From Halichondria panicea (lineage: Eukaryota; Porifera; Demospongiae; Suberitida; Halichondriidae), in NCBI RefSeq assembly GCF_963675165.1, contig NC_087393.1:4768202-4832201 (forward strand): a DNA stretch of 64,000 bases, written 5' to 3'. Below the pieces are notes generated by a model, which saw nothing but the letters and a program-made list of their open reading frames with translations, made no database searches and was not told where the DNA came from. The position numbers were made by a program, and so were the translations under genes. Below are positions 1-64,000 of the stretch, piece by piece. The stretch's first letter is position 1, and the number at the start of each line of letters is the position of its first letter.

Positions 1-3000
1 CTGTATGAAGTAGCCATGAGGGTTCAACCAGCAGCTGCAGGATACAACAAACACACAGTGAATCCCCTAAATGTAGACTTAATGAAATAAGGACACCTCT
101 TATAACCAGCTCAACTGATAGAAGCACATTGAAAATAGACCCTTTGTGTAGGACATGTCAATAAACATAGAAAATCAGGACACAGAACACGGCACAATTC
201 AATTCCTTGCCGGCATGTACTCTAATCCTGGAGATTATATAACCTCTTGAGTGCACTCACACAGCTGTCTGTTGGGTGGTGGTCTCATTGTCTTGAGTGC
301 TGTTGGTCACTTGTACATAGCCATAGCCATAGTCTGCCTCAGGGTAAAGAGTAAAGCCCAGGGGAACACAGAGACCCATGTACAGCAGAGGGGCACCTGC
401 AAACACAAATAAAAGTGTTGTTGTAAATTTACGTATGCAGCAACATCGGCTATAGGAAGGTTTATTAAAGAACTTACCATAACTGAAAATTGTGAAGCCG
501 ATTATGTACTTCTTCTGATTTTTGACAAAGACTTTGACGAGGGCCACATACAAGACCACCCCCTCCATAAGCATCCACACGAAGGACACCAGGAACAAGT
601 AGTGCATGAGAACTGCTACCGTCCGACAACCAGGATCCACCACACTCCCTCCCCCGTGAGGGGTTACCCCACTCACAAACATCAGCTGTGCCAGAATTAG
701 ACTCACACACAAGTTGATGTGGATGTAGTTACGCATGCTCCAGAGAGACCTGCACAACACGAATAGCCGCATTCAAAGTCCAAGTTTTCTCTATTTGCTA
801 TAATTATGGCTAACACAAGAAGTTCAGCTAATTATTGGTTAGAAACCAAACACTATATTTATAACAGAACCTCTGTAAAGGAAGCTGTCTGGAAAAATAC
901 CAACCACATAGTTACCTTAGGTATACCAATGCTAGAATGGCTGCTAGCATGGCTAGCACAGAGAGTGATACACCAATGTAGCCAATCAGTCCCAGTACGA
1001 ATGCATCCACACCTCCCACTATTGGCTGAGAGCTGAGGAGAATGGCAAAGTTGGTGAGATGTGTGCACTCGCACACAGTGTGTGTGGAGTTAGAGAGACT
1101 GTCATTTCTCTCACAGCCAGTAGTATTCCATTTTCCATTGACTAACCGAGAGTCACTGCACGAAATAAAAATGTATTTATTGGCAGTAATTTAAATTGGT
1201 CAAACACTGAAATAATACAAGCAGCTTTCATGCAAAGTTGAAATGTCCTAAAAGTAAAGCACTCAACAGTACTACAACTGTTACCCACCTTCCTAGTTTG
1301 AACTCCCAGTAAACACACTTCATTTCACTGCTATCCTATATATAATAAGGAACAGAGAAACCACTTTCTATAATGAGCACATTGCATGGGGAGCCCATTT
1401 ATAGAGGGCCTATGGGGTAGTTCAATTTATACACACTTATATTGCAGTTGGTCTTTTTAGGGGTGGCCTCAAAGTGGGTTTCCACCGTAAGCTACAATGC
1501 TTCAGTTGTCCAGGAGGGAGGGGAAGGGAATACAGGGATCACCCCCTCTCTTTGTTAACACTAGCCTGGTTACCAGTTGAGCAGTTACAGCTAGAATACA
1601 CACACACACACACACAGTCAGCTTTATGTATCCTTGTGTAGCTACGCCTCGAGGCATAATACGATTGCAGTGTTATAAATAAATCGAACAAATTATGTTA
1701 TTAATTTTAGTAGTGCTGATAATTAAGCAAACATTCCACTGTAGCTGCTATCCATACCCACTGATACCACCAGCCTTCTTGTGCCCAGATATTTATATAT
1801 ATATAAGTTGGTTTCCACTGTATGTAGCTATACGTGTACAAATGCTTCAGTTATCCAGGAGGGAGCTAGGGGAAGGAGGGCTCACCCTCTCTCCTCGTTA
1901 TCACTAGCATAGTTACCAGCTTACCTGCGGCAACTGTGAGGAGTGTTTCAGTGTGACAATGACTAGCTGACTGAGCTGAATGTTGGCTGTGTCACAGATC
2001 TTGTCCCCACATTGCAGACTGGTGGAGACCACTGGAGATGCTAACACAGTGTCCCTTTCTCCCGGCAGAGTCCCGGGCAGCAGTCCACTCATGTTCCTGT
2101 AGTAGACTGAGGCCACAGTGACTGGTCCAGTTCCATTATCCATCATCCTCACTAACTCAGTGGGCACTCGGATGGAGCTGTTGGTTGTTTCAATACCAGT
2201 GAAGTATGAGTCATTGTTCCCATCTTGTTCTACCTCTTGGACTATCACTTCTGTAGAAGATTATTGCAAAACGTGCATATAGTAATGAACACACAACTAC
2301 ATACGGTACAATTGTATAAGAATCTCCGAAAGGTAAATGAGTTGTGATAGAATGTACATCGTAACGTTTCGCACAATAAACACCTCTCTAAACCATGCAT
2401 ACCGATATTAGATGTCCTAAGGCCATCTTCATTTAGAGCGAGCACATTAAATGCCAGCTGCTCAATGGTAGCAAGCAGTGTACTCCCGACAATGGCACTG
2501 GACTGTAGTGTGTGTGTGCATGAGTGGGCTTGTATGAGGAGGAGGGAGGTTGTACACTAAATATGTAAATGTTGCGGAATTATGTTAAATACACACATGA
2601 CATACCTGATTAGTGTTCAGTGCTTGTTCCAGCAAGTCATCACTCACTTCCAAAACATCCTACAGTAAATGCTTGCAATGGCATTCAGTGGTTGACACAT
2701 CATCTGTATAATACTCACCTGACCAAACTGTTGGCTGTCATTGATACTTCTTGCCCGATTTACCATGTCACTGAGGAGATATATAACAGCTCTCCGGTCA
2801 ACTTTTGGACCATTTCTCACCACCAAGTCTCGCAGAGAAGTAGCTGCTTGACCAGGAGGCTAATTGGGGTTTACATAATTATAAGGGTATGTAAGGCATG
2901 AGAGTAACAATTCCCACAAGATTAGAATGTGACTTACTTTTTGCTTGATGGCTCTCAATTCTTCACTTCCATTTATCTAAGGTAGATGACAATGAAAAAA

Positions 3001-4758
3001 CATGCAAATTTCTCATTGTACTTACAATGCTTGAAACATTTGAGATAGCAGATTCCAGTTCTTTGGTCAAGGATAAATCAATGCTGGAAGTAGCTGGAGC
3101 TGTTGGTGTTGAGGCCACTTGAATGGAGCTTGTAGAGGACCCTCGGACAGATGTGCTTGCAGAAGATACTCCAGTAGGACTTGGACTATGGGAAATAGTT
3201 GACATTATCTCTAATTCTTTGCCCATTGAAGTAGCAGATGTTATACTAATCTTCAGTTCTGGTTGTGCTGTAGTTGACTGATTGCCTGGAACTGGTACCA
3301 AGATTGATGGTTGAGTGATGTTCAGTGGGACTGTAGTTGCTATGCGACTAGCCTTTGTCATTATTCTTTCACAGCCGAAGGTTGTACATTTGAGACCAAA
3401 CATTATCTTGTACATGTGATCATTAGAGCCACCAGAGCAGTCAGTAGATACGCCACCATTTCTGATCTCTTTAATTGAGCTGTACGTATATGTATGAGTG
3501 TATCAGAATCATTAATAGTCAAAATACCTCAAATTTCCCTCATCAAATCCATCCTCCAGTAGACTGATGCTGGTTTCATTCACAATCAAGCTAATAGACA
3601 CATTGTCCAATGTTACTACGTCTCTTTTCTTATCTGTTTTTAAGTTAACGTATTGCAGCCATCTTATCTGCAGTCCATCTCTGAGATAGTCATCTCCGCA
3701 CACACTTATCCTGAATGACTGAACTCCACTACAATTATAGTAAGGAACATCATAGTCTCTGATTCGGATCTTACTAGGGTTATTAGTGAATAATATATTG
3801 TGGTATGCTAGAGGAATCCAAGTGCCGTCTCTGTCCCAGTTGCCTAGTGATACCTCTATACCCTCATTATTGTTGTCAATCGGGTCACAGCCATCTGGGG
3901 TTAAATCCAGCACATATGACAGCTCTCTGTGTAAGAGAACATACTGTAAAGTTACGCACAGTGATAGACGTGCAGAAGAACACAAACTCACATTCTTGGG
4001 TTACTGGTTTCGCAATTCATCGGTGGTGGTTGCTTATCAACAAGAGCTGAACCATCGACTACCTTTGAACATTTGCCATTATTCAGCCCAACAGGGCGAA
4101 ACACCACACCCCTTGGTTCCCCTGCGCTACCTCCACAGAATTGTAGAGTACCAGCTCCATTTCTTGTGAGTTGACTGTCGTTGCATCTGCTTTCTCTACA
4201 TTCAATACATTTGTAAGTATAACATCAAGATAATGCTATTGACTCACTCAGTAAGGTCAACATTGCCATCAAATGTAACCAGTAGTTTACTGATTTCCCA
4301 GCAGTTGCACAATCCACCGCCATGTTCTGGCTGTACTATTCTCAGCTGCACAGCATCAACGTTGTCTTGACCAGAACTTCGTAGAGTATGTCCAGTTACA
4401 CTATAGTCAGCATCTGAAGATAATATGTATACATGTTCGGTATAGAAAATACAATGAAAAAATATATAAAGCAAGATTTACAAGTAATCATCGTCCTAAG
4501 AGTACTCCACTGGCCAGGCATCAATAATTCATTGTCTCCAGCTGACTCATCATGATCATCCGACCCGACCCACTCCAGCCATCGATACTCCACTCTAACA
4601 AATGCAGGACCAGGGTAAGTCAGCCCAGTGCTACAGTTGAGGGGTGAGTTAGTCACGAGAGTTACATTGAGTGAGAAGTTAGAACATCTTGCTCCTTGAG
4701 AGAACAGTACAATACTGCAAGCCAGCACTAACACTACAAGTTGTCTCTTAGTCTGCAT
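1..4758 (-). CDS. Adhesion G-protein-coupled receptor (GAIN/GPS plus 7TM), 3' end outside window
   Basis: A multi-exon receptor gene. The start at 4758 opens a signal peptide (KRQLVVLVLACSIVLF). Ectodomain exons follow (about 4415-4252, 4190-4000, 3930-3525, 3480-3030), the last rich in Ser/Thr/Pro like a mucin-type stalk. Small GAIN-domain exons lie at about 2850-2720, 2658-2608, 2507-2404 and 2252-1925. The exon at about 1160-919 carries the GPS: Cys-Trp spacing, then CECTHLTNFAIL, so the cleavage triad HLT is intact, followed by TM1. Exon 772-251 holds TM2-TM4. Exon 34-1 reads CWLNPHGYFIQ, the conserved extracellular-loop-2 cysteine-tryptophan, joined in frame to TAV at 251. TM5-7 lie beyond position 1. 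The exon at 3930-3525 faintly recalls reelin-type jelly-roll repeats, which is unproven. The family couples adhesion to G proteins; the ligand is unknown. Confidence 0.9.
1478..1925. repeat. Duplicated segment in receptor intron
   Basis: Two related stretches of about 110 bp (1478-1585 and 1809-1925) share the order TTTCCAC, TGCTTCAGTT, TCCAGGAGGGAG and TCACTAGC, with small differences. The second copy runs into the 3' splice side of the exon at 1925. A short (CA)n tract lies between them at about 1599-1616. This looks like an intronic tandem duplication with no coding content. Confidence 0.6.
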
Positions 4759-5379
4759 TGCTACTCTGAACTACAGTACAGCTACACGGAATAGTTTAAT
4801 GACTTTCTTTAAATGCTCACTTCTATCTCTGGAGAATTCTATAAATAAATAACTTCCAAATAGTTTAAATAGGGAAACACTTCACCTGCACACATATACA
4901 GTTGCAAACAAAATAACAATTAAGCTGAATGCAAGTGAGTAGTCGGCCAAAGATGATTAGATATAATTTAATGTCGAGGTACATGTAATAGTTGTGACAC
5001 ATGCATGAGTTCCACATTGGATATATTGGCCGAGTAGTGACGTAAGCTCTCACTGTGATCAGCGTGCGACACCAGGCACTCAGTGTAAAAACCCTCACAG
5101 TAATGATAGGCACAATAGACCAGTTGATATGCAAAACTCACCAAACTATAACATACTGCCACAGTCTTCATTTTGTATTAAGTCATCACTCCCCTTTATT
5201 CCTACATGTATACTAGACCTAGATCTATTCCAGACGGATGCTTTATTAACCCTTAGTCTCACGGGCCATACTCCACAATCTGATACTGGTAGTATCAGAT
5301 TGTGGAGTATGGCCCGTGAGATTAATTAACCTGTCTGAGAGCATAATTCAACTCTAAAGGAGACACTCATTACCTCAAC
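4759..5379. promoter_or_regulatory. Divergent promoter interval: adhesion GPCR / sulfotransferase
   Basis: This 621-bp spacer separates the minus-strand receptor start (4758) from the plus-strand sulfotransferase start (5380). No conserved coding frame is seen; small frames in it are short and lack domains. It contains the long hairpin at 5253-5325, close to the sulfotransferase start and possibly in its 5' UTR. Confidence 0.5.
5253..5325. repeat. Long near-perfect hairpin upstream of sulfotransferase
   Basis: Arms of 35 bp (5253-5287 and 5291-5325) match with one mismatch around a 3-nt GGT loop; the core is GGGCCATACTCCAC against GTGGAGTATGGCCC. It ends about 55 nt before the ATG at 5380. 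If transcribed it would form a very stable stem in the 5' leader. It has no MITE-like interior, so it looks like an inverted duplication or a tiny foldback. Confidence 0.9.
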
Positions 5380-6960
5380 ATGGTGGTTACAAGACTGAGA
5401 AGAAGGTCTACTCTATTGCTAGGTACAGGTATCTTCTTTACACTATTTATGCTTGGCTATCTGACACTGAGAGAGGATCAAGATCAACTGCAAAGAAACA
5501 ATATCATTAAAAGTGGTTTCATTAATGAGGACCGCAGTGCACGATATTCAAAAGCCGATGAAAATGAACCTTCTGGAGTTAACAAAGTTCTCAAAAATAC
5601 TATAAAATGTCTTGATATCACAAACATGGCTCAAACTGTGAACAAACGATCACTGGCATTGAAAAATGCTCAATATTTGTACGAGGAATACCGGACAATA
5701 ATTCCCACACACTTTCTAAGCAACGTCTCTAATCACTGTTGGAGAATGCATTTCGATGTGATGTCCTCTGATAACAGCTTTCATGGTCATCTTGGTCCCG
5801 TCAAATTAACTGGGGGTCTTCTACAAGGACCAAAATCGTTGAGAGGTCCGTTGCAAGTACTGCAATCTCGGCCATTTAATGGAGAGTTTTCAACGGACTT
5901 GGTTTGTCTTCCAAGCGTCTTCTTGATCGGATTTCCCAAATGTGGATCAACGTATTTTTGGTGTTTTTTGAAGACCTTGCTCAGATCTGCCACAGATACT
6001 AGTATGCAGTCTCCGATTGAGATCGAAAAAGAGCCTCACTTTTGGGTGAAAGGTGCTGCAAACGTAACTCGATACATAAAAACTCCGAGAGCCAAAGATA
6101 TCGGTGAATACTTACTAAATTTTCTGCATGGCTTAAAGAAACTCAGGGAAACTGCTGGCTCCTTTAATGTTCCCTTTGTTGATGGATCTCCCAATACCAT
6201 ATTCAACTGGCCCAGATTTGATCAGCAGCATCCACCTGACGTCAATTACTGTATCGTTCCGTCAGTTTTACCCGAACTGTTGCCAGGATCAAAATTTGTT
6301 GTAGTCATGCGGAATCCGCTTCACATGCTGTATTCTTCATTCTGGTTCTCCTGTACCGGATTGGGACACACTCTGACCAGAGAAGTGCAGGAGAAAGCAC
6401 CGACAATATTCCATCAAAGAGCCAAGTCTAAAATCGATCGATTTCTGAACTGCATGGTGGACGAACAGCACCCACGACCATGCTCTATTGAGGACAAAGA
6501 TTCTTATAGTGTGTGTATTCGACAAAGGCTGCATTTGCTAGACACTTGTGTGGTGGACATAACATACATTGAGTTTGAGGACCCCCTACCAGAGTGTGGA
6601 AAAGCAAGGATTGATACCGTTCTATACTTCTCTCACATTCGCAAATGGTTGAGTATTGTTCCAAGATCTAGCATGTTTTTTCTAAGCCTGGAGAAACTTA
6701 TTGCAGAACCAAAAACTGTTGCATCTGAATTGTTGACCTTTTTGGGATATTTTCCAAGCAAAAATATTCTCAAACGGTTGGAGGTTGCCGATTCTTTGTG
6801 TTTGAGTTCGGAAAATGTGCAGAAGATTATTGATTACAAACGAGACCCCAAGCTCACAATGAAGGAAGACACTACAGATATGTTGCAGACATTTTTTGAA
6901 CCTTTTAATTCATTATTATCTGATCTGTTACATGATTCTGCATTTAATAATTATTGGTGA
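5380..6960 (+). CDS. Golgi-type carbohydrate sulfotransferase (CHST15-like), single exon
   Basis: A 526-residue type II membrane protein: short basic cytoplasmic tail (VTRLRRRST), one membrane anchor at about residues 11-27, then a lumenal sulfotransferase domain. The PAPS 5'-phosphosulfate loop is FPKCGSTYFW at about 185-194 and the 3'-phosphate motif is MRNPLHMLYSSFW at about 310-322. Length and the FPKCGST form fit the CHST15 (GalNAc4S-6ST)/heparan 2-O-type group, which transfer sulfate from PAPS to glycans in the Golgi; the exact substrate cannot be read from sequence. The frame is uninterrupted and intronless among intron-rich neighbours. The start is the first ATG before the anchor and follows a 5' hairpin. 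It sits head-to-head with the adhesion GPCR. Confidence 0.85.
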   Translation: MVVTRLRRRSTLLLGTGIFFTLFMLGYLTLREDQDQLQRNNIIKSGFINEDRSARYSKADENEPSGVNKVLKNTIKCLDITNMAQTVNKRSLALKNAQYLYEEYRTIIPTHFLSNVSNHCWRMHFDVMSSDNSFHGHLGPVKLTGGLLQGPKSLRGPLQVLQSRPFNGEFSTDLVCLPSVFLIGFPKCGSTYFWCFLKTLLRSATDTSMQSPIEIEKEPHFWVKGAANVTRYIKTPRAKDIGEYLLNFLHGLKKLRETAGSFNVPFVDGSPNTIFNWPRFDQQHPPDVNYCIVPSVLPELLPGSKFVVVMRNPLHMLYSSFWFSCTGLGHTLTREVQEKAPTIFHQRAKSKIDRFLNCMVDEQHPRPCSIEDKDSYSVCIRQRLHLLDTCVVDITYIEFEDPLPECGKARIDTVLYFSHIRKWLSIVPRSSMFFLSLEKLIAEPKTVASELLTFLGYFPSKNILKRLEVADSLCLSSENVQKIIDYKRDPKLTMKEDTTDMLQTFFEPFNSLLSDLLHDSAFNNYW

Positions 6961-7140
6961 GAATAAATTTTAATGTGGTAGGCATAATTATGACATCACA
7001 CACAATTAGCGGCTCGACCCCGAGGTATCAGTTGTGGCAGCCGCCGCCTTCATTGGGAGGGCGGCGAAGTTATGATTGCTGTCACATGTGTGGCCTGGAA
7101 TCGAGGCTATATCTATGACGTAGCTATATTAAACCAGAAG

Positions 7141-7940
7141 ATGTCGTCCACTGGTACTGGTGCAAGCTCTGCTCCTTGTGTGCACAGTTTCTACTTCCTT
7201 CAAGACGCTCTACTACCAGACTTTCTAACGTCAAGATCAGGAGATACTCGTGGCCCAAGCATGGAGACCTTGCTCACAAGAATCTCACAATATGCAACCG
7301 AGAACCCAGCCAAATTTATTGCACTTTCCAGTTTCTTTGTTCTCGGTGGAGTGCCTATTATTGGTTTTCTGGCTTATGCTGTGGCTACTATCGTAGCTAG
7401 CCTCATTGGAGCAGTTGTGTTGGAGCTCATTCTGTTAGGAATTGGGATAACTGGCCTCGTATTTGTACTCCTCTTTGTGACATGCATATCGTTGTGTGCT
7501 ACGTCTATCTTCATGGCCGTCTACTATAGCTATCAGGTGGCCAGCAAAACATGGAGTAAGAGTAAGAGATCCCTCGCTTGGCCTGTTCGACGTCCCCCCA
7601 ATACAGTAACTGACCAAAACGACGAAACACAATCGAACACCGAACAATCTGAAGAGACATTTGACAAAACAAAGTAAGGTGAGTTCTTTGTGTGAATACC
7701 GCCATTAACATTGCCTCCTTTTGTCACTGATATTGCTTTGTTTTTCTCTGTAGGCCCAATTCTGATCTTGGCCACATGGCACAATCATTCGCAAGAGCCA
7801 CACAGAGCAATCACAATCACCTGTCCCACACACATGACTTTTTACGAACAGCAATTATGACTTTGTTTCTGTCTACCTCAATCTTTGCAATGTCTATTTT
7901 TGTGATTTTTACCGGCTATTTTGTCGTGCACTTTACATGA
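7141..7940 (+). CDS. Promethin/LDAF1-like lipid-droplet assembly protein (2 exons)
   Basis: Exon 1 is 7141-7673. I choose ATG 7141 (AAGATGTCG context) over the in-frame 7072. Exon 2 is 7754-7940, joined through GTAAGG...TGTAG; the splice turns the apparent stop at 7675 into an open frame reading KPNSDLGHM. The protein has a polar N-terminus, the segment ENPAKFIALSSFFVLGG, and a dense hydrophobic hairpin of several membrane helices in the pattern of promethin (TMEM159/LDAF1), which partners seipin at ER sites of lipid-droplet formation. The second exon adds a polar linker and another hydrophobic stretch (AIMTLFLSTSIFAMSIFVIF), an extension I do not know in vertebrate promethin. Assignment rests on hydrophobic pattern and a few residues. 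Confidence 0.7.
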
Positions 7941-8034
7941 CGTACACATGTGCACATGCATAATCAACACATGTCTAACTGTAATCATTATAAATGTAAA
8001 ATCATAAATCGTACAGAATAATGTGATATTGATA

Positions 8035-11000
8035 TTAAGTAACTACAGCTGATTCGCTATGCATGAGTGAGTATCGGCTAATAAAATCAGACGTGAGTTC
8101 GGGTTTCAGTTCCTTGATAGCCTTCCAATGCAGCTGGCCGACATTCTCTACTAGGCCTCCGGGGAAGCGCAGCTCCATCTCTATATAGCCAAGCCACAGA
8201 CCTGAACATGAATGAAGACACAACAATTAATGTATTAATAGCGTACTATTACGCAAGGTACAAGGTTGACAGGTGTACAACACATGGTTTGCTCTGTGGT
8301 CACAATGAGCTAGATTTTCCCTCAATGATAACGATCCACAGACTAGAAGTGATGTATTATTACTGCACTGGTGCTATACTAGCCTAATTAACCTGAGCAT
8401 GTCCATGCATGCATATAAAGCTGGGAAAGTTAAACTCACGCGATCTAATACTTAGTGGCAAACATAAGTAAAAGAGTGCGGGATAGCGGGGGAGACAGTG
8501 GGGGATAGTGGAAGAATGGAAAATATTGGAGAGAATGAAGAGAGAGTGAACACACATACCTGGGTGAGAGGATCCATAATCGGCTAACGCCCTTTGATAA
8601 AGCTCCCGCAAATGTTTGAGACTCTGTCCGTCTGACCTCTCCAGCAAACCCCTCCTCTCAAGATGGATGCAGCGCTCGTACAGACAGTGGGGGACAGGCT
8701 GCCTCTCAGATAGTAGACTACACAGGGAAGAACAAAATGGTGATGAGGAGGAAGAACAAAATGACCGGGTGAAAGGAAACTATGCATGGAAAGTTTGCAG
8801 AGACATCGTATACCAGGACCACATAATTAGAAACAGAACATTCTTAGCCTATAAGCACATCATTATTGTAGCACTATCAAAACTGAAAATCAGACGTTCG
8901 CAACACAAATTAATGATAACCTCTTAAACTTAGCTACGAAAAACAGGCCTGATTTTGAAAAAACACCCCAATAATTATAAATAGCCCACGTTTTTTTCAG
9001 AAAATGGACAACTTGGACCTGAAATATATATTACACGTCCGTACCTCTTGTACGCGTTCCTTGTTTTCTTGACTCCTCCCACACTATATGACCATTCCAA
9101 ATAGCGTACACTCATAGCCTCGTACACAGCAGCCACACCACTGGCCACACCCCCCTGGAGGAGGACGTGTTGCTGTGTGCACAGTACCAATAGCAATTAC
9201 AAACCTTGAATAACGACTCAATTTCTTTTTCTTTTATCTCATTCTCAAGTGCATGGTTGACCCAGAACTCCCATATTGGTAAGGTGTGCTGGGGCGGGGA
9301 AAAGAGGATAGATTCAATCTATGATAAGCTTCATCAAGAGTTTGTTGAACTTTAATTTTGGCTTCCTATATTGAATTCATTAATGGGAAGTACATGTATG
9401 CACATATGCGTGAGATGTTCGATTGCAAGAGTTCAGTTGTTCACAGGAACCATCATACTGTAATTGGAATACTGTTACCATTTTCCACATATGTTCAATC
9501 GCTAGCTATACACACGAGTGGTAGGTGTGTCTGTCCAGATCGATGTAATATACCTGTTTGTCAACTTGATCTAGTGCCTGTCGACACAACTGCCCCACTT
9601 TCTCCGAGCAGCTGGAGAGTCTTGCAATCCAGAGGGGGAGGGAAGAGGGGTAAGCCCCTGTCCCTAGCTCACTAATGGATGCAGCCTCTCGACTCAGACC
9701 CAGTGTCAGCATAGTGTCTATATACTCCTTATACTTGGCCTCAGAGAGATGGCCATTTAGAGAGGCTTGCTTGAATGCAGTCAGCATTCGACGAACAGCC
9801 TGAAACAGAAATGCGTGGTGTGTGTAGACCATCACGAGGGAAGCAAATGGAATTTACTGATAGCAAATGAATCAGACAGATAACGCGCAAAAATGCTAGA
9901 CAAATTGATTAGAATGTTCACTATTACACAGTGGATACGGTAAAGTATGTATTATACAGATTTTTGCTATTTGGATTCAGCAGAAATGTTCGTGTTTCAA
10001 TGCCAGGAAACCAAACCCAAATACCAGTGCATGGGAGTTTATCCCAGTTTTAATATTTCCGCGTTAACTGCTCTGCCCTCGAAAAACGCGAAAATTTCCC
10101 GCTATACGGTATATCCTCAGGCTAAAGGTGTAGTTGTACAGTATGAGCTAACACACGTCTCACTTGTACACATGTGTGTAGTACCTTCTTCCTAAGACTG
10201 CTGGGTGCATTGTCGACCCTCTCTCTGCACCAATGGAGGTAGCCGTCCCAGTGCTGCATGACCAGGGATTGGTCATCACCCGCCCTTGCTATTCCCTCTT
10301 GAAACAACTCCTCTGTTTGTCTCTCCATCTTCTCAGTCTGAGCATCTGAAAACAAAAAGGGCCAGACAGGATATTAGACTAAATAAACAATGTCCATAAA
10401 TAAGAATCTAGCCAAGAATCTAGCCAAGTGTCAATAGGTGCAGACTAGCAAGCTTCCCAAGCATGTAAATGAAGAATCAAAAGCTATAATTATGTAGCAA
10501 AGGTTAAGAACTCCGACAAGAATGTTCATTTATAAGTGACCCTGGTATTCCTCCTCTGCTCCTGATACTCACCTGTCAGTGGGTTATCTAGCCCCTCCCA
10601 TTGTCTCCTGGCCAGCGCCTGCCAGACTAGGGGGTGGGTGGGGAAAGTCCCCTCGACACTGCGCACACACACACACAATACAGTCAGGTTAAAGATCGGT
10701 CTAAGAATGTTTTATCGCTCACTCTTTGTATACTTGATCCTGCAGAGAGTTGGTGTCATGAAAGAGTAGAACAACAGGCAGGAAAGAGAGCCGGAACTCA
10801 ACATCAACTGTAGAACAAGACACAAACAACGTTGAAAGCAGCCAACATACACATCATAGAGAGAGATTCAACAAGGATGTGTACCACAAACAGTTCACCA
10901 TTGAAAGAAACTAAAGGAGAAAGTCGAAACTGACAAGTGGTTATTCGTATTCCATTTGCAAAATGTATGCTATATAATAAAGAAAGAGAAAGAGTTGGAA

Positions 11001-11812
11001 ATAGTGGGGAAGATAATATGCATCGGGAAAATCAGTTTTCATGTTGGATACAAATATAGCAGACAAAATAATGATAAATGAGACGCTGTTCGTGTATGTA
11101 CATAACGCACGCTGAATGTTAGTGACTGCCTGCTGATAGACCAATGAGGCGGCCTTGTTGGACAGGAACTGGTCGGAGGAAGGCTCCTCACTCTCAGCCA
11201 TGTCCACCCCCAGCACAGCACGCCTCTTCTTCACCTGGGAGAGTCGGGAAGAAAGGGAGAGAGAAAGTGGGGGAGATACAGCGTGAAACGTGGGGATGGA
11301 CGACACCACGACACAAATAAAGGAGATGAAGGGACATCATTGTACCTACATGTACCATACCACTGTAACAGCTAACTAATAATACACCTATGGAAAGAAT
11401 TTGTGTGGCTAAAATTCATGCAATGGTTACAGCTGGCTCTACTCCTGTCAGTCCTGTGCCACCATCGGGCACAGGGATACGATTGCCTACCGTATTAAGC
11501 ACAGACTACTGATTAAGTGATCCTAATACTGGCAACTCTACACATACCTTGTCTGTGTGCAGCAGCTCCATTCTAAAGTACTAGAAGAGAGAAAGAAAAC
11601 ACAATAAAGATAGAGCACACACTATATAGGAGCTAGTAGCCCTCACTTCAATCCAGAGGTGTTTGGATTGGGGGTTGGTTCGCAGTCCTTGCTGAAGGAG
11701 GGATCTCGCAGATGACATATCCTTCATATCCTCAAACTCAAACTTGGCAGCCATTACCCATAGACCTGTGTGAAAGTATTGGAAAGTATATGTGTTGGGT
11801 GGTTTAAATTGG

Positions 11813-11850
<38 letters not shown>

Positions 11851-12912
11851 AGAATACAGAAACATTTTTATCCATTTGTATTATTGCTTTTGCATCACTA
11901 GAGGCTAACAAAACAATTTCATATGGTTACAAACAGCTACTGGAACTAAACATTCAACCAGCCTCTCCCCACTCCCCTCACCTGGGTTGTTGGGATGTAT
12001 GGCCAGTGCTCTCCCAAAGGTGCGACTGAGAGACACCTTGTGTCCACACTGTTTCGAGAACTCTATGTGCTGTAACCATAGCTTCAGGTCACCTTTGAAC
12101 TTTTTCAGGGCACGCTACGAAATCAAGTTAAAAATAACTGTGCAGGTATTGAAAGCAATTTAATGAGAACTTACATTGAACAGTGAGTGTATTCTGTTCA
12201 GAATGCCATTCTCTGCATCATACTTAGTGGTAGGTACTCCCAATCTCTGTAAGAAAAATAAATGCACTAATCATAAAAATGACACCACCTCACAGTGCAT
12301 GACGCTACGATTATGTAGCTTTGAAGTTAATTCCAAGAGAGCACTCCCGGATTAGATGGGACCGTAAAAGCAAGTCTCTAATAAAAACAAGTTCTCTCAA
12401 AAGCTCAAGTGCTTAGCGATGTTACAGTATAATCCGAAAGAGTTGGGAACTTAATTGCATGCAAACTATACTGCACAAACTACGGAGAGAACAAAATTAT
12501 ATAAACAGGTTTGAACAAGATAGGAAGTGCTTTGCTATGGCTTACAAGTAACGGCACTGTGCAGGTGCAAGGCTAAACTATAGCTGTGTACTCTTAATAC
12601 CTGATACAGTATTAATAATAAAACGTACTTTCTTCCTGTGCTGTCTCAGCTGCTCCAGATGCATCTCGTACTGCACAGCTGCTAGGAAGTCCTCCTTACG
12701 AGCCGGCCTCCTCAACAGCTTGTACTCATGGTTACGTCTACGCCTCACAATCTGTCTGAGAGTCAAAAAAAGTAAATTGCTTGTCGAGTGTCTTCCTTTG
12801 ATTTTTTTTATTATGCTCACTTAATTTCGTCATGAGTGAATATCCCAGAGCTCTCCAGCTCTTCCAATTGAGGGAGCATGGACTCCAGGTTCCTATGGAC
12901 TACCTCAGCCAT
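8035..12912 (-). CDS. UTP6: UTP6, HAT-repeat subunit of the U3 snoRNP / SSU processome
   Basis: A gene of about 15 exons. The start at 12912 gives MAEVVHRNLESMLPQLEELE, matching the UTP6 N-terminus, followed by RRRRNHEYKLLRRPARKEDF. HAT-repeat exons follow: about 12247-12181, 12115-11975, 11766-11647 (LWVMAAKFEFEDMKD), 11237-11110, 10810-10725, 10660-10574, 10344-10184, 9801-9555 (SLPLWIARLSSC), 9290-9206, 9153-9040 and 8717-8559. The last exon, about 8203-8035, ends SESAVVT. UTP6 is needed for nucleolar processing of 18S pre-rRNA; its half-a-TPR repeats scaffold the UTP-B complex. Length (roughly 590 residues) is normal for the family and no break is visible. It is head-to-head with SLC25A10. 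Confidence 0.93.
10050..10113. repeat. MITE-like end fragment in UTP6 intron
   Basis: The stretch ends CCCGCTATACGGTAT, the terminal motif shared by the inverted-repeat elements at 51657, 56632 and 39079. No clear matching left arm is seen, so this is probably a decayed or one-sided copy. Confidence 0.4.
11816..11848. repeat. (GT)n microsatellite in UTP6 intron
   Basis: About 16 GT dinucleotides, read as (CA)n in the transcribed strand. The tract lies in the intron roughly 50 nt upstream of the acceptor of the exon at 11766. Confidence 0.9.
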
Positions 12913-13139
12913 TGCCACACGAGTGAGGGACAGAGAAAACGGTGATAAAAGAACTGCTCTAAAGAAGAAGAGACTCTTTTGCAAACCACGTGGCTTGCTA
13001 CTAATGCCCTTTGACCCCTGCCCCTCCCCCCTTTCAAGCCAGCATGGTCCAATAAAAAGAACTTGACTTATGTACCAGTACAAAGACATGGTTTAGACAC
13101 TTGCTTACTAAAAGGAAGAGAAACAAACTAAACAGGACA
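12913..13139. promoter_or_regulatory. Divergent promoter: UTP6 / SLC25A10, with E-box
   Basis: This 227-bp spacer lies between the UTP6 start (12912, minus) and the carrier start (13140, plus). It contains a palindromic CACGTG E-box at 12987-12992. Overlapping short frames here have no domain and are judged spurious. Confidence 0.55.
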
Positions 13140-16100
13140 ATGGTTGCTTCAGTGAGTGCATCAGAGCCTAAGAAGGTGACCACAGTTAGGAGCAAGGGTC
13201 ACAGATGGTATTTGGGTGGACTGGCTTCTGCAGGAGCTGCAGCCTGTACTCATCCTTTGGACCTGCTCAAAGTCAGTAACTGACACCATCTCTGCAACCA
13301 ACTGTAATCTACGGGATGCTTGGATAAGCCTTTAATACGGGCGGTGGCTGACATTTAATTTTATCCATCCAGCAAGTATTAAGCCATTGTGTAAATGTTC
13401 TGCTGTACATTTGAAAGCTGTGACTAAACTGGTGTTGATTTGAAATGCATCATTGTCAAAATAACTTTTAATGACTATAGCCTCGTACTTTTTCCCAAAA
13501 TTCTACTGTTCTTTTAGCTACCTTTGGGAGCCGGTCGTAAAGCATTCAGTAGCTCTCAGAATGGCCTATTGTATATCTACTGTGATTAGATTTGACAAAA
13601 GCAAAAATGTTAATATTTTCGTCATCTGCAGGTTCACTTGCAAACCCAGCAAGAGGTAGTGCAAGGTTTTGTAGGTACCACGTTCAATGTTGTGAAGCGC
13701 CATGGCTTCCTCACTCTCTATAATGGACTCTCTGCATCTCTCTCCAGACAGGTCAGCCATTGTAGAGTACAGAGGATTTCTAGTTAGTTGATTTATGCTA
13801 TTTATTAACAAGGGTGTCGACAACTTCAGACGAGTAGGGAGGCTCTGAGGTTGGCAAGGAGCACTGACTCTTAATACACAACCAATATGGTATTAAGAAA
13901 CTGGGGGGGGATTCACAGCTCCTGGAGCCCCCTATTGCCTACGGGCTTGATTTAAAGTGCAGCCAACCATGAACACCTCATCCACACACACTGTTTGTGT
14001 GCAGCCAACCATGACACCTTTGTTGTGTGCGTGTGTGTTTACTTGCCTAATGCAATTAGTGGTCTGGTTGGCTGCTCCAGCTAAAAAGCATTCAAACAAC
14101 TTGAAAGTCCTCTGTATTCCCAGTGCTATACTGCACATCAACTAGTGGGTGTCGGCCGTATGCAGCCAACTACATTCATGACTGTTATGTTGACTGCAGC
14201 TTTCGTACTCAACTATTCGGTTTGGAGTGTACGAGATTCTACGGCCTGAGCTAGCTGCCAGGAACGGAGGTCAGTGAAGTGTATTCGGTCACTAGGTATT
14301 TGATCACATGAGATGTTTGCTTCCTGCACTGCTTTCAACTTTACATTCACTAGCATAATTTTATAATGATGTACAAGATTGCAAGCTAGATTAATATATA
14401 ATCCTTTAGTCTTACAGACCTGTCTGTAGTATTGTTTTTCAAATACTATAACATGTGTTGTATGACCTATACATTGCATTTTCAGGTACGATTCCGTTCT
14501 ACCAGAAAATCCTACTAGGAGCATTCGGAGGTGAGATATTGTAATTTCAATGATTCTGTTTCATTTTCTGGAAGGTGGTTTGGAAATATACCATTCTTAA
14601 TGTGAACATTTTATGCTTTCAGAATTGAATTCACGGAATTCAAGTTATGGCGACTGAAAGAGTAGTTCCGTAGCCATAATTATCGTATAACTAAGTACCG
14701 CTTCCTTATTTGCATGGGCACTGCTGCTATCATATGCAGTGCCCTGTGTGTACTGACCCTACATAGACTCTCACTCTCTTGTATCCCCTACTCCTCCTTC
14801 CCCCTCTTCCCCACTGTTGTTAAACTACTTAACCACAACCCTATCCGCTAGTATAGTCACAAGCATGCAAATGCATGAGTGTGTGTGTTCTGTATAATAC
14901 CAGGAACTGATTGTATTTGCAGGTCTTTGTGGAGGGATAGTGGGAAGCCCGTTTGATGTCATCAACATACGGTATTAAAACACTTATCAACACAGTTGTC
15001 TCAGATCGATGCACCCTTTCATAAAGCTAAGCATGCGCTTCAGATACATAACATTTTAAAAGAGGCGTGGCTGTATTGTGACGTGGTACATATTCATACA
15101 GAATGCAAAATGATGTCAAGTTGCCTCCTGAGAAAAGAAGAAGGTATAGTCTGTATCAACAATAATAAGTGCCATTATATGAGTTCCCTTCATGCAGATA
15201 CAAGCATGTCATCGATGGTATCAGAAGAGTCGCAGTAGAAGGTAAGAACATTGCCATGTACAGTGTACATAGAATGCACCGTGTGCACTGTGTTAATTGT
15301 GTATAATATTGTACTCACCCTCTTTGCTTATTCCAGAGGGATTCTTCAAGCTGTGGACTGGAGCTTCTCTCAATATCTGCAGAGCCATTCTCATGACACT
15401 ATCTCAGGTACTAACCTCGTTAAGTGTGCTGCTAGGCAGGGGCTTACTTTCCTGTTACCTCGTTAAGGGTGCTGCTAGGCAGGGGCTTACTCTCCCGTTA
15501 CCTCGTTAAGTGTGCTGCTAGGCAGGGGCTTACTCTCCCGTTACCTCGTTAAGTGTGCTGCTAGGCAGGGGCTTACTCTCCCGTTACCTCGTTAAGTGTG
15601 CTGCTAGGCAGGGGCTTACTCTCCCGTTACCTCGTTAAGTGTGCTGCTAGGCAGGGGCTTACTCTCCCGTTACCTCGTTAAGGGTGCTGCGGCTTACTCT
15701 CCCGTTACCTCGTTAAGGGTGCTGTGGCTTACTCTGCTGTTGAGGGTTCTAATAGGCTTACGTAATAGCTGTCGGTGTATAGGTAAACATGATATTGCTC
15801 ATACACTCTCTTTATACTAGTCTCATGGTTTACCTTGTTCTAGGTGCTACTAGTACTAACTCTCTCACAGCTAGTATACCGGGTTTCAAATGTGAGATTC
15901 CGAATTGCGAGTTTTCGTTCGCATAGATCGCACACGAAAGACTCGCAAAGGAGAGAAGAGCAGCGCATGCAATTGTTAGAAGTGCAATAAGTATCATTTG
16001 CAATTGATTAACTACGCATTCTCAACCCGATATACATGTACGCCCGATATACATGTACGGTAATTATTAGTCAATTTCGGCAAAAGACCAGCTCTGAAAT

Positions 16101-18996
16101 TGTATAATGTACCCAAATTTCTCTGGTTCCCAATACAAGGCTTTAATAGCAGTGTTGATATTCATATCTTAACCATGCAGTGCACAAATGATAGTATCTG
16201 TTATTGTGACAATGTATGCATATAGTGAATGAAAATGAAACTAGTAATTAAATGCTAACATCCTATAATTATGTACTTGTTCTTACAAGGAAGTTATAGT
16301 GGGATTATGCACGGCATTTGTTTTTGGTGTCATAGTTACGTAGTCATCTGCCTCGAAAAACTCTTCAAGCTGCCACTGCAAGGTTTCAAACGTAGGTCTC
16401 TTGCCAGGGTCTTCATCCCAGCAATTTAACATTATCTTATAGAGACTTTCTGGGCAGAACAGCGGCTTGCTCATTCGATAACCTGCTCTGAGCTTCTCAA
16501 CCACTTGTGCATTTGAAACACCAGGATAGGGAGAACGACCAAACGTGGCCAACTCATACAGTAGAATACCGAAAGACCAAATGTCAGACTTGATCGTAAA
16601 TCTGTTTTTAAACATCGCCTCAGGGGCTGTCCACTTGATGGCGAATTTGTCACTGGATGAAGCTTCGTACCACCCACCCTCTGCAACCTGTCTCAACTCT
16701 CCAAGCAAACAGAAATGTTCTTGTCCAACCACAATATTTCTCAGTGCTAAATCTCGATGTATATACCCGTGCTCCTCAAGGGAAGCCATTACTTCAGCTA
16801 TCTGCGTGGCAAGTTTCATCACTTGGGATAGAGTTAAACTATTTTTATTGCTTTGAATGTAGTCGTTCAGGGTTCCTCGTTCTTTAAGCCCTGTAATAAG
16901 GGTCTGCTTATTGCCTGTAGCATAAAACTGGATCGATTTCGATTGCTGGATTTTTTTCGGGAGAAAACTGTCGATCGTGTCTAGTAGTTCGCTTGGAGGT
17001 AGAGTGTTCGGGTTTAGTTTCCTCGCTACTACAGTGAGCTTTGTCCGATAGTTGTTTTGTGAATCACCAGTGGGAGAGTAGTGGCCTCTAAGAACTATTT
17101 TAGTTGGCTTGCTTTTCGATTCTGGTTTTTTTGCTTCACCGTGTATCTTTTCCTCGACTTCTTGTATGAGCGCGTCCTTTCCATCGAGAGTTAGTTTCGT
17201 GTCTGCTCTCGTTTGTGGTTCAATAAGGGTCGTACTGAATTTCTTCATGACCTCTCCCACCCTCTGTAGTACAGGACCTTTAATGCTCATCACTTCTCCT
17301 TTTGTTCCGTTTTTAAGGCCACTATTGGTATACTCCAAACAGGTTGTCATCTGTAGCTGCAGTATCTCTACGCTCTCTTGGTGAGCTGATAGCTCCTGTA
17401 GCTTGTTTTGTGTTTTTGTTTCGAGGAGTTGTAGAATTTGCTCTTTTCTCTGATCGAGTTGTTTGTGCAAATCTTGAATTTCCTTTTTTATGTCAGTCTC
17501 CGCGGCTACTTTTTGATCGTTGATCTCTTTTGCTCTCGTATCGAAGGCTACTAGAGCTTCTCTGATTGTAGTGAGTTTCTCTTTGATTGGCTGTAGGCTA
17601 AAAGCAATCTCATGTTGGTGTTTATCAAAGGCATCTTGTACGAGCTCAAAATAGTGACCTTTGTGGCAATTCATGGAGCAAACAGTGCAGATGAGCTTTG
17701 AGCAAGAGTTGCAGTAGATCTTGAGTTTCTTGTTGGGGTGTTTTTTGCATCGAGGCGTCTGTTTTGAAGGAGCTAGCATCGTGGTATCAGCCGTCACTTT
17801 GAGCATGGGTACTATTTGATGTTCTGCAAGCTCACCCCACATTTTGTGCATTTCTGAGCAATTTTTGCATACAAAGTTCTGGCATTCGCGACAGTACCCT
17901 ACTGCTTGAAATTTCTTGCATTTCTCACAATTGGATTCATGTACTTTAGCGAGAGCCTCATGAACTTCGAAAAGGTGATCGATATAAAAATCAGTGTGAA
18001 GGTCAGCCACTCCGCCCTCCGGTAATGTAGCCACATTTCGACAAGTGGGACAAGTTATGGATTTGCTAGTCTCGTCTTCAACAACTAGTTCTTCGAGACA
18101 TGGTGACGTACAGAAGACATGAAAGCAAGGTAATACTCTAGGCTCCTTAAATTGGCTCAAGCAAATAGAGCACTGCAGTTTAGTATTGATTTTTTTCGCT
18201 TCTTCTTTGGCAGCTATTGGCAAATTTTTTGCCATTGCAGTTCAACAGTTCGATATAGATAGACTTGTACAACAACTATACAGCTCGCTTTTTATAGCTT
18301 CTTGGTTTCAAGGTATTTCTTGTGTATTATTTTGAACATGTTTTGATGGGGATATTTTAAAGGTTATATTCTGAATACAACATGTAGATTTGAGTATACA
18401 AACATTAAGAATTGGTCCATATTCTAAGAGAGCTCATCTGTTATGATGACAGCGCTAGTTGCTTGTCTCTAAAGTGTCCCAATTATCTGTGTTTATTTAT
18501 CGTGTGAGTTATGATATAGCTCACATTTGTTTTCAATTCACAGTAATATTTATATCTCAACTGCAGATTGCTTTCTATGAGCAAGTGAAGCAGATGTTAC
18601 TGGCTACTGGGATCTTCAAGGACAACCCTGTCACTCACTTCACATCAAGCTTTGTAGCTGTGAGTACTGATTTGTGTACATCATTATGTTACACAGGTGG
18701 TTTCCCCTCACAATGCCTCTAATTTGTAGTGCAGTGAATCCTGCTTTTATTACCACTCTATTGATCATGAGATCACCATGCAAGTACTGTACCTAGGCTT
18801 ATACCCTAAAGAGACCACCACTCTATTGATCATGAGACCACTCAGCACTGTCCCCACAAAACTGGAGTCTCACACTATTGACCTCCCTCAAGCGTCCACC
18901 TCTATATAATTATTTTTTAGGTTGATATTATAATCATTGCAAATAATGTGTATAATTTATTTATTGCTAAAACTAGTGCACGCACACCCACCCACC

Positions 18997-19058
<62 letters not shown>

Positions 19059-19614
19059 GTATGGTTGCCACTGCCGCCACACAACCAGTAGATGTTCTTA
19101 AAACAAGGATGATGAATGCACAGCCAGGAGAGTACAAGTCAATCATGCAATGCTTTCTCTATACAGCAAAAACGGGACCCTTAGGTTTCTTCAAGGTACA
19201 GTCAATTGTCTCAATCTTTTGTTGACCTGCTAAATCTGTAAACTCACACTAACATACCTCACACTAACATACGGCACATCTTTTATTATTGCTTATTGCT
19301 TTGAAAGGCCATTTATGTATTCAGAAGAAAAAGCATATAGGGGGGTTATATTGTAGCTAGCCTTTGTCAAAATGGGCTGTTATGTTAGCTGAGTTAGGGT
19401 TGTGCACTTTCACCATTAGAATATGCAATATAGCCCTTTGAAGTGCCATCTATAGCGTATATTTTGCAGTTTTGGTAAATTGCATGTTACATGGTTATGA
19501 CTTGTATTGTTTTTCTCACTACAGGGATTTGTTCCAGCTTTTATTCGACTCGGACCTCACACAATCCTAACTTTTGTATTCTTGGAACAACTTAGAATTC
19601 TGTTACCCAAATAA
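13140..19614 (+). CDS. SLC25A10: Mitochondrial dicarboxylate carrier (11 exons)
   Basis: Exons fit phase exactly: 13140-13271, 13632-13751, 14200-14269, 14486-14530, 14923-14971, 15102-15143, 15198-15241, 15337-15407, 18567-18659, 19058-19195 and 19525-19614, giving 297 residues (human about 287). The three carrier signatures are PLDLLK, PFDVINIR and PVDVLKTR. The reading VHLQTQQEVVQGF then LTLYNGLSASLSRQ, and RFGVYEILRP, identifies the dicarboxylate carrier rather than another SLC25 member. It exchanges malate or succinate for phosphate, sulfate or thiosulfate across the inner membrane. The first donor is GTCAGT. The 3.2-kb intron 8 (15408-18566) hosts a minisatellite and a complete antisense TRIM-kinase gene. 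The acceptor of exon 10 directly follows a long (CA)n tract. Confidence 0.95.
15412..15740. repeat. 43-bp minisatellite in SLC25A10 intron 8
   Basis: About eight head-to-tail copies of a 43-bp unit containing CTCGTTAAGTGTGCTGCTAG and GGGGCTTACTCTCCC. The central copies are almost identical, and the last two are shortened by loss of an internal stretch. It starts within 10 nt of the exon 8 donor at 15408. Open frames across it are simply the repeat translated. Confidence 0.93.
16283..18235 (-). CDS. TRIM (RING, B-box, coiled coil) fused to a Src-like pseudokinase; intronless, nested
   Basis: A 650-residue single-exon protein. RING: C22, C25, C37, H39, C42/C46, C62, C65. Two B-box-type zinc modules lie at about 103-145 and 162-200. 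A coiled coil spans about 205-300. A complete tyrosine-kinase-like domain spans about 378-628. In the kinase, the VAIK lysine aligns with K406 (VVARKL) and the catalytic loop HRDLALRN (493-500) is intact. The DFG triplet is replaced by ELR (513-515) and the glycine loop is degenerate. Activation-loop Y523, KWTAPEA, the SDIWSFGILLYEL helix and CW...RPTF are present, most like Src/Fyn-type kinases. The tail has YVTM (632-635), a YxxM motif of the class bound by PI3K SH2 domains. It is predicted to be a cytosolic E3 ligase with a pseudokinase or weak kinase module. It lies antisense in SLC25A10 intron 8. Confidence 0.92.
   Translation of the reverse strand: MAKNLPIAAKEEAKKINTKLQCSICLSQFKEPRVLPCFHVFCTSPCLEELVVEDETSKSITCPTCRNVATLPEGGVADLHTDFYIDHLFEVHEALAKVHESNCEKCKKFQAVGYCRECQNFVCKNCSEMHKMWGELAEHQIVPMLKVTADTTMLAPSKQTPRCKKHPNKKLKIYCNSCSKLICTVCSMNCHKGHYFELVQDAFDKHQHEIAFSLQPIKEKLTTIREALVAFDTRAKEINDQKVAAETDIKKEIQDLHKQLDQRKEQILQLLETKTQNKLQELSAHQESVEILQLQMTTCLEYTNSGLKNGTKGEVMSIKGPVLQRVGEVMKKFSTTLIEPQTRADTKLTLDGKDALIQEVEEKIHGEAKKPESKSKPTKIVLRGHYSPTGDSQNNYRTKLTVVARKLNPNTLPPSELLDTIDSFLPKKIQQSKSIQFYATGNKQTLITGLKERGTLNDYIQSNKNSLTLSQVMKLATQIAEVMASLEEHGYIHRDLALRNIVVGQEHFCLLGELRQVAEGGWYEASSSDKFAIKWTAPEAMFKNRFTIKSDIWSFGILLYELATFGRSPYPGVSNAQVVEKLRAGYRMSKPLFCPESLYKIMLNCWDEDPGKRPTFETLQWQLEEFFEADDYVTMTPKTNAVHNPTITSL
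18981..19057. repeat. (CCCA)n/(CA)n tract abutting an acceptor
   Basis: A short CCCA run passes into more than 20 CA units and ends in CACACAG, which is the 3' splice site of SLC25A10 exon 10 at 19058. The repeat occupies the place of a normal polypyrimidine tract. Confidence 0.93.
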
Positions 19615-19746
19615 TATATTGTTTTCTATTAATTTTGTACATCATAATTATTGCGTAATAATAATAATAATTATGTCATAATTATTATTATTATGTAAAT
19701 ACAAAATAGATTATGATTCAAATGTGACAAAAAGTTCAACTGTAGG

Positions 19747-20537
19747 TTATGAGTTCAGAATAATCTCAAGTTCTTGACCTTCTTTCAGTCTTTGTACATC
19801 CTTGTCTTTGCGGACCAGTACGTTGGGTAGTTTACGAATCTTTGCCACATCAGATGAGGTCAACTCAAACTCCTCACAAATGGCCGCCAACAGAGACAGA
19901 TAAGTCAGAGATGAGAGCTCCACTTCTACAAAATCGGTCTCCTTTTCTGCAACACGAATTTTAAATGTCACTCCCGGTTTTCTTGAATCGTTTACAGCTA
20001 GTTTAGGCACACCTTTCTCTAAATTCCCATTCATTTTAACTGGTACAATAGTACCACCAGTTATATGGTCGTCTTCCACTTCAACATCGTAATACGGAAA
20101 TACAGGATTCTTTAAATAGTTCGGAACAATAGGTAGGGGGTTGGTATTTTCTAGGGTACATTCTTCAATGGCCTCGGTCGACAATCGAGACGTGAATACT
20201 TCACGAACTTCGGAAGATGTTGCCAATTGCAATGGATGTTCCCCTTTGTGAGTTTCTATTGCTACATCCGCACCACTCTGCAGAAGATGCATCACAACAG
20301 GCGCATGTCCTCTCTTGCATGCCCAGTGTAGAGCTGTCCTGTAGCAGAAAAAAAAATATGACGACATCACGATTACTAAATTCATTGCTTGCTCTATAGA
20401 TGATTACTTATAAGGCCTCTTATTGAACCTACCAGCCGTTCATACTGTTCTGGGAATTGATGCTCACTCCACTTCTCAGCAGCTTCTGCACAGCGTGAAG
20501 ATTTCCAATGCATGCTGCTTCTCTCAGCTCTGCCTCC
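19747..20537 (-). CDS. ANKRD40: ANKRD40 homologue (2 exons)
   Basis: Exons are 20537-20433 and 20338-19747, joined as NG-W-TALHWAC. The N-terminus has two or three ankyrin repeats (REAACIGNLHAVQKLL; TALHWACKRGHAPVVMHLL). A spacer with NPVFPYYDVEVED follows. The C-terminal module FVEVELSSLTY...KIRKLPNVLVRKDKDVQRL ends at EIILNS and is the hallmark of ANKRD40, whose human form has IRKLPNTLLRKDKDV. Molecular function is poorly known. The gene is tail-to-tail with SLC25A10 (133 bp) and head-to-head with the homeodomain gene (183 bp), which carries an almost identical C-terminal module. Confidence 0.93.
19766..19933 (-). repeat. Inverted near-identical tract, ANKRD40 copy
   Basis: These 168 bp match 21864-22031 on the other strand with three mismatches by eye, and similarity stops abruptly at both ends. 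The tract covers the conserved C-terminal module of ANKRD40. Confidence 0.9.
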
Positions 20538-20720
20538 ATTAAAATTTCAATTTTACTTTAGCAAGGGGCTTTCCCTTCTATTTGTATATGCGACCCCGCC
20601 CCTTTATAATTATGAAGGAAGGAGGCGTGGCCCTTGGTGTGGTCTAACCTTGTCAAGAGATGATCGCAAGATCTCTTTGAGCCAAGTTAGTGTGATTTTT
20701 AGACACAACTGGAAGTTGAG
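20538..20720. promoter_or_regulatory. Divergent promoter: ANKRD40 / homeodomain gene
   Basis: A 183-bp spacer between the two start codons. No E-box or other recognisable site is seen. The pair is likely expressed from one bidirectional promoter (inference). Confidence 0.45.
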
Positions 20721-21667
20721 ATGAGCTCAAGTGAGCCAGCTGATTCGTCTCTCAAGAGACCGAGCAATGGTGAACACTTGCCAGCTACCTACACACTCAC
20801 CAACATTGCAGGGGACAATGGAATACTTGCTGATCATGAAAACCATAAATCGGGAGATCTGAATAATATCGACTCGTCTGAGCTGAGTGATGAAGGGGAC
20901 ATCGAAATTGAGCACCTAAGTTCTGGCTATGACGGCAACGCACAATCCCCACACGCTGTTCGCGGTAAACGAACCGTAATAAACATTTGGCAGAAGGCGA
21001 TACTGGAAGACTATTTTCGCAATGGAATGACGAGCGCTTCGATGCAACTTCACTCTCTTCACGTGGCTGCAGCGGAAAAGACCGGACTAGACCTCGGTGT
21101 CATCAAGGTCAGAGTGCGTGCGTATGGATGTATATATGGATGTATAGTGCTTACTACTGAGTTGTGTGTAGACAGCATTGTGTATAATTATTAAATTAAC
21201 CTCATGATTGCATAAGATTAGTTACCCCAGAATTCCAGCGTAGTAATTATATTCTCCATTGAGCTATATACCAAGATGGTTTTGCCAATAATAATAAAAC
21301 TTGTTGGAAAGTTACCCACCATAGTCTTGCATTGTTACAGAAACAATAACAATATAATTATATGCACTTTCAACCGGCCATCCTAACCTCACCCACTATA
21401 TGATAGAACTGGATCAGAAATCGAAGGAGGCCTGCAGCTGCCAGGAGTGCTGAGAGACTCACAAGCCTCATTTCGGCCACCTCTGTTTCAACCACCCCAC
21501 TCAGTGTGCCCTCAATGCTACCTCCCATCCCAATAATTTCCTCAAGCATGGCCATGTCATCCATTTTGACCCCTTCCAACCATCCTCCTCCTAGCCTAGT
21601 GGATGTGTCTGCAGTTCTAGCTCCACCGGCAACCAAAAGACATAATATGGAACCACGTGAGTTCTCA

Positions 21668-21707
<40 letters not shown>

Positions 21708-22152
21708 GGTGTGATTTTTCTCTCCTTTTCTCTGTACAGATGCTGCTAGCCCTACAATTCGAGTACTGAAAACTGTACCACCTTCACACAGTGCACCACA
21801 GGCGTCACAGGCTGAAACACAGTTTCTTGTTAAAGTGCGATTGTCTGAAGTCGATGATGAAGATTTTGTAGAAGTGGAGCTCTCATCTCTGACTTATCAG
21901 TCTCTGTTTGCGGCCATTTGTGAGGAGTTTGAGTTGACCTCATCTGATGTGGCAAAGATTCGTAAACTACCCAACGTACTGGTCCGCAAAGACAAGGATG
22001 TGCAAAGACTGAAAGAAGGTCAAGAACTTGAAGTCGTCATAAACTCAACCCGTCTTCGTGGTTACCATGGCAATTCCATCGTATCCAATGACAACATGCC
22101 TCCGGGAGTTTCGTTGCAAAATTTATCGAGTGGACATTTCATTACCCCGTAG
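20721..22152 (+). CDS. Homeodomain protein with ANKRD40-type C-terminal module (3 exons)
   Basis: Exons 20721-21107, 21407-21656 and 21740-22152 are in phase and give 349 residues. An acidic N-terminus is followed by an atypical homeodomain, from RGKRTVINIWQKAILEDYF to VIKNWIRNRRR. The exon 1-2 splice (ATCAAG to AACTGG) restores helix 3 with W48, N51 and R53 kept. A Ser/Thr/Pro-rich linker (PLSVPSMLPPIPII) follows. The last exon carries KVRLSEVDDEDFVEVELSS...IRKLPNVLVRKDKDVQRL, the ANKRD40 C-terminal module, then a short tail ending HFITP. It is predicted to be a nuclear DNA-binding protein. I cannot place the homeodomain in a named class; KNWI-N-RRR is closer to divergent classes than to ANTP or PRD. 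This fusion is not one I know from other animals. Confidence 0.85.
21671..21702. repeat. (GT)n tract after homeodomain-gene donor
   Basis: About 15 GT units begin 14 nt after the GTGAGT donor at 21657. Confidence 0.9.
21864..22031 (+). repeat. Inverted near-identical tract, homeodomain-gene copy
   Basis: Partner of 19766-19933. The three mismatches change Leu/Gln and Leu/Phe and one silent site. Sequence outside the tract is clearly diverged, the usual footprint of gene conversion between inverted copies. Confidence 0.9.
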
Positions 22153-22420
22153 AACACTTCAATACACATCACTATATAATACAGATACACATCATCATTC
22201 TTCTGTCTTATAATTATTATAAATAGTCTGAGATTAAAATCACCTGATTTTTTTTAATTGGTTATTGATCTTATCATAGACCAACAGATGTTGGTAGACA
22301 AACAACATAATACAGCATGTATAGTAACATAAGAGAACAAAATTACGTAGTGTGATTGAAATGAGACTTAATTTGCTGAGATGAACAGACACAGGAAACA
22401 CGTAATACGTGTACATACAA

Positions 22421-22960
22421 TTACGATCGTACAGCTATACTGTTAGGAAATTTCGCTTTTATCAATTGTCCAGTTTGATAAGCAGTTAGAAACTTGAAAG
22501 CAGTTTTTCGATCTTCACATTGTAACAGAGAAATGATACTAGCCAGCATTGTAAGTCCATCAAAAATGTATTCGAACAGCATGACAGGTAGTAGCAGCAA
22601 CATAAGCACTATGTTCAGAGGTAACTGGACAGCTCTTAGCAACATTTCAGACATTTTTTGGTAGGGTTCTATAGGGAAATCTGGGGAGGACAAAGACAAT
22701 ACAATAGTGAACACTTGAGAGTTTTGACTTGCTTTTTGCTAGTCTGAATGCAACTGCTTAGTTTAGATCTACTATCTATAGCTATAATTATATAAAGCTA
22801 GCTGGCAGGCTTGTACCAAGGTTCAAGCTACACAGGTAGGCACACACCACTCACCAGATATTCTTAGAATCACTGAAAGGTGTATGAGCTCCAATCACTT
22901 CACACTGCTTCTCCAAAAATTTTAATAGTGGAAAATGAATTTTGTCAAACTTGTTTTATC
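22421..22960 (-). CDS. Possible small two-helix membrane protein (77 residues), hypothetical
   Basis: The frame starting at 22654 reads MSEMLLRAVQLPLNIVLMLL and continues with a second hydrophobic stretch (GLTMLASIISLL), ending at 22421 with a basic tail. A plausible spliced 5' UTR supports transcription: a GTGAGT donor at about 22858 and a TCCTCCCCAG acceptor at about 22695. Joining these in the frame of the upstream exon gives a stop at the junction, so translation should begin in the second exon. I do not recognise the family. It could also be a non-coding tail of neighbouring transcription. Confidence 0.35.
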
Positions 22961-23148
22961 CTCATCTACACAGCATGTGTGTGACGTATGCCACATATGC
23001 TGGACTCGTGCACACAATCATTCATGCACATGCGCTCTAGACTGTTTGGCATGTGCGTTGAACATGCATGTTGCATAATGGCTGCAAATGACTGCATTAC
23101 ATGTGCTCAATAACAATGAATAGGTTTACAACAATGGCTGTAAGTTGG

Positions 23149-26100
23149 TTAAAAGTTTGATACAGAAGTGAGTCCTCTCTCAGCGAAAAATTTATGTCTT
23201 TTCTTGTCCGGGTTTTCAGATTTCGGGGCAAAGAACGAGCTGATCTTGGCAATACCAGCACTGTCCTCGTCTTCATCATCATCAGGCCTGTGTATGTGTG
23301 TGGGGGGAGGGGGGGATTTATGTCACATATAGTATTGAACTTTCCTACATGTATATTGGTGGAAAAGCAGGGTTGGTTTCAATGCACAAAGAAAAAGTTA
23401 TAAAATGAGCTAATTAGTTACCTCACCATTGCACATCGACTGCCTTTGCGTCCAGTATCGTCTGACAGGTGGCCCAGCTGAACCTCACCACAGTAGGGTA
23501 GCCAAACACAGGGTCTATGTTCCTGCCCAGCCAAGACTTAGTGTTAGGGTCTAATGGGAGTGCAATCAATCAGTGTACATACAATTACAATAATTATATT
23601 TAATAACAAAATGCTTAAAATACCATTAACACAATGTCACCATACACCAACAATACATGTGAAAAAAGCTCATGAAGGCAGTGCAACCAATAAAGAGACT
23701 ATTGTCAAGTACTCTCCTGTTGTTGTTGTTAACTACAGAAAATGCTAATCAGAATGTCACCTGATACTGTACCACATTAGTTCTAGGTTATCCCATAACA
23801 GGGTTTCATGCATCAGTAATATTGGTAATACACAGATAATTACCATGAGAACATTGTGGACTCAACCACAGGCTCCATGTAGCCTAGTAGTAGCTCCATG
23901 TAGCCTGACCCAGAGGAAGTATGACAGAGTACCATCGATTAGGCTTGGTCACATACAAAAATTCAACAGTAGAGTCATTGTTGCACGTGACCAATTACCT
24001 CTAATCGAGGTTCAGAGGTACACATGTCGGACCTCCTCTGGCCTTGACCAAAAAACTTTGGGGGCTACTGAAAAGTGTTATCAAGGCATCTTTAGAACTT
24101 CTTGAAGAGCTAATAACTTTTTATTGAGCTAAGGCCAAAAAATAAAGGAGGGTAGGTACATTGTAGAAGGAATGTGTGTGAATCAAAGATAAATCAAACT
24201 GTTAACAACATGTTGATGACAACGCCATCACCTCATGAATGGGGCTGGCAATGAGGTAATATATACACAGCAGCGGAGTACTCTAGCAACATGAGCGTAT
24301 GAATAACATAAAAATCAGTGAGAACACTCCACTTATCTTAGAAATGACATCAAACCCATGTACCAGGTTGATGTACCATCGCTTCCTAATTACTGACCAC
24401 AACAGAGACAACTTGTACATGTACATGTAGTGTAGTGTAGGATACAAAACAATGATTACAGAATTGTCATAGCTATTGATGTAATTATAGATTCCTCTCT
24501 CAGATTACATGGTCACTATAGCACCCAACTGCACAGTTCCTAAACTGTTGACAGGAACAAGAGCACTTCCTATAGGCTTCAGGGAAACTAAGTACCACCT
24601 AAAAACACCAGAGGCTATATTGAATGATAGCAAGATGAGACCAATGCACTCTCCCCAGCTGCTAAATTGCTTGAATCTATTCATTGTACACTTAAATAGG
24701 TAGCATTCTTAAATGAAAAATCAAGTACAGATGTGAATAACGGTTAAGACATCAAATACCATCTGGAAAACGCATGAAACTAAGCAAAATCATGGCAACT
24801 TCCTCTATGAATTCTAACGAAAATACATGTATAGCTATACGATACGATAGTGCGTATGAAACCAATCAGAACCAACCAGCCTACATGTATGTATAATCAT
24901 AGTTTATAACACACCACCCAGACCGCACTGTGTGTGTTGTATTACACTACCAACCACGCACTCTTGTGCAATATCAGCTGTTACGTACGTAGTGAGGATT
25001 TGTGAAATTATTCTATGTTTGGCTTTAAAGCGACGGACTCCAAACAATGGAGCTCATTGTGTGTAAGACAATGCCAAAGACTTACAATATACAGCAGTTA
25101 CTAAATGCTAATTAAGGCATTTACTGTAATGATTTAAGAGCTCAGGACAGTGACAAAGTTCAATGCTGAAGGACAGTATAGTTCAGTGGGTATTGAGGTG
25201 AATACATTGAGGTGAAAGTGCACACACAAACAGTGAAAACCTCGACACATAGAGTAGAGAGGTGGCCTACATAGCTAGCTGCTAACACAGGTAGAACCAC
25301 ATGTATAAAGGCTGACTGTATTATAGGAAAGGTGACCACAATACCTTACATTAACACTACACACACAGACTATTAACACTACACACACAGACTACAGAGA
25401 GCAAACACCCACAGCAAGACAAGGATTGAGCTATTATAAGGTACCACAACACACCCACACACCCACACATACACCCATTTACCTGTATTACCACATGCTA
25501 GAAGGCTGACTGCATTACAGGGTGACCACAACAGAAAGGTTTCATAAAGAAATACATTAACATTACACACATGGTGACACAGGCTCTAAGAGCTAGCACC
25601 CAGCAAGACAAGGCATGAGCCATTAACACACACACACACATACAGACCTGCAGGATAGCCACTTCCAAGATCACTGTCACCAAACTCCTCCTCCACAAAC
25701 TTCCACCTCTTCAAGCACTCATCTCGTATCACCTGTAGCCATGGACATGCATGAATCTCTAGTAGTACTTGTTAACAATTATATGTTCTCCCAATGTTTA
25801 GGTTAAGTGCTCAAACCACAGCACCGCCACTACTGGGAACACGTTACTAATGGTTTCCAACTATTCCCATGCTCATGGTTTGTCTATAAGCCAGCACATG
25901 GTCGATTGATAGACAACATGATGATAGCATGTGCTCCTGATGACAGACTTGCAGCACTGATCACTGTATATTGTGTATTGTGTTTATGTGTTGCCTATAG
26001 TTACCTGTGTATGCACAATTGAACAGACAGGCATACCAAACATTGTGTGATGCACGTACAACTTTTCACATCACTTGAAATACATGAAGTTTGTTGCTCA

Positions 26101-27783
26101 GGGGACCACATAACTTCATTAATGTACTAAGAGGATTGTACCTACAGTATATGCAGTATATACACTATACATGATGCAGTGACCATGGAATCACACTCAG
26201 TAATAACATTACACAGCTTACCTTAGCACAGATACTGGCTGCACTGACTATGGGGTAGAGAGCGTCAGCCTTCTTGGCCACTGTGATGCTCAGCTGGGGA
26301 AACAAGTCACTCAGCTTGGCCTCATACTTGCCAGGGTCACCCACTGTGTCCACGTACACCTGTGTTGATGAGTACACGTAACTAAAGTAAGTACAAAGTG
26401 AGGCCAATCGAATGATGGTTGAAGTTAACAAGTGTACAAAGAGGAGGTAAACACTCTTAATTAATTAATTTTAGTGACTAGCGGATACCAGCAAGGGCTA
26501 GTGTGTGTCACTAGTCAACAGTTTACACACACAACTGGCGTGTATAAGGTAGCACGAGGTAGCATGAGGGGTGATTGTGTGTGTAGTCACGAATAACAGG
26601 ATATCAGCAGGTAGATGTTGGCCAGCTTCATACTTTGACAAAACACACAAACACGCCATGTGAGAGAAACTCCCACAGTGCTAGTTAGCAGTAGATACAG
26701 AATTCTAAAATTAGACAATACTATCTCATGTTCTGGCAACTTCTGCCTATTAAATTATACCTCAGTCAGTTTAACTCCATCAGCCAGGGTCCTGCGAATG
26801 AGCCCAATAGCAGCATCATGTGACAGGGCATTCAGACTGTACTTGGTCCTATAGCGAAGAAATTCAAACATAATAATTATAATGGTTGGAGGAGGCTAGC
26901 TGTCATTATTATTGCAGTCTGATTGCTGGCTGGCCTTTAAAGTCGAGGCTGTATGCACAATTGATCTATGATAGCTTTGTGGAAACAGCTACTAGTACTC
27001 TACGTTCTATTGCTAAACGCCATTAAAGATTATCTTTTGCTACCTCTGTAGCATGCTGTTGGAGATGTGATTTGGAGAGAGGACCTCAACTTTCCATCCT
27101 ATGTACTCCCCCGATGAATTGATATCCTTGAATAATTTGTCACGCTGATGTTCCTTCAGGACCTTTGAGTCTGCATGCATTAAAAAACAGTGTCACTTAA
27201 CATTAGTATATATAATACACACAAGTTAGTATTACCTGCTACACCAAGATCTTTGACTTGCTGTTTCTTCGATACAGGGCAGAAAGCTGCCCCATACACC
27301 ATCGGACCTAATGGGAGGAGCAGAACAGAACAAACTTTCAAAGTAAGGTGCCAATAAAAAATAGTACTACGTATACGTAACAGCAAGACACGCACACAAA
27401 ACCAATGAATTTTGGTGCTAATAATAATAAAAATGGGCGAAATGTTGCATATTTAGAGAGAGGGTCGCCTTTTAACACTTTATAGGCCAAAACAAACTAT
27501 TTAAAATCAACGCTGTTTACAAGGCGAACTACACCTTCATACCTTCATACAAACCATTGACTTTATGAGCTCGAGCCAATACAGAATAAAATACTAGCTA
27601 AGCTGAGGTCAAGGGTCAGGGTCGTTTAGTTTGCTTACCTAGCACAGGACCTCTACCAGCTTCGTCTATTCCCAGACAGCACTCTTCATCTCTGCTGGAG
27701 GCTGGTACTTGTGACTGCAGACTACGACTGAAGAGAGTATCAGCAAGGAAGAGATCAGCACTACTAGCTTCTTCACTCGCCAT
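23149..27783 (-). CDS. RNASEH2A: Ribonuclease H2 catalytic subunit A (8 exons)
   Basis: Exons lie at about 27783-27642, 27308-27237, 27172-27044, 26849-26762, 26358-26222, 25731-25647, 23550-23427 and 23287-23149. The active-site motif [11 protein letters not shown] gives the first Asp-Glu pair, VYVDTVGDP the next Asp, and [18 protein letters not shown] the last, so the four catalytic acids are present. Later landmarks are [34 protein letters not shown] and the C-terminal [17 protein letters not shown]. RNase H2 removes RNA from RNA-DNA hybrids and single ribonucleotides in DNA; it acts in the nucleus with subunits B and C. The intron at 25646-23551 is long (about 2.1 kb) and holds only repeats. 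It is head-to-head with the GNAT gene. Confidence 0.95.
25290..25590. repeat. Imperfect tandem duplication in RNASEH2A intron 6
   Basis: Blocks around 25297-25395 and 25490-25590 share AAGGCTGACTG, GGTGACCACAA and CATTAACA-TACACACA in the same order. They are separated by (CA)-rich DNA. No coding content is seen. Confidence 0.55.
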
Positions 27784-27904
27784 TCTGTGCCGGCCACGTG
27801 GTCAAGGTATGCGGAAAATAGGGATTTCTGTATACTATAAATATCCTAACACACACTCACACCCACGCATAATCACCTACCCACCCACGCACACACAGGA
27901 AAAC
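27784..27904. promoter_or_regulatory. Divergent promoter: RNASEH2A / GNAT gene, with E-box
   Basis: This 121-bp spacer contains CACGTG at 27795-27800, just upstream of the RNASEH2A ATG. Its small size makes a shared promoter likely. Confidence 0.55.
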
Positions 27905-28423
27905 ATGTCTCTGTCACTGGCTACACGAGAGGCAATACCATCAGATGCTGACTCGATCCATGCTATTCATCTTGCTTGTATTCACGAAATATGCTCGACG
28001 TTCTACAATAAAGATCAAGTAGACACATGGTCAAAACGTTCTACCCCTGAGCAATTTGCAAAACACATCACCAACGAAGACTCTGTGTTCTTAGTTGCGG
28101 AGACACCCACAAAAGAAGTAATCGGTTTTGCACACTTTGGTAAAAACAAAGACTCAAGATTTTCCAGCAAAGTTGACTTTGAGATTTACGGATTTTATGT
28201 TAGTCCATCCCATGGTAGAAAAGGTGTAGGGAAAACGCTAATGGCTGAAGTGGAGAGACAAGCTGTTGATTTAGGACGTAAAGGAGACATGGGTGTGTGC
28301 TCAACACTGAATGCTGTGCCTTTTTATGAGAAGTGTGGATTTGTTGTGATCAAAGATGGTACCCGCTGCATAGGGGGCGCCTGTCAAGGACTGGAGAGCA
28401 AGATTATGGAGAAAATAATTTAA
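27905..28423 (+). CDS. GNAT-family N-acetyltransferase, single exon
   Basis: A protein of 172 residues. ATG 27905 is preferred over in-frame 27809 because the extension is low-complexity. The fold runs from ATREAIPSDADSIHAIHLA through VIGFAHFG to FEIYGFYVSPSHGRKGVGKTLM, where the acetyl-CoA pyrophosphate loop (Q/R-x-x-G-x-G/A) reads RKGVGK, and then NAVPFYEKCGFVVI. Such enzymes acetylate small amines or protein N-termini; the substrate is unknown. The short, intronless gene and PFYEKCGF style resemble bacterial stand-alone GNATs, so horizontal origin is possible but unproven. The 3' end has AATAAA at about 28460. Confidence 0.85.
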   Translation: MSLSLATREAIPSDADSIHAIHLACIHEICSTFYNKDQVDTWSKRSTPEQFAKHITNEDSVFLVAETPTKEVIGFAHFGKNKDSRFSSKVDFEIYGFYVSPSHGRKGVGKTLMAEVERQAVDLGRKGDMGVCSTLNAVPFYEKCGFVVIKDGTRCIGGACQGLESKIMEKII

Positions 28424-28609
28424 CTTTATTAGGGACTGCAGTTAATTGTGTATTGTATGCAATAAAGAAACGTTTGTAATTTTATTGTCACTGTTTTGCA
28501 CATGCAACAATCAATTTTATTGCCATTTGTGTGTGTACAAACTGATAAAAATTATATACAGTCAGTATACGTTATAATTATAGATAAAAGTGATCAAAAG
28601 AATTAAAGT

Positions 28610-29947
28610 TTAAGATTTTTTACACAGTTGCTGCAGTTGTTCCTCTCTGTCATTGTAACAGCCTAGGAAACTGTTGCTTGAGTAGACCACGGGTTGTCCA
28701 CAATGAAGTGCTAGCTCATCCGACGCAACGGGACCATCATTCCACATCAAATCAAATCCACCAATTCTCTTTTCAGTGCCACTTAGTCGTCCCTCCATGT
28801 CCACAATGTGCAGCATATCCGTTAGGAGTCCAAACTTGAGGTCATAGTCTGTTTGGCTGCTTGCTGTGAGGCTAGGAGAAGCGTTGACTTCAATCAGCCA
28901 CGGCTTGAGGTTATCATCAAACATAATGTCAAATCCATACATCTCGAAACAGTGCTTGTCATTGATAATGATTTTTTGAATACTCTGTAAGCTCTTTATG
29001 AATATTTCGTCAATTTGCTGAAACAACCTTCGCACAACTTCATGACCGTGTCTTGCCGTCAGGTACATACGAAATTCCTGAAGGCTCCACTTGCAACCTT
29101 TTTGAGGATCGTAATCTGGTGCCGTTTTTTGTATGGCCACATTTGTAAGATGCACGAAAGCGTCACTAATCGAATTGAGAGAAAATCGGGCGTTTGAGAA
29201 TCTTGCAAATCCACTTCTGTACAGCCAGACCTTGAGTGGTGTGTAGGACATCACTAGTACATACACACGAATATCGAATTTCTTTCCACCAATTAGATAA
29301 GGGTTTTCGATGTAACGCTGAACAACGTAAGTCTCGGGAGGTTCACGTTCGTTTTTTTCATCATCACGATTGCGGTGATAGTAGTCTTCCTTCTTCCAGT
29401 CAGTAATATCTTTAAGTTTTCGAAACAGGAAAATTCCTTTCCCCTGTGCTTTGCCTGCGGGTTTCATGATCCAAATAGTGCCCGGGTTGCGTTTGAATTG
29501 GTCGACAAACATATGATATTCTGACGGTAGCTCATATGTCGTGGGGAAAAAATCACATTTGGCAGCTTCAATTTTCGATTCTTTTTCGTACTGTCGTTTC
29601 AGTTTCTTCAGATTTCGTGCCATGAGATTTTTTCGGCTGATTTCGTAATGATTCCTGAAATGGCAAATTCGCTGATGTTCCTCGAAGTAACATTGATCAA
29701 AGTGATCCTTCATCCAGCCCACATCACACCAGTAGAAGTCCCAATCCTCTCCTTCCTTGACTTCTTGCCATCCTCTTGTTTTCATAACAGCTCCAATGGT
29801 GTTGTGCAGAAAAGTTCGATAGCGGATTGCTCGATCATGAACCTTGGTTTGTTTGACTGGCCTGGTACTTATAAGATATGAAGGGACTACAGTGGTAGTA
29901 CCTTCAGGCTTTGTAGTTGCCTTAGAGTCTCTTTTGCTTGTGGCCAT
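28610..29947 (-). CDS. TTLL9: Tubulin tyrosine ligase-like protein 9, single exon
   Basis: A protein of 445 residues, collinear with vertebrate TTLL9 (about 440). Landmarks are [45 protein letters not shown], the ATP-grasp segments [18 protein letters not shown] and [31 protein letters not shown], and the metal/ATP site [20 protein letters not shown]9 is a ciliary tubulin polyglutamylase-type enzyme. The gene has no introns, unlike nearly all its neighbours, so a retroposed copy that replaced the parent is plausible. The frame is intact. It lies 306 bp from the 3' end of U2AF2, a spacer with no visible feature. Confidence 0.95.
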
Positions 29948-30253
29948 CTTGCTTGAGTTAGCTGATTTCCATGGTAACTATTATACCCTGTACTTGTGAA
30001 TTATCTCACCATCATACAGATTGGGAAGATAATGTATTCATAGGCATAAAAGTTTGTCATACAAAAGAAGCCCATTTCTTTTACAAAACCTTTCCAACAG
30101 CCACATGTCTACTATTGAGAGGTATAATAATGCCTCTTTTTAGTTAGACCACATGCACTTATAATAATTTATGCCAACAAGAAACATCAAAATGCATAGT
30201 ACAGTCATAATTATAGTCATACACGTACGTACATTCATAAGTTCACTGATTGT

Positions 30254-35130
<4,877 letters not shown>

Positions 35131-35369
35131 CTTGTGCAGTATCGCATCCACTAGGAAAAAGGAAGAGAAAATTCGTGGTTGGTGATGGAGTTTCTATTGA
35201 AAGCCCACCTTAGTGTTCTTTTTTAGTCACGTGGGCTAGACCTTACACCTTACTTTCTATGTGGGCGTGTCTGGGCTTGGCCATTTAATATTTTGGTATT
35301 TTGGGATATTAAATCACAGAAAGCTATACAGTCTTTATAAGAGTGTTATCAAGTAGAGGAAGACAAGCA
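35131..35369. promoter_or_regulatory. Divergent promoter: U2AF2 / G-gamma, with E-box
   Basis: A 239-bp spacer with CACGTG at 35228-35233. It is the third E-box found in the divergent spacers of this window. Confidence 0.55.
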
Positions 35370-36857
35370 ATGGATCAGGTATGAAAGGGCTACCTTATAA
35401 TAAGCTAGATGTGATGTTGTTAGCTTGTAGAGGGAGATAAGGGCAGAGAGGTTGTTGTTGACAAACAGTGCTTTTGTGTTTTTGACTCTCTGTTTACAAA
35501 GTCAAGTTCCTCTACCCTACATGTGAACTGCTAAAAGCTTAATAGACTGTTTCTAGAGTCCTTGGCTCCTCTCATAATGAAACATGGCATAAATATAAAT
35601 TATCACTATTGGTGTAAGCAGCAGGAGTACATGTACTCCTGGTGTAAGTACACACCCTCCGTGTTGTTTGGTATTTCTTTGTTTACTGGAAGCAATGACA
35701 GTTTGTCATAGCACACTTCATTATCACTCGACAGTTGAGATTTCTATCAATAGCAAGTCTGTTATTTAATAATCAAGTCTTGAGACGTTGCTCTCCTCAT
35801 TTAATTTAGAGAATGGATTCTGAGAAACTTGAACAGCTGAATGCACAGTTGAAGAGAGAAGGGAACATTGAGAGAGGCCCAGTATCAGCCAGTGCCAATG
35901 CGTGAGTGAACCTCTACAGCACTACTAACTTGTATAGTGTCTACTGTGTAGATTCTGCACTCAAATTTAATACCACTAATTCATTGAAGTATGTACCATT
36001 TTAATAGCTTGCTCTTAACAGCTTGTTCATTATACCACCATAGCTTGCTCTAAGAGCATTAAGCTACCATACCTTGTAACTGCATGCTGTGTAAGTGAGC
36101 CTCTACAGCTTTAGCTTGTATAGTGTATAGGTGTAGATTTTGTACCAAAGCTTAGTACCACTATTTCTCATTAAACGACCTAGGTCACTCTTGAGAGCAT
36201 TGAACTACCATACCTTGTACGTGCGTACGTACTTGTAATTATACACTTAGTTCCGCTGCACTGGAATGCTGTTCACACATGCAAGTGATCTCGTACAAAG
36301 GAAGCAACTGGTATATTATACATAAGCCTTTGATAGCCACATATCAATTTACATTGAATTTCCCCGAGTGGGGTCAAAACTATGGGATTAAGTTTCGTTT
36401 GCAGTAGTCTACTTTTAACAAATCCAAACACAATATTAAGTGCCTATTGGTATGCTTTCAACATCAAGGTACTTAGTGATGCTTCACTAATGAAAGTACC
36501 GCTGGTGCTGATGCCTCGGTGGAGGTGCCAAAGCTATAATTACAATTTACCGAGTACACATGCAGAGAATGGTGAAAAAGAGTGGGAAATGATTGTTGTA
36601 AAGAAGATGCTGAAAGTTCAAAGTTCATAATTATTAATGGCTGCAAGCTAATGAAGAACAGCTAGTGTGTCTTTGCTGCTCTTTTCTCACTCTTGCAGCT
36701 ACCAATAGCTAGCATTCTAGTACACACTACATTGATTGCTTACTCTCTCCCCTGCAGGATTAAAGACTTCATGATGGCCACACCAGACCCTCTGATAGAG
36801 GGCGTCCCTAACAAAGACAACCCCTTCATATCCAAGAGAACCTGCACATTGCTATAG
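35370..36857 (+). CDS. Heterotrimeric G-protein gamma subunit (3 exons)
   Basis: Exons 35370-35378 (MDQ), 35810-35901 and 36758-36857 are in phase and give 66 residues: MDQRMDSEKLEQLNAQLKRE, then ASANAIKDFMMATPDPLI and GVPNKDNPFISKRTCTLL. The N-terminal helix, the NPF block and the CaaX box CTLL (leucine last, so geranylgeranylation expected) are all typical of G-gamma. It partners G-beta at the membrane downstream of receptors such as the adhesion GPCR in this window. The first exon has only nine coding bases. It is head-to-head with U2AF2. Confidence 0.92.
35902..36225. repeat. Tandem duplication in G-gamma intron 2
   Basis: Two blocks, starting at about 35902 and 36092, share GAGTGA-CCTCTACAG, CTTGTATAGTGT, GTGTAGATT and GAGCATT-A-CTACCATACC in order. 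The first block includes the exon 2 donor, so the second holds a donor-like copy. Confidence 0.6.
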
Positions 36858-37353
36858 AGACGGACCCAACATTTCAAACTGTTACGTAAAAACAACACTG
36901 ACCAACACATTTTGTTATCTAGTCTAGAGAGAGAGCAATTGCACTGTGTCGTTTATCTGTTTAGTTTCCTTTGGTGTATTAAACGTGTGCTGTGAAAATA
37001 CATTTTTTAATCCTTTCCTTGTTGCTGTGAAAAGTTGCACTATATTAAGGGATTTGTACTTGATTTTAAGTGTACATGTAAGCCTTTAAGTTAATAGATT
37101 CTGTAAAGATTCACCTTGGAGTGATTGCCATTAGCGGGTGTAGTTTTGGGGGACAAAATATTTGTCATGTTGAGCAATATTTATAGTCATGCAGTTCGTG
37201 GATCATATTTTTGTGGTTGCTGCTTGCACTGCAGGTATATAAAGGGTAGTCAATCATTCTTAGTTAAAATATTCAAGTATATGAAAAAATTTGACTTACT
37301 AATTTAATGTTGTACAAAAATTTCCATAATTAACCTAGCTAGCTATTCAGTCT
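36858..37353. other. Convergent spacer between G-gamma and LMF1
   Basis: 496 bp of 3' UTR or spacer. A weak poly(A)-type region (GTATTAAACG) lies near 36980. Around 37130-37170 there is a degenerate trace of the MITE family (GGGGGACAAAATATTTGT). No gene is seen. Confidence 0.5.
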
Positions 37354-38075
37354 TCAACTCTTAGTTTTGTTGTACCAAGTCCAGCCTTGCTGTTTGGCTA
37401 CTTTTTGGAGATGTTCCTTAGCAACGACGGGAATATATGGACCAATCAGTTTTCTTTCCCACCAGTGACCTTCGTCAGCTGCTTTACTGCCGAGACGAGC
37501 GTAGGTATATTGATAGTGCTGTGCACGAATGAACCTGTGTGAGGAGTGTGGGTGGATGTGTGAGTGGATGTGTGAGTGTGTGTGTTAAGTGCTTTGTACG
37601 ATACCCCACTTATCGATAGGTCATGTAAGAAAGAAAATGAGCAAAACAATCTCTCAAGATTATCTCTGTATAATGGCTTCCCCCAAGGTGCCCACTATAA
37701 AAACGATTCCACCGCATTAGATTTGTGAAAAACCGGTTTTTAGCAGTATAATGCACTAGGATCACTTTATACTTACTTAGGTGGTTTGTTCCTGAAAGGG
37801 TTGTGTTCGACCAGACTCTCCACTGAGGGGTCCTCGGACACTATCTTGGCAGCCAAATGAACCAGCCACGGGTTATTATTGTAGTCCTGGAAAGCTGCAA
37901 ACCACATCATCCAGTCCAGGCGGTAATGATAAGGGGAAATGATGCAAGGACGACGATCTGTGCGGCCAGGTTTGCATTTAAATTCAATCTCTAGCCACGA
38001 TGCGTTTGGTCCAGGGTCTGAGCTGAAGGTGCCTTCTAGGACCACTTCTGTACGGCTCTTGGTGACGCTGTGAAG

Positions 38076-38169
<94 letters not shown>

Positions 38170-40658
38170 TGGATACTGTTAAGTAAACTCAGTACACCTA
38201 TATACTCAACTTGAGGGTCAAAATATACAACCCTACCAGGAAAACAGGCATAACGATAACGGTGACAAGTATATGAAAAGTGACCTCCGACAGTCCACCC
38301 ACTCTAGATAGTGCAGCAATACATACCGTACAGCCCCTGCAACGCACACATGCACTTGGTACTACAGGCTGTACGGTCGTAGACACATAGGCTGGACTAT
38401 GTACGTACCTTCCAAACGCTCCGTATGTGTTGACAATCTTGAGAGAGTTGAAGGAAGTGTTCATGACTTGATGCTGAGAGAGGAGGTTTAGGACCACTGG
38501 GATGCTCAGGTAACCTAGCAACAATGCCACGCCCACATTGGACACTTGTCGAACGTAGTAGCCTGAAATAAAAAACGATTTTCACATGCATGCAATTACT
38601 AACAAGTACATTAAGATCTGGGCATATTTCTTAAAATGAGGCCTTTTGACAACTATCTTTGACTGCTCATAACTTTAGCATTCCCGCAAGTATCAGAGAA
38701 ATCGATACGCTGGATGACGAGCACTTTTTTAAACCACTAGGGGATTAATTTTTTGCTCCTAAGGCTAAACGATATATGAATCATAATATCTCCCATAGCA
38801 CTAGGAATGGTGTTCTTACCCAAAGGTTTAGCTGTTTCCTTCTTGGCCTCTTGTTGGAGTTGCACCACTTTCTCTTTAGTAGCTGCAGAGAAGAGCCATT
38901 GCAGGGAGAGGTCATCAAAGCAGAAGATGGCTGACAGAATGGTGAGCCAATTGAGGAAGCTTAGATTACCGCTGAGTATCAGCATCACCTACAGTACAAT
39001 CATTGTAAGTGGTAGCGGCGATTCACAATATTCAATCCCCAGATCTTAAGGTATGGCTGATAAAAACATCGAATAAATATCGTATAGCAGGTGAGTTTCA
39101 TGAGTAAACATTTTTTGCTTTTTAACAAGCACTGCATTGCATGCGTTCCAGTGAACCACGCCTGGGTAAAATTTTCGCTGAGGTCAGCTTGCCCACGAAA
39201 GTTACCCGCTATACGGTAGGCAGACTACAACAAGAGTGTTATGTTTATACCTGAAAGATGATCTGCACCACTCCACAGGTCAGTCTAAAAGGACGAGGGA
39301 GGAAGATGAGAAACGGAACCACTAACTCCACAAAATGGTTGCCCAGAGTCTCAAGCTTGTGCACAAAGGCAGGACTCTGATGGAGAAAGTAACTGAGAGG
39401 GTTGGGAACTGGCTGAGTCTGTAGGGAGTGAATAGTAGCAACTAACACCTTACACTAGTATACATGTATATACGTGCATGAGGAACAAATGGACACATTA
39501 TGATCACACTATAATACGTAACAGGAGTCCTGCACATAATTATTAGATTATTACCATCGCTGACCTCGTAATGATAGTCCATGCATGTCAAATCCCCCCA
39601 GCACTCGTCACCTCTGATCTTGATCAGTCCCTGTAAAATAAATAAAAAGTTTGATCTTTTCACCTAAATCAGTATTATTGTCTAAGCGTTCGTCCACTCA
39701 CAGCTCCTATCATGATTCTGAAGAGAAGCCATCTGTTGGCCCACACTGCTACCCAGGGAGTGGGTGTGCCTCGGGGAAACTGCCTCAGGCTGAATAGAGG
39801 CACCATGATCAACGCTAGGAAACCAATCTCAAGAAGCTGGACCTCCCAACCTGTGTGAAGGGACTGTGTGTGAAATGATAATACAATGTATAGCTATAAA
39901 TTCAGACAAAATATGAAATAAACGACAAGATGACTACTATCAGGATGTGTGTTGTGTGTATGTACAATAAAAATGACAAGTTCCAGTAGTGCAAGTTAGG
40001 CTGGAGAAAGCAGCAAAGGTGTGAGGTAGGCATCACTAACTCTCAAATACAACAACTACAGGGCAAGATGGACTAAATGACAAGACTACTGCCTTTTCAA
40101 GTTTGGAACTTCAATGCTGATAATGAAATCTCACAATACACTCTAGAGTCACATGAAATAATGCAGCAATTTGATTGGACGACTCACCAAAGGCATACCA
40201 AATCTGCCCCACGAATACAAGAGAGTGGTACAAAACTCTCAACACAACAAAGATGAGCACATTTCCTGAGCCCAGAAACAATAAGATGGCCGAGAGTGAT
40301 ATTCCGAGGTAAGCCACCAAGTCTAGAGTGAGGTCAACATAGTGTTCAGAGATCCACCAAAACAAACTGGGCCCTTTCAAGAATGCATCCATAGTAACAG
40401 TCGAGTTAGCGGGCACCTGAAATAGGTAAAAATATCATGAAGTAACCTGTTGGTCCATTTAATTTAGCGTAAATTTAGAGATTCGCAAATGCAAATGCAA
40501 AAATTGTGTAGCCTATTTATAAATTGAGAAAGAATGCACAATTGCTTCTCACTCACTTCCAGAGCCGTTCTGATTCTGGAATAGAACACTGGAATGGGGA
40601 GTAGACCGTTGGCACCGATAAGTTCCTTGTTCTGGTTCAGTGCCACCAGGAATGCTAC

Positions 40659-40702
<44 letters not shown>

Positions 40703-40910
40703 ATGTGTGTGTGCATGCATGTACTGAGCTGATTGACAGGTGCTCACAATAGACAAAGCCAATGGATCGAGTAAACACGATCCTGGTAAGCCAGTAGGTC
40801 CCAGCATCCATCTCAAGATGCTGCTCCACTGGAGCCTCTTTCTCTCTCACTTCATCTTCAGCAGGCTTTCTACTAGCAGCAACAGCTCGTCTTCGCACAG
40901 AGGAAGACAT
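37354..40910 (-). CDS. LMF1: Lipase maturation factor 1
   Basis: The start at 40910 (MSSSVRRRAVAASRKPAED) is followed by exons 40910-40748, 40660-40557 (VVAFLVALNQNKELIGANGL), 40416-40188 and about 39852-39700. The next carries GLIKIRGDECWGDLTCMDYH, followed by 39418-39252, 38988-38820, 38560-38410, 38065-37775 and 37530-37354. The order TYWLTRIVF, GAGLIKIRGDECW, SGNLSFLNWLT, QVMNTSFNSLKIVNTYGAFG and RPCIISPYHYRLDWMMWFAAFQ follows vertebrate LMF1. LMF1 is a multipass ER protein required for folding of lipoprotein lipase dimers. The gene is intact. Its 5' half was copied into the tandem units to the right; the duplication edge falls within the exon 39418-39252. Confidence 0.95.
38083..38168. 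repeat. (GT)n microsatellite in LMF1 intron
   Basis: More than 40 GT units, which read (CA)n on the gene strand and end about 20 nt before the acceptor ACCTTCACAG of the exon starting near 38065. Confidence 0.95.
39079..39218. repeat. MITE-like element in LMF1 intron
   Basis: The left end reads CGTATAGCAGGTGAGTTTC and the right end GAAAGTTACCCGCTATACGG, inverted copies of the family terminus. It is about 140 bp long. Confidence 0.65.
40664..40700. repeat. (GT)n tract abutting LMF1 exon 2 acceptor
   Basis: On the gene strand it reads (CA)n ending CGCACACAG, directly at the acceptor of LMF1 exon 2 (40660). The paralogous site at about 57820-57860 keeps it in shorter, interrupted form. Confidence 0.9.
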
Positions 40911-41094
40911 CTCTCATGTCTCTTCACACCCTCAGCAGGTCCATGTGGGTATGGACTATCTTTCGAAAATTGGCCGCAAGATTTTAGCGGTAAAGATCAT
41001 TAGTGGAGGACACCTTTTATGGAGATGTGTCAAGTGCTGGAAGAGTTGTCCTGCAAAACACAAGCCATCACTGTTCTGCACTGCAGCAATAATT
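40911..41094. promoter_or_regulatory. Divergent promoter: LMF1 / Ig-like gene
   Basis: A 184-bp spacer between the LMF1 ATG (40910) and the signal-peptide ATG at 41095. The same arrangement is conserved in unit 3 (58053/58237). Confidence 0.5.
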
Positions 41095-41820
41095 ATGGAG
41101 ACTCGAGTTGTCCAGATTCTGCTGTTGTGTATTGTGTCCACCTGCTGGGGACAGCAAGGTAATCCTGTGCTTATTGATAGACTAGAGGTGCTATGAACTT
41201 GATTTTAATCAGATAGAACAGTTCTATCTATGTTTTAATTAACCTGAACAGCCTCACTGACCCTGGGCCCATGGAATCCTATTGTCACCACTAACAATAT
41301 GGAGATCCTCATCACTGACGTTGGAGAAGATGGTAGTCTTCCCTCTCCGGCTCACCTGTCACACTGACCTCACTACCTAGTATGGGATCAGGTGGCTTAT
41401 ACGGCACCGGATGTGGAAACGCCCTAATTTTAGTTATTTTCCCTAAGCTAACCCGAACCCCTCCCCCTTCAAAATAACATCCGGTGCCGTATATGCCACC
41501 TGACCCGGACCCGTATGGCTGAGAACAATGGTCAGGGAGGACTGGGACAGTGGACGTATCCTGACGGGAGTGTATTACTGAACACTGCTGCATTATACCA
41601 ACTCAACCTGGGTGAGTGGAACAAATTATTATCATTGCCGTACTTCTGTATATTATGTCAGCCACGTGTTCACCTTCTTCATGAGTTCATGAAACTACCT
41701 ATCCCCCTCCCCCTACAGTTGCACCAGTATGTTCTGGTAATCTCCAGGCCATTTAATGGTGGATCCAGACCAGTGGCCTCGGATGCAGCCAGTTACAAGT
41801 GCTTCAATCCCCACAAAAAT
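41095..41820 (+). pseudogene. Ig-domain secreted or membrane protein gene, copy A, probably broken
   Basis: Exon 1 (41095-41158) is a clean signal peptide, METRVVQILLLCIVSTCWGQ, ending in a GTAATC donor. Later pieces give Ig landmarks: LRLTCHTDLTT (B-strand cysteine), GQWTYPDGSVLL (core tryptophan) near 41555-41585, and SDAASYKCFNP (D-x-Y-x-C) near 41785-41815. The Ig frame does not join without shifts: GPWNPIVTTNN and LRLTC are in different frames, and an extra C after FNP shifts copy A against copy D. A 135-bp MITE splits the domain at 41380-41515. A functional splice form cannot be ruled out. Downstream exon-like pieces near 42020-42130, 43390 and 43650 are repeated in copies B, C and D but their product is not recognised. 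Confidence 0.5.
41380..41515. mobile_element. MITE, about 135 bp, inside Ig-like gene copy A
   Basis: Terminal inverted repeats of about 30 bp: GGTGGCTTATACGGCACCGG against CCGGTGCCGTATATGCCACC. There is a short AT-rich interior, and TA occurs at both flanks. The orthologous copy is at 58522-58659, so insertion predates that duplication. Confidence 0.75.
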
Positions 41821-42341
41821 TAACACCGACCACCATGTTGGTTTCATACACTCTGATTGGACTGTCAGTCAGTTAGGACTTGTGGGAGTTATGGAGCTCA
41901 TCAACAGCTGCAGTGTGTGAGCGCAGAGAATGCCTTAATGTATGCAATGGCAAGTACATAGAGATTGATCAATAATAATTATTGTGACTCATGCATATAT
42001 ATACTCCATATTTTGCAGATGGTCATTAATTGGTGTGGCACTGTAAGAGCTGCATGGTGACTGTGGGTGTATACCCCTAGGCCCTATATATATGGGAAGA
42101 TTCAGACGAGGACCTCTATACTTATATGGAATGGTGAGAATTTCCTGTTCTCAGCACTGCGCCCACAATATATGAGTGTAGGCTTACTGTATACTTAAAC
42201 TGTTTGTAATACCACCACAAAGATACTGAAGTTATTCTATATGACAACCACAATCATGTTTACTGTATATACCCAGCTGTTTGTAACTGTCTGCACCGTC
42301 TATATATGCATGGCAACCCACATGCACCTGTTACATTGAGA

Positions 42342-43260
42342 TCTACGGTGGCCCTGAGTGCTACTCTAGTTGGGAGTTGGCAGTTGCTAGTTGGGTGTTG
42401 GTAGTTGGCAGTTGGCAGTTAGCAGTTGGGAGTTGGCAGTTGGTAGTTGGGAGTTGGCAGTTGGGAGTTCGTGACCTTTAAACTTTGTAACGAACTAATG
42501 CCAGGAATTATTCTGTTTCTCTAAGCCTTCATTGATGGGGGCAAGCCCTACCTAATGTACATTGTATAGTGGACACACGTTAGCTGTCTGAGGCCAGCAA
42601 AGACTACATCTTCTACACCAGTTAGCAAATGTTGTATATATAGATCTTTGCACTGCCTCTAATCGTTTAACCATAACTTTAAATGGCCTCAATAGAATTA
42701 AAAGTGCCATGCAAAACCTGTTTCTATATTGCCCCCCCCCCTCCCCACTGCATGGGATCCGGGAATATAGGTGCATGGGGATTAGACTTGAAATTACCTC
42801 CCTACCTAGATGTGTACATATAAGATTAATATTGCCGTCTTAGGCCAGCTAGATATCTATTGGTGTCAGTATCATAATTTTAACTTACATAAAAGCCGGC
42901 TAATGTTGAAAGGTTACGAACTGCCAACTACCAACTCCCAACTACCAACTCCCAACTGCCAACTCCCAACTACCAACTCCCAACTGCCAACTGCCAACTC
43001 CCAACTCCCAACTCCCAACTGCCAACTGCCAACTACGCGTTTGAACTATCAATCAGCAACTGCGAACTACCAACTACGCATTTGAACTATCTTAGTAGCA
43101 ACTGCGAACTACCAACTACGCATTTGAACTATCTTAGTAGCAACTGCGAACTACCAACTACGCATTTGAACTATCAAGTAGCAACTGCGAACTATCAACT
43201 AGGCATTTGAACTATCAAGTATGAACTATCAACTAGAGTAGCACTCAGGGCCACCGTAGA
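42342..43260. mobile_element. Foldback element of short tandem repeats, copy A
   Basis: Terminal inverted repeats of about 31 bp (TCTACGGTGGCCCTGAGTGC at the left, GCACTCAGGGCCACCGTAGA at the right) enclose arrays. The left arm has GTTGGGAGTTGGCA-type units (about 42370-42475), and the right arm the reverse, CAACTCCCAACTGCCAACTA (about 42918-43030). Longer units ending GCATTTGAACTATC follow to about 43240. The centre (42480-42900) is unique DNA with no frame worth calling. Copy C lacks it at the same place. Confidence 0.8.
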
Positions 43261-44564
43261 GATCCTATATCTACACTGTGTGTACATCAATACACAGATA
43301 CTGTAGTATGGCAACTGCATGTTGTTACAGCTTGACCACTATTTTCACTATTGATATATTTTAAGCCTGAGTGTGTTCTTTCCCTTGCAGAACTCATGCT
43401 GGACTGTTGGAGGAGGAATCCAGTGGATTGCTCTGTCATCCATGAGAAGCTGGCCTATTCATGAGTTCATAATTAGTTTGATTGTCATGTTGCTTCTTTA
43501 ATATACCACATGCATGCATGCTTGAGCTACATCATATTATACATATTACATGCATGTACGTACGTACATGTGTCTCTTTATATGCATGGCTCTCTATGGC
43601 TCTATGTATAATTATAATTATGATCATTTGTGTGCTATTTTCACTGCAGAATCTGTTGGCCGGTCGGTCGCTCAATCAATTACTGTTCTATATAGCACTA
43701 ACACTCGTCATGACACTCCAAACCTTTTATTGATCGTTTCTCAATCACGCTTCATCTATTTTTTTGACCGTATATAGTGATTTGCTTTTAGTTTTATCTT
43801 CATGCAGTGTTTTTTCTTCAGTGTCTCAATCATCTCTCTTGTTATCTTATCAAACAGTGTGTCAAGCTAGTCCATATAGGACTTAAATGAAAAACCACAA
43901 CTTTGTGGATGTGGTATTCCTATTCATTATTATCTATCTATCAAGTTGTGTTACACATTTGGACTCTTGAAATTTTAACTGCATTGATTAACAGCAAAAT
44001 AATAGGTAATTATATAGTACTGGCTAATACTAACTCTAACAATATCACACCTAATAAGCAGACACGATTTTATGTATGCAATTCAAGTTGCATGATAATG
44101 TGTACAATATTAACAAAATTATTTACAAGCTAGGCTGCATTCTTGTACATGCACAAAGTCAATGTGTTTAATGGAGATATCAAACAAATTAAGTTGTCTC
44201 ATCACTACTCACCACCGGCTGCAGTGAAATGGGAAAGTTTAATTCAATGATGTATATATATATATATACATGTATACTACAATTATATACTTCACCTGCA
44301 GTTCAGTCTCTGGAAGAGGACTATGTAAGTCGCATATCACGGCGTGGTCCCCACTGACGTAGAAAAATGTTAATGAGCATGGTTGAGAGTAAACCAGGGT
44401 ACTACCAGGATCAAGAGTATACATGTACTCCTGGTACCACGCAATAAAGAAACTTGGAATAAAATCAAAAATGTGCATGTATTATTAATTGTACAAAAAC
44501 AAAAATATACACATATTCAAGGTATATAGTAGCCAATCTTCTCATTCCTCTTAACACAAACAAT
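43261..44564. other. Remainder of copy A: exon-like pieces and ankyrin-tail remnant
   Basis: It contains a repeated exon-like block at about 43390-43470 (TTCCCTTGCAG acceptor, then GGACTGTTGGAGGAGG) and one at about 43648 (TTTTCACTGCAG). From about 44160 to 44340 a minus-strand piece matches the 3' exon region of the ankyrin genes (TTCCAGAGACTGAACTGCAG then GTGAAG). No intact gene is seen. Confidence 0.4.
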
Positions 44565-46049
44565 CACCATGTTGGTTTACATACACTCTGATTGGAGTGT
44601 CGGTCAGTTAGGACTTGTGGGAGTTATGGAGCTCATCAACAGCTGCAGTGTGTGAGCGCAAAGAAATAGTTGAATGCCTTAATGTATGTATATACATGTA
44701 TATCAATCTATATGTGCAAGTACATTATATAGATTGATCAATTGTGACCCATGCATATATATACTCAATATTTTGCAGACTGGTCGTTGGTGTGGCACTG
44801 CATGTAAGAGCTGGTGACTGTGCATGGGGGTACCCCTATAGACCCTATATATGAGAAGATTCAGACCGAGAACCTCTACTTATATGGAATGGCGAGAATT
44901 CCCTGTTCTCAGCACTGCACCCACAATAAATGAGAGTGTACGGCTTACTGTATATACTTATACTGTTTGTAATACCACCACAAAGATACTGAAGTTATTC
45001 TATGGCAACCACAATCATGTTTACTGTATGCCCAGCTGTTTGTAACTGTCTGCACAGATACACTGCACCTGTTTAAAACCTCTACCTGTTGTTACAGCTT
45101 GACCACTATTTTCACTATTGATATAAGCCTATAAGTGTGTTCTTTCCCTTGCAGACATGAACTCGTGCTGGACTGTTGGAGGAGGATTGCACACACACTT
45201 CTCTGTCATCCATGAGAAGCTTGAAGACCTTACCAATTCTAAAAATAATGATGAGTTCATATTATATATAAGTTCATTATACTAGATTGTCATGTTGCTT
45301 CTTTAATATACCACATGCATGCTTGATTAACAAAGGTGTTTAGAGCTTAACTCTATTACATAATTACGTACATATGTCTCTATATTATTATATGCATGGC
45401 TCTATGTGTATGATCATTAATTGTGTGCTATTTTCACTGCAGAATCTGTTAGCCAATTGCTCAATCAATTACTGTCCTATAGATATAGCACCAACACTCG
45501 TCATGACACTCCAAATGTTTTATTGTCAATTCCGCTTCATCTATTTTCTTGACCGTGGTGATTTACTTCAGTGTCTCAATTATATCTCTTTTGTTGTGTG
45601 TCAAGCTAGTCTATAATTATAGGACCCACATGAAAAGCCATAAATTTGTGCCGATGTGGTATTCCTATTCATTATTTATCTATCAAGTCGTGTTACACAT
45701 GCACGCATTTGGACTAAATTAAGAAGATTAACTGGACAATTGCATTGATTAACAGACAAAATAAAGGTATATAGTACTGGGTAATACACTAATGGACTCT
45801 TGATAATTATCACAACAATATCACAACAATATCACATAAGCAGACAAGATTTTTTGCATGCAGTTCAAGTTGCATAACGTGTACTACAAAAAATTATTTA
45901 CAAGGCTGCATTCTTGTTCATGCACAAAGTCAAATGTGTTTGATGGAGATAATAAACAAATTAAGTTGTCTCATCACTACTCACCACCGGCTGCAGTGAA
46001 ATGGGAAAATTTAATTCATATTTATACATGTATACAATATATTCTACAA
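44565..46049. repeat. Partial copy B of the Ig-like gene downstream block
   Basis: It starts with the shared block CACTCTGATTGGAGTGTC and continues through the same exon-like pieces (acceptor near 45150, GCAG near 45440) to the ankyrin 3' flank. It lacks the signal-peptide exon, the Ig pieces and the foldback element. An extra local duplication present only in unit 1. Confidence 0.6.
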
Positions 46050-48850
46050 TTACTTTAATACCTGATGTTCGGACACTTGATCAGGACCAGGGAAGGGAGT
46101 GCCGTCTCTGGAATACGATTGTGGAGAGAAGACACCACTTACCTATATATATAACCAAAAGAATAACCTCTATATACTTTTCAGACCATGCAGACCCGCA
46201 TGAACTGATGACTATGTATATATAATGGTTACACGCTTGCATGCATGTAAATGTTTTAAATGTGAGTTTCTTAGAGCCAATAATTATATGATAATTATAT
46301 GCATCGTATATATATTACCTCGATGTGGTGGTCTCTCTGAGACGGTTTAATCCCTTGCGTGTCAGGAAAATCTCTGTGTTTATAGCCATGTACTAGCAAA
46401 GATACTGCATGTGTGTTGTTGCTGCGTTGGGCTTTATGAAGCATTGTCCTTTCGTTCGAATCGGTGTATATTTTATTAATGTCAACTCCATTTTTTTCCA
46501 TTAAATCTAGCACTACTCTAAACGTATCCAACTCGTTACGATCATATGGAATACAGTTCATGAGATAGTGAAAAGGTGTGTGATCCTCTTTATCCAGAAC
46601 TTGCATAGCAGGAAGGATATCGTGTTGAACTTGTTTACATGCGTCAATAACGATGTCAAGGAACCATGACCACATACCCTCTCTACAAGCAATGTGGAGA
46701 AGAGTGTTACTTCGGTCACCCAGATTAAACTTGATTCCTGTCAGATTGGATAGAACATTGTGCTGAACACACAGGTTAAACAGTAGCTTGACTGCTGCAC
46801 GGTGTTGCATTTCGAAAGCTAATTCGATGGGAGTTTTTCCATTACCGTTTTTTGCACGCAGAATATAACTAATTTGCTGAGAATCTCCCTTGACGAAAAG
46901 ACCTATCTTGTTTTGATTGACTCTAATCCCACTCTGAATAGCACTATGAACTGGCAAATCTTCATCCTTATCCGTTTTAACAAGTTGTTCGGGAGGCATC
47001 TTAGAAATCATTTTCTGCATTCTTTCAAAAGTGAAAGATGTACTGCTCCTAGCTAGGCCATGAGTTGCAGTTCCTCGGAATTTCTTATCAAGTTTGTCAA
47101 TTGAGTCTTGATACGTGTACCTCACATTGAGGGGATTATCATCCACCAGATCATCATAGTTTTCTTTTAGCCACGTCTCCCACTTTAGACCCTGTATATA
47201 ATTATATATATACATAATATACTATAGAGCACTGTATATAGTGATATATCCTCGACAGTTGACATCTCACAACCATGACGTGCTGTTGTACAAATTATGC
47301 AAACAACATGCAGTACATATAATATATATAATTATATATATATATATGCATGGGCGTTTCTAGAAAGTGCACAAAGCAGAGGGGTGCTGAAGTTTAACCT
47401 TGCGCAAGGTATGACCTCACATTGATTAGGTTGCGCCTTTTGTGGAATTCTATTTAACGTGACTTTGTAACTAGAGCACTGAATTTGTGCTAACCCTGGA
47501 CTATTTCACGTCTCACAACCAAGCAGGTAACGATACGATACGTACATGAACATGGAAGAGCTGCAATTACCTAAACATTGTAATGCAACTAACCTACTCA
47601 CACAGTCTACAATAATTATACTTATGTTACCATACCTCTGATGCTTTCTCGTATTTCCAGAGATCTGATAGGAGAAACTCGTGCTCAGACAGGCGAACAA
47701 CATTTTCGACTTTATCCTGCATTAATAGGATCTTGCATAAAGCTTAAGTGTATGGTACTAGTGAATGATGTGTATATAGATCTACATGTACTTAAGTTGA
47801 ACAACTTTCCATAGATATGTTTAAACATCAGGCCCGGATCTAGGGGGTGGATTTCAGGGGTCGCAACCCCCCAACACTAACAAAAACTAGCTTAACCTAC
47901 ACTCGTGTTGCTTGTGGCTATGAGCAATGTGGTTAACAGGGCTGCATCCAGGATTTTGGATCAGGGGGGGCGAATTGGGCAATTTAAAAATGTAGGAGGG
48001 GTGAAGTCATCAGAATTATAGCAGTACAAATGAATCTGCCAGATCCTAGGGGGGGGGGGCGAATTACCCCCCTCGCCCCCCCTCAATGAAGGCCTGATTA
48101 ACTTACAAGCTGTGAACTACTATCTGTTGACATGAGTACAAGTCCAGGACACACTAAGTATATTATAGTAAATACACATTCATTCCACACATGTATTATG
48201 TATATACATGACAAGGCACCTAGCTGTAGTAGACAGTTAGATTTGTAAGTATATTTTGTGCACGTTTACTATGATGTCAATTTCAATTAAGAGGCATGGT
48301 CAAATTTTGCGCGCGCTTTTGTTTTATAACCCCCCTATAAATTTTTGCCTGAGCCCCCGAATATCCTCATAATTAGACTCACTGATATACCCTCGACAGC
48401 AACACAACCATGACACGCTGTTGTACAAATTATGCGGCAAAAAACATGCAGTACACATGCACATATATAATTATATATATATACGTTCCTCGCACAAGGT
48501 ATGACCATTAATTAGGTTGCGCCTTTTGTGGAATTCTGTTTAACGTGACTTATAGTAATAACAGTTAAGAGCCAGGGTTGCAAGTTTGTGTATAATTATA
48601 GAATAGAAATTACCTTTTCTAATAACACTCTGTGAGGGAAAGCAAAACATGGGGAGAGGCATCATCATAAAATATTCGTAAATAGTGTGCACGAAAGTAA
48701 CCCTAATAAAAATGCACACTGTATATACGAAGTACAAACCTCTTCACTCTGACTCAGAGTCTGAGTCTCACTTGGGATGGTAGAGCTAGCCTGTGATGTT
48801 TGGTTCTGGTCCTGATCATCAAGCACCGGAGATATCGATGGTGTGGCCAT
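46050..48850 (-). CDS. Ankyrin-repeat protein 1 of a tandem family (4 exons)
   Basis: Exons 48850-48740, 47716-47636, 47191-46319 and 46142-46050 join in phase 0 and give 385 residues. The N-terminus is polar (ISPVLDDQDQNQTSQASST). Exon 2 encodes a helix (VVRLSEHEFLLSDLWKYEKA). Exon 3 opens GLKWETWLKENYDDLVDDNP and then holds about five ankyrin-type repeats: DLPVHSAIQSG, KTPIELAFEMQHRAAVKLLF, NTLLHIACREGMWSWFLDIV, HTPFHYLMN and RTMLHKAQRSNNTHAVSLLV. The last exon is a short Ser-rich tail (VSGVFSPQSYSRDGTPFPG). There is no membrane segment or signal peptide, so it is cytosolic. The N-terminal helical region before the repeats recalls death-fold or adaptor modules, but I cannot assign it. The function is unknown. 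Confidence 0.82.
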
Positions 48851-49539
48851 TCTAGATAAATTCACAAAAAAGAGTTGACAAAAACTGTTCTTGGCATTGA
48901 TTGGCTTCTCTATCTGGCATGCGCATAGCCTTCTTTTCCAGGCCAGAGTCTAGTTAGCCACGAGACCAGTAATCGGCCTAGATTCGAGGCTAGAGTCTAG
49001 CCATCAACCAACTTCTTCTATTAAAAAAAATCGGCCTGGGACCGAGACTAGCATGCACAATGCTGGAAGAGCCACGCCCATAAAAAAATTTATGTTAGGC
49101 CGTGTTTTCTCCATTGTAACCATCACAGGCACTTCCGTACCGGTATATTAGAGAAATATCGTCCTGGAAATGGCCGTGTGGTTGGGTAAGAAACTTTGTT
49201 GTTTTGGTGTGTGTTCATAGCAGCAGGTATAACTTCCAGGAAAAAACAATTGTGTATTAATATTAATTTTATAAGTCATTTTCGTGGCGTTTGGTATTCG
49301 TGCTCAGGGAGTCAACCTTTTGCCCCCCCCTCCCCCGAAAGTTACTCGATATACATTATTAGGTTAATTAGAGGTCAATTTGAAAACTCAAAGAGAGAAA
49401 AACTGTATTTTATATGCATACATTGTCTAGGTGCTACCAAGGGCGTATACACAGAAGATTCTCTGTATATGCCCTTGGTGCTACAAAATGAAATTATAAT
49501 AAGGAGGAAAAATTACAAGAGGGGAAAATTGAATACGTG
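48851..49539. other. Spacer between ankyrin gene 1 and the 85-residue gene
   Basis: The upstream region of the ankyrin gene, with a repeated GAGTCTAG / CTAGACTC-like motif (48950-49060) and an imperfect hairpin at about 49437-49483 (ACCAAGGGCGTATAC against GTATATGCCCTTGGT). The long plus-strand frame across 49196-49690 is conserved in unit 2 only because the DNA is duplicated. Unit 2 carries a small deletion near 55320 relative to 49170-49185. Confidence 0.5.
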
Positions 49540-50014
49540 CTATGATTGTTTGTCTGTATTTCTGGCTTTCCTTTTTGCCATCCATTCATTGAGAGTGTCT
49601 GCCATTTCTGTGATTGACCAGTCGGGTCCTCCAGGTAGTAGGTCCTGCTCGGCTGCAGGGGTGGGGAGGGGACGAGACAGAGAGTATTAATACCCTCGGC
49701 AAGTTTACATGAGGATTAACCTAAAGACTACACATGGGCTGGGTAGGAATAGAGCAATTTCCTCAGCAAGTTTGCTACGAAACAATCAAAATTAACCTAA
49801 GAACAATACATAGGCTGCAGGTAGAGCTACAATAAAGTATGTATAAGCTAGGCACTGGAGTGTGCTTACTATAGTCAGTCATGCAGACAAAATGCACTTC
49901 ATTTTCGCCTATAAACTCCAGTTCTTGACCTCTATGGTCATATAGAGTCTGACAGAGGCACCTCTCCCTTGAGGTCCATATTGACACATAGTAGAGCTTT
50001 GGCTTGTCAGTCAA
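49540..50014 (-). CDS. Unrecognised 85-residue protein, copy 1 (2 exons)
   Basis: Exons 50014-49870 and 49652-49540 join in phase through GTAAGC and CCCCTGCAG. The protein is small and acidic, reading MTDKPKLYYVSIWTSRERCL, ending WSITEMADTLNEWMAKRKAR plus a short tail. An N-terminal beta-like half (ELEFIGENEVHFVCMTDY) is followed by an amphipathic helix. There is no signal peptide or membrane helix. I do not recognise the family. A second copy with one amino-acid change visible in exon 1 beyond Thr/Ile is at 55675-56160, and both keep splice sites and frame, which supports a real gene. Confidence 0.6.
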
Positions 50015-50182
50015 AATGAACGTCGCCTCTTACTGAACAGACCCTATATATACACATGTCTATAGGTGAAAGGAAACACAATTAACCCTGCATGTGTATC
50101 ACACAGGATATTGCAATACACATACCTTGTACTGCCTTTTATTACACACACACGTATTACCACCCGCACACACACGAAAACA

Positions 50183-50285
50183 CTAATGGTTGCCCAGAGT
50201 CTCGAGCTTGTGCACAAAGGCAGGACTCTGATGGAGAAATTAACTGAGAGGGTTGGGAACTGGCTGAGTCTGTGGAGAGTGAATA
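50183..50285 (-). pseudogene. LMF1 exon remnant in unit 2
   Basis: Matches the LMF1 exon at about 39340-39425 (CTCAAGCTTGTGCACAAAGG class, encoding PNPLSYFLHQSPAFVHKLET). The rest of LMF1 is deleted here. Not functional. Confidence 0.85.
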
Positions 50286-50344
50286 GTAACAACTAATACA
50301 CACCAGTACATGTATGTGTATATGTACACAAGGAATAAATATTG

Positions 50345-51650
50345 GACACATTACTGGAGCCAGTTACAAGCTAGTGCTTCAATCCCCGCAAAAATTAATA
50401 CCGACCACCATGTTGGTTTCATACACTCTGATTGGAGTGTCAGTCAGTGAGGACTTGTGGGAGTTATGGAGCTCATCAGCTGCAGTGTGTGAGCGCAGAG
50501 AAATAGTTGAATGCCTTAATGCATGCAATGGCAAGTACATAGAGATTGATCAATAATATTGTGACTCATGCATATATATACTCAATATTTTGCAGATGGT
50601 AGTGTTAATTTGTGTGGCACTGTAAGAGCTGGTGACTGCATGTGGTGGTATACCCCTAGGCCCTATATATGGGAAGATTCAGACTGAGGACCTCTATATA
50701 CTTATATGGAATGGTGAGAATTCCCTGTTCTCAGCACTGCGCCCACAATAAATGAGAGTGTACGGCTTACTGTATACTTATACTGTTTGTATAATATCAC
50801 CACAAAGATACTGAAGTTATTCTATATGGCAACCACAATCATATTTACTGTATATGCCCAGCTGTTTGTAACTGGTGTAACTGTCTTCTATATGGCAACC
50901 CACATGCACCTGTTACATATCTACACTGTGTGTACATCAATACACAGATACTGTAGTATGGCAACTGCATGTTGTTACAGCTTGACCACTATTTTCACTA
51001 TTGATATAAGCCTGAGTGTGTTCTTTCCCTTGCAGATGAACTCATGCTGAACTGTTGGAGGATGAATCCAGTGGATTGCCCACACACTTCTCTGTCATCC
51101 ATGAGAAGCTTGAAGTTTTCAATTAAGGCCTGGGAAATTCTAGGATATAAGTTCACTATAATACTAAATTGTCATGTTGCTTCTTTAATATACCACATGC
51201 ATGCGCTTGATTAACAAAGGTGTTTAGAGCTAACTCTATTACATGCATGTATATACATAATCATGTATCTATATATGTGGCTCTCTATATGGCTCTGATA
51301 ATTATGTGTATATAATGATCATTTGTGTGCTATTTTCACTGCAGAATCTGTTAGCCGATCGCTCAATCAATTACTCCAAACCTCAATCACTATTTTCTTG
51401 ACCTTGGTGATTTGCTTTTAGTTTTATCTTCATGCAGTGTTTTTTCTTCAGTGTCTCAATTATCTCTCTTGTTATCTTATCAAACAGTGTGTCAAGCTAT
51501 AGTCTATATAGGACACATGAAAAGCCACAACTTTGTGGATGTGGTATTCCTCTATCTATCAAGTCGTGTTACACATTTGGACTTGACATTTTAATGAAGA
51601 ATTAACTGGACAATTGCATTGATTAACAGACAAAAATAATAAGGTATAGT
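50345..51650 (+). pseudogene. Copy C of Ig-like gene downstream block
   Basis: Starts at the end of the Ig piece (CCAGTTACAAG) and follows copy A through the exon-like pieces near 50595-50715, 51035 and 51345. The foldback element is absent at about 50915, giving the empty-site sequence. It lacks the promoter and signal-peptide exon, so it is presumably dead. Confidence 0.6.
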
Positions 51651-51656
51651 TACAGC

Positions 51657-51870
51657 ATACCGTATAGCGGGTAATTTTCGTGGGGCAAAATATTTGTGGT
51701 TTTCGTGGTTGGAGGTCTGACCACGAATATTTTACCCACGAATGAAGCGACCTTGCCTACCTTTACCTATACAATCCAAGCAGCAACCACGAAAATATTA
51801 CCCACGAAATGTCTCAATATTGCTGAACCACGAATAATTTGTCCCACGAAAATTACCCACTATACGGTAT
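51657..51870. mobile_element. MITE, about 212 bp, subfamily 1
   Basis: Clear terminal inverted repeats: TACCGTATAGCGGGTAATTT at 51658 and the reverse, AAATTACCCACTATACGGTA, ending 51869. Inner repeats of CCACGAA(A/T)AT type make a second-order hairpin. A TA flanks both ends. Confidence 0.85.
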
Positions 51871-52026
51871 ACTGGGTAATACACTACAATATCACACCTA
51901 ATAAGCAGACACGATTTGATGCATGCTAACGTTTAAAATTATATATACAGTATTAACAAAAATTATTTACAAGGCTGCATTCTTGTACATGCACAAAGTC
52001 ATGTGTTCGATGGAGATAACAACAAA

Positions 52027-54986
52027 TTAAATTGTCTCATCACTACTCCTCACCAACGGTTGCCCTTCAGACACTTGAGTACCACTATGGAAGGGAGAAG
52101 TGCTGGAATATGACGGTGCAGAGCTCGAGGAGACATCACTTGTCTATATAACCAAAGGAATAACCTCTTTCAATTCAGACCAGACCCGCATGCATGCATA
52201 GCTGTTTTATATGCATGTCGAACTATATATAGTTTCTGCTCGATAATATGGTATATCTATCAGTATTAACATAATTATACGTATACATGCACCTTATCAT
52301 GCAACCTATATAATTGATATTTACGCGTGCATGATGGAAATGTATTAGAAGTGACTTTCTTAATCAGAGCCAATAATGATACATGAATTATATATATATT
52401 ATACCTCAGATAGTACTAGACTGGTCACCCTCTTGTCCATGTCTTCGAATTCGATGTGGTGGACTCTCTGAGATGGTTTAGTCCCTTGCTTGTCTGGAAC
52501 ATCTTTGTGATTATACTCGACTAGCAAAGATACTGCATGTGTGCTGTTGCTGCGTTGGGCTTTATGAAGCATTGTCCTTCTGTTCTTGTCTGTGTATATT
52601 TTATTGATGTCAACTTCATTTTGTTTCAGTAAATCTAGCACTGCTCTAAATGTATCCAACTCGTTAGAATCATCTGGAATACAGTTCATGAGATAGTGAA
52701 AAGGTGTGTGATCCTCTTCATCCAGAACTTGTATAGCAGGAAGGATATCGTGGTTACATGCGCCAATAACGATGTCAAGGAACCATGACCACATACCCTC
52801 TCTACAAGCAATGTGGAGAAGAGTGTTACTTCGGTCACCCAGATTAAAATTGATTCCTGTCAGATTGGATAGGACATTGTGCTGAACACACAGGTTAAAC
52901 AGTAGCTTGACTGCTGCACGGTGTTGCATTTCGAAAGCTAATTCGATGGGAGTTTTTCCTTTACCGTTTTTTGCACGCAGAATATAACTAATTTGCTGAG
53001 AATCTCCCTTGACGAAAAGACCTATCTTGTTTTGATCGACTCTAATCCCACTCTGAATAGCACTATGAACTGGCAAATCTTCATCCTTATCTGTTTTAAC
53101 AAGTTGTTCGGGAGGCATCTTAGAAATTATTTTCTTCATGTTTTCAAAAGTGAAAGATGTACTACTCCTAGCTAGGCCATGAGTTGCAGTTCCTCGGAAT
53201 TTCTTATCAAGTTTGTCAATTGAGTCTTGATACGTGTACCTCACATTGAGGGGATTATCATCCACCAGATCATCATAGTTTTCTTTTAGCCACGTCTCCC
53301 ACTTTAGACCCTGTATATAATTATATATATATACATAATATACTATAGAGCACTGTATATAGTGATATATCCTCGACAGTTGACATCTCACAACCATGAC
53401 GTGCTGTTGTACAAATTATGCAAACAACATGCAGTACATATAATATATATAATTATATATATATATATGCATGGGCGTTTCTAGAAAGTGCACAAAGCAG
53501 AGGGGTGCTGAAGTTTAACCTTGCGCAAGGTATGACCTCACATTGATTAGGTTGCGCCTTTTGTGGAATTCTATTTAACGTGACTTTGTAACTAGAGCAC
53601 TGAATTTGTGCTAACCCTGGACTATTTCACGTCTCACAACCAAGCAGGTAACGATACGATACGTACATGAACATGGAAGAGCTGCAATTACCTAAACATT
53701 GTAATGCAACTAACCTACTCACACAGTCTACAATATACTTATGTTACCATATACCTCTGATGCTTTCTCGTATTTCCAGAGATCTGATAGGAGAAACTCG
53801 TGCTCAGACAGGCGAACAACATTTTTGACTTTATCCTGCATTAATAGGATCTTGCATAAAGCTTAAGTGTATGGTACTAGTGAATGATGTGTAGATCTAT
53901 ATGTACTTAAGTTGAACAACTTTCCATAGATATGTTTAAACATCAGGCCCGGATCTAGGGGGTGGATTTCAGGGGTTGCAACCCCCCAAACACACAAAAA
54001 CTAGCTCAACCTACACTCGTGTTGCTTGTGGCTATGAGCAATGTGGTTAACAGGGCTGCATCCAGGATTTTGGATCAGGGGGGGCGAATTGGGCAATTTA
54101 AAAATGTAGGAGGGGCGAAGTCATCAGAATTATAGCAGTACAAATGAATCTGCCAGATCCTAGGGGGGGGGGGGCGAACTGTGCCCGGGGGGGGGGCGAA
54201 TTACCCCCTCGCCCCCCCTCAATGAAGGCCTGGTTAACTTACAAGCTGTGAACTACTATCTGTTGACATGAGTACAAGTCCAGGACACACTAAGTATATT
54301 ATAGTAAATACACATTCATTCCACACATGTATTATGTATATACATGACAAGGCACCTAGCTGTAGTAGACAGTTAGATTTGTAAGTATATTTTGTGCACG
54401 TTTACTATGATGTCAATTTCAATTAAGGGGCATGGTCAAATTTTGCGCGCGCTTTTGTTTTATAACCCCCCTATAAATTTTTGCCTGAATCCGCCCCCGA
54501 ATATCCTCATAATTAGACTCACTGATATACCCTCGACAGCTACACAACCATGACACGCTGTTGTACAAATTATGCGGCAAAAAACATGCAGTACACATGC
54601 ACATATATATATATATATACGTTCCTCGCACAAGGTATGACCATTAATTAGGTTGCGCCTTTTGCGGAATTCTGTTTAACGTGACTTATAGTAATAACAG
54701 TTAAGAGCCAGGGTTGCAAGTTTGTGTATAATTATAGAATAGAAATTACCTTTTCTAATAACACTCTGTGAGGGAAAGCAAAACATGGGGAGAGGCATCA
54801 TCATAAAATATTCGTAAATAGTGTGCACGAAAGTAACCCTAATAAAAATGCACACTGTATATACGAAGTACAAACCTCTTCACTCTGACTCAGAGTCTGA
54901 GTCTCACTTGGGATGGTAGAGCTAGCCTGTGATGTTTGGTTCTGGTCCTGATCATCAAGTACCGGAGATATCGATGGTGTGGCCAT
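52027..54986 (-). CDS. Ankyrin-repeat protein 2 of the tandem family (4 exons)
   Basis: Exons 54986-54876, 53835-53755, 53310-52405 and 52143-52027 are in phase and give 404 residues. Sequence is almost identical to ankyrin gene 1 through the repeats and through the introns. Differences cluster at the 3' end. Exon 3 reads on through a second HHIE motif to DMDKRVTSLVLSE, whereas gene 1 uses a donor immediately after HHIE. The last exon encodes a different Ser-rich tail (TSDVSSSSAPSYSSTSPFHS then QPLVRSSDETI). Both genes look intact. Gene 1 has KQVQ where this copy has a four-residue gap near the fourth repeat. Function unknown. Confidence 0.82.
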
Positions 54987-55674
54987 TCTAGATAAACTCA
55001 CAAAAAAGAGTTGACAAAAACTGTTCTTGGCATTGATTGGCTTCTCTATCTGGCATGCGCATAGCCTTCTTTTCCAGGCCAGAGTCTAGTTAGCCACAAG
55101 ACCAGTTAGATTTGTAATCGGCCTAGATTCGAGGCTAGAGTCTAGCCATCAACCAACTTCTTCTATTAAAAAAAATCGGCCTGGGACCGAGACTAGCATG
55201 CACAATGCTGGAAGAGCCACGCCCATAAAAAAATTTATGTTAGGCCGTGTTTTCTCCATTGTAACCATCACAGGCACTTCCGTACCGGTATATTAGAGAA
55301 ATATCGTCCTGGAAATGGCCATAAGAAACTTTGTTGTTTTGGTGTGTGTTCATAGCAGCAGGTATAACTTCCAGGAAAAAACAATTGTGTATTAATATTA
55401 ATTTTATAAGTCATTTTCGTGGCGTTTGGTATTTGTGCTCAGGGAGTCAACCTTTTGCCCCCCCCTCCCCCGAAAGTTACTCGATATACATTATTAGGTT
55501 AATTAGAGGTCAATTTGAAAACTCAAAGAGAGAAAAACTGTATTTTATATGCATACATTGTCTAGGTGCTACCAAGGGCGTATACACAGAAGATTCTCTG
55601 TATATGCCCTTGGTGCTACAAAATGAAATTATAATAAGAAGGAAAAATTACAAGAGGGGAAAATTGAATACGTG

Positions 55675-56160
55675 CTATGATTGTTTGTCTGTATTTCTGG
55701 CTTTCCTTTTTGCCATCCATTCATTGAGAGTGTCTGCCATTTCTGTGATTGACCAGTCGGGTCCTCCAGGTAGTAGGTCCTGCTCGGCTGCAGGGGTGGG
55801 GAGGGGACGAGACAGAGAGTATTAATACCCTCGGCAAGTTTACATGAGGATTAACCTAAAGACTACACATGGGCTGGGTAGGAATCGAGCAATTTCCTCA
55901 GCAAGTTTGCTACGAAACAATCAAAATTAACCTAAGAACAATACATAGGCTGCAGGTAGAGCTATGGAAAAATCAATAAAGTATGTATAAGCTAGGCACA
56001 AAAGAGTATGCTTACTACAGTCAGTCATGCAGACAAAATGCACTTCATTTTCGCCTATAAACTCCAGTTCTTGACCTCTATGGTCATATAGAATCTGACA
56101 GAGGCACCTCTCCCTTGAGGTCCATATTGACACATAGTAGAGCTTTGGCTTGTCAGTCAA
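55675..56160 (-). CDS. Unrecognised 85-residue protein, copy 2 (2 exons)
   Basis: Exons 56160-56016 and 55787-55675 have the same structure as copy 1. Changes include Gln-Thr to Gln-Ile after CLC and Tyr to Cys at the exon junction; the second exon appears identical. The spliced frame is intact. The product is not recognised. Confidence 0.6.
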
Positions 56161-56315
56161 AATGAACGTCGCCTCTTACTGAACAGACCCTATACACATG
56201 TAGGTGCATGGAAACACAATTAACCCTGTGCATCACACAGGCTATTTGCAATACATCTACATTGTACTGCCTTTTATACACACACACGCATTACCACCAC
56301 TACATACACATGTGC

Positions 56316-58053
56316 GAAACCACTAACTCCACAAAATGGTTGCCCAGAGTCTTGAGCTTGTGCACAAAGGCTGGACTCTGATGGAGAAAGTAACTGAGAG
56401 GGTTGGGAACTGGCTGAGTCTGCAGGGAGAGAATAGTAACAACTATTATAAACCAGTACATGTACACAAGGAACTAGCGGACACAGTATGATCACACTAT
56501 AACACGTAACAAGAGTCTTGCACAGATTATTACCATTGCTGACCTCGTAATGATAGTCCATGCATGTCAAATCCCCCAGCACTCGTCACCTCTGATCTTG
56601 CAGGATCAGTCCCTGTGAATGAATTAACCGTATACCGTATAGCGGGTTATTTTCGTATTTCGTATTGTAGAGCATCACACCACAATACGTTGAACGTCAC
56701 TATCCTGAGCTGTACTAAATACAAAATATTTAATTGGACAATTCATACGAAAACTTGCACTAACAAAAATTCCCCGCTACTATACGGTATCTTCGTTAAT
56801 TTGATTTATTGTTTTTACCTAAATCAGTACAAGTATTGTAACTAAGCATCCCTCCACTCACAGCTCCTATCATGATTCTGAAGAGAAGCCATCTGTTGGC
56901 CCACACTGCTACCCAGGGAGTGGGTGTGCCTCGGGGAAACTGCCTCAGGCTAAATAGAGGCACCATGATCAGCGCTAGGAATCCAATCTCAAGAAGCTGG
57001 GCCTCTCAACATGTGTGAAGGGACTGTGTGTGAAATGACAATACAATATGTGTAGCAGACAAAATATGAAATAAACGACAAGATGACTACTATCAGTATG
57101 GATGTGTGTTGTGTGTATGTACAATAAAAATGACAAGTTCCAATAGTGCAAGCTAGGCTGGAGAGAGCAGCAGGTGGGAGGTAGGCATCACTAACTCTCA
57201 AATACAGCAACTACAGGGCAAGATGGACTAAATGACAAGACTACTGCCTTTGCAAGTTTAGAACTTCAATGCTGATAATGAAATCTCACAATAGCCTCTA
57301 GAGTCACATGAAATAATGCAGCAATTTGATTGGACGACTCACCAAAGGCATATCAGATCTGCCCCACGAATACAAGAGAGTGGTACAAAACTCTCAACAC
57401 AACAAAGATGAGCACATTTCCTGATCCCAGAAACAATAAGATGGCCGAGAGTGATATTCCGAGGTAAGCCACCAAGTCTAGAGTGAGGTCAACATAGTGT
57501 TCAGAGATCCACCAAAACAAACTGGGCCCTTTCAAGAATGCATCCATGGTAACAGTCGAGTTAGCGGGCACCTGAAATAGGTAAAAATATCATGAAGTAA
57601 CCTGTTGGTCCACATTTAATTTAGCGTGAATTTAGAGATTCGCAAATGCAAATGCAAAAATTGTGTAGCATATTTATAAATGGAGAAAGAATGCACAATT
57701 GCTTCTCACTCACTTCCAGAGCCGTTTTGATTCTGGAATAGAACACTGGAATGGGGAGTAGACCGTTGGCACCGATAAGTTCCTTGTTCTGGTTCAGTGG
57801 CACCAGGAATGCTACCACTGTGTGCGTGCGTGTGTGTGTGTGTGCGTGTGTGTGTGCATGCATGTACTGAGCTGATTGACAGTTGCTCACAATAGACAAA
57901 GCCAATGGATCGAGTAAACACGATCCTGGTAAGCCAGTAGGTCCCAGCATCCATCTCAAGATGCTGCTCCACTGGAGCCTCTTTCTCTCTCACTTCATCT
58001 TCAGCAGGCTTTCTACTAGCAGCAACAGCTCGTCTTCGCACAGAGGAAGACAT
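56316..58053 (-). pseudogene. LMF1 5'-half pseudogene in unit 3
   Basis: Copies of LMF1 exons are present: start 58053, then about 57794-57715, 57573-57345, 57005-56862, the short GLIK exon region and part of the next exon. The third copied exon carries a nonsense change (TGG to TGA, in QIWYAF) and the downstream exons are missing. It cannot make LMF1. The MITE at 56632 interrupts the intron next to the GLIK exon. Confidence 0.85.
56632..56790. mobile_element. MITE, about 158 bp, subfamily 1, unit 3 only
   Basis: Ends TACCGTATAGCGGGTTATTT and CCCCGCTACTATACGGTA. The equivalent intron of the parental LMF1 (about 39620-39660) lacks it, so it inserted after the duplication or was lost from the parent. 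Confidence 0.85.
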
Positions 58054-58236
58054 CTCTTCACAACCCTCAGCAGGTCCATGTGGGTATGGACTATCTTTCG
58101 AAAATTGGCCACAAGATTTTAGCATAGTTTGGTAAAGATCATTAGTGGAGGACACCTTTTATGGAGATGTGTCAAGTGCTGGAAGAGTTGTCCTGCAAAA
58201 CACAAGCCATCACTGTTCTGCACTGCAGCAATAATT

Positions 58237-59067
58237 ATGGAGACTCAAGTTGTCCAGATTCTGCTGTTGTGTATTGTGTCCACCTGCTGGGGACAGCAAG
58301 GTAATCCTGTGCTTATTGATAGACTAGAGGTGCTATGAACTTGATTTTAATCAGATAGAACAGTTCTATCTATGTTTTAATTAACCTGAACAGCCTCACT
58401 GACCCCCTGGGCCCATGGGATCCTATCGTCACCACTAACAATATGGAGATCCACATCACTGACGTTGGAGAAGATGGTAGTCTGCCCTCTCCGGCTCGCC
58501 TGTCACATTGACCTCACTACCTAGTATGAGATCAGGTGGCTTATACTGCACCGGATGTGGAAATGCCCTAATTTTTGTTATTTTCCCTAAGCTAACCCAA
58601 ACCCCTCCCTCTTCAAAATAACATCCGGTGCCGTATATGCCACCTGACCCGGACCCGTATGGCTGAGAACAATGGTCAGGGAGGACTGGGACAGTGGACA
58701 TATCCTGATGGGAGTGTGTTACTGAACACTGCTGCATCATACCAACTCAACCTGGGTGAGTGGAACAAAATTAATTATTATCATTGCCGTACTTCTGTAT
58801 TTTATGTCAGCCACGTGTTCACCTTCTTCATGAGTTCATGAAACTACCTATCCCCCTCCCCCTACAATTGCACCAGATGTTCTGGTAATCTCCAGGCCAT
58901 TTAATGGTGGATCCAGACCAGTGGCCTCGGATGCAGCCAGTTACAAGTGCTTCAATCCCACAAAAATTAATACCGACCACCATGTTGGTTTCATACACTC
59001 TGATTGGAGTGTCAGTCAGTTAGGACTTGTGGGAGTTATGGAGCTCATCAACAGCTGCAGTGTGTGA
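58237..59067 (+). pseudogene. Ig-domain gene, copy D
   Basis: Exon 1 at 58237 encodes METQVVQILLLCIVSTCWGQ. Relative to copy A it has two extra bases after ACCCC, which opens the frame leading to LRLACHIDLTT but loses GPWxPIVTTNN. The Ig tryptophan piece (LGQWTYPDGSVLL) and tail piece (IAPDVLVISRPFNGGSRPVA then SYKCFNPTKINTDHHVGF) are present. The tail frame stays open to a stop at 59067, unlike copy A. The MITE at 58522-58659 still splits the domain. Coding status is doubtful. Confidence 0.5.
58522..58659. mobile_element. MITE inside Ig-like gene copy D
   Basis: Same element and site as 41380-41515, with a few base changes in the arms. Confidence 0.75.
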
Positions 59068-59497
59068 GCGCAAAGAAATAGTTGAATGCCTTAATGCATA
59101 CAATGGCAAGTATATAGAGATTGATCAATAATATTGTGACTCATGCATATATATACTCCATATTTTGCAGATGGTCATTAATTGATGTGGCACTATAAGA
59201 GCTGCATGGTGACTGTGGGTATACCCATATAATATAGGCCCTTATATGGGAAGATTCAGACGAGGACCTCTATACTTATATGGAATGGTGAGAATTTCCT
59301 GTTCTCAGCACTGCGCCCACAATAAATGAGTGTAGGCTTACTGTATACTTAAACTGTTTGTAATACCACCACAAAGATACTGAAGTTATTCTATATGACA
59401 ACCACAATCATGTTTACTGTATATACCCAGCTGTTTGTAACTGTCTGCACCGTCTATATATATGCATGGCAACCCACATGCACCTGTTACATTGAGA

Positions 59498-60376
59498 TCT
59501 ACGGTGGCCCTGAGTGCTACTCTAGTTGGGAGTTGGCAGTTGCTAGTTGGGTGTTGGTAGTTGGCAGTTGGTAGTTGGCAGTTAGCAGTTGGGAGTTGGC
59601 AGTTGGTAGTTGGGAGTTGGCAGTTGGGAGTTCGTGACCTTTAAACTTTGTAACGAACTAATGCCAGGAATTATTCTGTTTCTCTAAGCCTTCATTGATG
59701 GGGGCAAGCCCTACCTAATGTACATTGTATAGTGGACACACGTTAGTGCTGTCTGAGGCCAGCAAAGACTACATCTTCTACACCAGTTAGCAAATGTTGT
59801 ATATATAGATCTTTGCACTGCCTCTAATCGTTTAACCATAACTTTAAATGGCCTCAATAGAATTAAAAGAGCCATGCAAAACCTGTTTCTATATTGCCCC
59901 CCCCCCCTCCCTACTGCATGGGATCCGGGAATATAGGTGCATGGGGATTAGACTTGAAATTACCTCCCTACCTAGATGTGTACATATAAGATTAATATTG
60001 CCGTCTTAGGCCAGCTAGATATCTATTGGTGTCAGTATCATAATTTTAACTTACATAAAAGCCGGCTAATGTTGAAAGGTTACGAACTGCCAACTACCAA
60101 CTCCCAACTACCAACTCCCAACTGCCAACTCCCAACTACCAACTCCCAACTGCCAACTGCCAACTCCCAACTCCCAACTGCCAACTGCCAACTACGCGTT
60201 TAAACTATCAATCAGCAACTGCGAACTACCAACTACGCATTTGAACTATCTTAGTAGCAACTGCGAACTACCAACTACGCATTTGAACTATCAAGTAGCA
60301 ACTGCGAACTATCAACTAGGCATTTGAACTATCAAGTATGAACTATCAACTAGAGTAGCACTCAGGGCCACCGTAT
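59498..60376. mobile_element. Foldback element of short tandem repeats, copy D
   Basis: Same ends and site as 42342-43260. The repeat number differs: the left arm has one extra GTTGGTAGTTGGCA-type unit, and the right arm lacks one of the GCATTTGAACTATC units. The terminal repeats are intact. Confidence 0.8.
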
Positions 60377-61298
60377 AGAGATCACTATATCTACACTGTG
60401 TGTACATCAATACACAGATACTGTAGTATGGCAACTGCATGTTGTTACAGCTTGACCACTATTTTCACTATTGATATATTTTAAGCCTGAGTGTGTTCTT
60501 TCCCTTGCAGAACTCATGCTGGACTGTTGGAGGAGGAATCAAGTGGATTGCTCTGTCATCCATGAGAAGCTGGCCTATTCATGAGTTCATAATTAGTTTG
60601 ATTGTCATGTTGCTTCTTTAATATACCACATGCATGCATGCTTGAGCTACATCATATTATACATATTACATGCATGTATGTACGTACATGTGTCTCTTTA
60701 TATGCATGGCTCTCTATGGCTCTATGTATAATTATAATTATGATCATTTGTGTGCTATTTTCACTGCAGAATCTGTTGGCCGGTCGCTCAATCAATTACT
60801 GTTCTATAATTATAGCACTAACACTCATCATGACACTCCAAACCTTTTATTGATCGTTTTTCAATCACGCTTCATCTATTTTTTTGACCGTGTATAGTTA
60901 GTTTTTTCTTCAGTGTCTCAGTCATCTCTCTTGTTATCTTATCAAGCTAGTCTATATAGGACCCACATGAAAAGCCACAACTTTGTGGATGTGGTATTCC
61001 TAATATTATCTATCTATCAAGTCGTGTTACACATTTGGACTTGAAATTTTAACTTGACAATTGCATTGATTAACAGACAAAATAATACAGGTAGTACTGC
61101 ATGGCTATATAATAAATGGACTCTTAATATAATAACAATATCACACCTAATAAGCAGACACGATTTTATGCATGCCGAGTTCAAATTGCATGCATGATAA
61201 CGTATATATAACAAAAATTATTTACAAAGCTGCATTCTTGTACATGCACAAAGTCATGTGTTCGATGGAGATAACAAACAAATTAAATTGTCTCATCA
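60377..61298. other. Remainder of copy D, exon-like pieces
   Basis: Collinear with 43261-44160: acceptor-like TTCCCTTGCAG near 60500 and TTTTCACTGCAG near 60760, then the AT-rich 3' flank of the ankyrin family. No intact gene is recognised. Confidence 0.4.
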
Positions 61299-61764
61299 CT
61301 ATATACTACTACTCCTCACCGATCGTTTCCCTTCAAACACTTGAGTACCACTATGGAAGGGAGAAGTGCAGGAATATGACTGTGCAGAGCTCGAGGAGGC
61401 ATCACTTGCCTATATAACCAAAAGAATAACCTCTTTCAGTTTAGACCAGACCCGCATGCATGCATGCATATAGCTGTTTTATATGCATGTCGAACTATAT
61501 ATAGTTTCTGCTCGATAATAATGGTATATCTATCAGTATTAACATATATATATACGTATATACATGCACCTTATCATGCAACTGATGACTGCATGCAACC
61601 TATACAATTGATATTTACGCGTGCATGATGGAAATGTATTAGAAGTGAGTTTCTTAATCAGAGCCAATAATGATACATGAATCATAATTATATATATCAT
61701 ACCTCTGATAGCACTAGACTGGCAACTCTCTTGTCCATGTCTTTGATGTGGTGGACTCTCTGAA
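61299..61764 (-). pseudogene. Truncated ankyrin-family 3' end
   Basis: The last-exon copy at 61409-61299 reads ASDASSSSAQSYSCTSPFHS and on to a stop. The upstream exon survives only as RVHHIKDMDKRVASLVLSE near 61703-61764, where it breaks into a repeated copy of the downstream flank (from about 61765). The ankyrin repeats and promoter are absent. Confidence 0.75.
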
Positions 61765-62058
61765 ACGATTGACAGACAAAATAAGTATATAGTTTAGTAT
61801 ATACTGGGTAATACACTATAGTCAATATCACACCTAATAAGCAGACACGATTTGATGCATGCAGTTCAGGTTGCATGATAACGTATAAAATTATATATAC
61901 AGTATTAACAAAAATTATTTACAAGGCTGCATTCTTGTACATGCACAAAGTCAATAAATGTGTTTAATTAATGGAGATAACAAACAAATTAAGTTTTCTT
62001 ATCACTCACCTGCAGTGAAATGGAAAAGTTTAATTCAATTATGTATATTTACATGTAT
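61765..62058. other. Second copy of ankyrin 3' flank
   Basis: Matches 61070-61290 and 44000-44240 (ACAGACAAAATAA, CACCTAATAAGCAGACACGA, ACAAGGCTGCATTCTTGTAC). Non-coding; marks a duplication join. Confidence 0.6.
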
Positions 62059-62260
62059 AGCGTATAGCGCAAAATTTTCGAGGGGCTTAATTTTTGCTGA
62101 TTTCGTGAGTTAGCAAACCTACACGAAAACTGTTCTTTATCTGCTATAACGTGCAAAGATTAAAGGCGTGGCTTCCGGTAAGCAATCATTCCGCGAACAT
62201 TGTGCAATGAAATGCTTTTAGAGGCCATTCCATAAGTGCCTCGAACATTTCGTGCTATAC
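62059..62260. mobile_element. MITE-like element, about 200 bp, subfamily 2
   Basis: The left end reads GCGTATAGCGCAAAATTTTC and the right end CCTCGAACATTTCGTGCTAT, imperfect inverted repeats. The interior contains TTTAGAGGCCATTC, shared in part with 34115-34309. Confidence 0.65.
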
Positions 62261-62266
62261 ATAATA

Positions 62267-62402
62267 GTTAGATACTGTTTAGTCGGTATCTATGGGAATT
62301 ATAAGCCCGCAGGCACTCGTAGTACCCTCGCTTCGCTCGGGATACTACAGCAGGCCTTTGGGCTTATAATTCCCATAGATACCTCCTAAACAGTATCTAA
62401 CG
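62267..62402. mobile_element. Long-armed hairpin element, about 136 bp
   Basis: Arms of about 42 bp, one beginning GTTAGATACTGTTTAG and the other ending CTAAACAGTATCTAAC, meet through TATGGGAATTATAAGCCC and its complement. An inner hairpin lies around TACCCTCGCTTCGCTCGGG. It could be a MITE, or the left terminus of the Crypton-like remnant next to it. Confidence 0.75.
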
Positions 62403-62442
62403 AGTTTAGTTGCTAGGTTCATTTCAAAAACTAACCGAAAGA

Positions 62443-63003
62443 ATGGCCGCGGACGAAGACCTAGGCCTAGACAAGCTCTTTTCTGAAGAAGTACTCGGCA
62501 TAATAATGACCGAGCCCATACACCCCGCCCTCTACGACATAAATGTGGAGGCGGAGCTGGCTACTCAGAACAAAGAAAGGAGGAGGAGCTGGACGAGCCA
62601 ACAGAACCTGCACAATCTTCTCTACCTAACTCAAAGCGAATGAAGCAAAGTGTCTGCAGGCCTCTTATCACGGCAGGTGCAGTGTACAGTTTGGATAGTG
62701 ATATCTGCATAAGGTGAATAGGAAATCCCGGGATTGACCTGTTCAAGGATGCTTGTTTTGCTGACTTTCGAGTGTGCCTAGACTCCGAAATGAAGCGCTT
62801 GCAGAGAGCTGGACTAGGGTCACAAAAGAAGGCTGAACCTCTAATACATACTCCGTGCAACTGCTGCTACTAGACTCTACAACGCTGGAGTGGACGAACA
62901 AATGATAACGGAAAAACAACTGGACACCGAAGCTTGGAAGGAGTTCGCAGCTACAAGAGAACTTCTGAGTGTCAAAAGAAGTCAGTTTCAGACATCCTCA
63001 ACA
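62443..63003 (+). mobile_element. Crypton-like tyrosine recombinase remnant
   Basis: Three pieces are in order. The frame 62443-62643 opens MAADEDLGLDKLFSEEVLGI and has no known domain. Near 62750-62870, ACFADFRVCLDSEMKRLQRA then AEPL is the pattern of the Crypton/ZMYM-type recombinase region. Near 62850-63000, RATAATRLYNAGVDEQMITE is the C-terminal recombinase block around the H-x-x-R motif, in another frame. The middle of the enzyme, including most catalytic positions and the tyrosine context, is missing. A DNA transposon of the tyrosine-recombinase class, dead by internal deletion and frame loss. Confidence 0.65.
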
Positions 63004-63419
63004 TAAAGCCAATTAACATATATACTGGCACACACTGATCACTCACAGATGGCAGTGCAACAAAACTCACAAACCAACTGCTGTCAATTTATGCCTCCAA
63101 ACTTTAACTTTAGTGCCTGCAACGTTATACCATCAATCTCTCTATATGCCTACATCCAACAACCAACGTATTAACAGCGACTGAACATTATAATTTTTTG
63201 TCATTACCAAAACAAAACAGTTACTTCTCTTTTTATAATACAATAATTATACAAAAAACATGTTTGAAAAACACAAAAATTAATAATGAATGGTTGTTGT
63301 GAACATGAAAATTACAGGTTTATATGAGAATTTACAGGTTAATATGGGAAATATAAACCCTGTACTGACCAATCAGATTGCTGGATTCTGGGCTACTAGT
63401 AACTAAGGTATACTATACA
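63004..63419. other. Non-coding flank of the Crypton remnant
   Basis: AT-rich DNA. Around 63310-63360 two phrases, TTTATATGAGAATTTACAGG and TTAATATGGGAAATATAAAC, may be the other end of the mobile insertion, since they loosely mirror the hairpin at 62267-62402. No gene is seen. Confidence 0.35.
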
Positions 63420-64000
63420 TTACTTCACCTGCTGTTTGTGCTTGGGCTCTGCCACGGGAATAGAAGCAGGGAAGCTAGGAGAGCCGCCTCTGGAATATGA
63501 CTGTGTAGAGGCCGAGGAGGTATCACTTACCTATAACCAAAGGAATGACCTCTTTTAATGACGTTTTCAGATCAGACCAGCATGCATAGCTGTTTTATAT
63601 GCATGTCGAACTATAATTTCTGCTCGATAATTAACTGATAAGAATGATAGTGGTATTTTAGCTCAGCATTATAATATACGTATACACTTATCATGCAACC
63701 TATAATATAGTAATTATAATTGTTACGTGTGCATGCATGGAAATATTATACCTCTGATAGTACTCGACTGGAAGTCTTCTTGCCGACGTTGTCGATGTGG
63801 TGGACTGTCTGAGACGGTGTAGTCCCTTGCTTGCCTGGAACATCGTCGTGTTGACACTCGGATGGTGATCGACTGGAAGCCTTTTTGCCAACATTGTCAA
63901 TGTGGTGGACTCTCTGATACGGTTTAATCCCTTGCTTGTCTGGAACATCTTCATGTTCATACTCTACTAGCAAAGATACTGCATTTGTGTTGTTGCTGCG
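63420..64000 (-). CDS. Ankyrin-repeat protein 3 of the tandem family, 3' end only
   Basis: The last exon 63530-63420 encodes VSDTSSASTQSYSRGGSPSF and ends KHKQQVK. The preceding exon runs from 63752 past the window end and starts within RSNNTNAVSLLVEYEHEDVP. Compared with genes 1 and 2 it has an internal duplication of a 35-residue stretch (DVPDKQGIKPYQRVHHIDNV and DVPGKQGTTPSQTVHHIDNV). The frame is open as far as seen. The ankyrin repeats and start lie beyond 64000. Confidence 0.75.

Follow-up and report, generated by a model that had tools for sequence, protein, structure and literature searches.

The C-terminal domain is the basis on which TRIM proteins are classified, and one locus of Halichondria panicea raises the question of whether a sponge TRIM carries a kinase fold at that end and, if so, what the fold could still do there. 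The locus lies in a stretch of 64,000 nucleotides, which we analyzed at its full length and call the window. An earlier note on this DNA had described an intronless frame encoding a RING, two B-boxes, a coiled coil, and a whole Src-like kinase domain, nested antisense in a mitochondrial carrier intron. Sequence comparison now makes it nearly certain that this is a sponge protein-coding gene in which a TRIM RBCC front is followed by a truncated segment of a Src-family kinase, one that looks catalytically dead.

Reading frame and relatives

The single uninterrupted frame of the earlier note was confirmed. It comprises 650 codons and a stop, running from ATG to TAA on the minus strand (Table 1), and an in-frame TGA stands upstream with two codons separating it from the ATG. 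At the stop density of the 64-kb window, the probability that a given start is followed by 650 open codons is approximately 3e-17 to 6e-16, and the frame is therefore not a product of chance. Pfam ordered the domains as RING, two B-box stretches, and PK_Tyr_Ser-Thr. The claimed RING, two B-boxes, and coiled coil held up, through Pfam matches, conserved zinc ligands, and a modeled helix.

Table 1. Features of the fusion gene and its host in the window (positions count from the first nucleotide of the window)
Feature	Residues	Position	Strand	Basis
Host gene, SLC25A10-type mitochondrial carrier, 11 exons		13140..19614	+	Exon reading, Pfam
TRIM-pseudokinase gene (predicted)	650 in all	16283..18235	-	650-aa frame, Pfam, near-identical P0001, relatives P0002-P0005
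RING finger	21-66	18038..18175	-	Pfam; ligands invariant in alignment; low-confidence model
B-box 1	103-141	17813..17929	-	PF22586, below its cut-off; ligands invariant
B-box 2	160-196	17648..17758	-	zf-B_box PF00643, best match; ligands invariant
Coiled-coil helix (predicted)	197-309	17309..17647	-	Model; block pLDDT 56-85 over 201-310
Linker	361-401	17033..17155	-	Gap between TRIM and Src homologies
Src-derived pseudokinase segment (predicted), beta-3 to C-lobe end	402-628	16352..17032	-	Pfam, alignment, profile match
HRD motif, kept	493-495	16751..16759	-	Alignment
Glu at DFG Asp place; Phe and Gly columns deleted	513	16697..16699	-	Alignment
Tail motif DDYVTMTP	630-637	16325..16348	-	Alignment

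In a protein search, 2048 of 7989 scored candidates passed E ≤ 0.001. The 120 matches listed include both halves together in at least five database clusters (P0001-P0005), next to 30 TRIM types without the kinase and 85 kinases without the TRIM part. Homologues with the same domain order, which the earlier note had named as potential support, were recovered in these clusters. P0001, which represents 4 sequences from 3 contigs, is identical to the window protein at 649 of 650 residues, the difference being K165Q. Identity in the alignment falls to 86% for P0002, 65% for P0003, 63% for P0004, and 56% for P0005; for each of P0002-P0004, a single local alignment spans 96-100% of the query, and P0005 aligns in two pieces. 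A simple pattern joining a RING-type motif and HRDLA hit only P0001-P0005 among 330 database proteins, and a profile search (225 proteins) gave no further fusions among the 120 matches listed. Relatives of the separate halves include named proteins of Amphimedon queenslandica (P0069) and Halichondria panicea (P0126, P0165, and P0167), as well as more distant named animal kinases. No viral or prokaryotic homologue was confirmed among the 78 genome_contigs and 271 viral_contigs pattern matches to words of the RBCC half.

To place the fusions among their relatives, a tree was built for each half. The kinase tree (81 rows) took 76 of the 83 kinase matches in P0037-P0120 (P0110 is a TRIM), the 7 without an HRD pattern being excluded, and the TRIM tree (46 rows) took 41 hand-picked TRIM matches besides the fusions. 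Both were short searches without bootstraps in which the P0005 branch is long; in each, the five fusions formed one branch with SH-aLRT 100, the window protein adjoined P0002, and P0005 was outermost. P0003 and P0004 paired in the TRIM tree, and their fork was unresolved in the kinase tree. The simplest reading of these trees would be a single fusion event and descent from it, perhaps including a duplication that gave a window/P0002 type and a P0003/P0004 type. In substitution-only neutral simulations, the frame remained free of stops in 1 of 200 runs at 13.8% protein divergence and in 0 of 200 at 35%. Because neutral runs nearly always acquire stops, the fusion frames look kept by selection.

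The TRIM half

A RING with zinc ligands, two B-box stretches, and a predicted coiled coil make the front half a TRIM (RBCC) module. Over residues 1-360, it aligned with sponge TRIM-filamin-NHL proteins across 356 columns at 54% identity (hhalign probability 100). These relatives (P0007-P0026, P0028-P0036, and others), some of them named Halichondria panicea TRIM3-like or TRIM71-like, share the RBCC half with the fusion and differ in carrying filamin and NHL domains where the fusion has its kinase segment. The homology covers the predicted coiled coil to residue 360, and our reading is that it ends near the filamin start. Pfam gave no filamin or NHL match in the fusion protein, which places it outside the TRIM-NHL class. 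The best reading of the alignment is that a Src kinase lobe occupies the place that the filamin-NHL end would have held in a sponge TRIM-filamin-NHL ancestor. The linker that follows is expanded and rich in S and Q in P0005.

The RING was matched by two Pfam profiles, PF13445 (residues 22-63) and PF13639 (residues 21-66). By-eye assignment gave the C3HC4 ligands as C22, C25, C37, H39, C42, C46, C62, and C65, with Ile24 at the E2-contact place and Arg66 at the linchpin place. In the alignment of the five fusions, no variation was seen at the zinc ligands of the RING or of the B-boxes, which were likewise assigned by eye. The usual RING spacing at the fifth and sixth ligands is C-x2-C; the window protein has C-x3-C there (residues 42-46), as do TRIM-NHL relatives such as P0007.

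The linchpin residue divides the fusions, being Arg in the window protein and P0002 and Gln in P0003, P0004, and P0005. One study reports that TRIM6 and TRIM22, with Gln at this place, are inactive, notes that some RINGs stay active with a different linchpin residue (for example, Ser in TRIM32), and counts TRIM3 with the TRIMs that have no RING dimer helices and are unable to ubiquitinate (PMC11992055). Because the RBCC belongs with TRIM2/3, an active ligase is plausible here but cannot be taken for granted. On its RING sequence, the window protein is, by a modest preference, expected to be an active ligase, and some of its fusion relatives may be pseudoligases.

The kinase half

The kinase domain was not whole, in contrast to what the earlier note had proposed. 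The PK_Tyr_Ser-Thr match (residues 427-623, E 8e-57) covers only positions 56-258 of the 258 in the profile. A profile-profile match to sponge Src extends over residues 402-632 (229 columns, 51% identity) and starts at beta-3. Src homology is present from that strand on, and the first two kinase strands with the Gly loop were not recognizable in the profile comparison, so the domain is incomplete. The nearest kinases by sequence are Src-type, and Pfam found neither SH3 nor SH2 in the fusion, leaving it without the SH3-SH2-kinase order of the Src family.

Catalytic motifs were compared between the five fusions and 49 hand-picked Src-type rows. The three loop glycines are Gly in 1, 4, and 0 of the five fusions versus 46, 48, and 43 of the 49 Src-type rows, and a complete three-Gly loop occurs in none of the fusions. 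The beta-3 Lys is present in two fusions versus all 49 Src-type rows, the window protein having Arg405 followed by Lys; the alphaC Glu is present in 0 of 5 versus 47 of 49. At the DFG Asp, every fusion has Glu or Asn, whereas 48 of the 49 Src-type rows have Asp. The Phe and Gly columns of this motif are deleted in all five fusions and in none of the Src-type rows, 6 of which have a residue other than Gly at the Gly column. The HRD Asp was kept in 5/5 fusions (48/49 Src-type), the catalytic-loop Asn in 5/5, and the activation-loop Tyr in 2/5. Thus, among the marks of an active kinase, HRD and the catalytic-loop Asn are present in the window protein, and the three-Gly loop, beta-3 Lys, alphaC Glu, and DFG are absent. 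These motif losses, with homology only from beta-3, led us to reject by sequence the reading as a whole active kinase. The segment is predicted to be a truncated pseudokinase, a kinase by homology whose catalytic motifs have been lost. Some residual function is conceivable, given the kept HRD, the beta-3 Lys in two relatives, and the Lys after Arg405 in the window protein.

Conservation differs along the protein. Identity of the window protein to P0002, P0003, P0004, and P0005 is 90, 77, 73, and 59% over the C-lobe and 84, 49, 51, and 29% over the N-lobe remnant. In P0003 and P0004, only the tail is less similar than this remnant; in P0005, no segment is; and in P0002, its identity is not low. 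In P0005, the RING (66%) and the B-boxes (64 and 81%) are better kept than the C-lobe. The full-length AlphaFold model (mean pLDDT 64.4, pTM 0.38) is useful for the coiled coil, B-boxes, and C-lobe only, the RING region being modeled poorly (block pLDDT 33-70 over residues 1-60). A kinase-only model from 54 rows reached a mean pLDDT of 73.8 and a pTM of 0.70. In it, C-lobe blocks scored approximately 87-98, with one at 73, and the N-lobe was mostly below 50. The modeled C-lobe superposed on Lck (3kxz) at 1.5 A over 182 columns.

Other unusual kinase arrangements were seen among the matches. By eye, P0111 and P0113 are apparent dual kinases of approximately 550 aa, with a Ser/Thr-kinase-like domain followed by a Src-like one. 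P0006 and P0027 carry Src-like kinase domains in series within a single chain; the HRD or DFG motif is degenerate in several of them.

The C-terminal tail

The tail is otherwise poorly conserved, but all five fusions carry the motif DYxxM[ST]P in it, as DDYVTMTP, DDYVSMTP, SDYVTMSP, DDYVKMSP, and DDYEPMTP. YxxM was found in 3 of 78 Src-type tails versus 5 of 5 fusions; the 78 come from 83 kinase matches, 5 without the anchor pattern having been excluded, and several of the tails are short. The common Src-type sponge tail resembles DGGYREPE. A phosphorylated YxxM is a docking site for the SH2 domains of the PI3K regulatory subunit, and we regard the DYxxM[ST]P tail as a candidate lead to function.

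The host gene and the surroundings

The gene does lie antisense within an intron of a mitochondrial carrier, as previously described. The carrier has 297 aa with three Mito_carr repeats in Pfam, and its 11 exons are intact, with 10 introns that are all GT-AG. The family follows from the Pfam match, and by sequence the gene is SLC25A10-like. Intron 8 spans 15408-18566 (3159 nt), and the fusion gene is wholly inside it on the opposite strand. The same intron holds a tandem array with a unit of approximately 43 bases at 15414-15735, downstream of the fusion 3' end.

The earlier note had also proposed that a retroposed or mobile gene was inserted here. The lack of introns in the single frame and the antisense nesting fit retroposition, which would be one possible origin of the gene. 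Within the 3' flank (15740-16282), however, no run of T exceeds 4, and a direct repeat of 16 nt with 14 matches (at 16196 and 18436), the best one flanking the gene, was equaled in 19 of 300 shuffles. Old insertions lose both the poly-A remnant and the target-site duplication. A gene can also lack introns for other reasons: among the database matches, relatives of both the TRIM-NHL and the SH2-kinase kind occur as long single proteins encoded on large contigs, which suggests that both parent genes may have been intronless over these parts.

A TTLL9-type tubulin polyglutamylase occupies 28613-29947 on the minus strand as a single frame of 445 codons, with relatives of similar size listed from many contigs. 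It is 90% identical to P0212, and the fusion is 56% identical to P0005; each of these two matches comes from a contig of 2,033,391 bases. They are probably on one contig, which points to conserved linkage of TTLL9 and the fusion in another genome. If the linkage holds, the fusion would have changed much faster than TTLL9 in the same species pair.

Duplications were also observed in the window. Two pairs of direct segmental duplicates, each approximately 3.5-4 kb and 95% identical, lie at 39657-43180 and 56812-60338 and at 46320-50314 and 52451-56464; the latter pair includes an ankyrin-type frame, and further pieces of 76-90% occur in the same region. The opposed frames 19750-20403 (minus) and 21715-22149 (plus) share a near-identical VEVELSSLTYxSLxAAICEEFELTSSDVAKIRKLPNVLV, and one of them has an ankyrin repeat. 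This pair looks like an inverted duplicate.

Proposed mechanism

Taken overall, the best explanation is a TRIM whose docking module is formed by the tyrosine-bearing tail together with a dead Src lobe, to which we assign a probability of roughly 0.6. That the lobe would serve docking and not catalysis is, for itself, quite probable from the motif losses. The coiled coil would dimerize the RBCC part, as in other TRIMs, and the RING would recruit E2~Ub. The dead C-lobe would offer a docking surface in the manner of Tribbles or titin kinase, here within a single chain. The tail tyrosine, once phosphorylated by a real tyrosine kinase, would dock an SH2 protein or switch the lobe. Src-family kinases or their partners are candidate clients because the lobe copies their own surface, although we consider this identification of the clients rather unlikely.

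A fuller version, which we consider unlikely, is an E3 gated by phosphotyrosine. Src-type kinases would phosphorylate DYxxM[ST]P, the lobe would bind active Src or its partners as a mimic, and the RING would ubiquitinate them. If true, it would be a one-polypeptide counterpart of systems that pair a pseudokinase with an E3, and sponges would have arrived independently at a Cbl-like brake on Src. The coupling of ubiquitin ligation to phosphotyrosine-type recognition that the earlier note envisaged gained no support from the tests made.

Alternative explanations

Other accounts of the gene were weighed against the docking module. An assembly or gene-calling artefact that united two adjacent genes would explain why the fusion is so rare among the matches listed. 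Its probability is negligible in our estimate, as the join is shared by the P0001 sequences and four diverged relatives and the frame in the window is continuous. An assembly join between the coiled coil and the kinase in particular is very unlikely, the same join being found in five database clusters. A functionless retrocopy or decaying gene inserted in the carrier intron is hardly more credible. It could claim the absence of introns, the antisense nesting, and the 16-nt repeat, but that repeat is reached in 19 of 300 shuffles and accompanied by no long T run, and P0001-P0005 keep open frames with both halves where neutral simulations nearly always give stops. A TRIM with an active kinase, an unusual phosphorylation route that would couple ubiquitination and phosphorylation enzymatically, is very improbable. 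Some kinases without one catalytic motif are active, and HRD and the catalytic-loop Asn in every fusion, with the beta-3 Lys in two, speak for it; the five fusions, however, share the loss of the three-Gly loop, the alphaC Glu, and DFG, with a two-residue deletion at the last, and the first two strands fall outside the Src profile match.

Two further alternatives are unlikely, though less so, and we rate them alike. In one, neither end is active, and all that the protein provides is a dimeric scaffold or a dominant-negative partner for other TRIMs. Such a pseudoligase-pseudokinase would agree with the Gln that P0003-P0005 have at the linchpin place and with the reported inactivity of TRIM3 (PMC11992055). 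Against it are the Arg at the same place in the window protein and P0002 and the RING zinc ligands, invariant in all five fusions. In the other, the gene is a fast-evolving immune protein whose lobe is a Src decoy, baiting pathogen proteins aimed at host Src so that the RING marks them. The fusion seemingly evolves faster than its neighbor, at 56% (P0005) compared with 90% for TTLL9 (P0212), but TTLL9 is a conserved enzyme and the rate contrast is therefore not specific; conservation is also fairly high in the C-lobe, which would probably be the bait face.

Comparison with known systems

Compared with sponge Src-family kinases (Amphimedon queenslandica P0069 and many unnamed ones), the fusion is alike from beta-3 to the C-lobe end. 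It differs in having no SH3/SH2 match, three-Gly loop, alphaC Glu, or DFG, and its tail reads DYxxM[ST]P instead of a GYREPE-like sequence. The earlier note knew of no TRIM with a tyrosine-kinase-type domain. A search of the open-licence literature likewise found no natural gene of this kind, but tumor fusions of the type are known as TRIM24-RET, TRIM27-RET, and TRIM33-RET (PMC7230609). Like the sponge gene, they join a TRIM part to a tyrosine-kinase part; they are tumor rearrangements with RET, whereas the sponge gene occurs in several database clusters, is Src-derived, and is dead by sequence. Within their accessible parts, the Marin TRIM survey distinguishes nine main subfamilies and has the word "kinase" six times, in its reference list only (PMC3503706), and a holozoan tyrosine-kinome paper describes a sponge-specific Src-Aque1 family, with "ubiquitin" and "RING" not found (PMC8662651).

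Pseudokinases that work with an E3 ligase are known as separate proteins. Titin kinase, a pseudokinase, binds the E3 MuRF1 (PMC4042850), and Tribbles pseudokinases position substrates for E3s (PMC5382568). Tribbles-COP1 and titin kinase-MuRF1/TRIM63 each consist of two proteins, and the sponge fusion is one polypeptide.

MAP3K1 and plant U-box kinases do have an E3-type and a kinase domain in one chain; unlike the sponge fusion, they are not TRIMs, and their kinases belong to other groups and are regarded as active. Neither Tribbles nor titin kinase is known to be Src-derived.

We regard the fusion as a TRIM whose C-terminal module is of a new type. If selection has indeed kept its kinase-fold end, the TRIM family would gain a further class. 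As a natural single chain of E3-type and pseudokinase parts, the protein would make the idea of a dead kinase as a substrate platform for an E3 testable without reconstituting a complex. With graded relatives, P0005 being outermost and the window/P0002 pair, P0003, and P0004 lying inside it, the order in which the domain was swapped, catalysis was lost, and the tail was gained can be studied.
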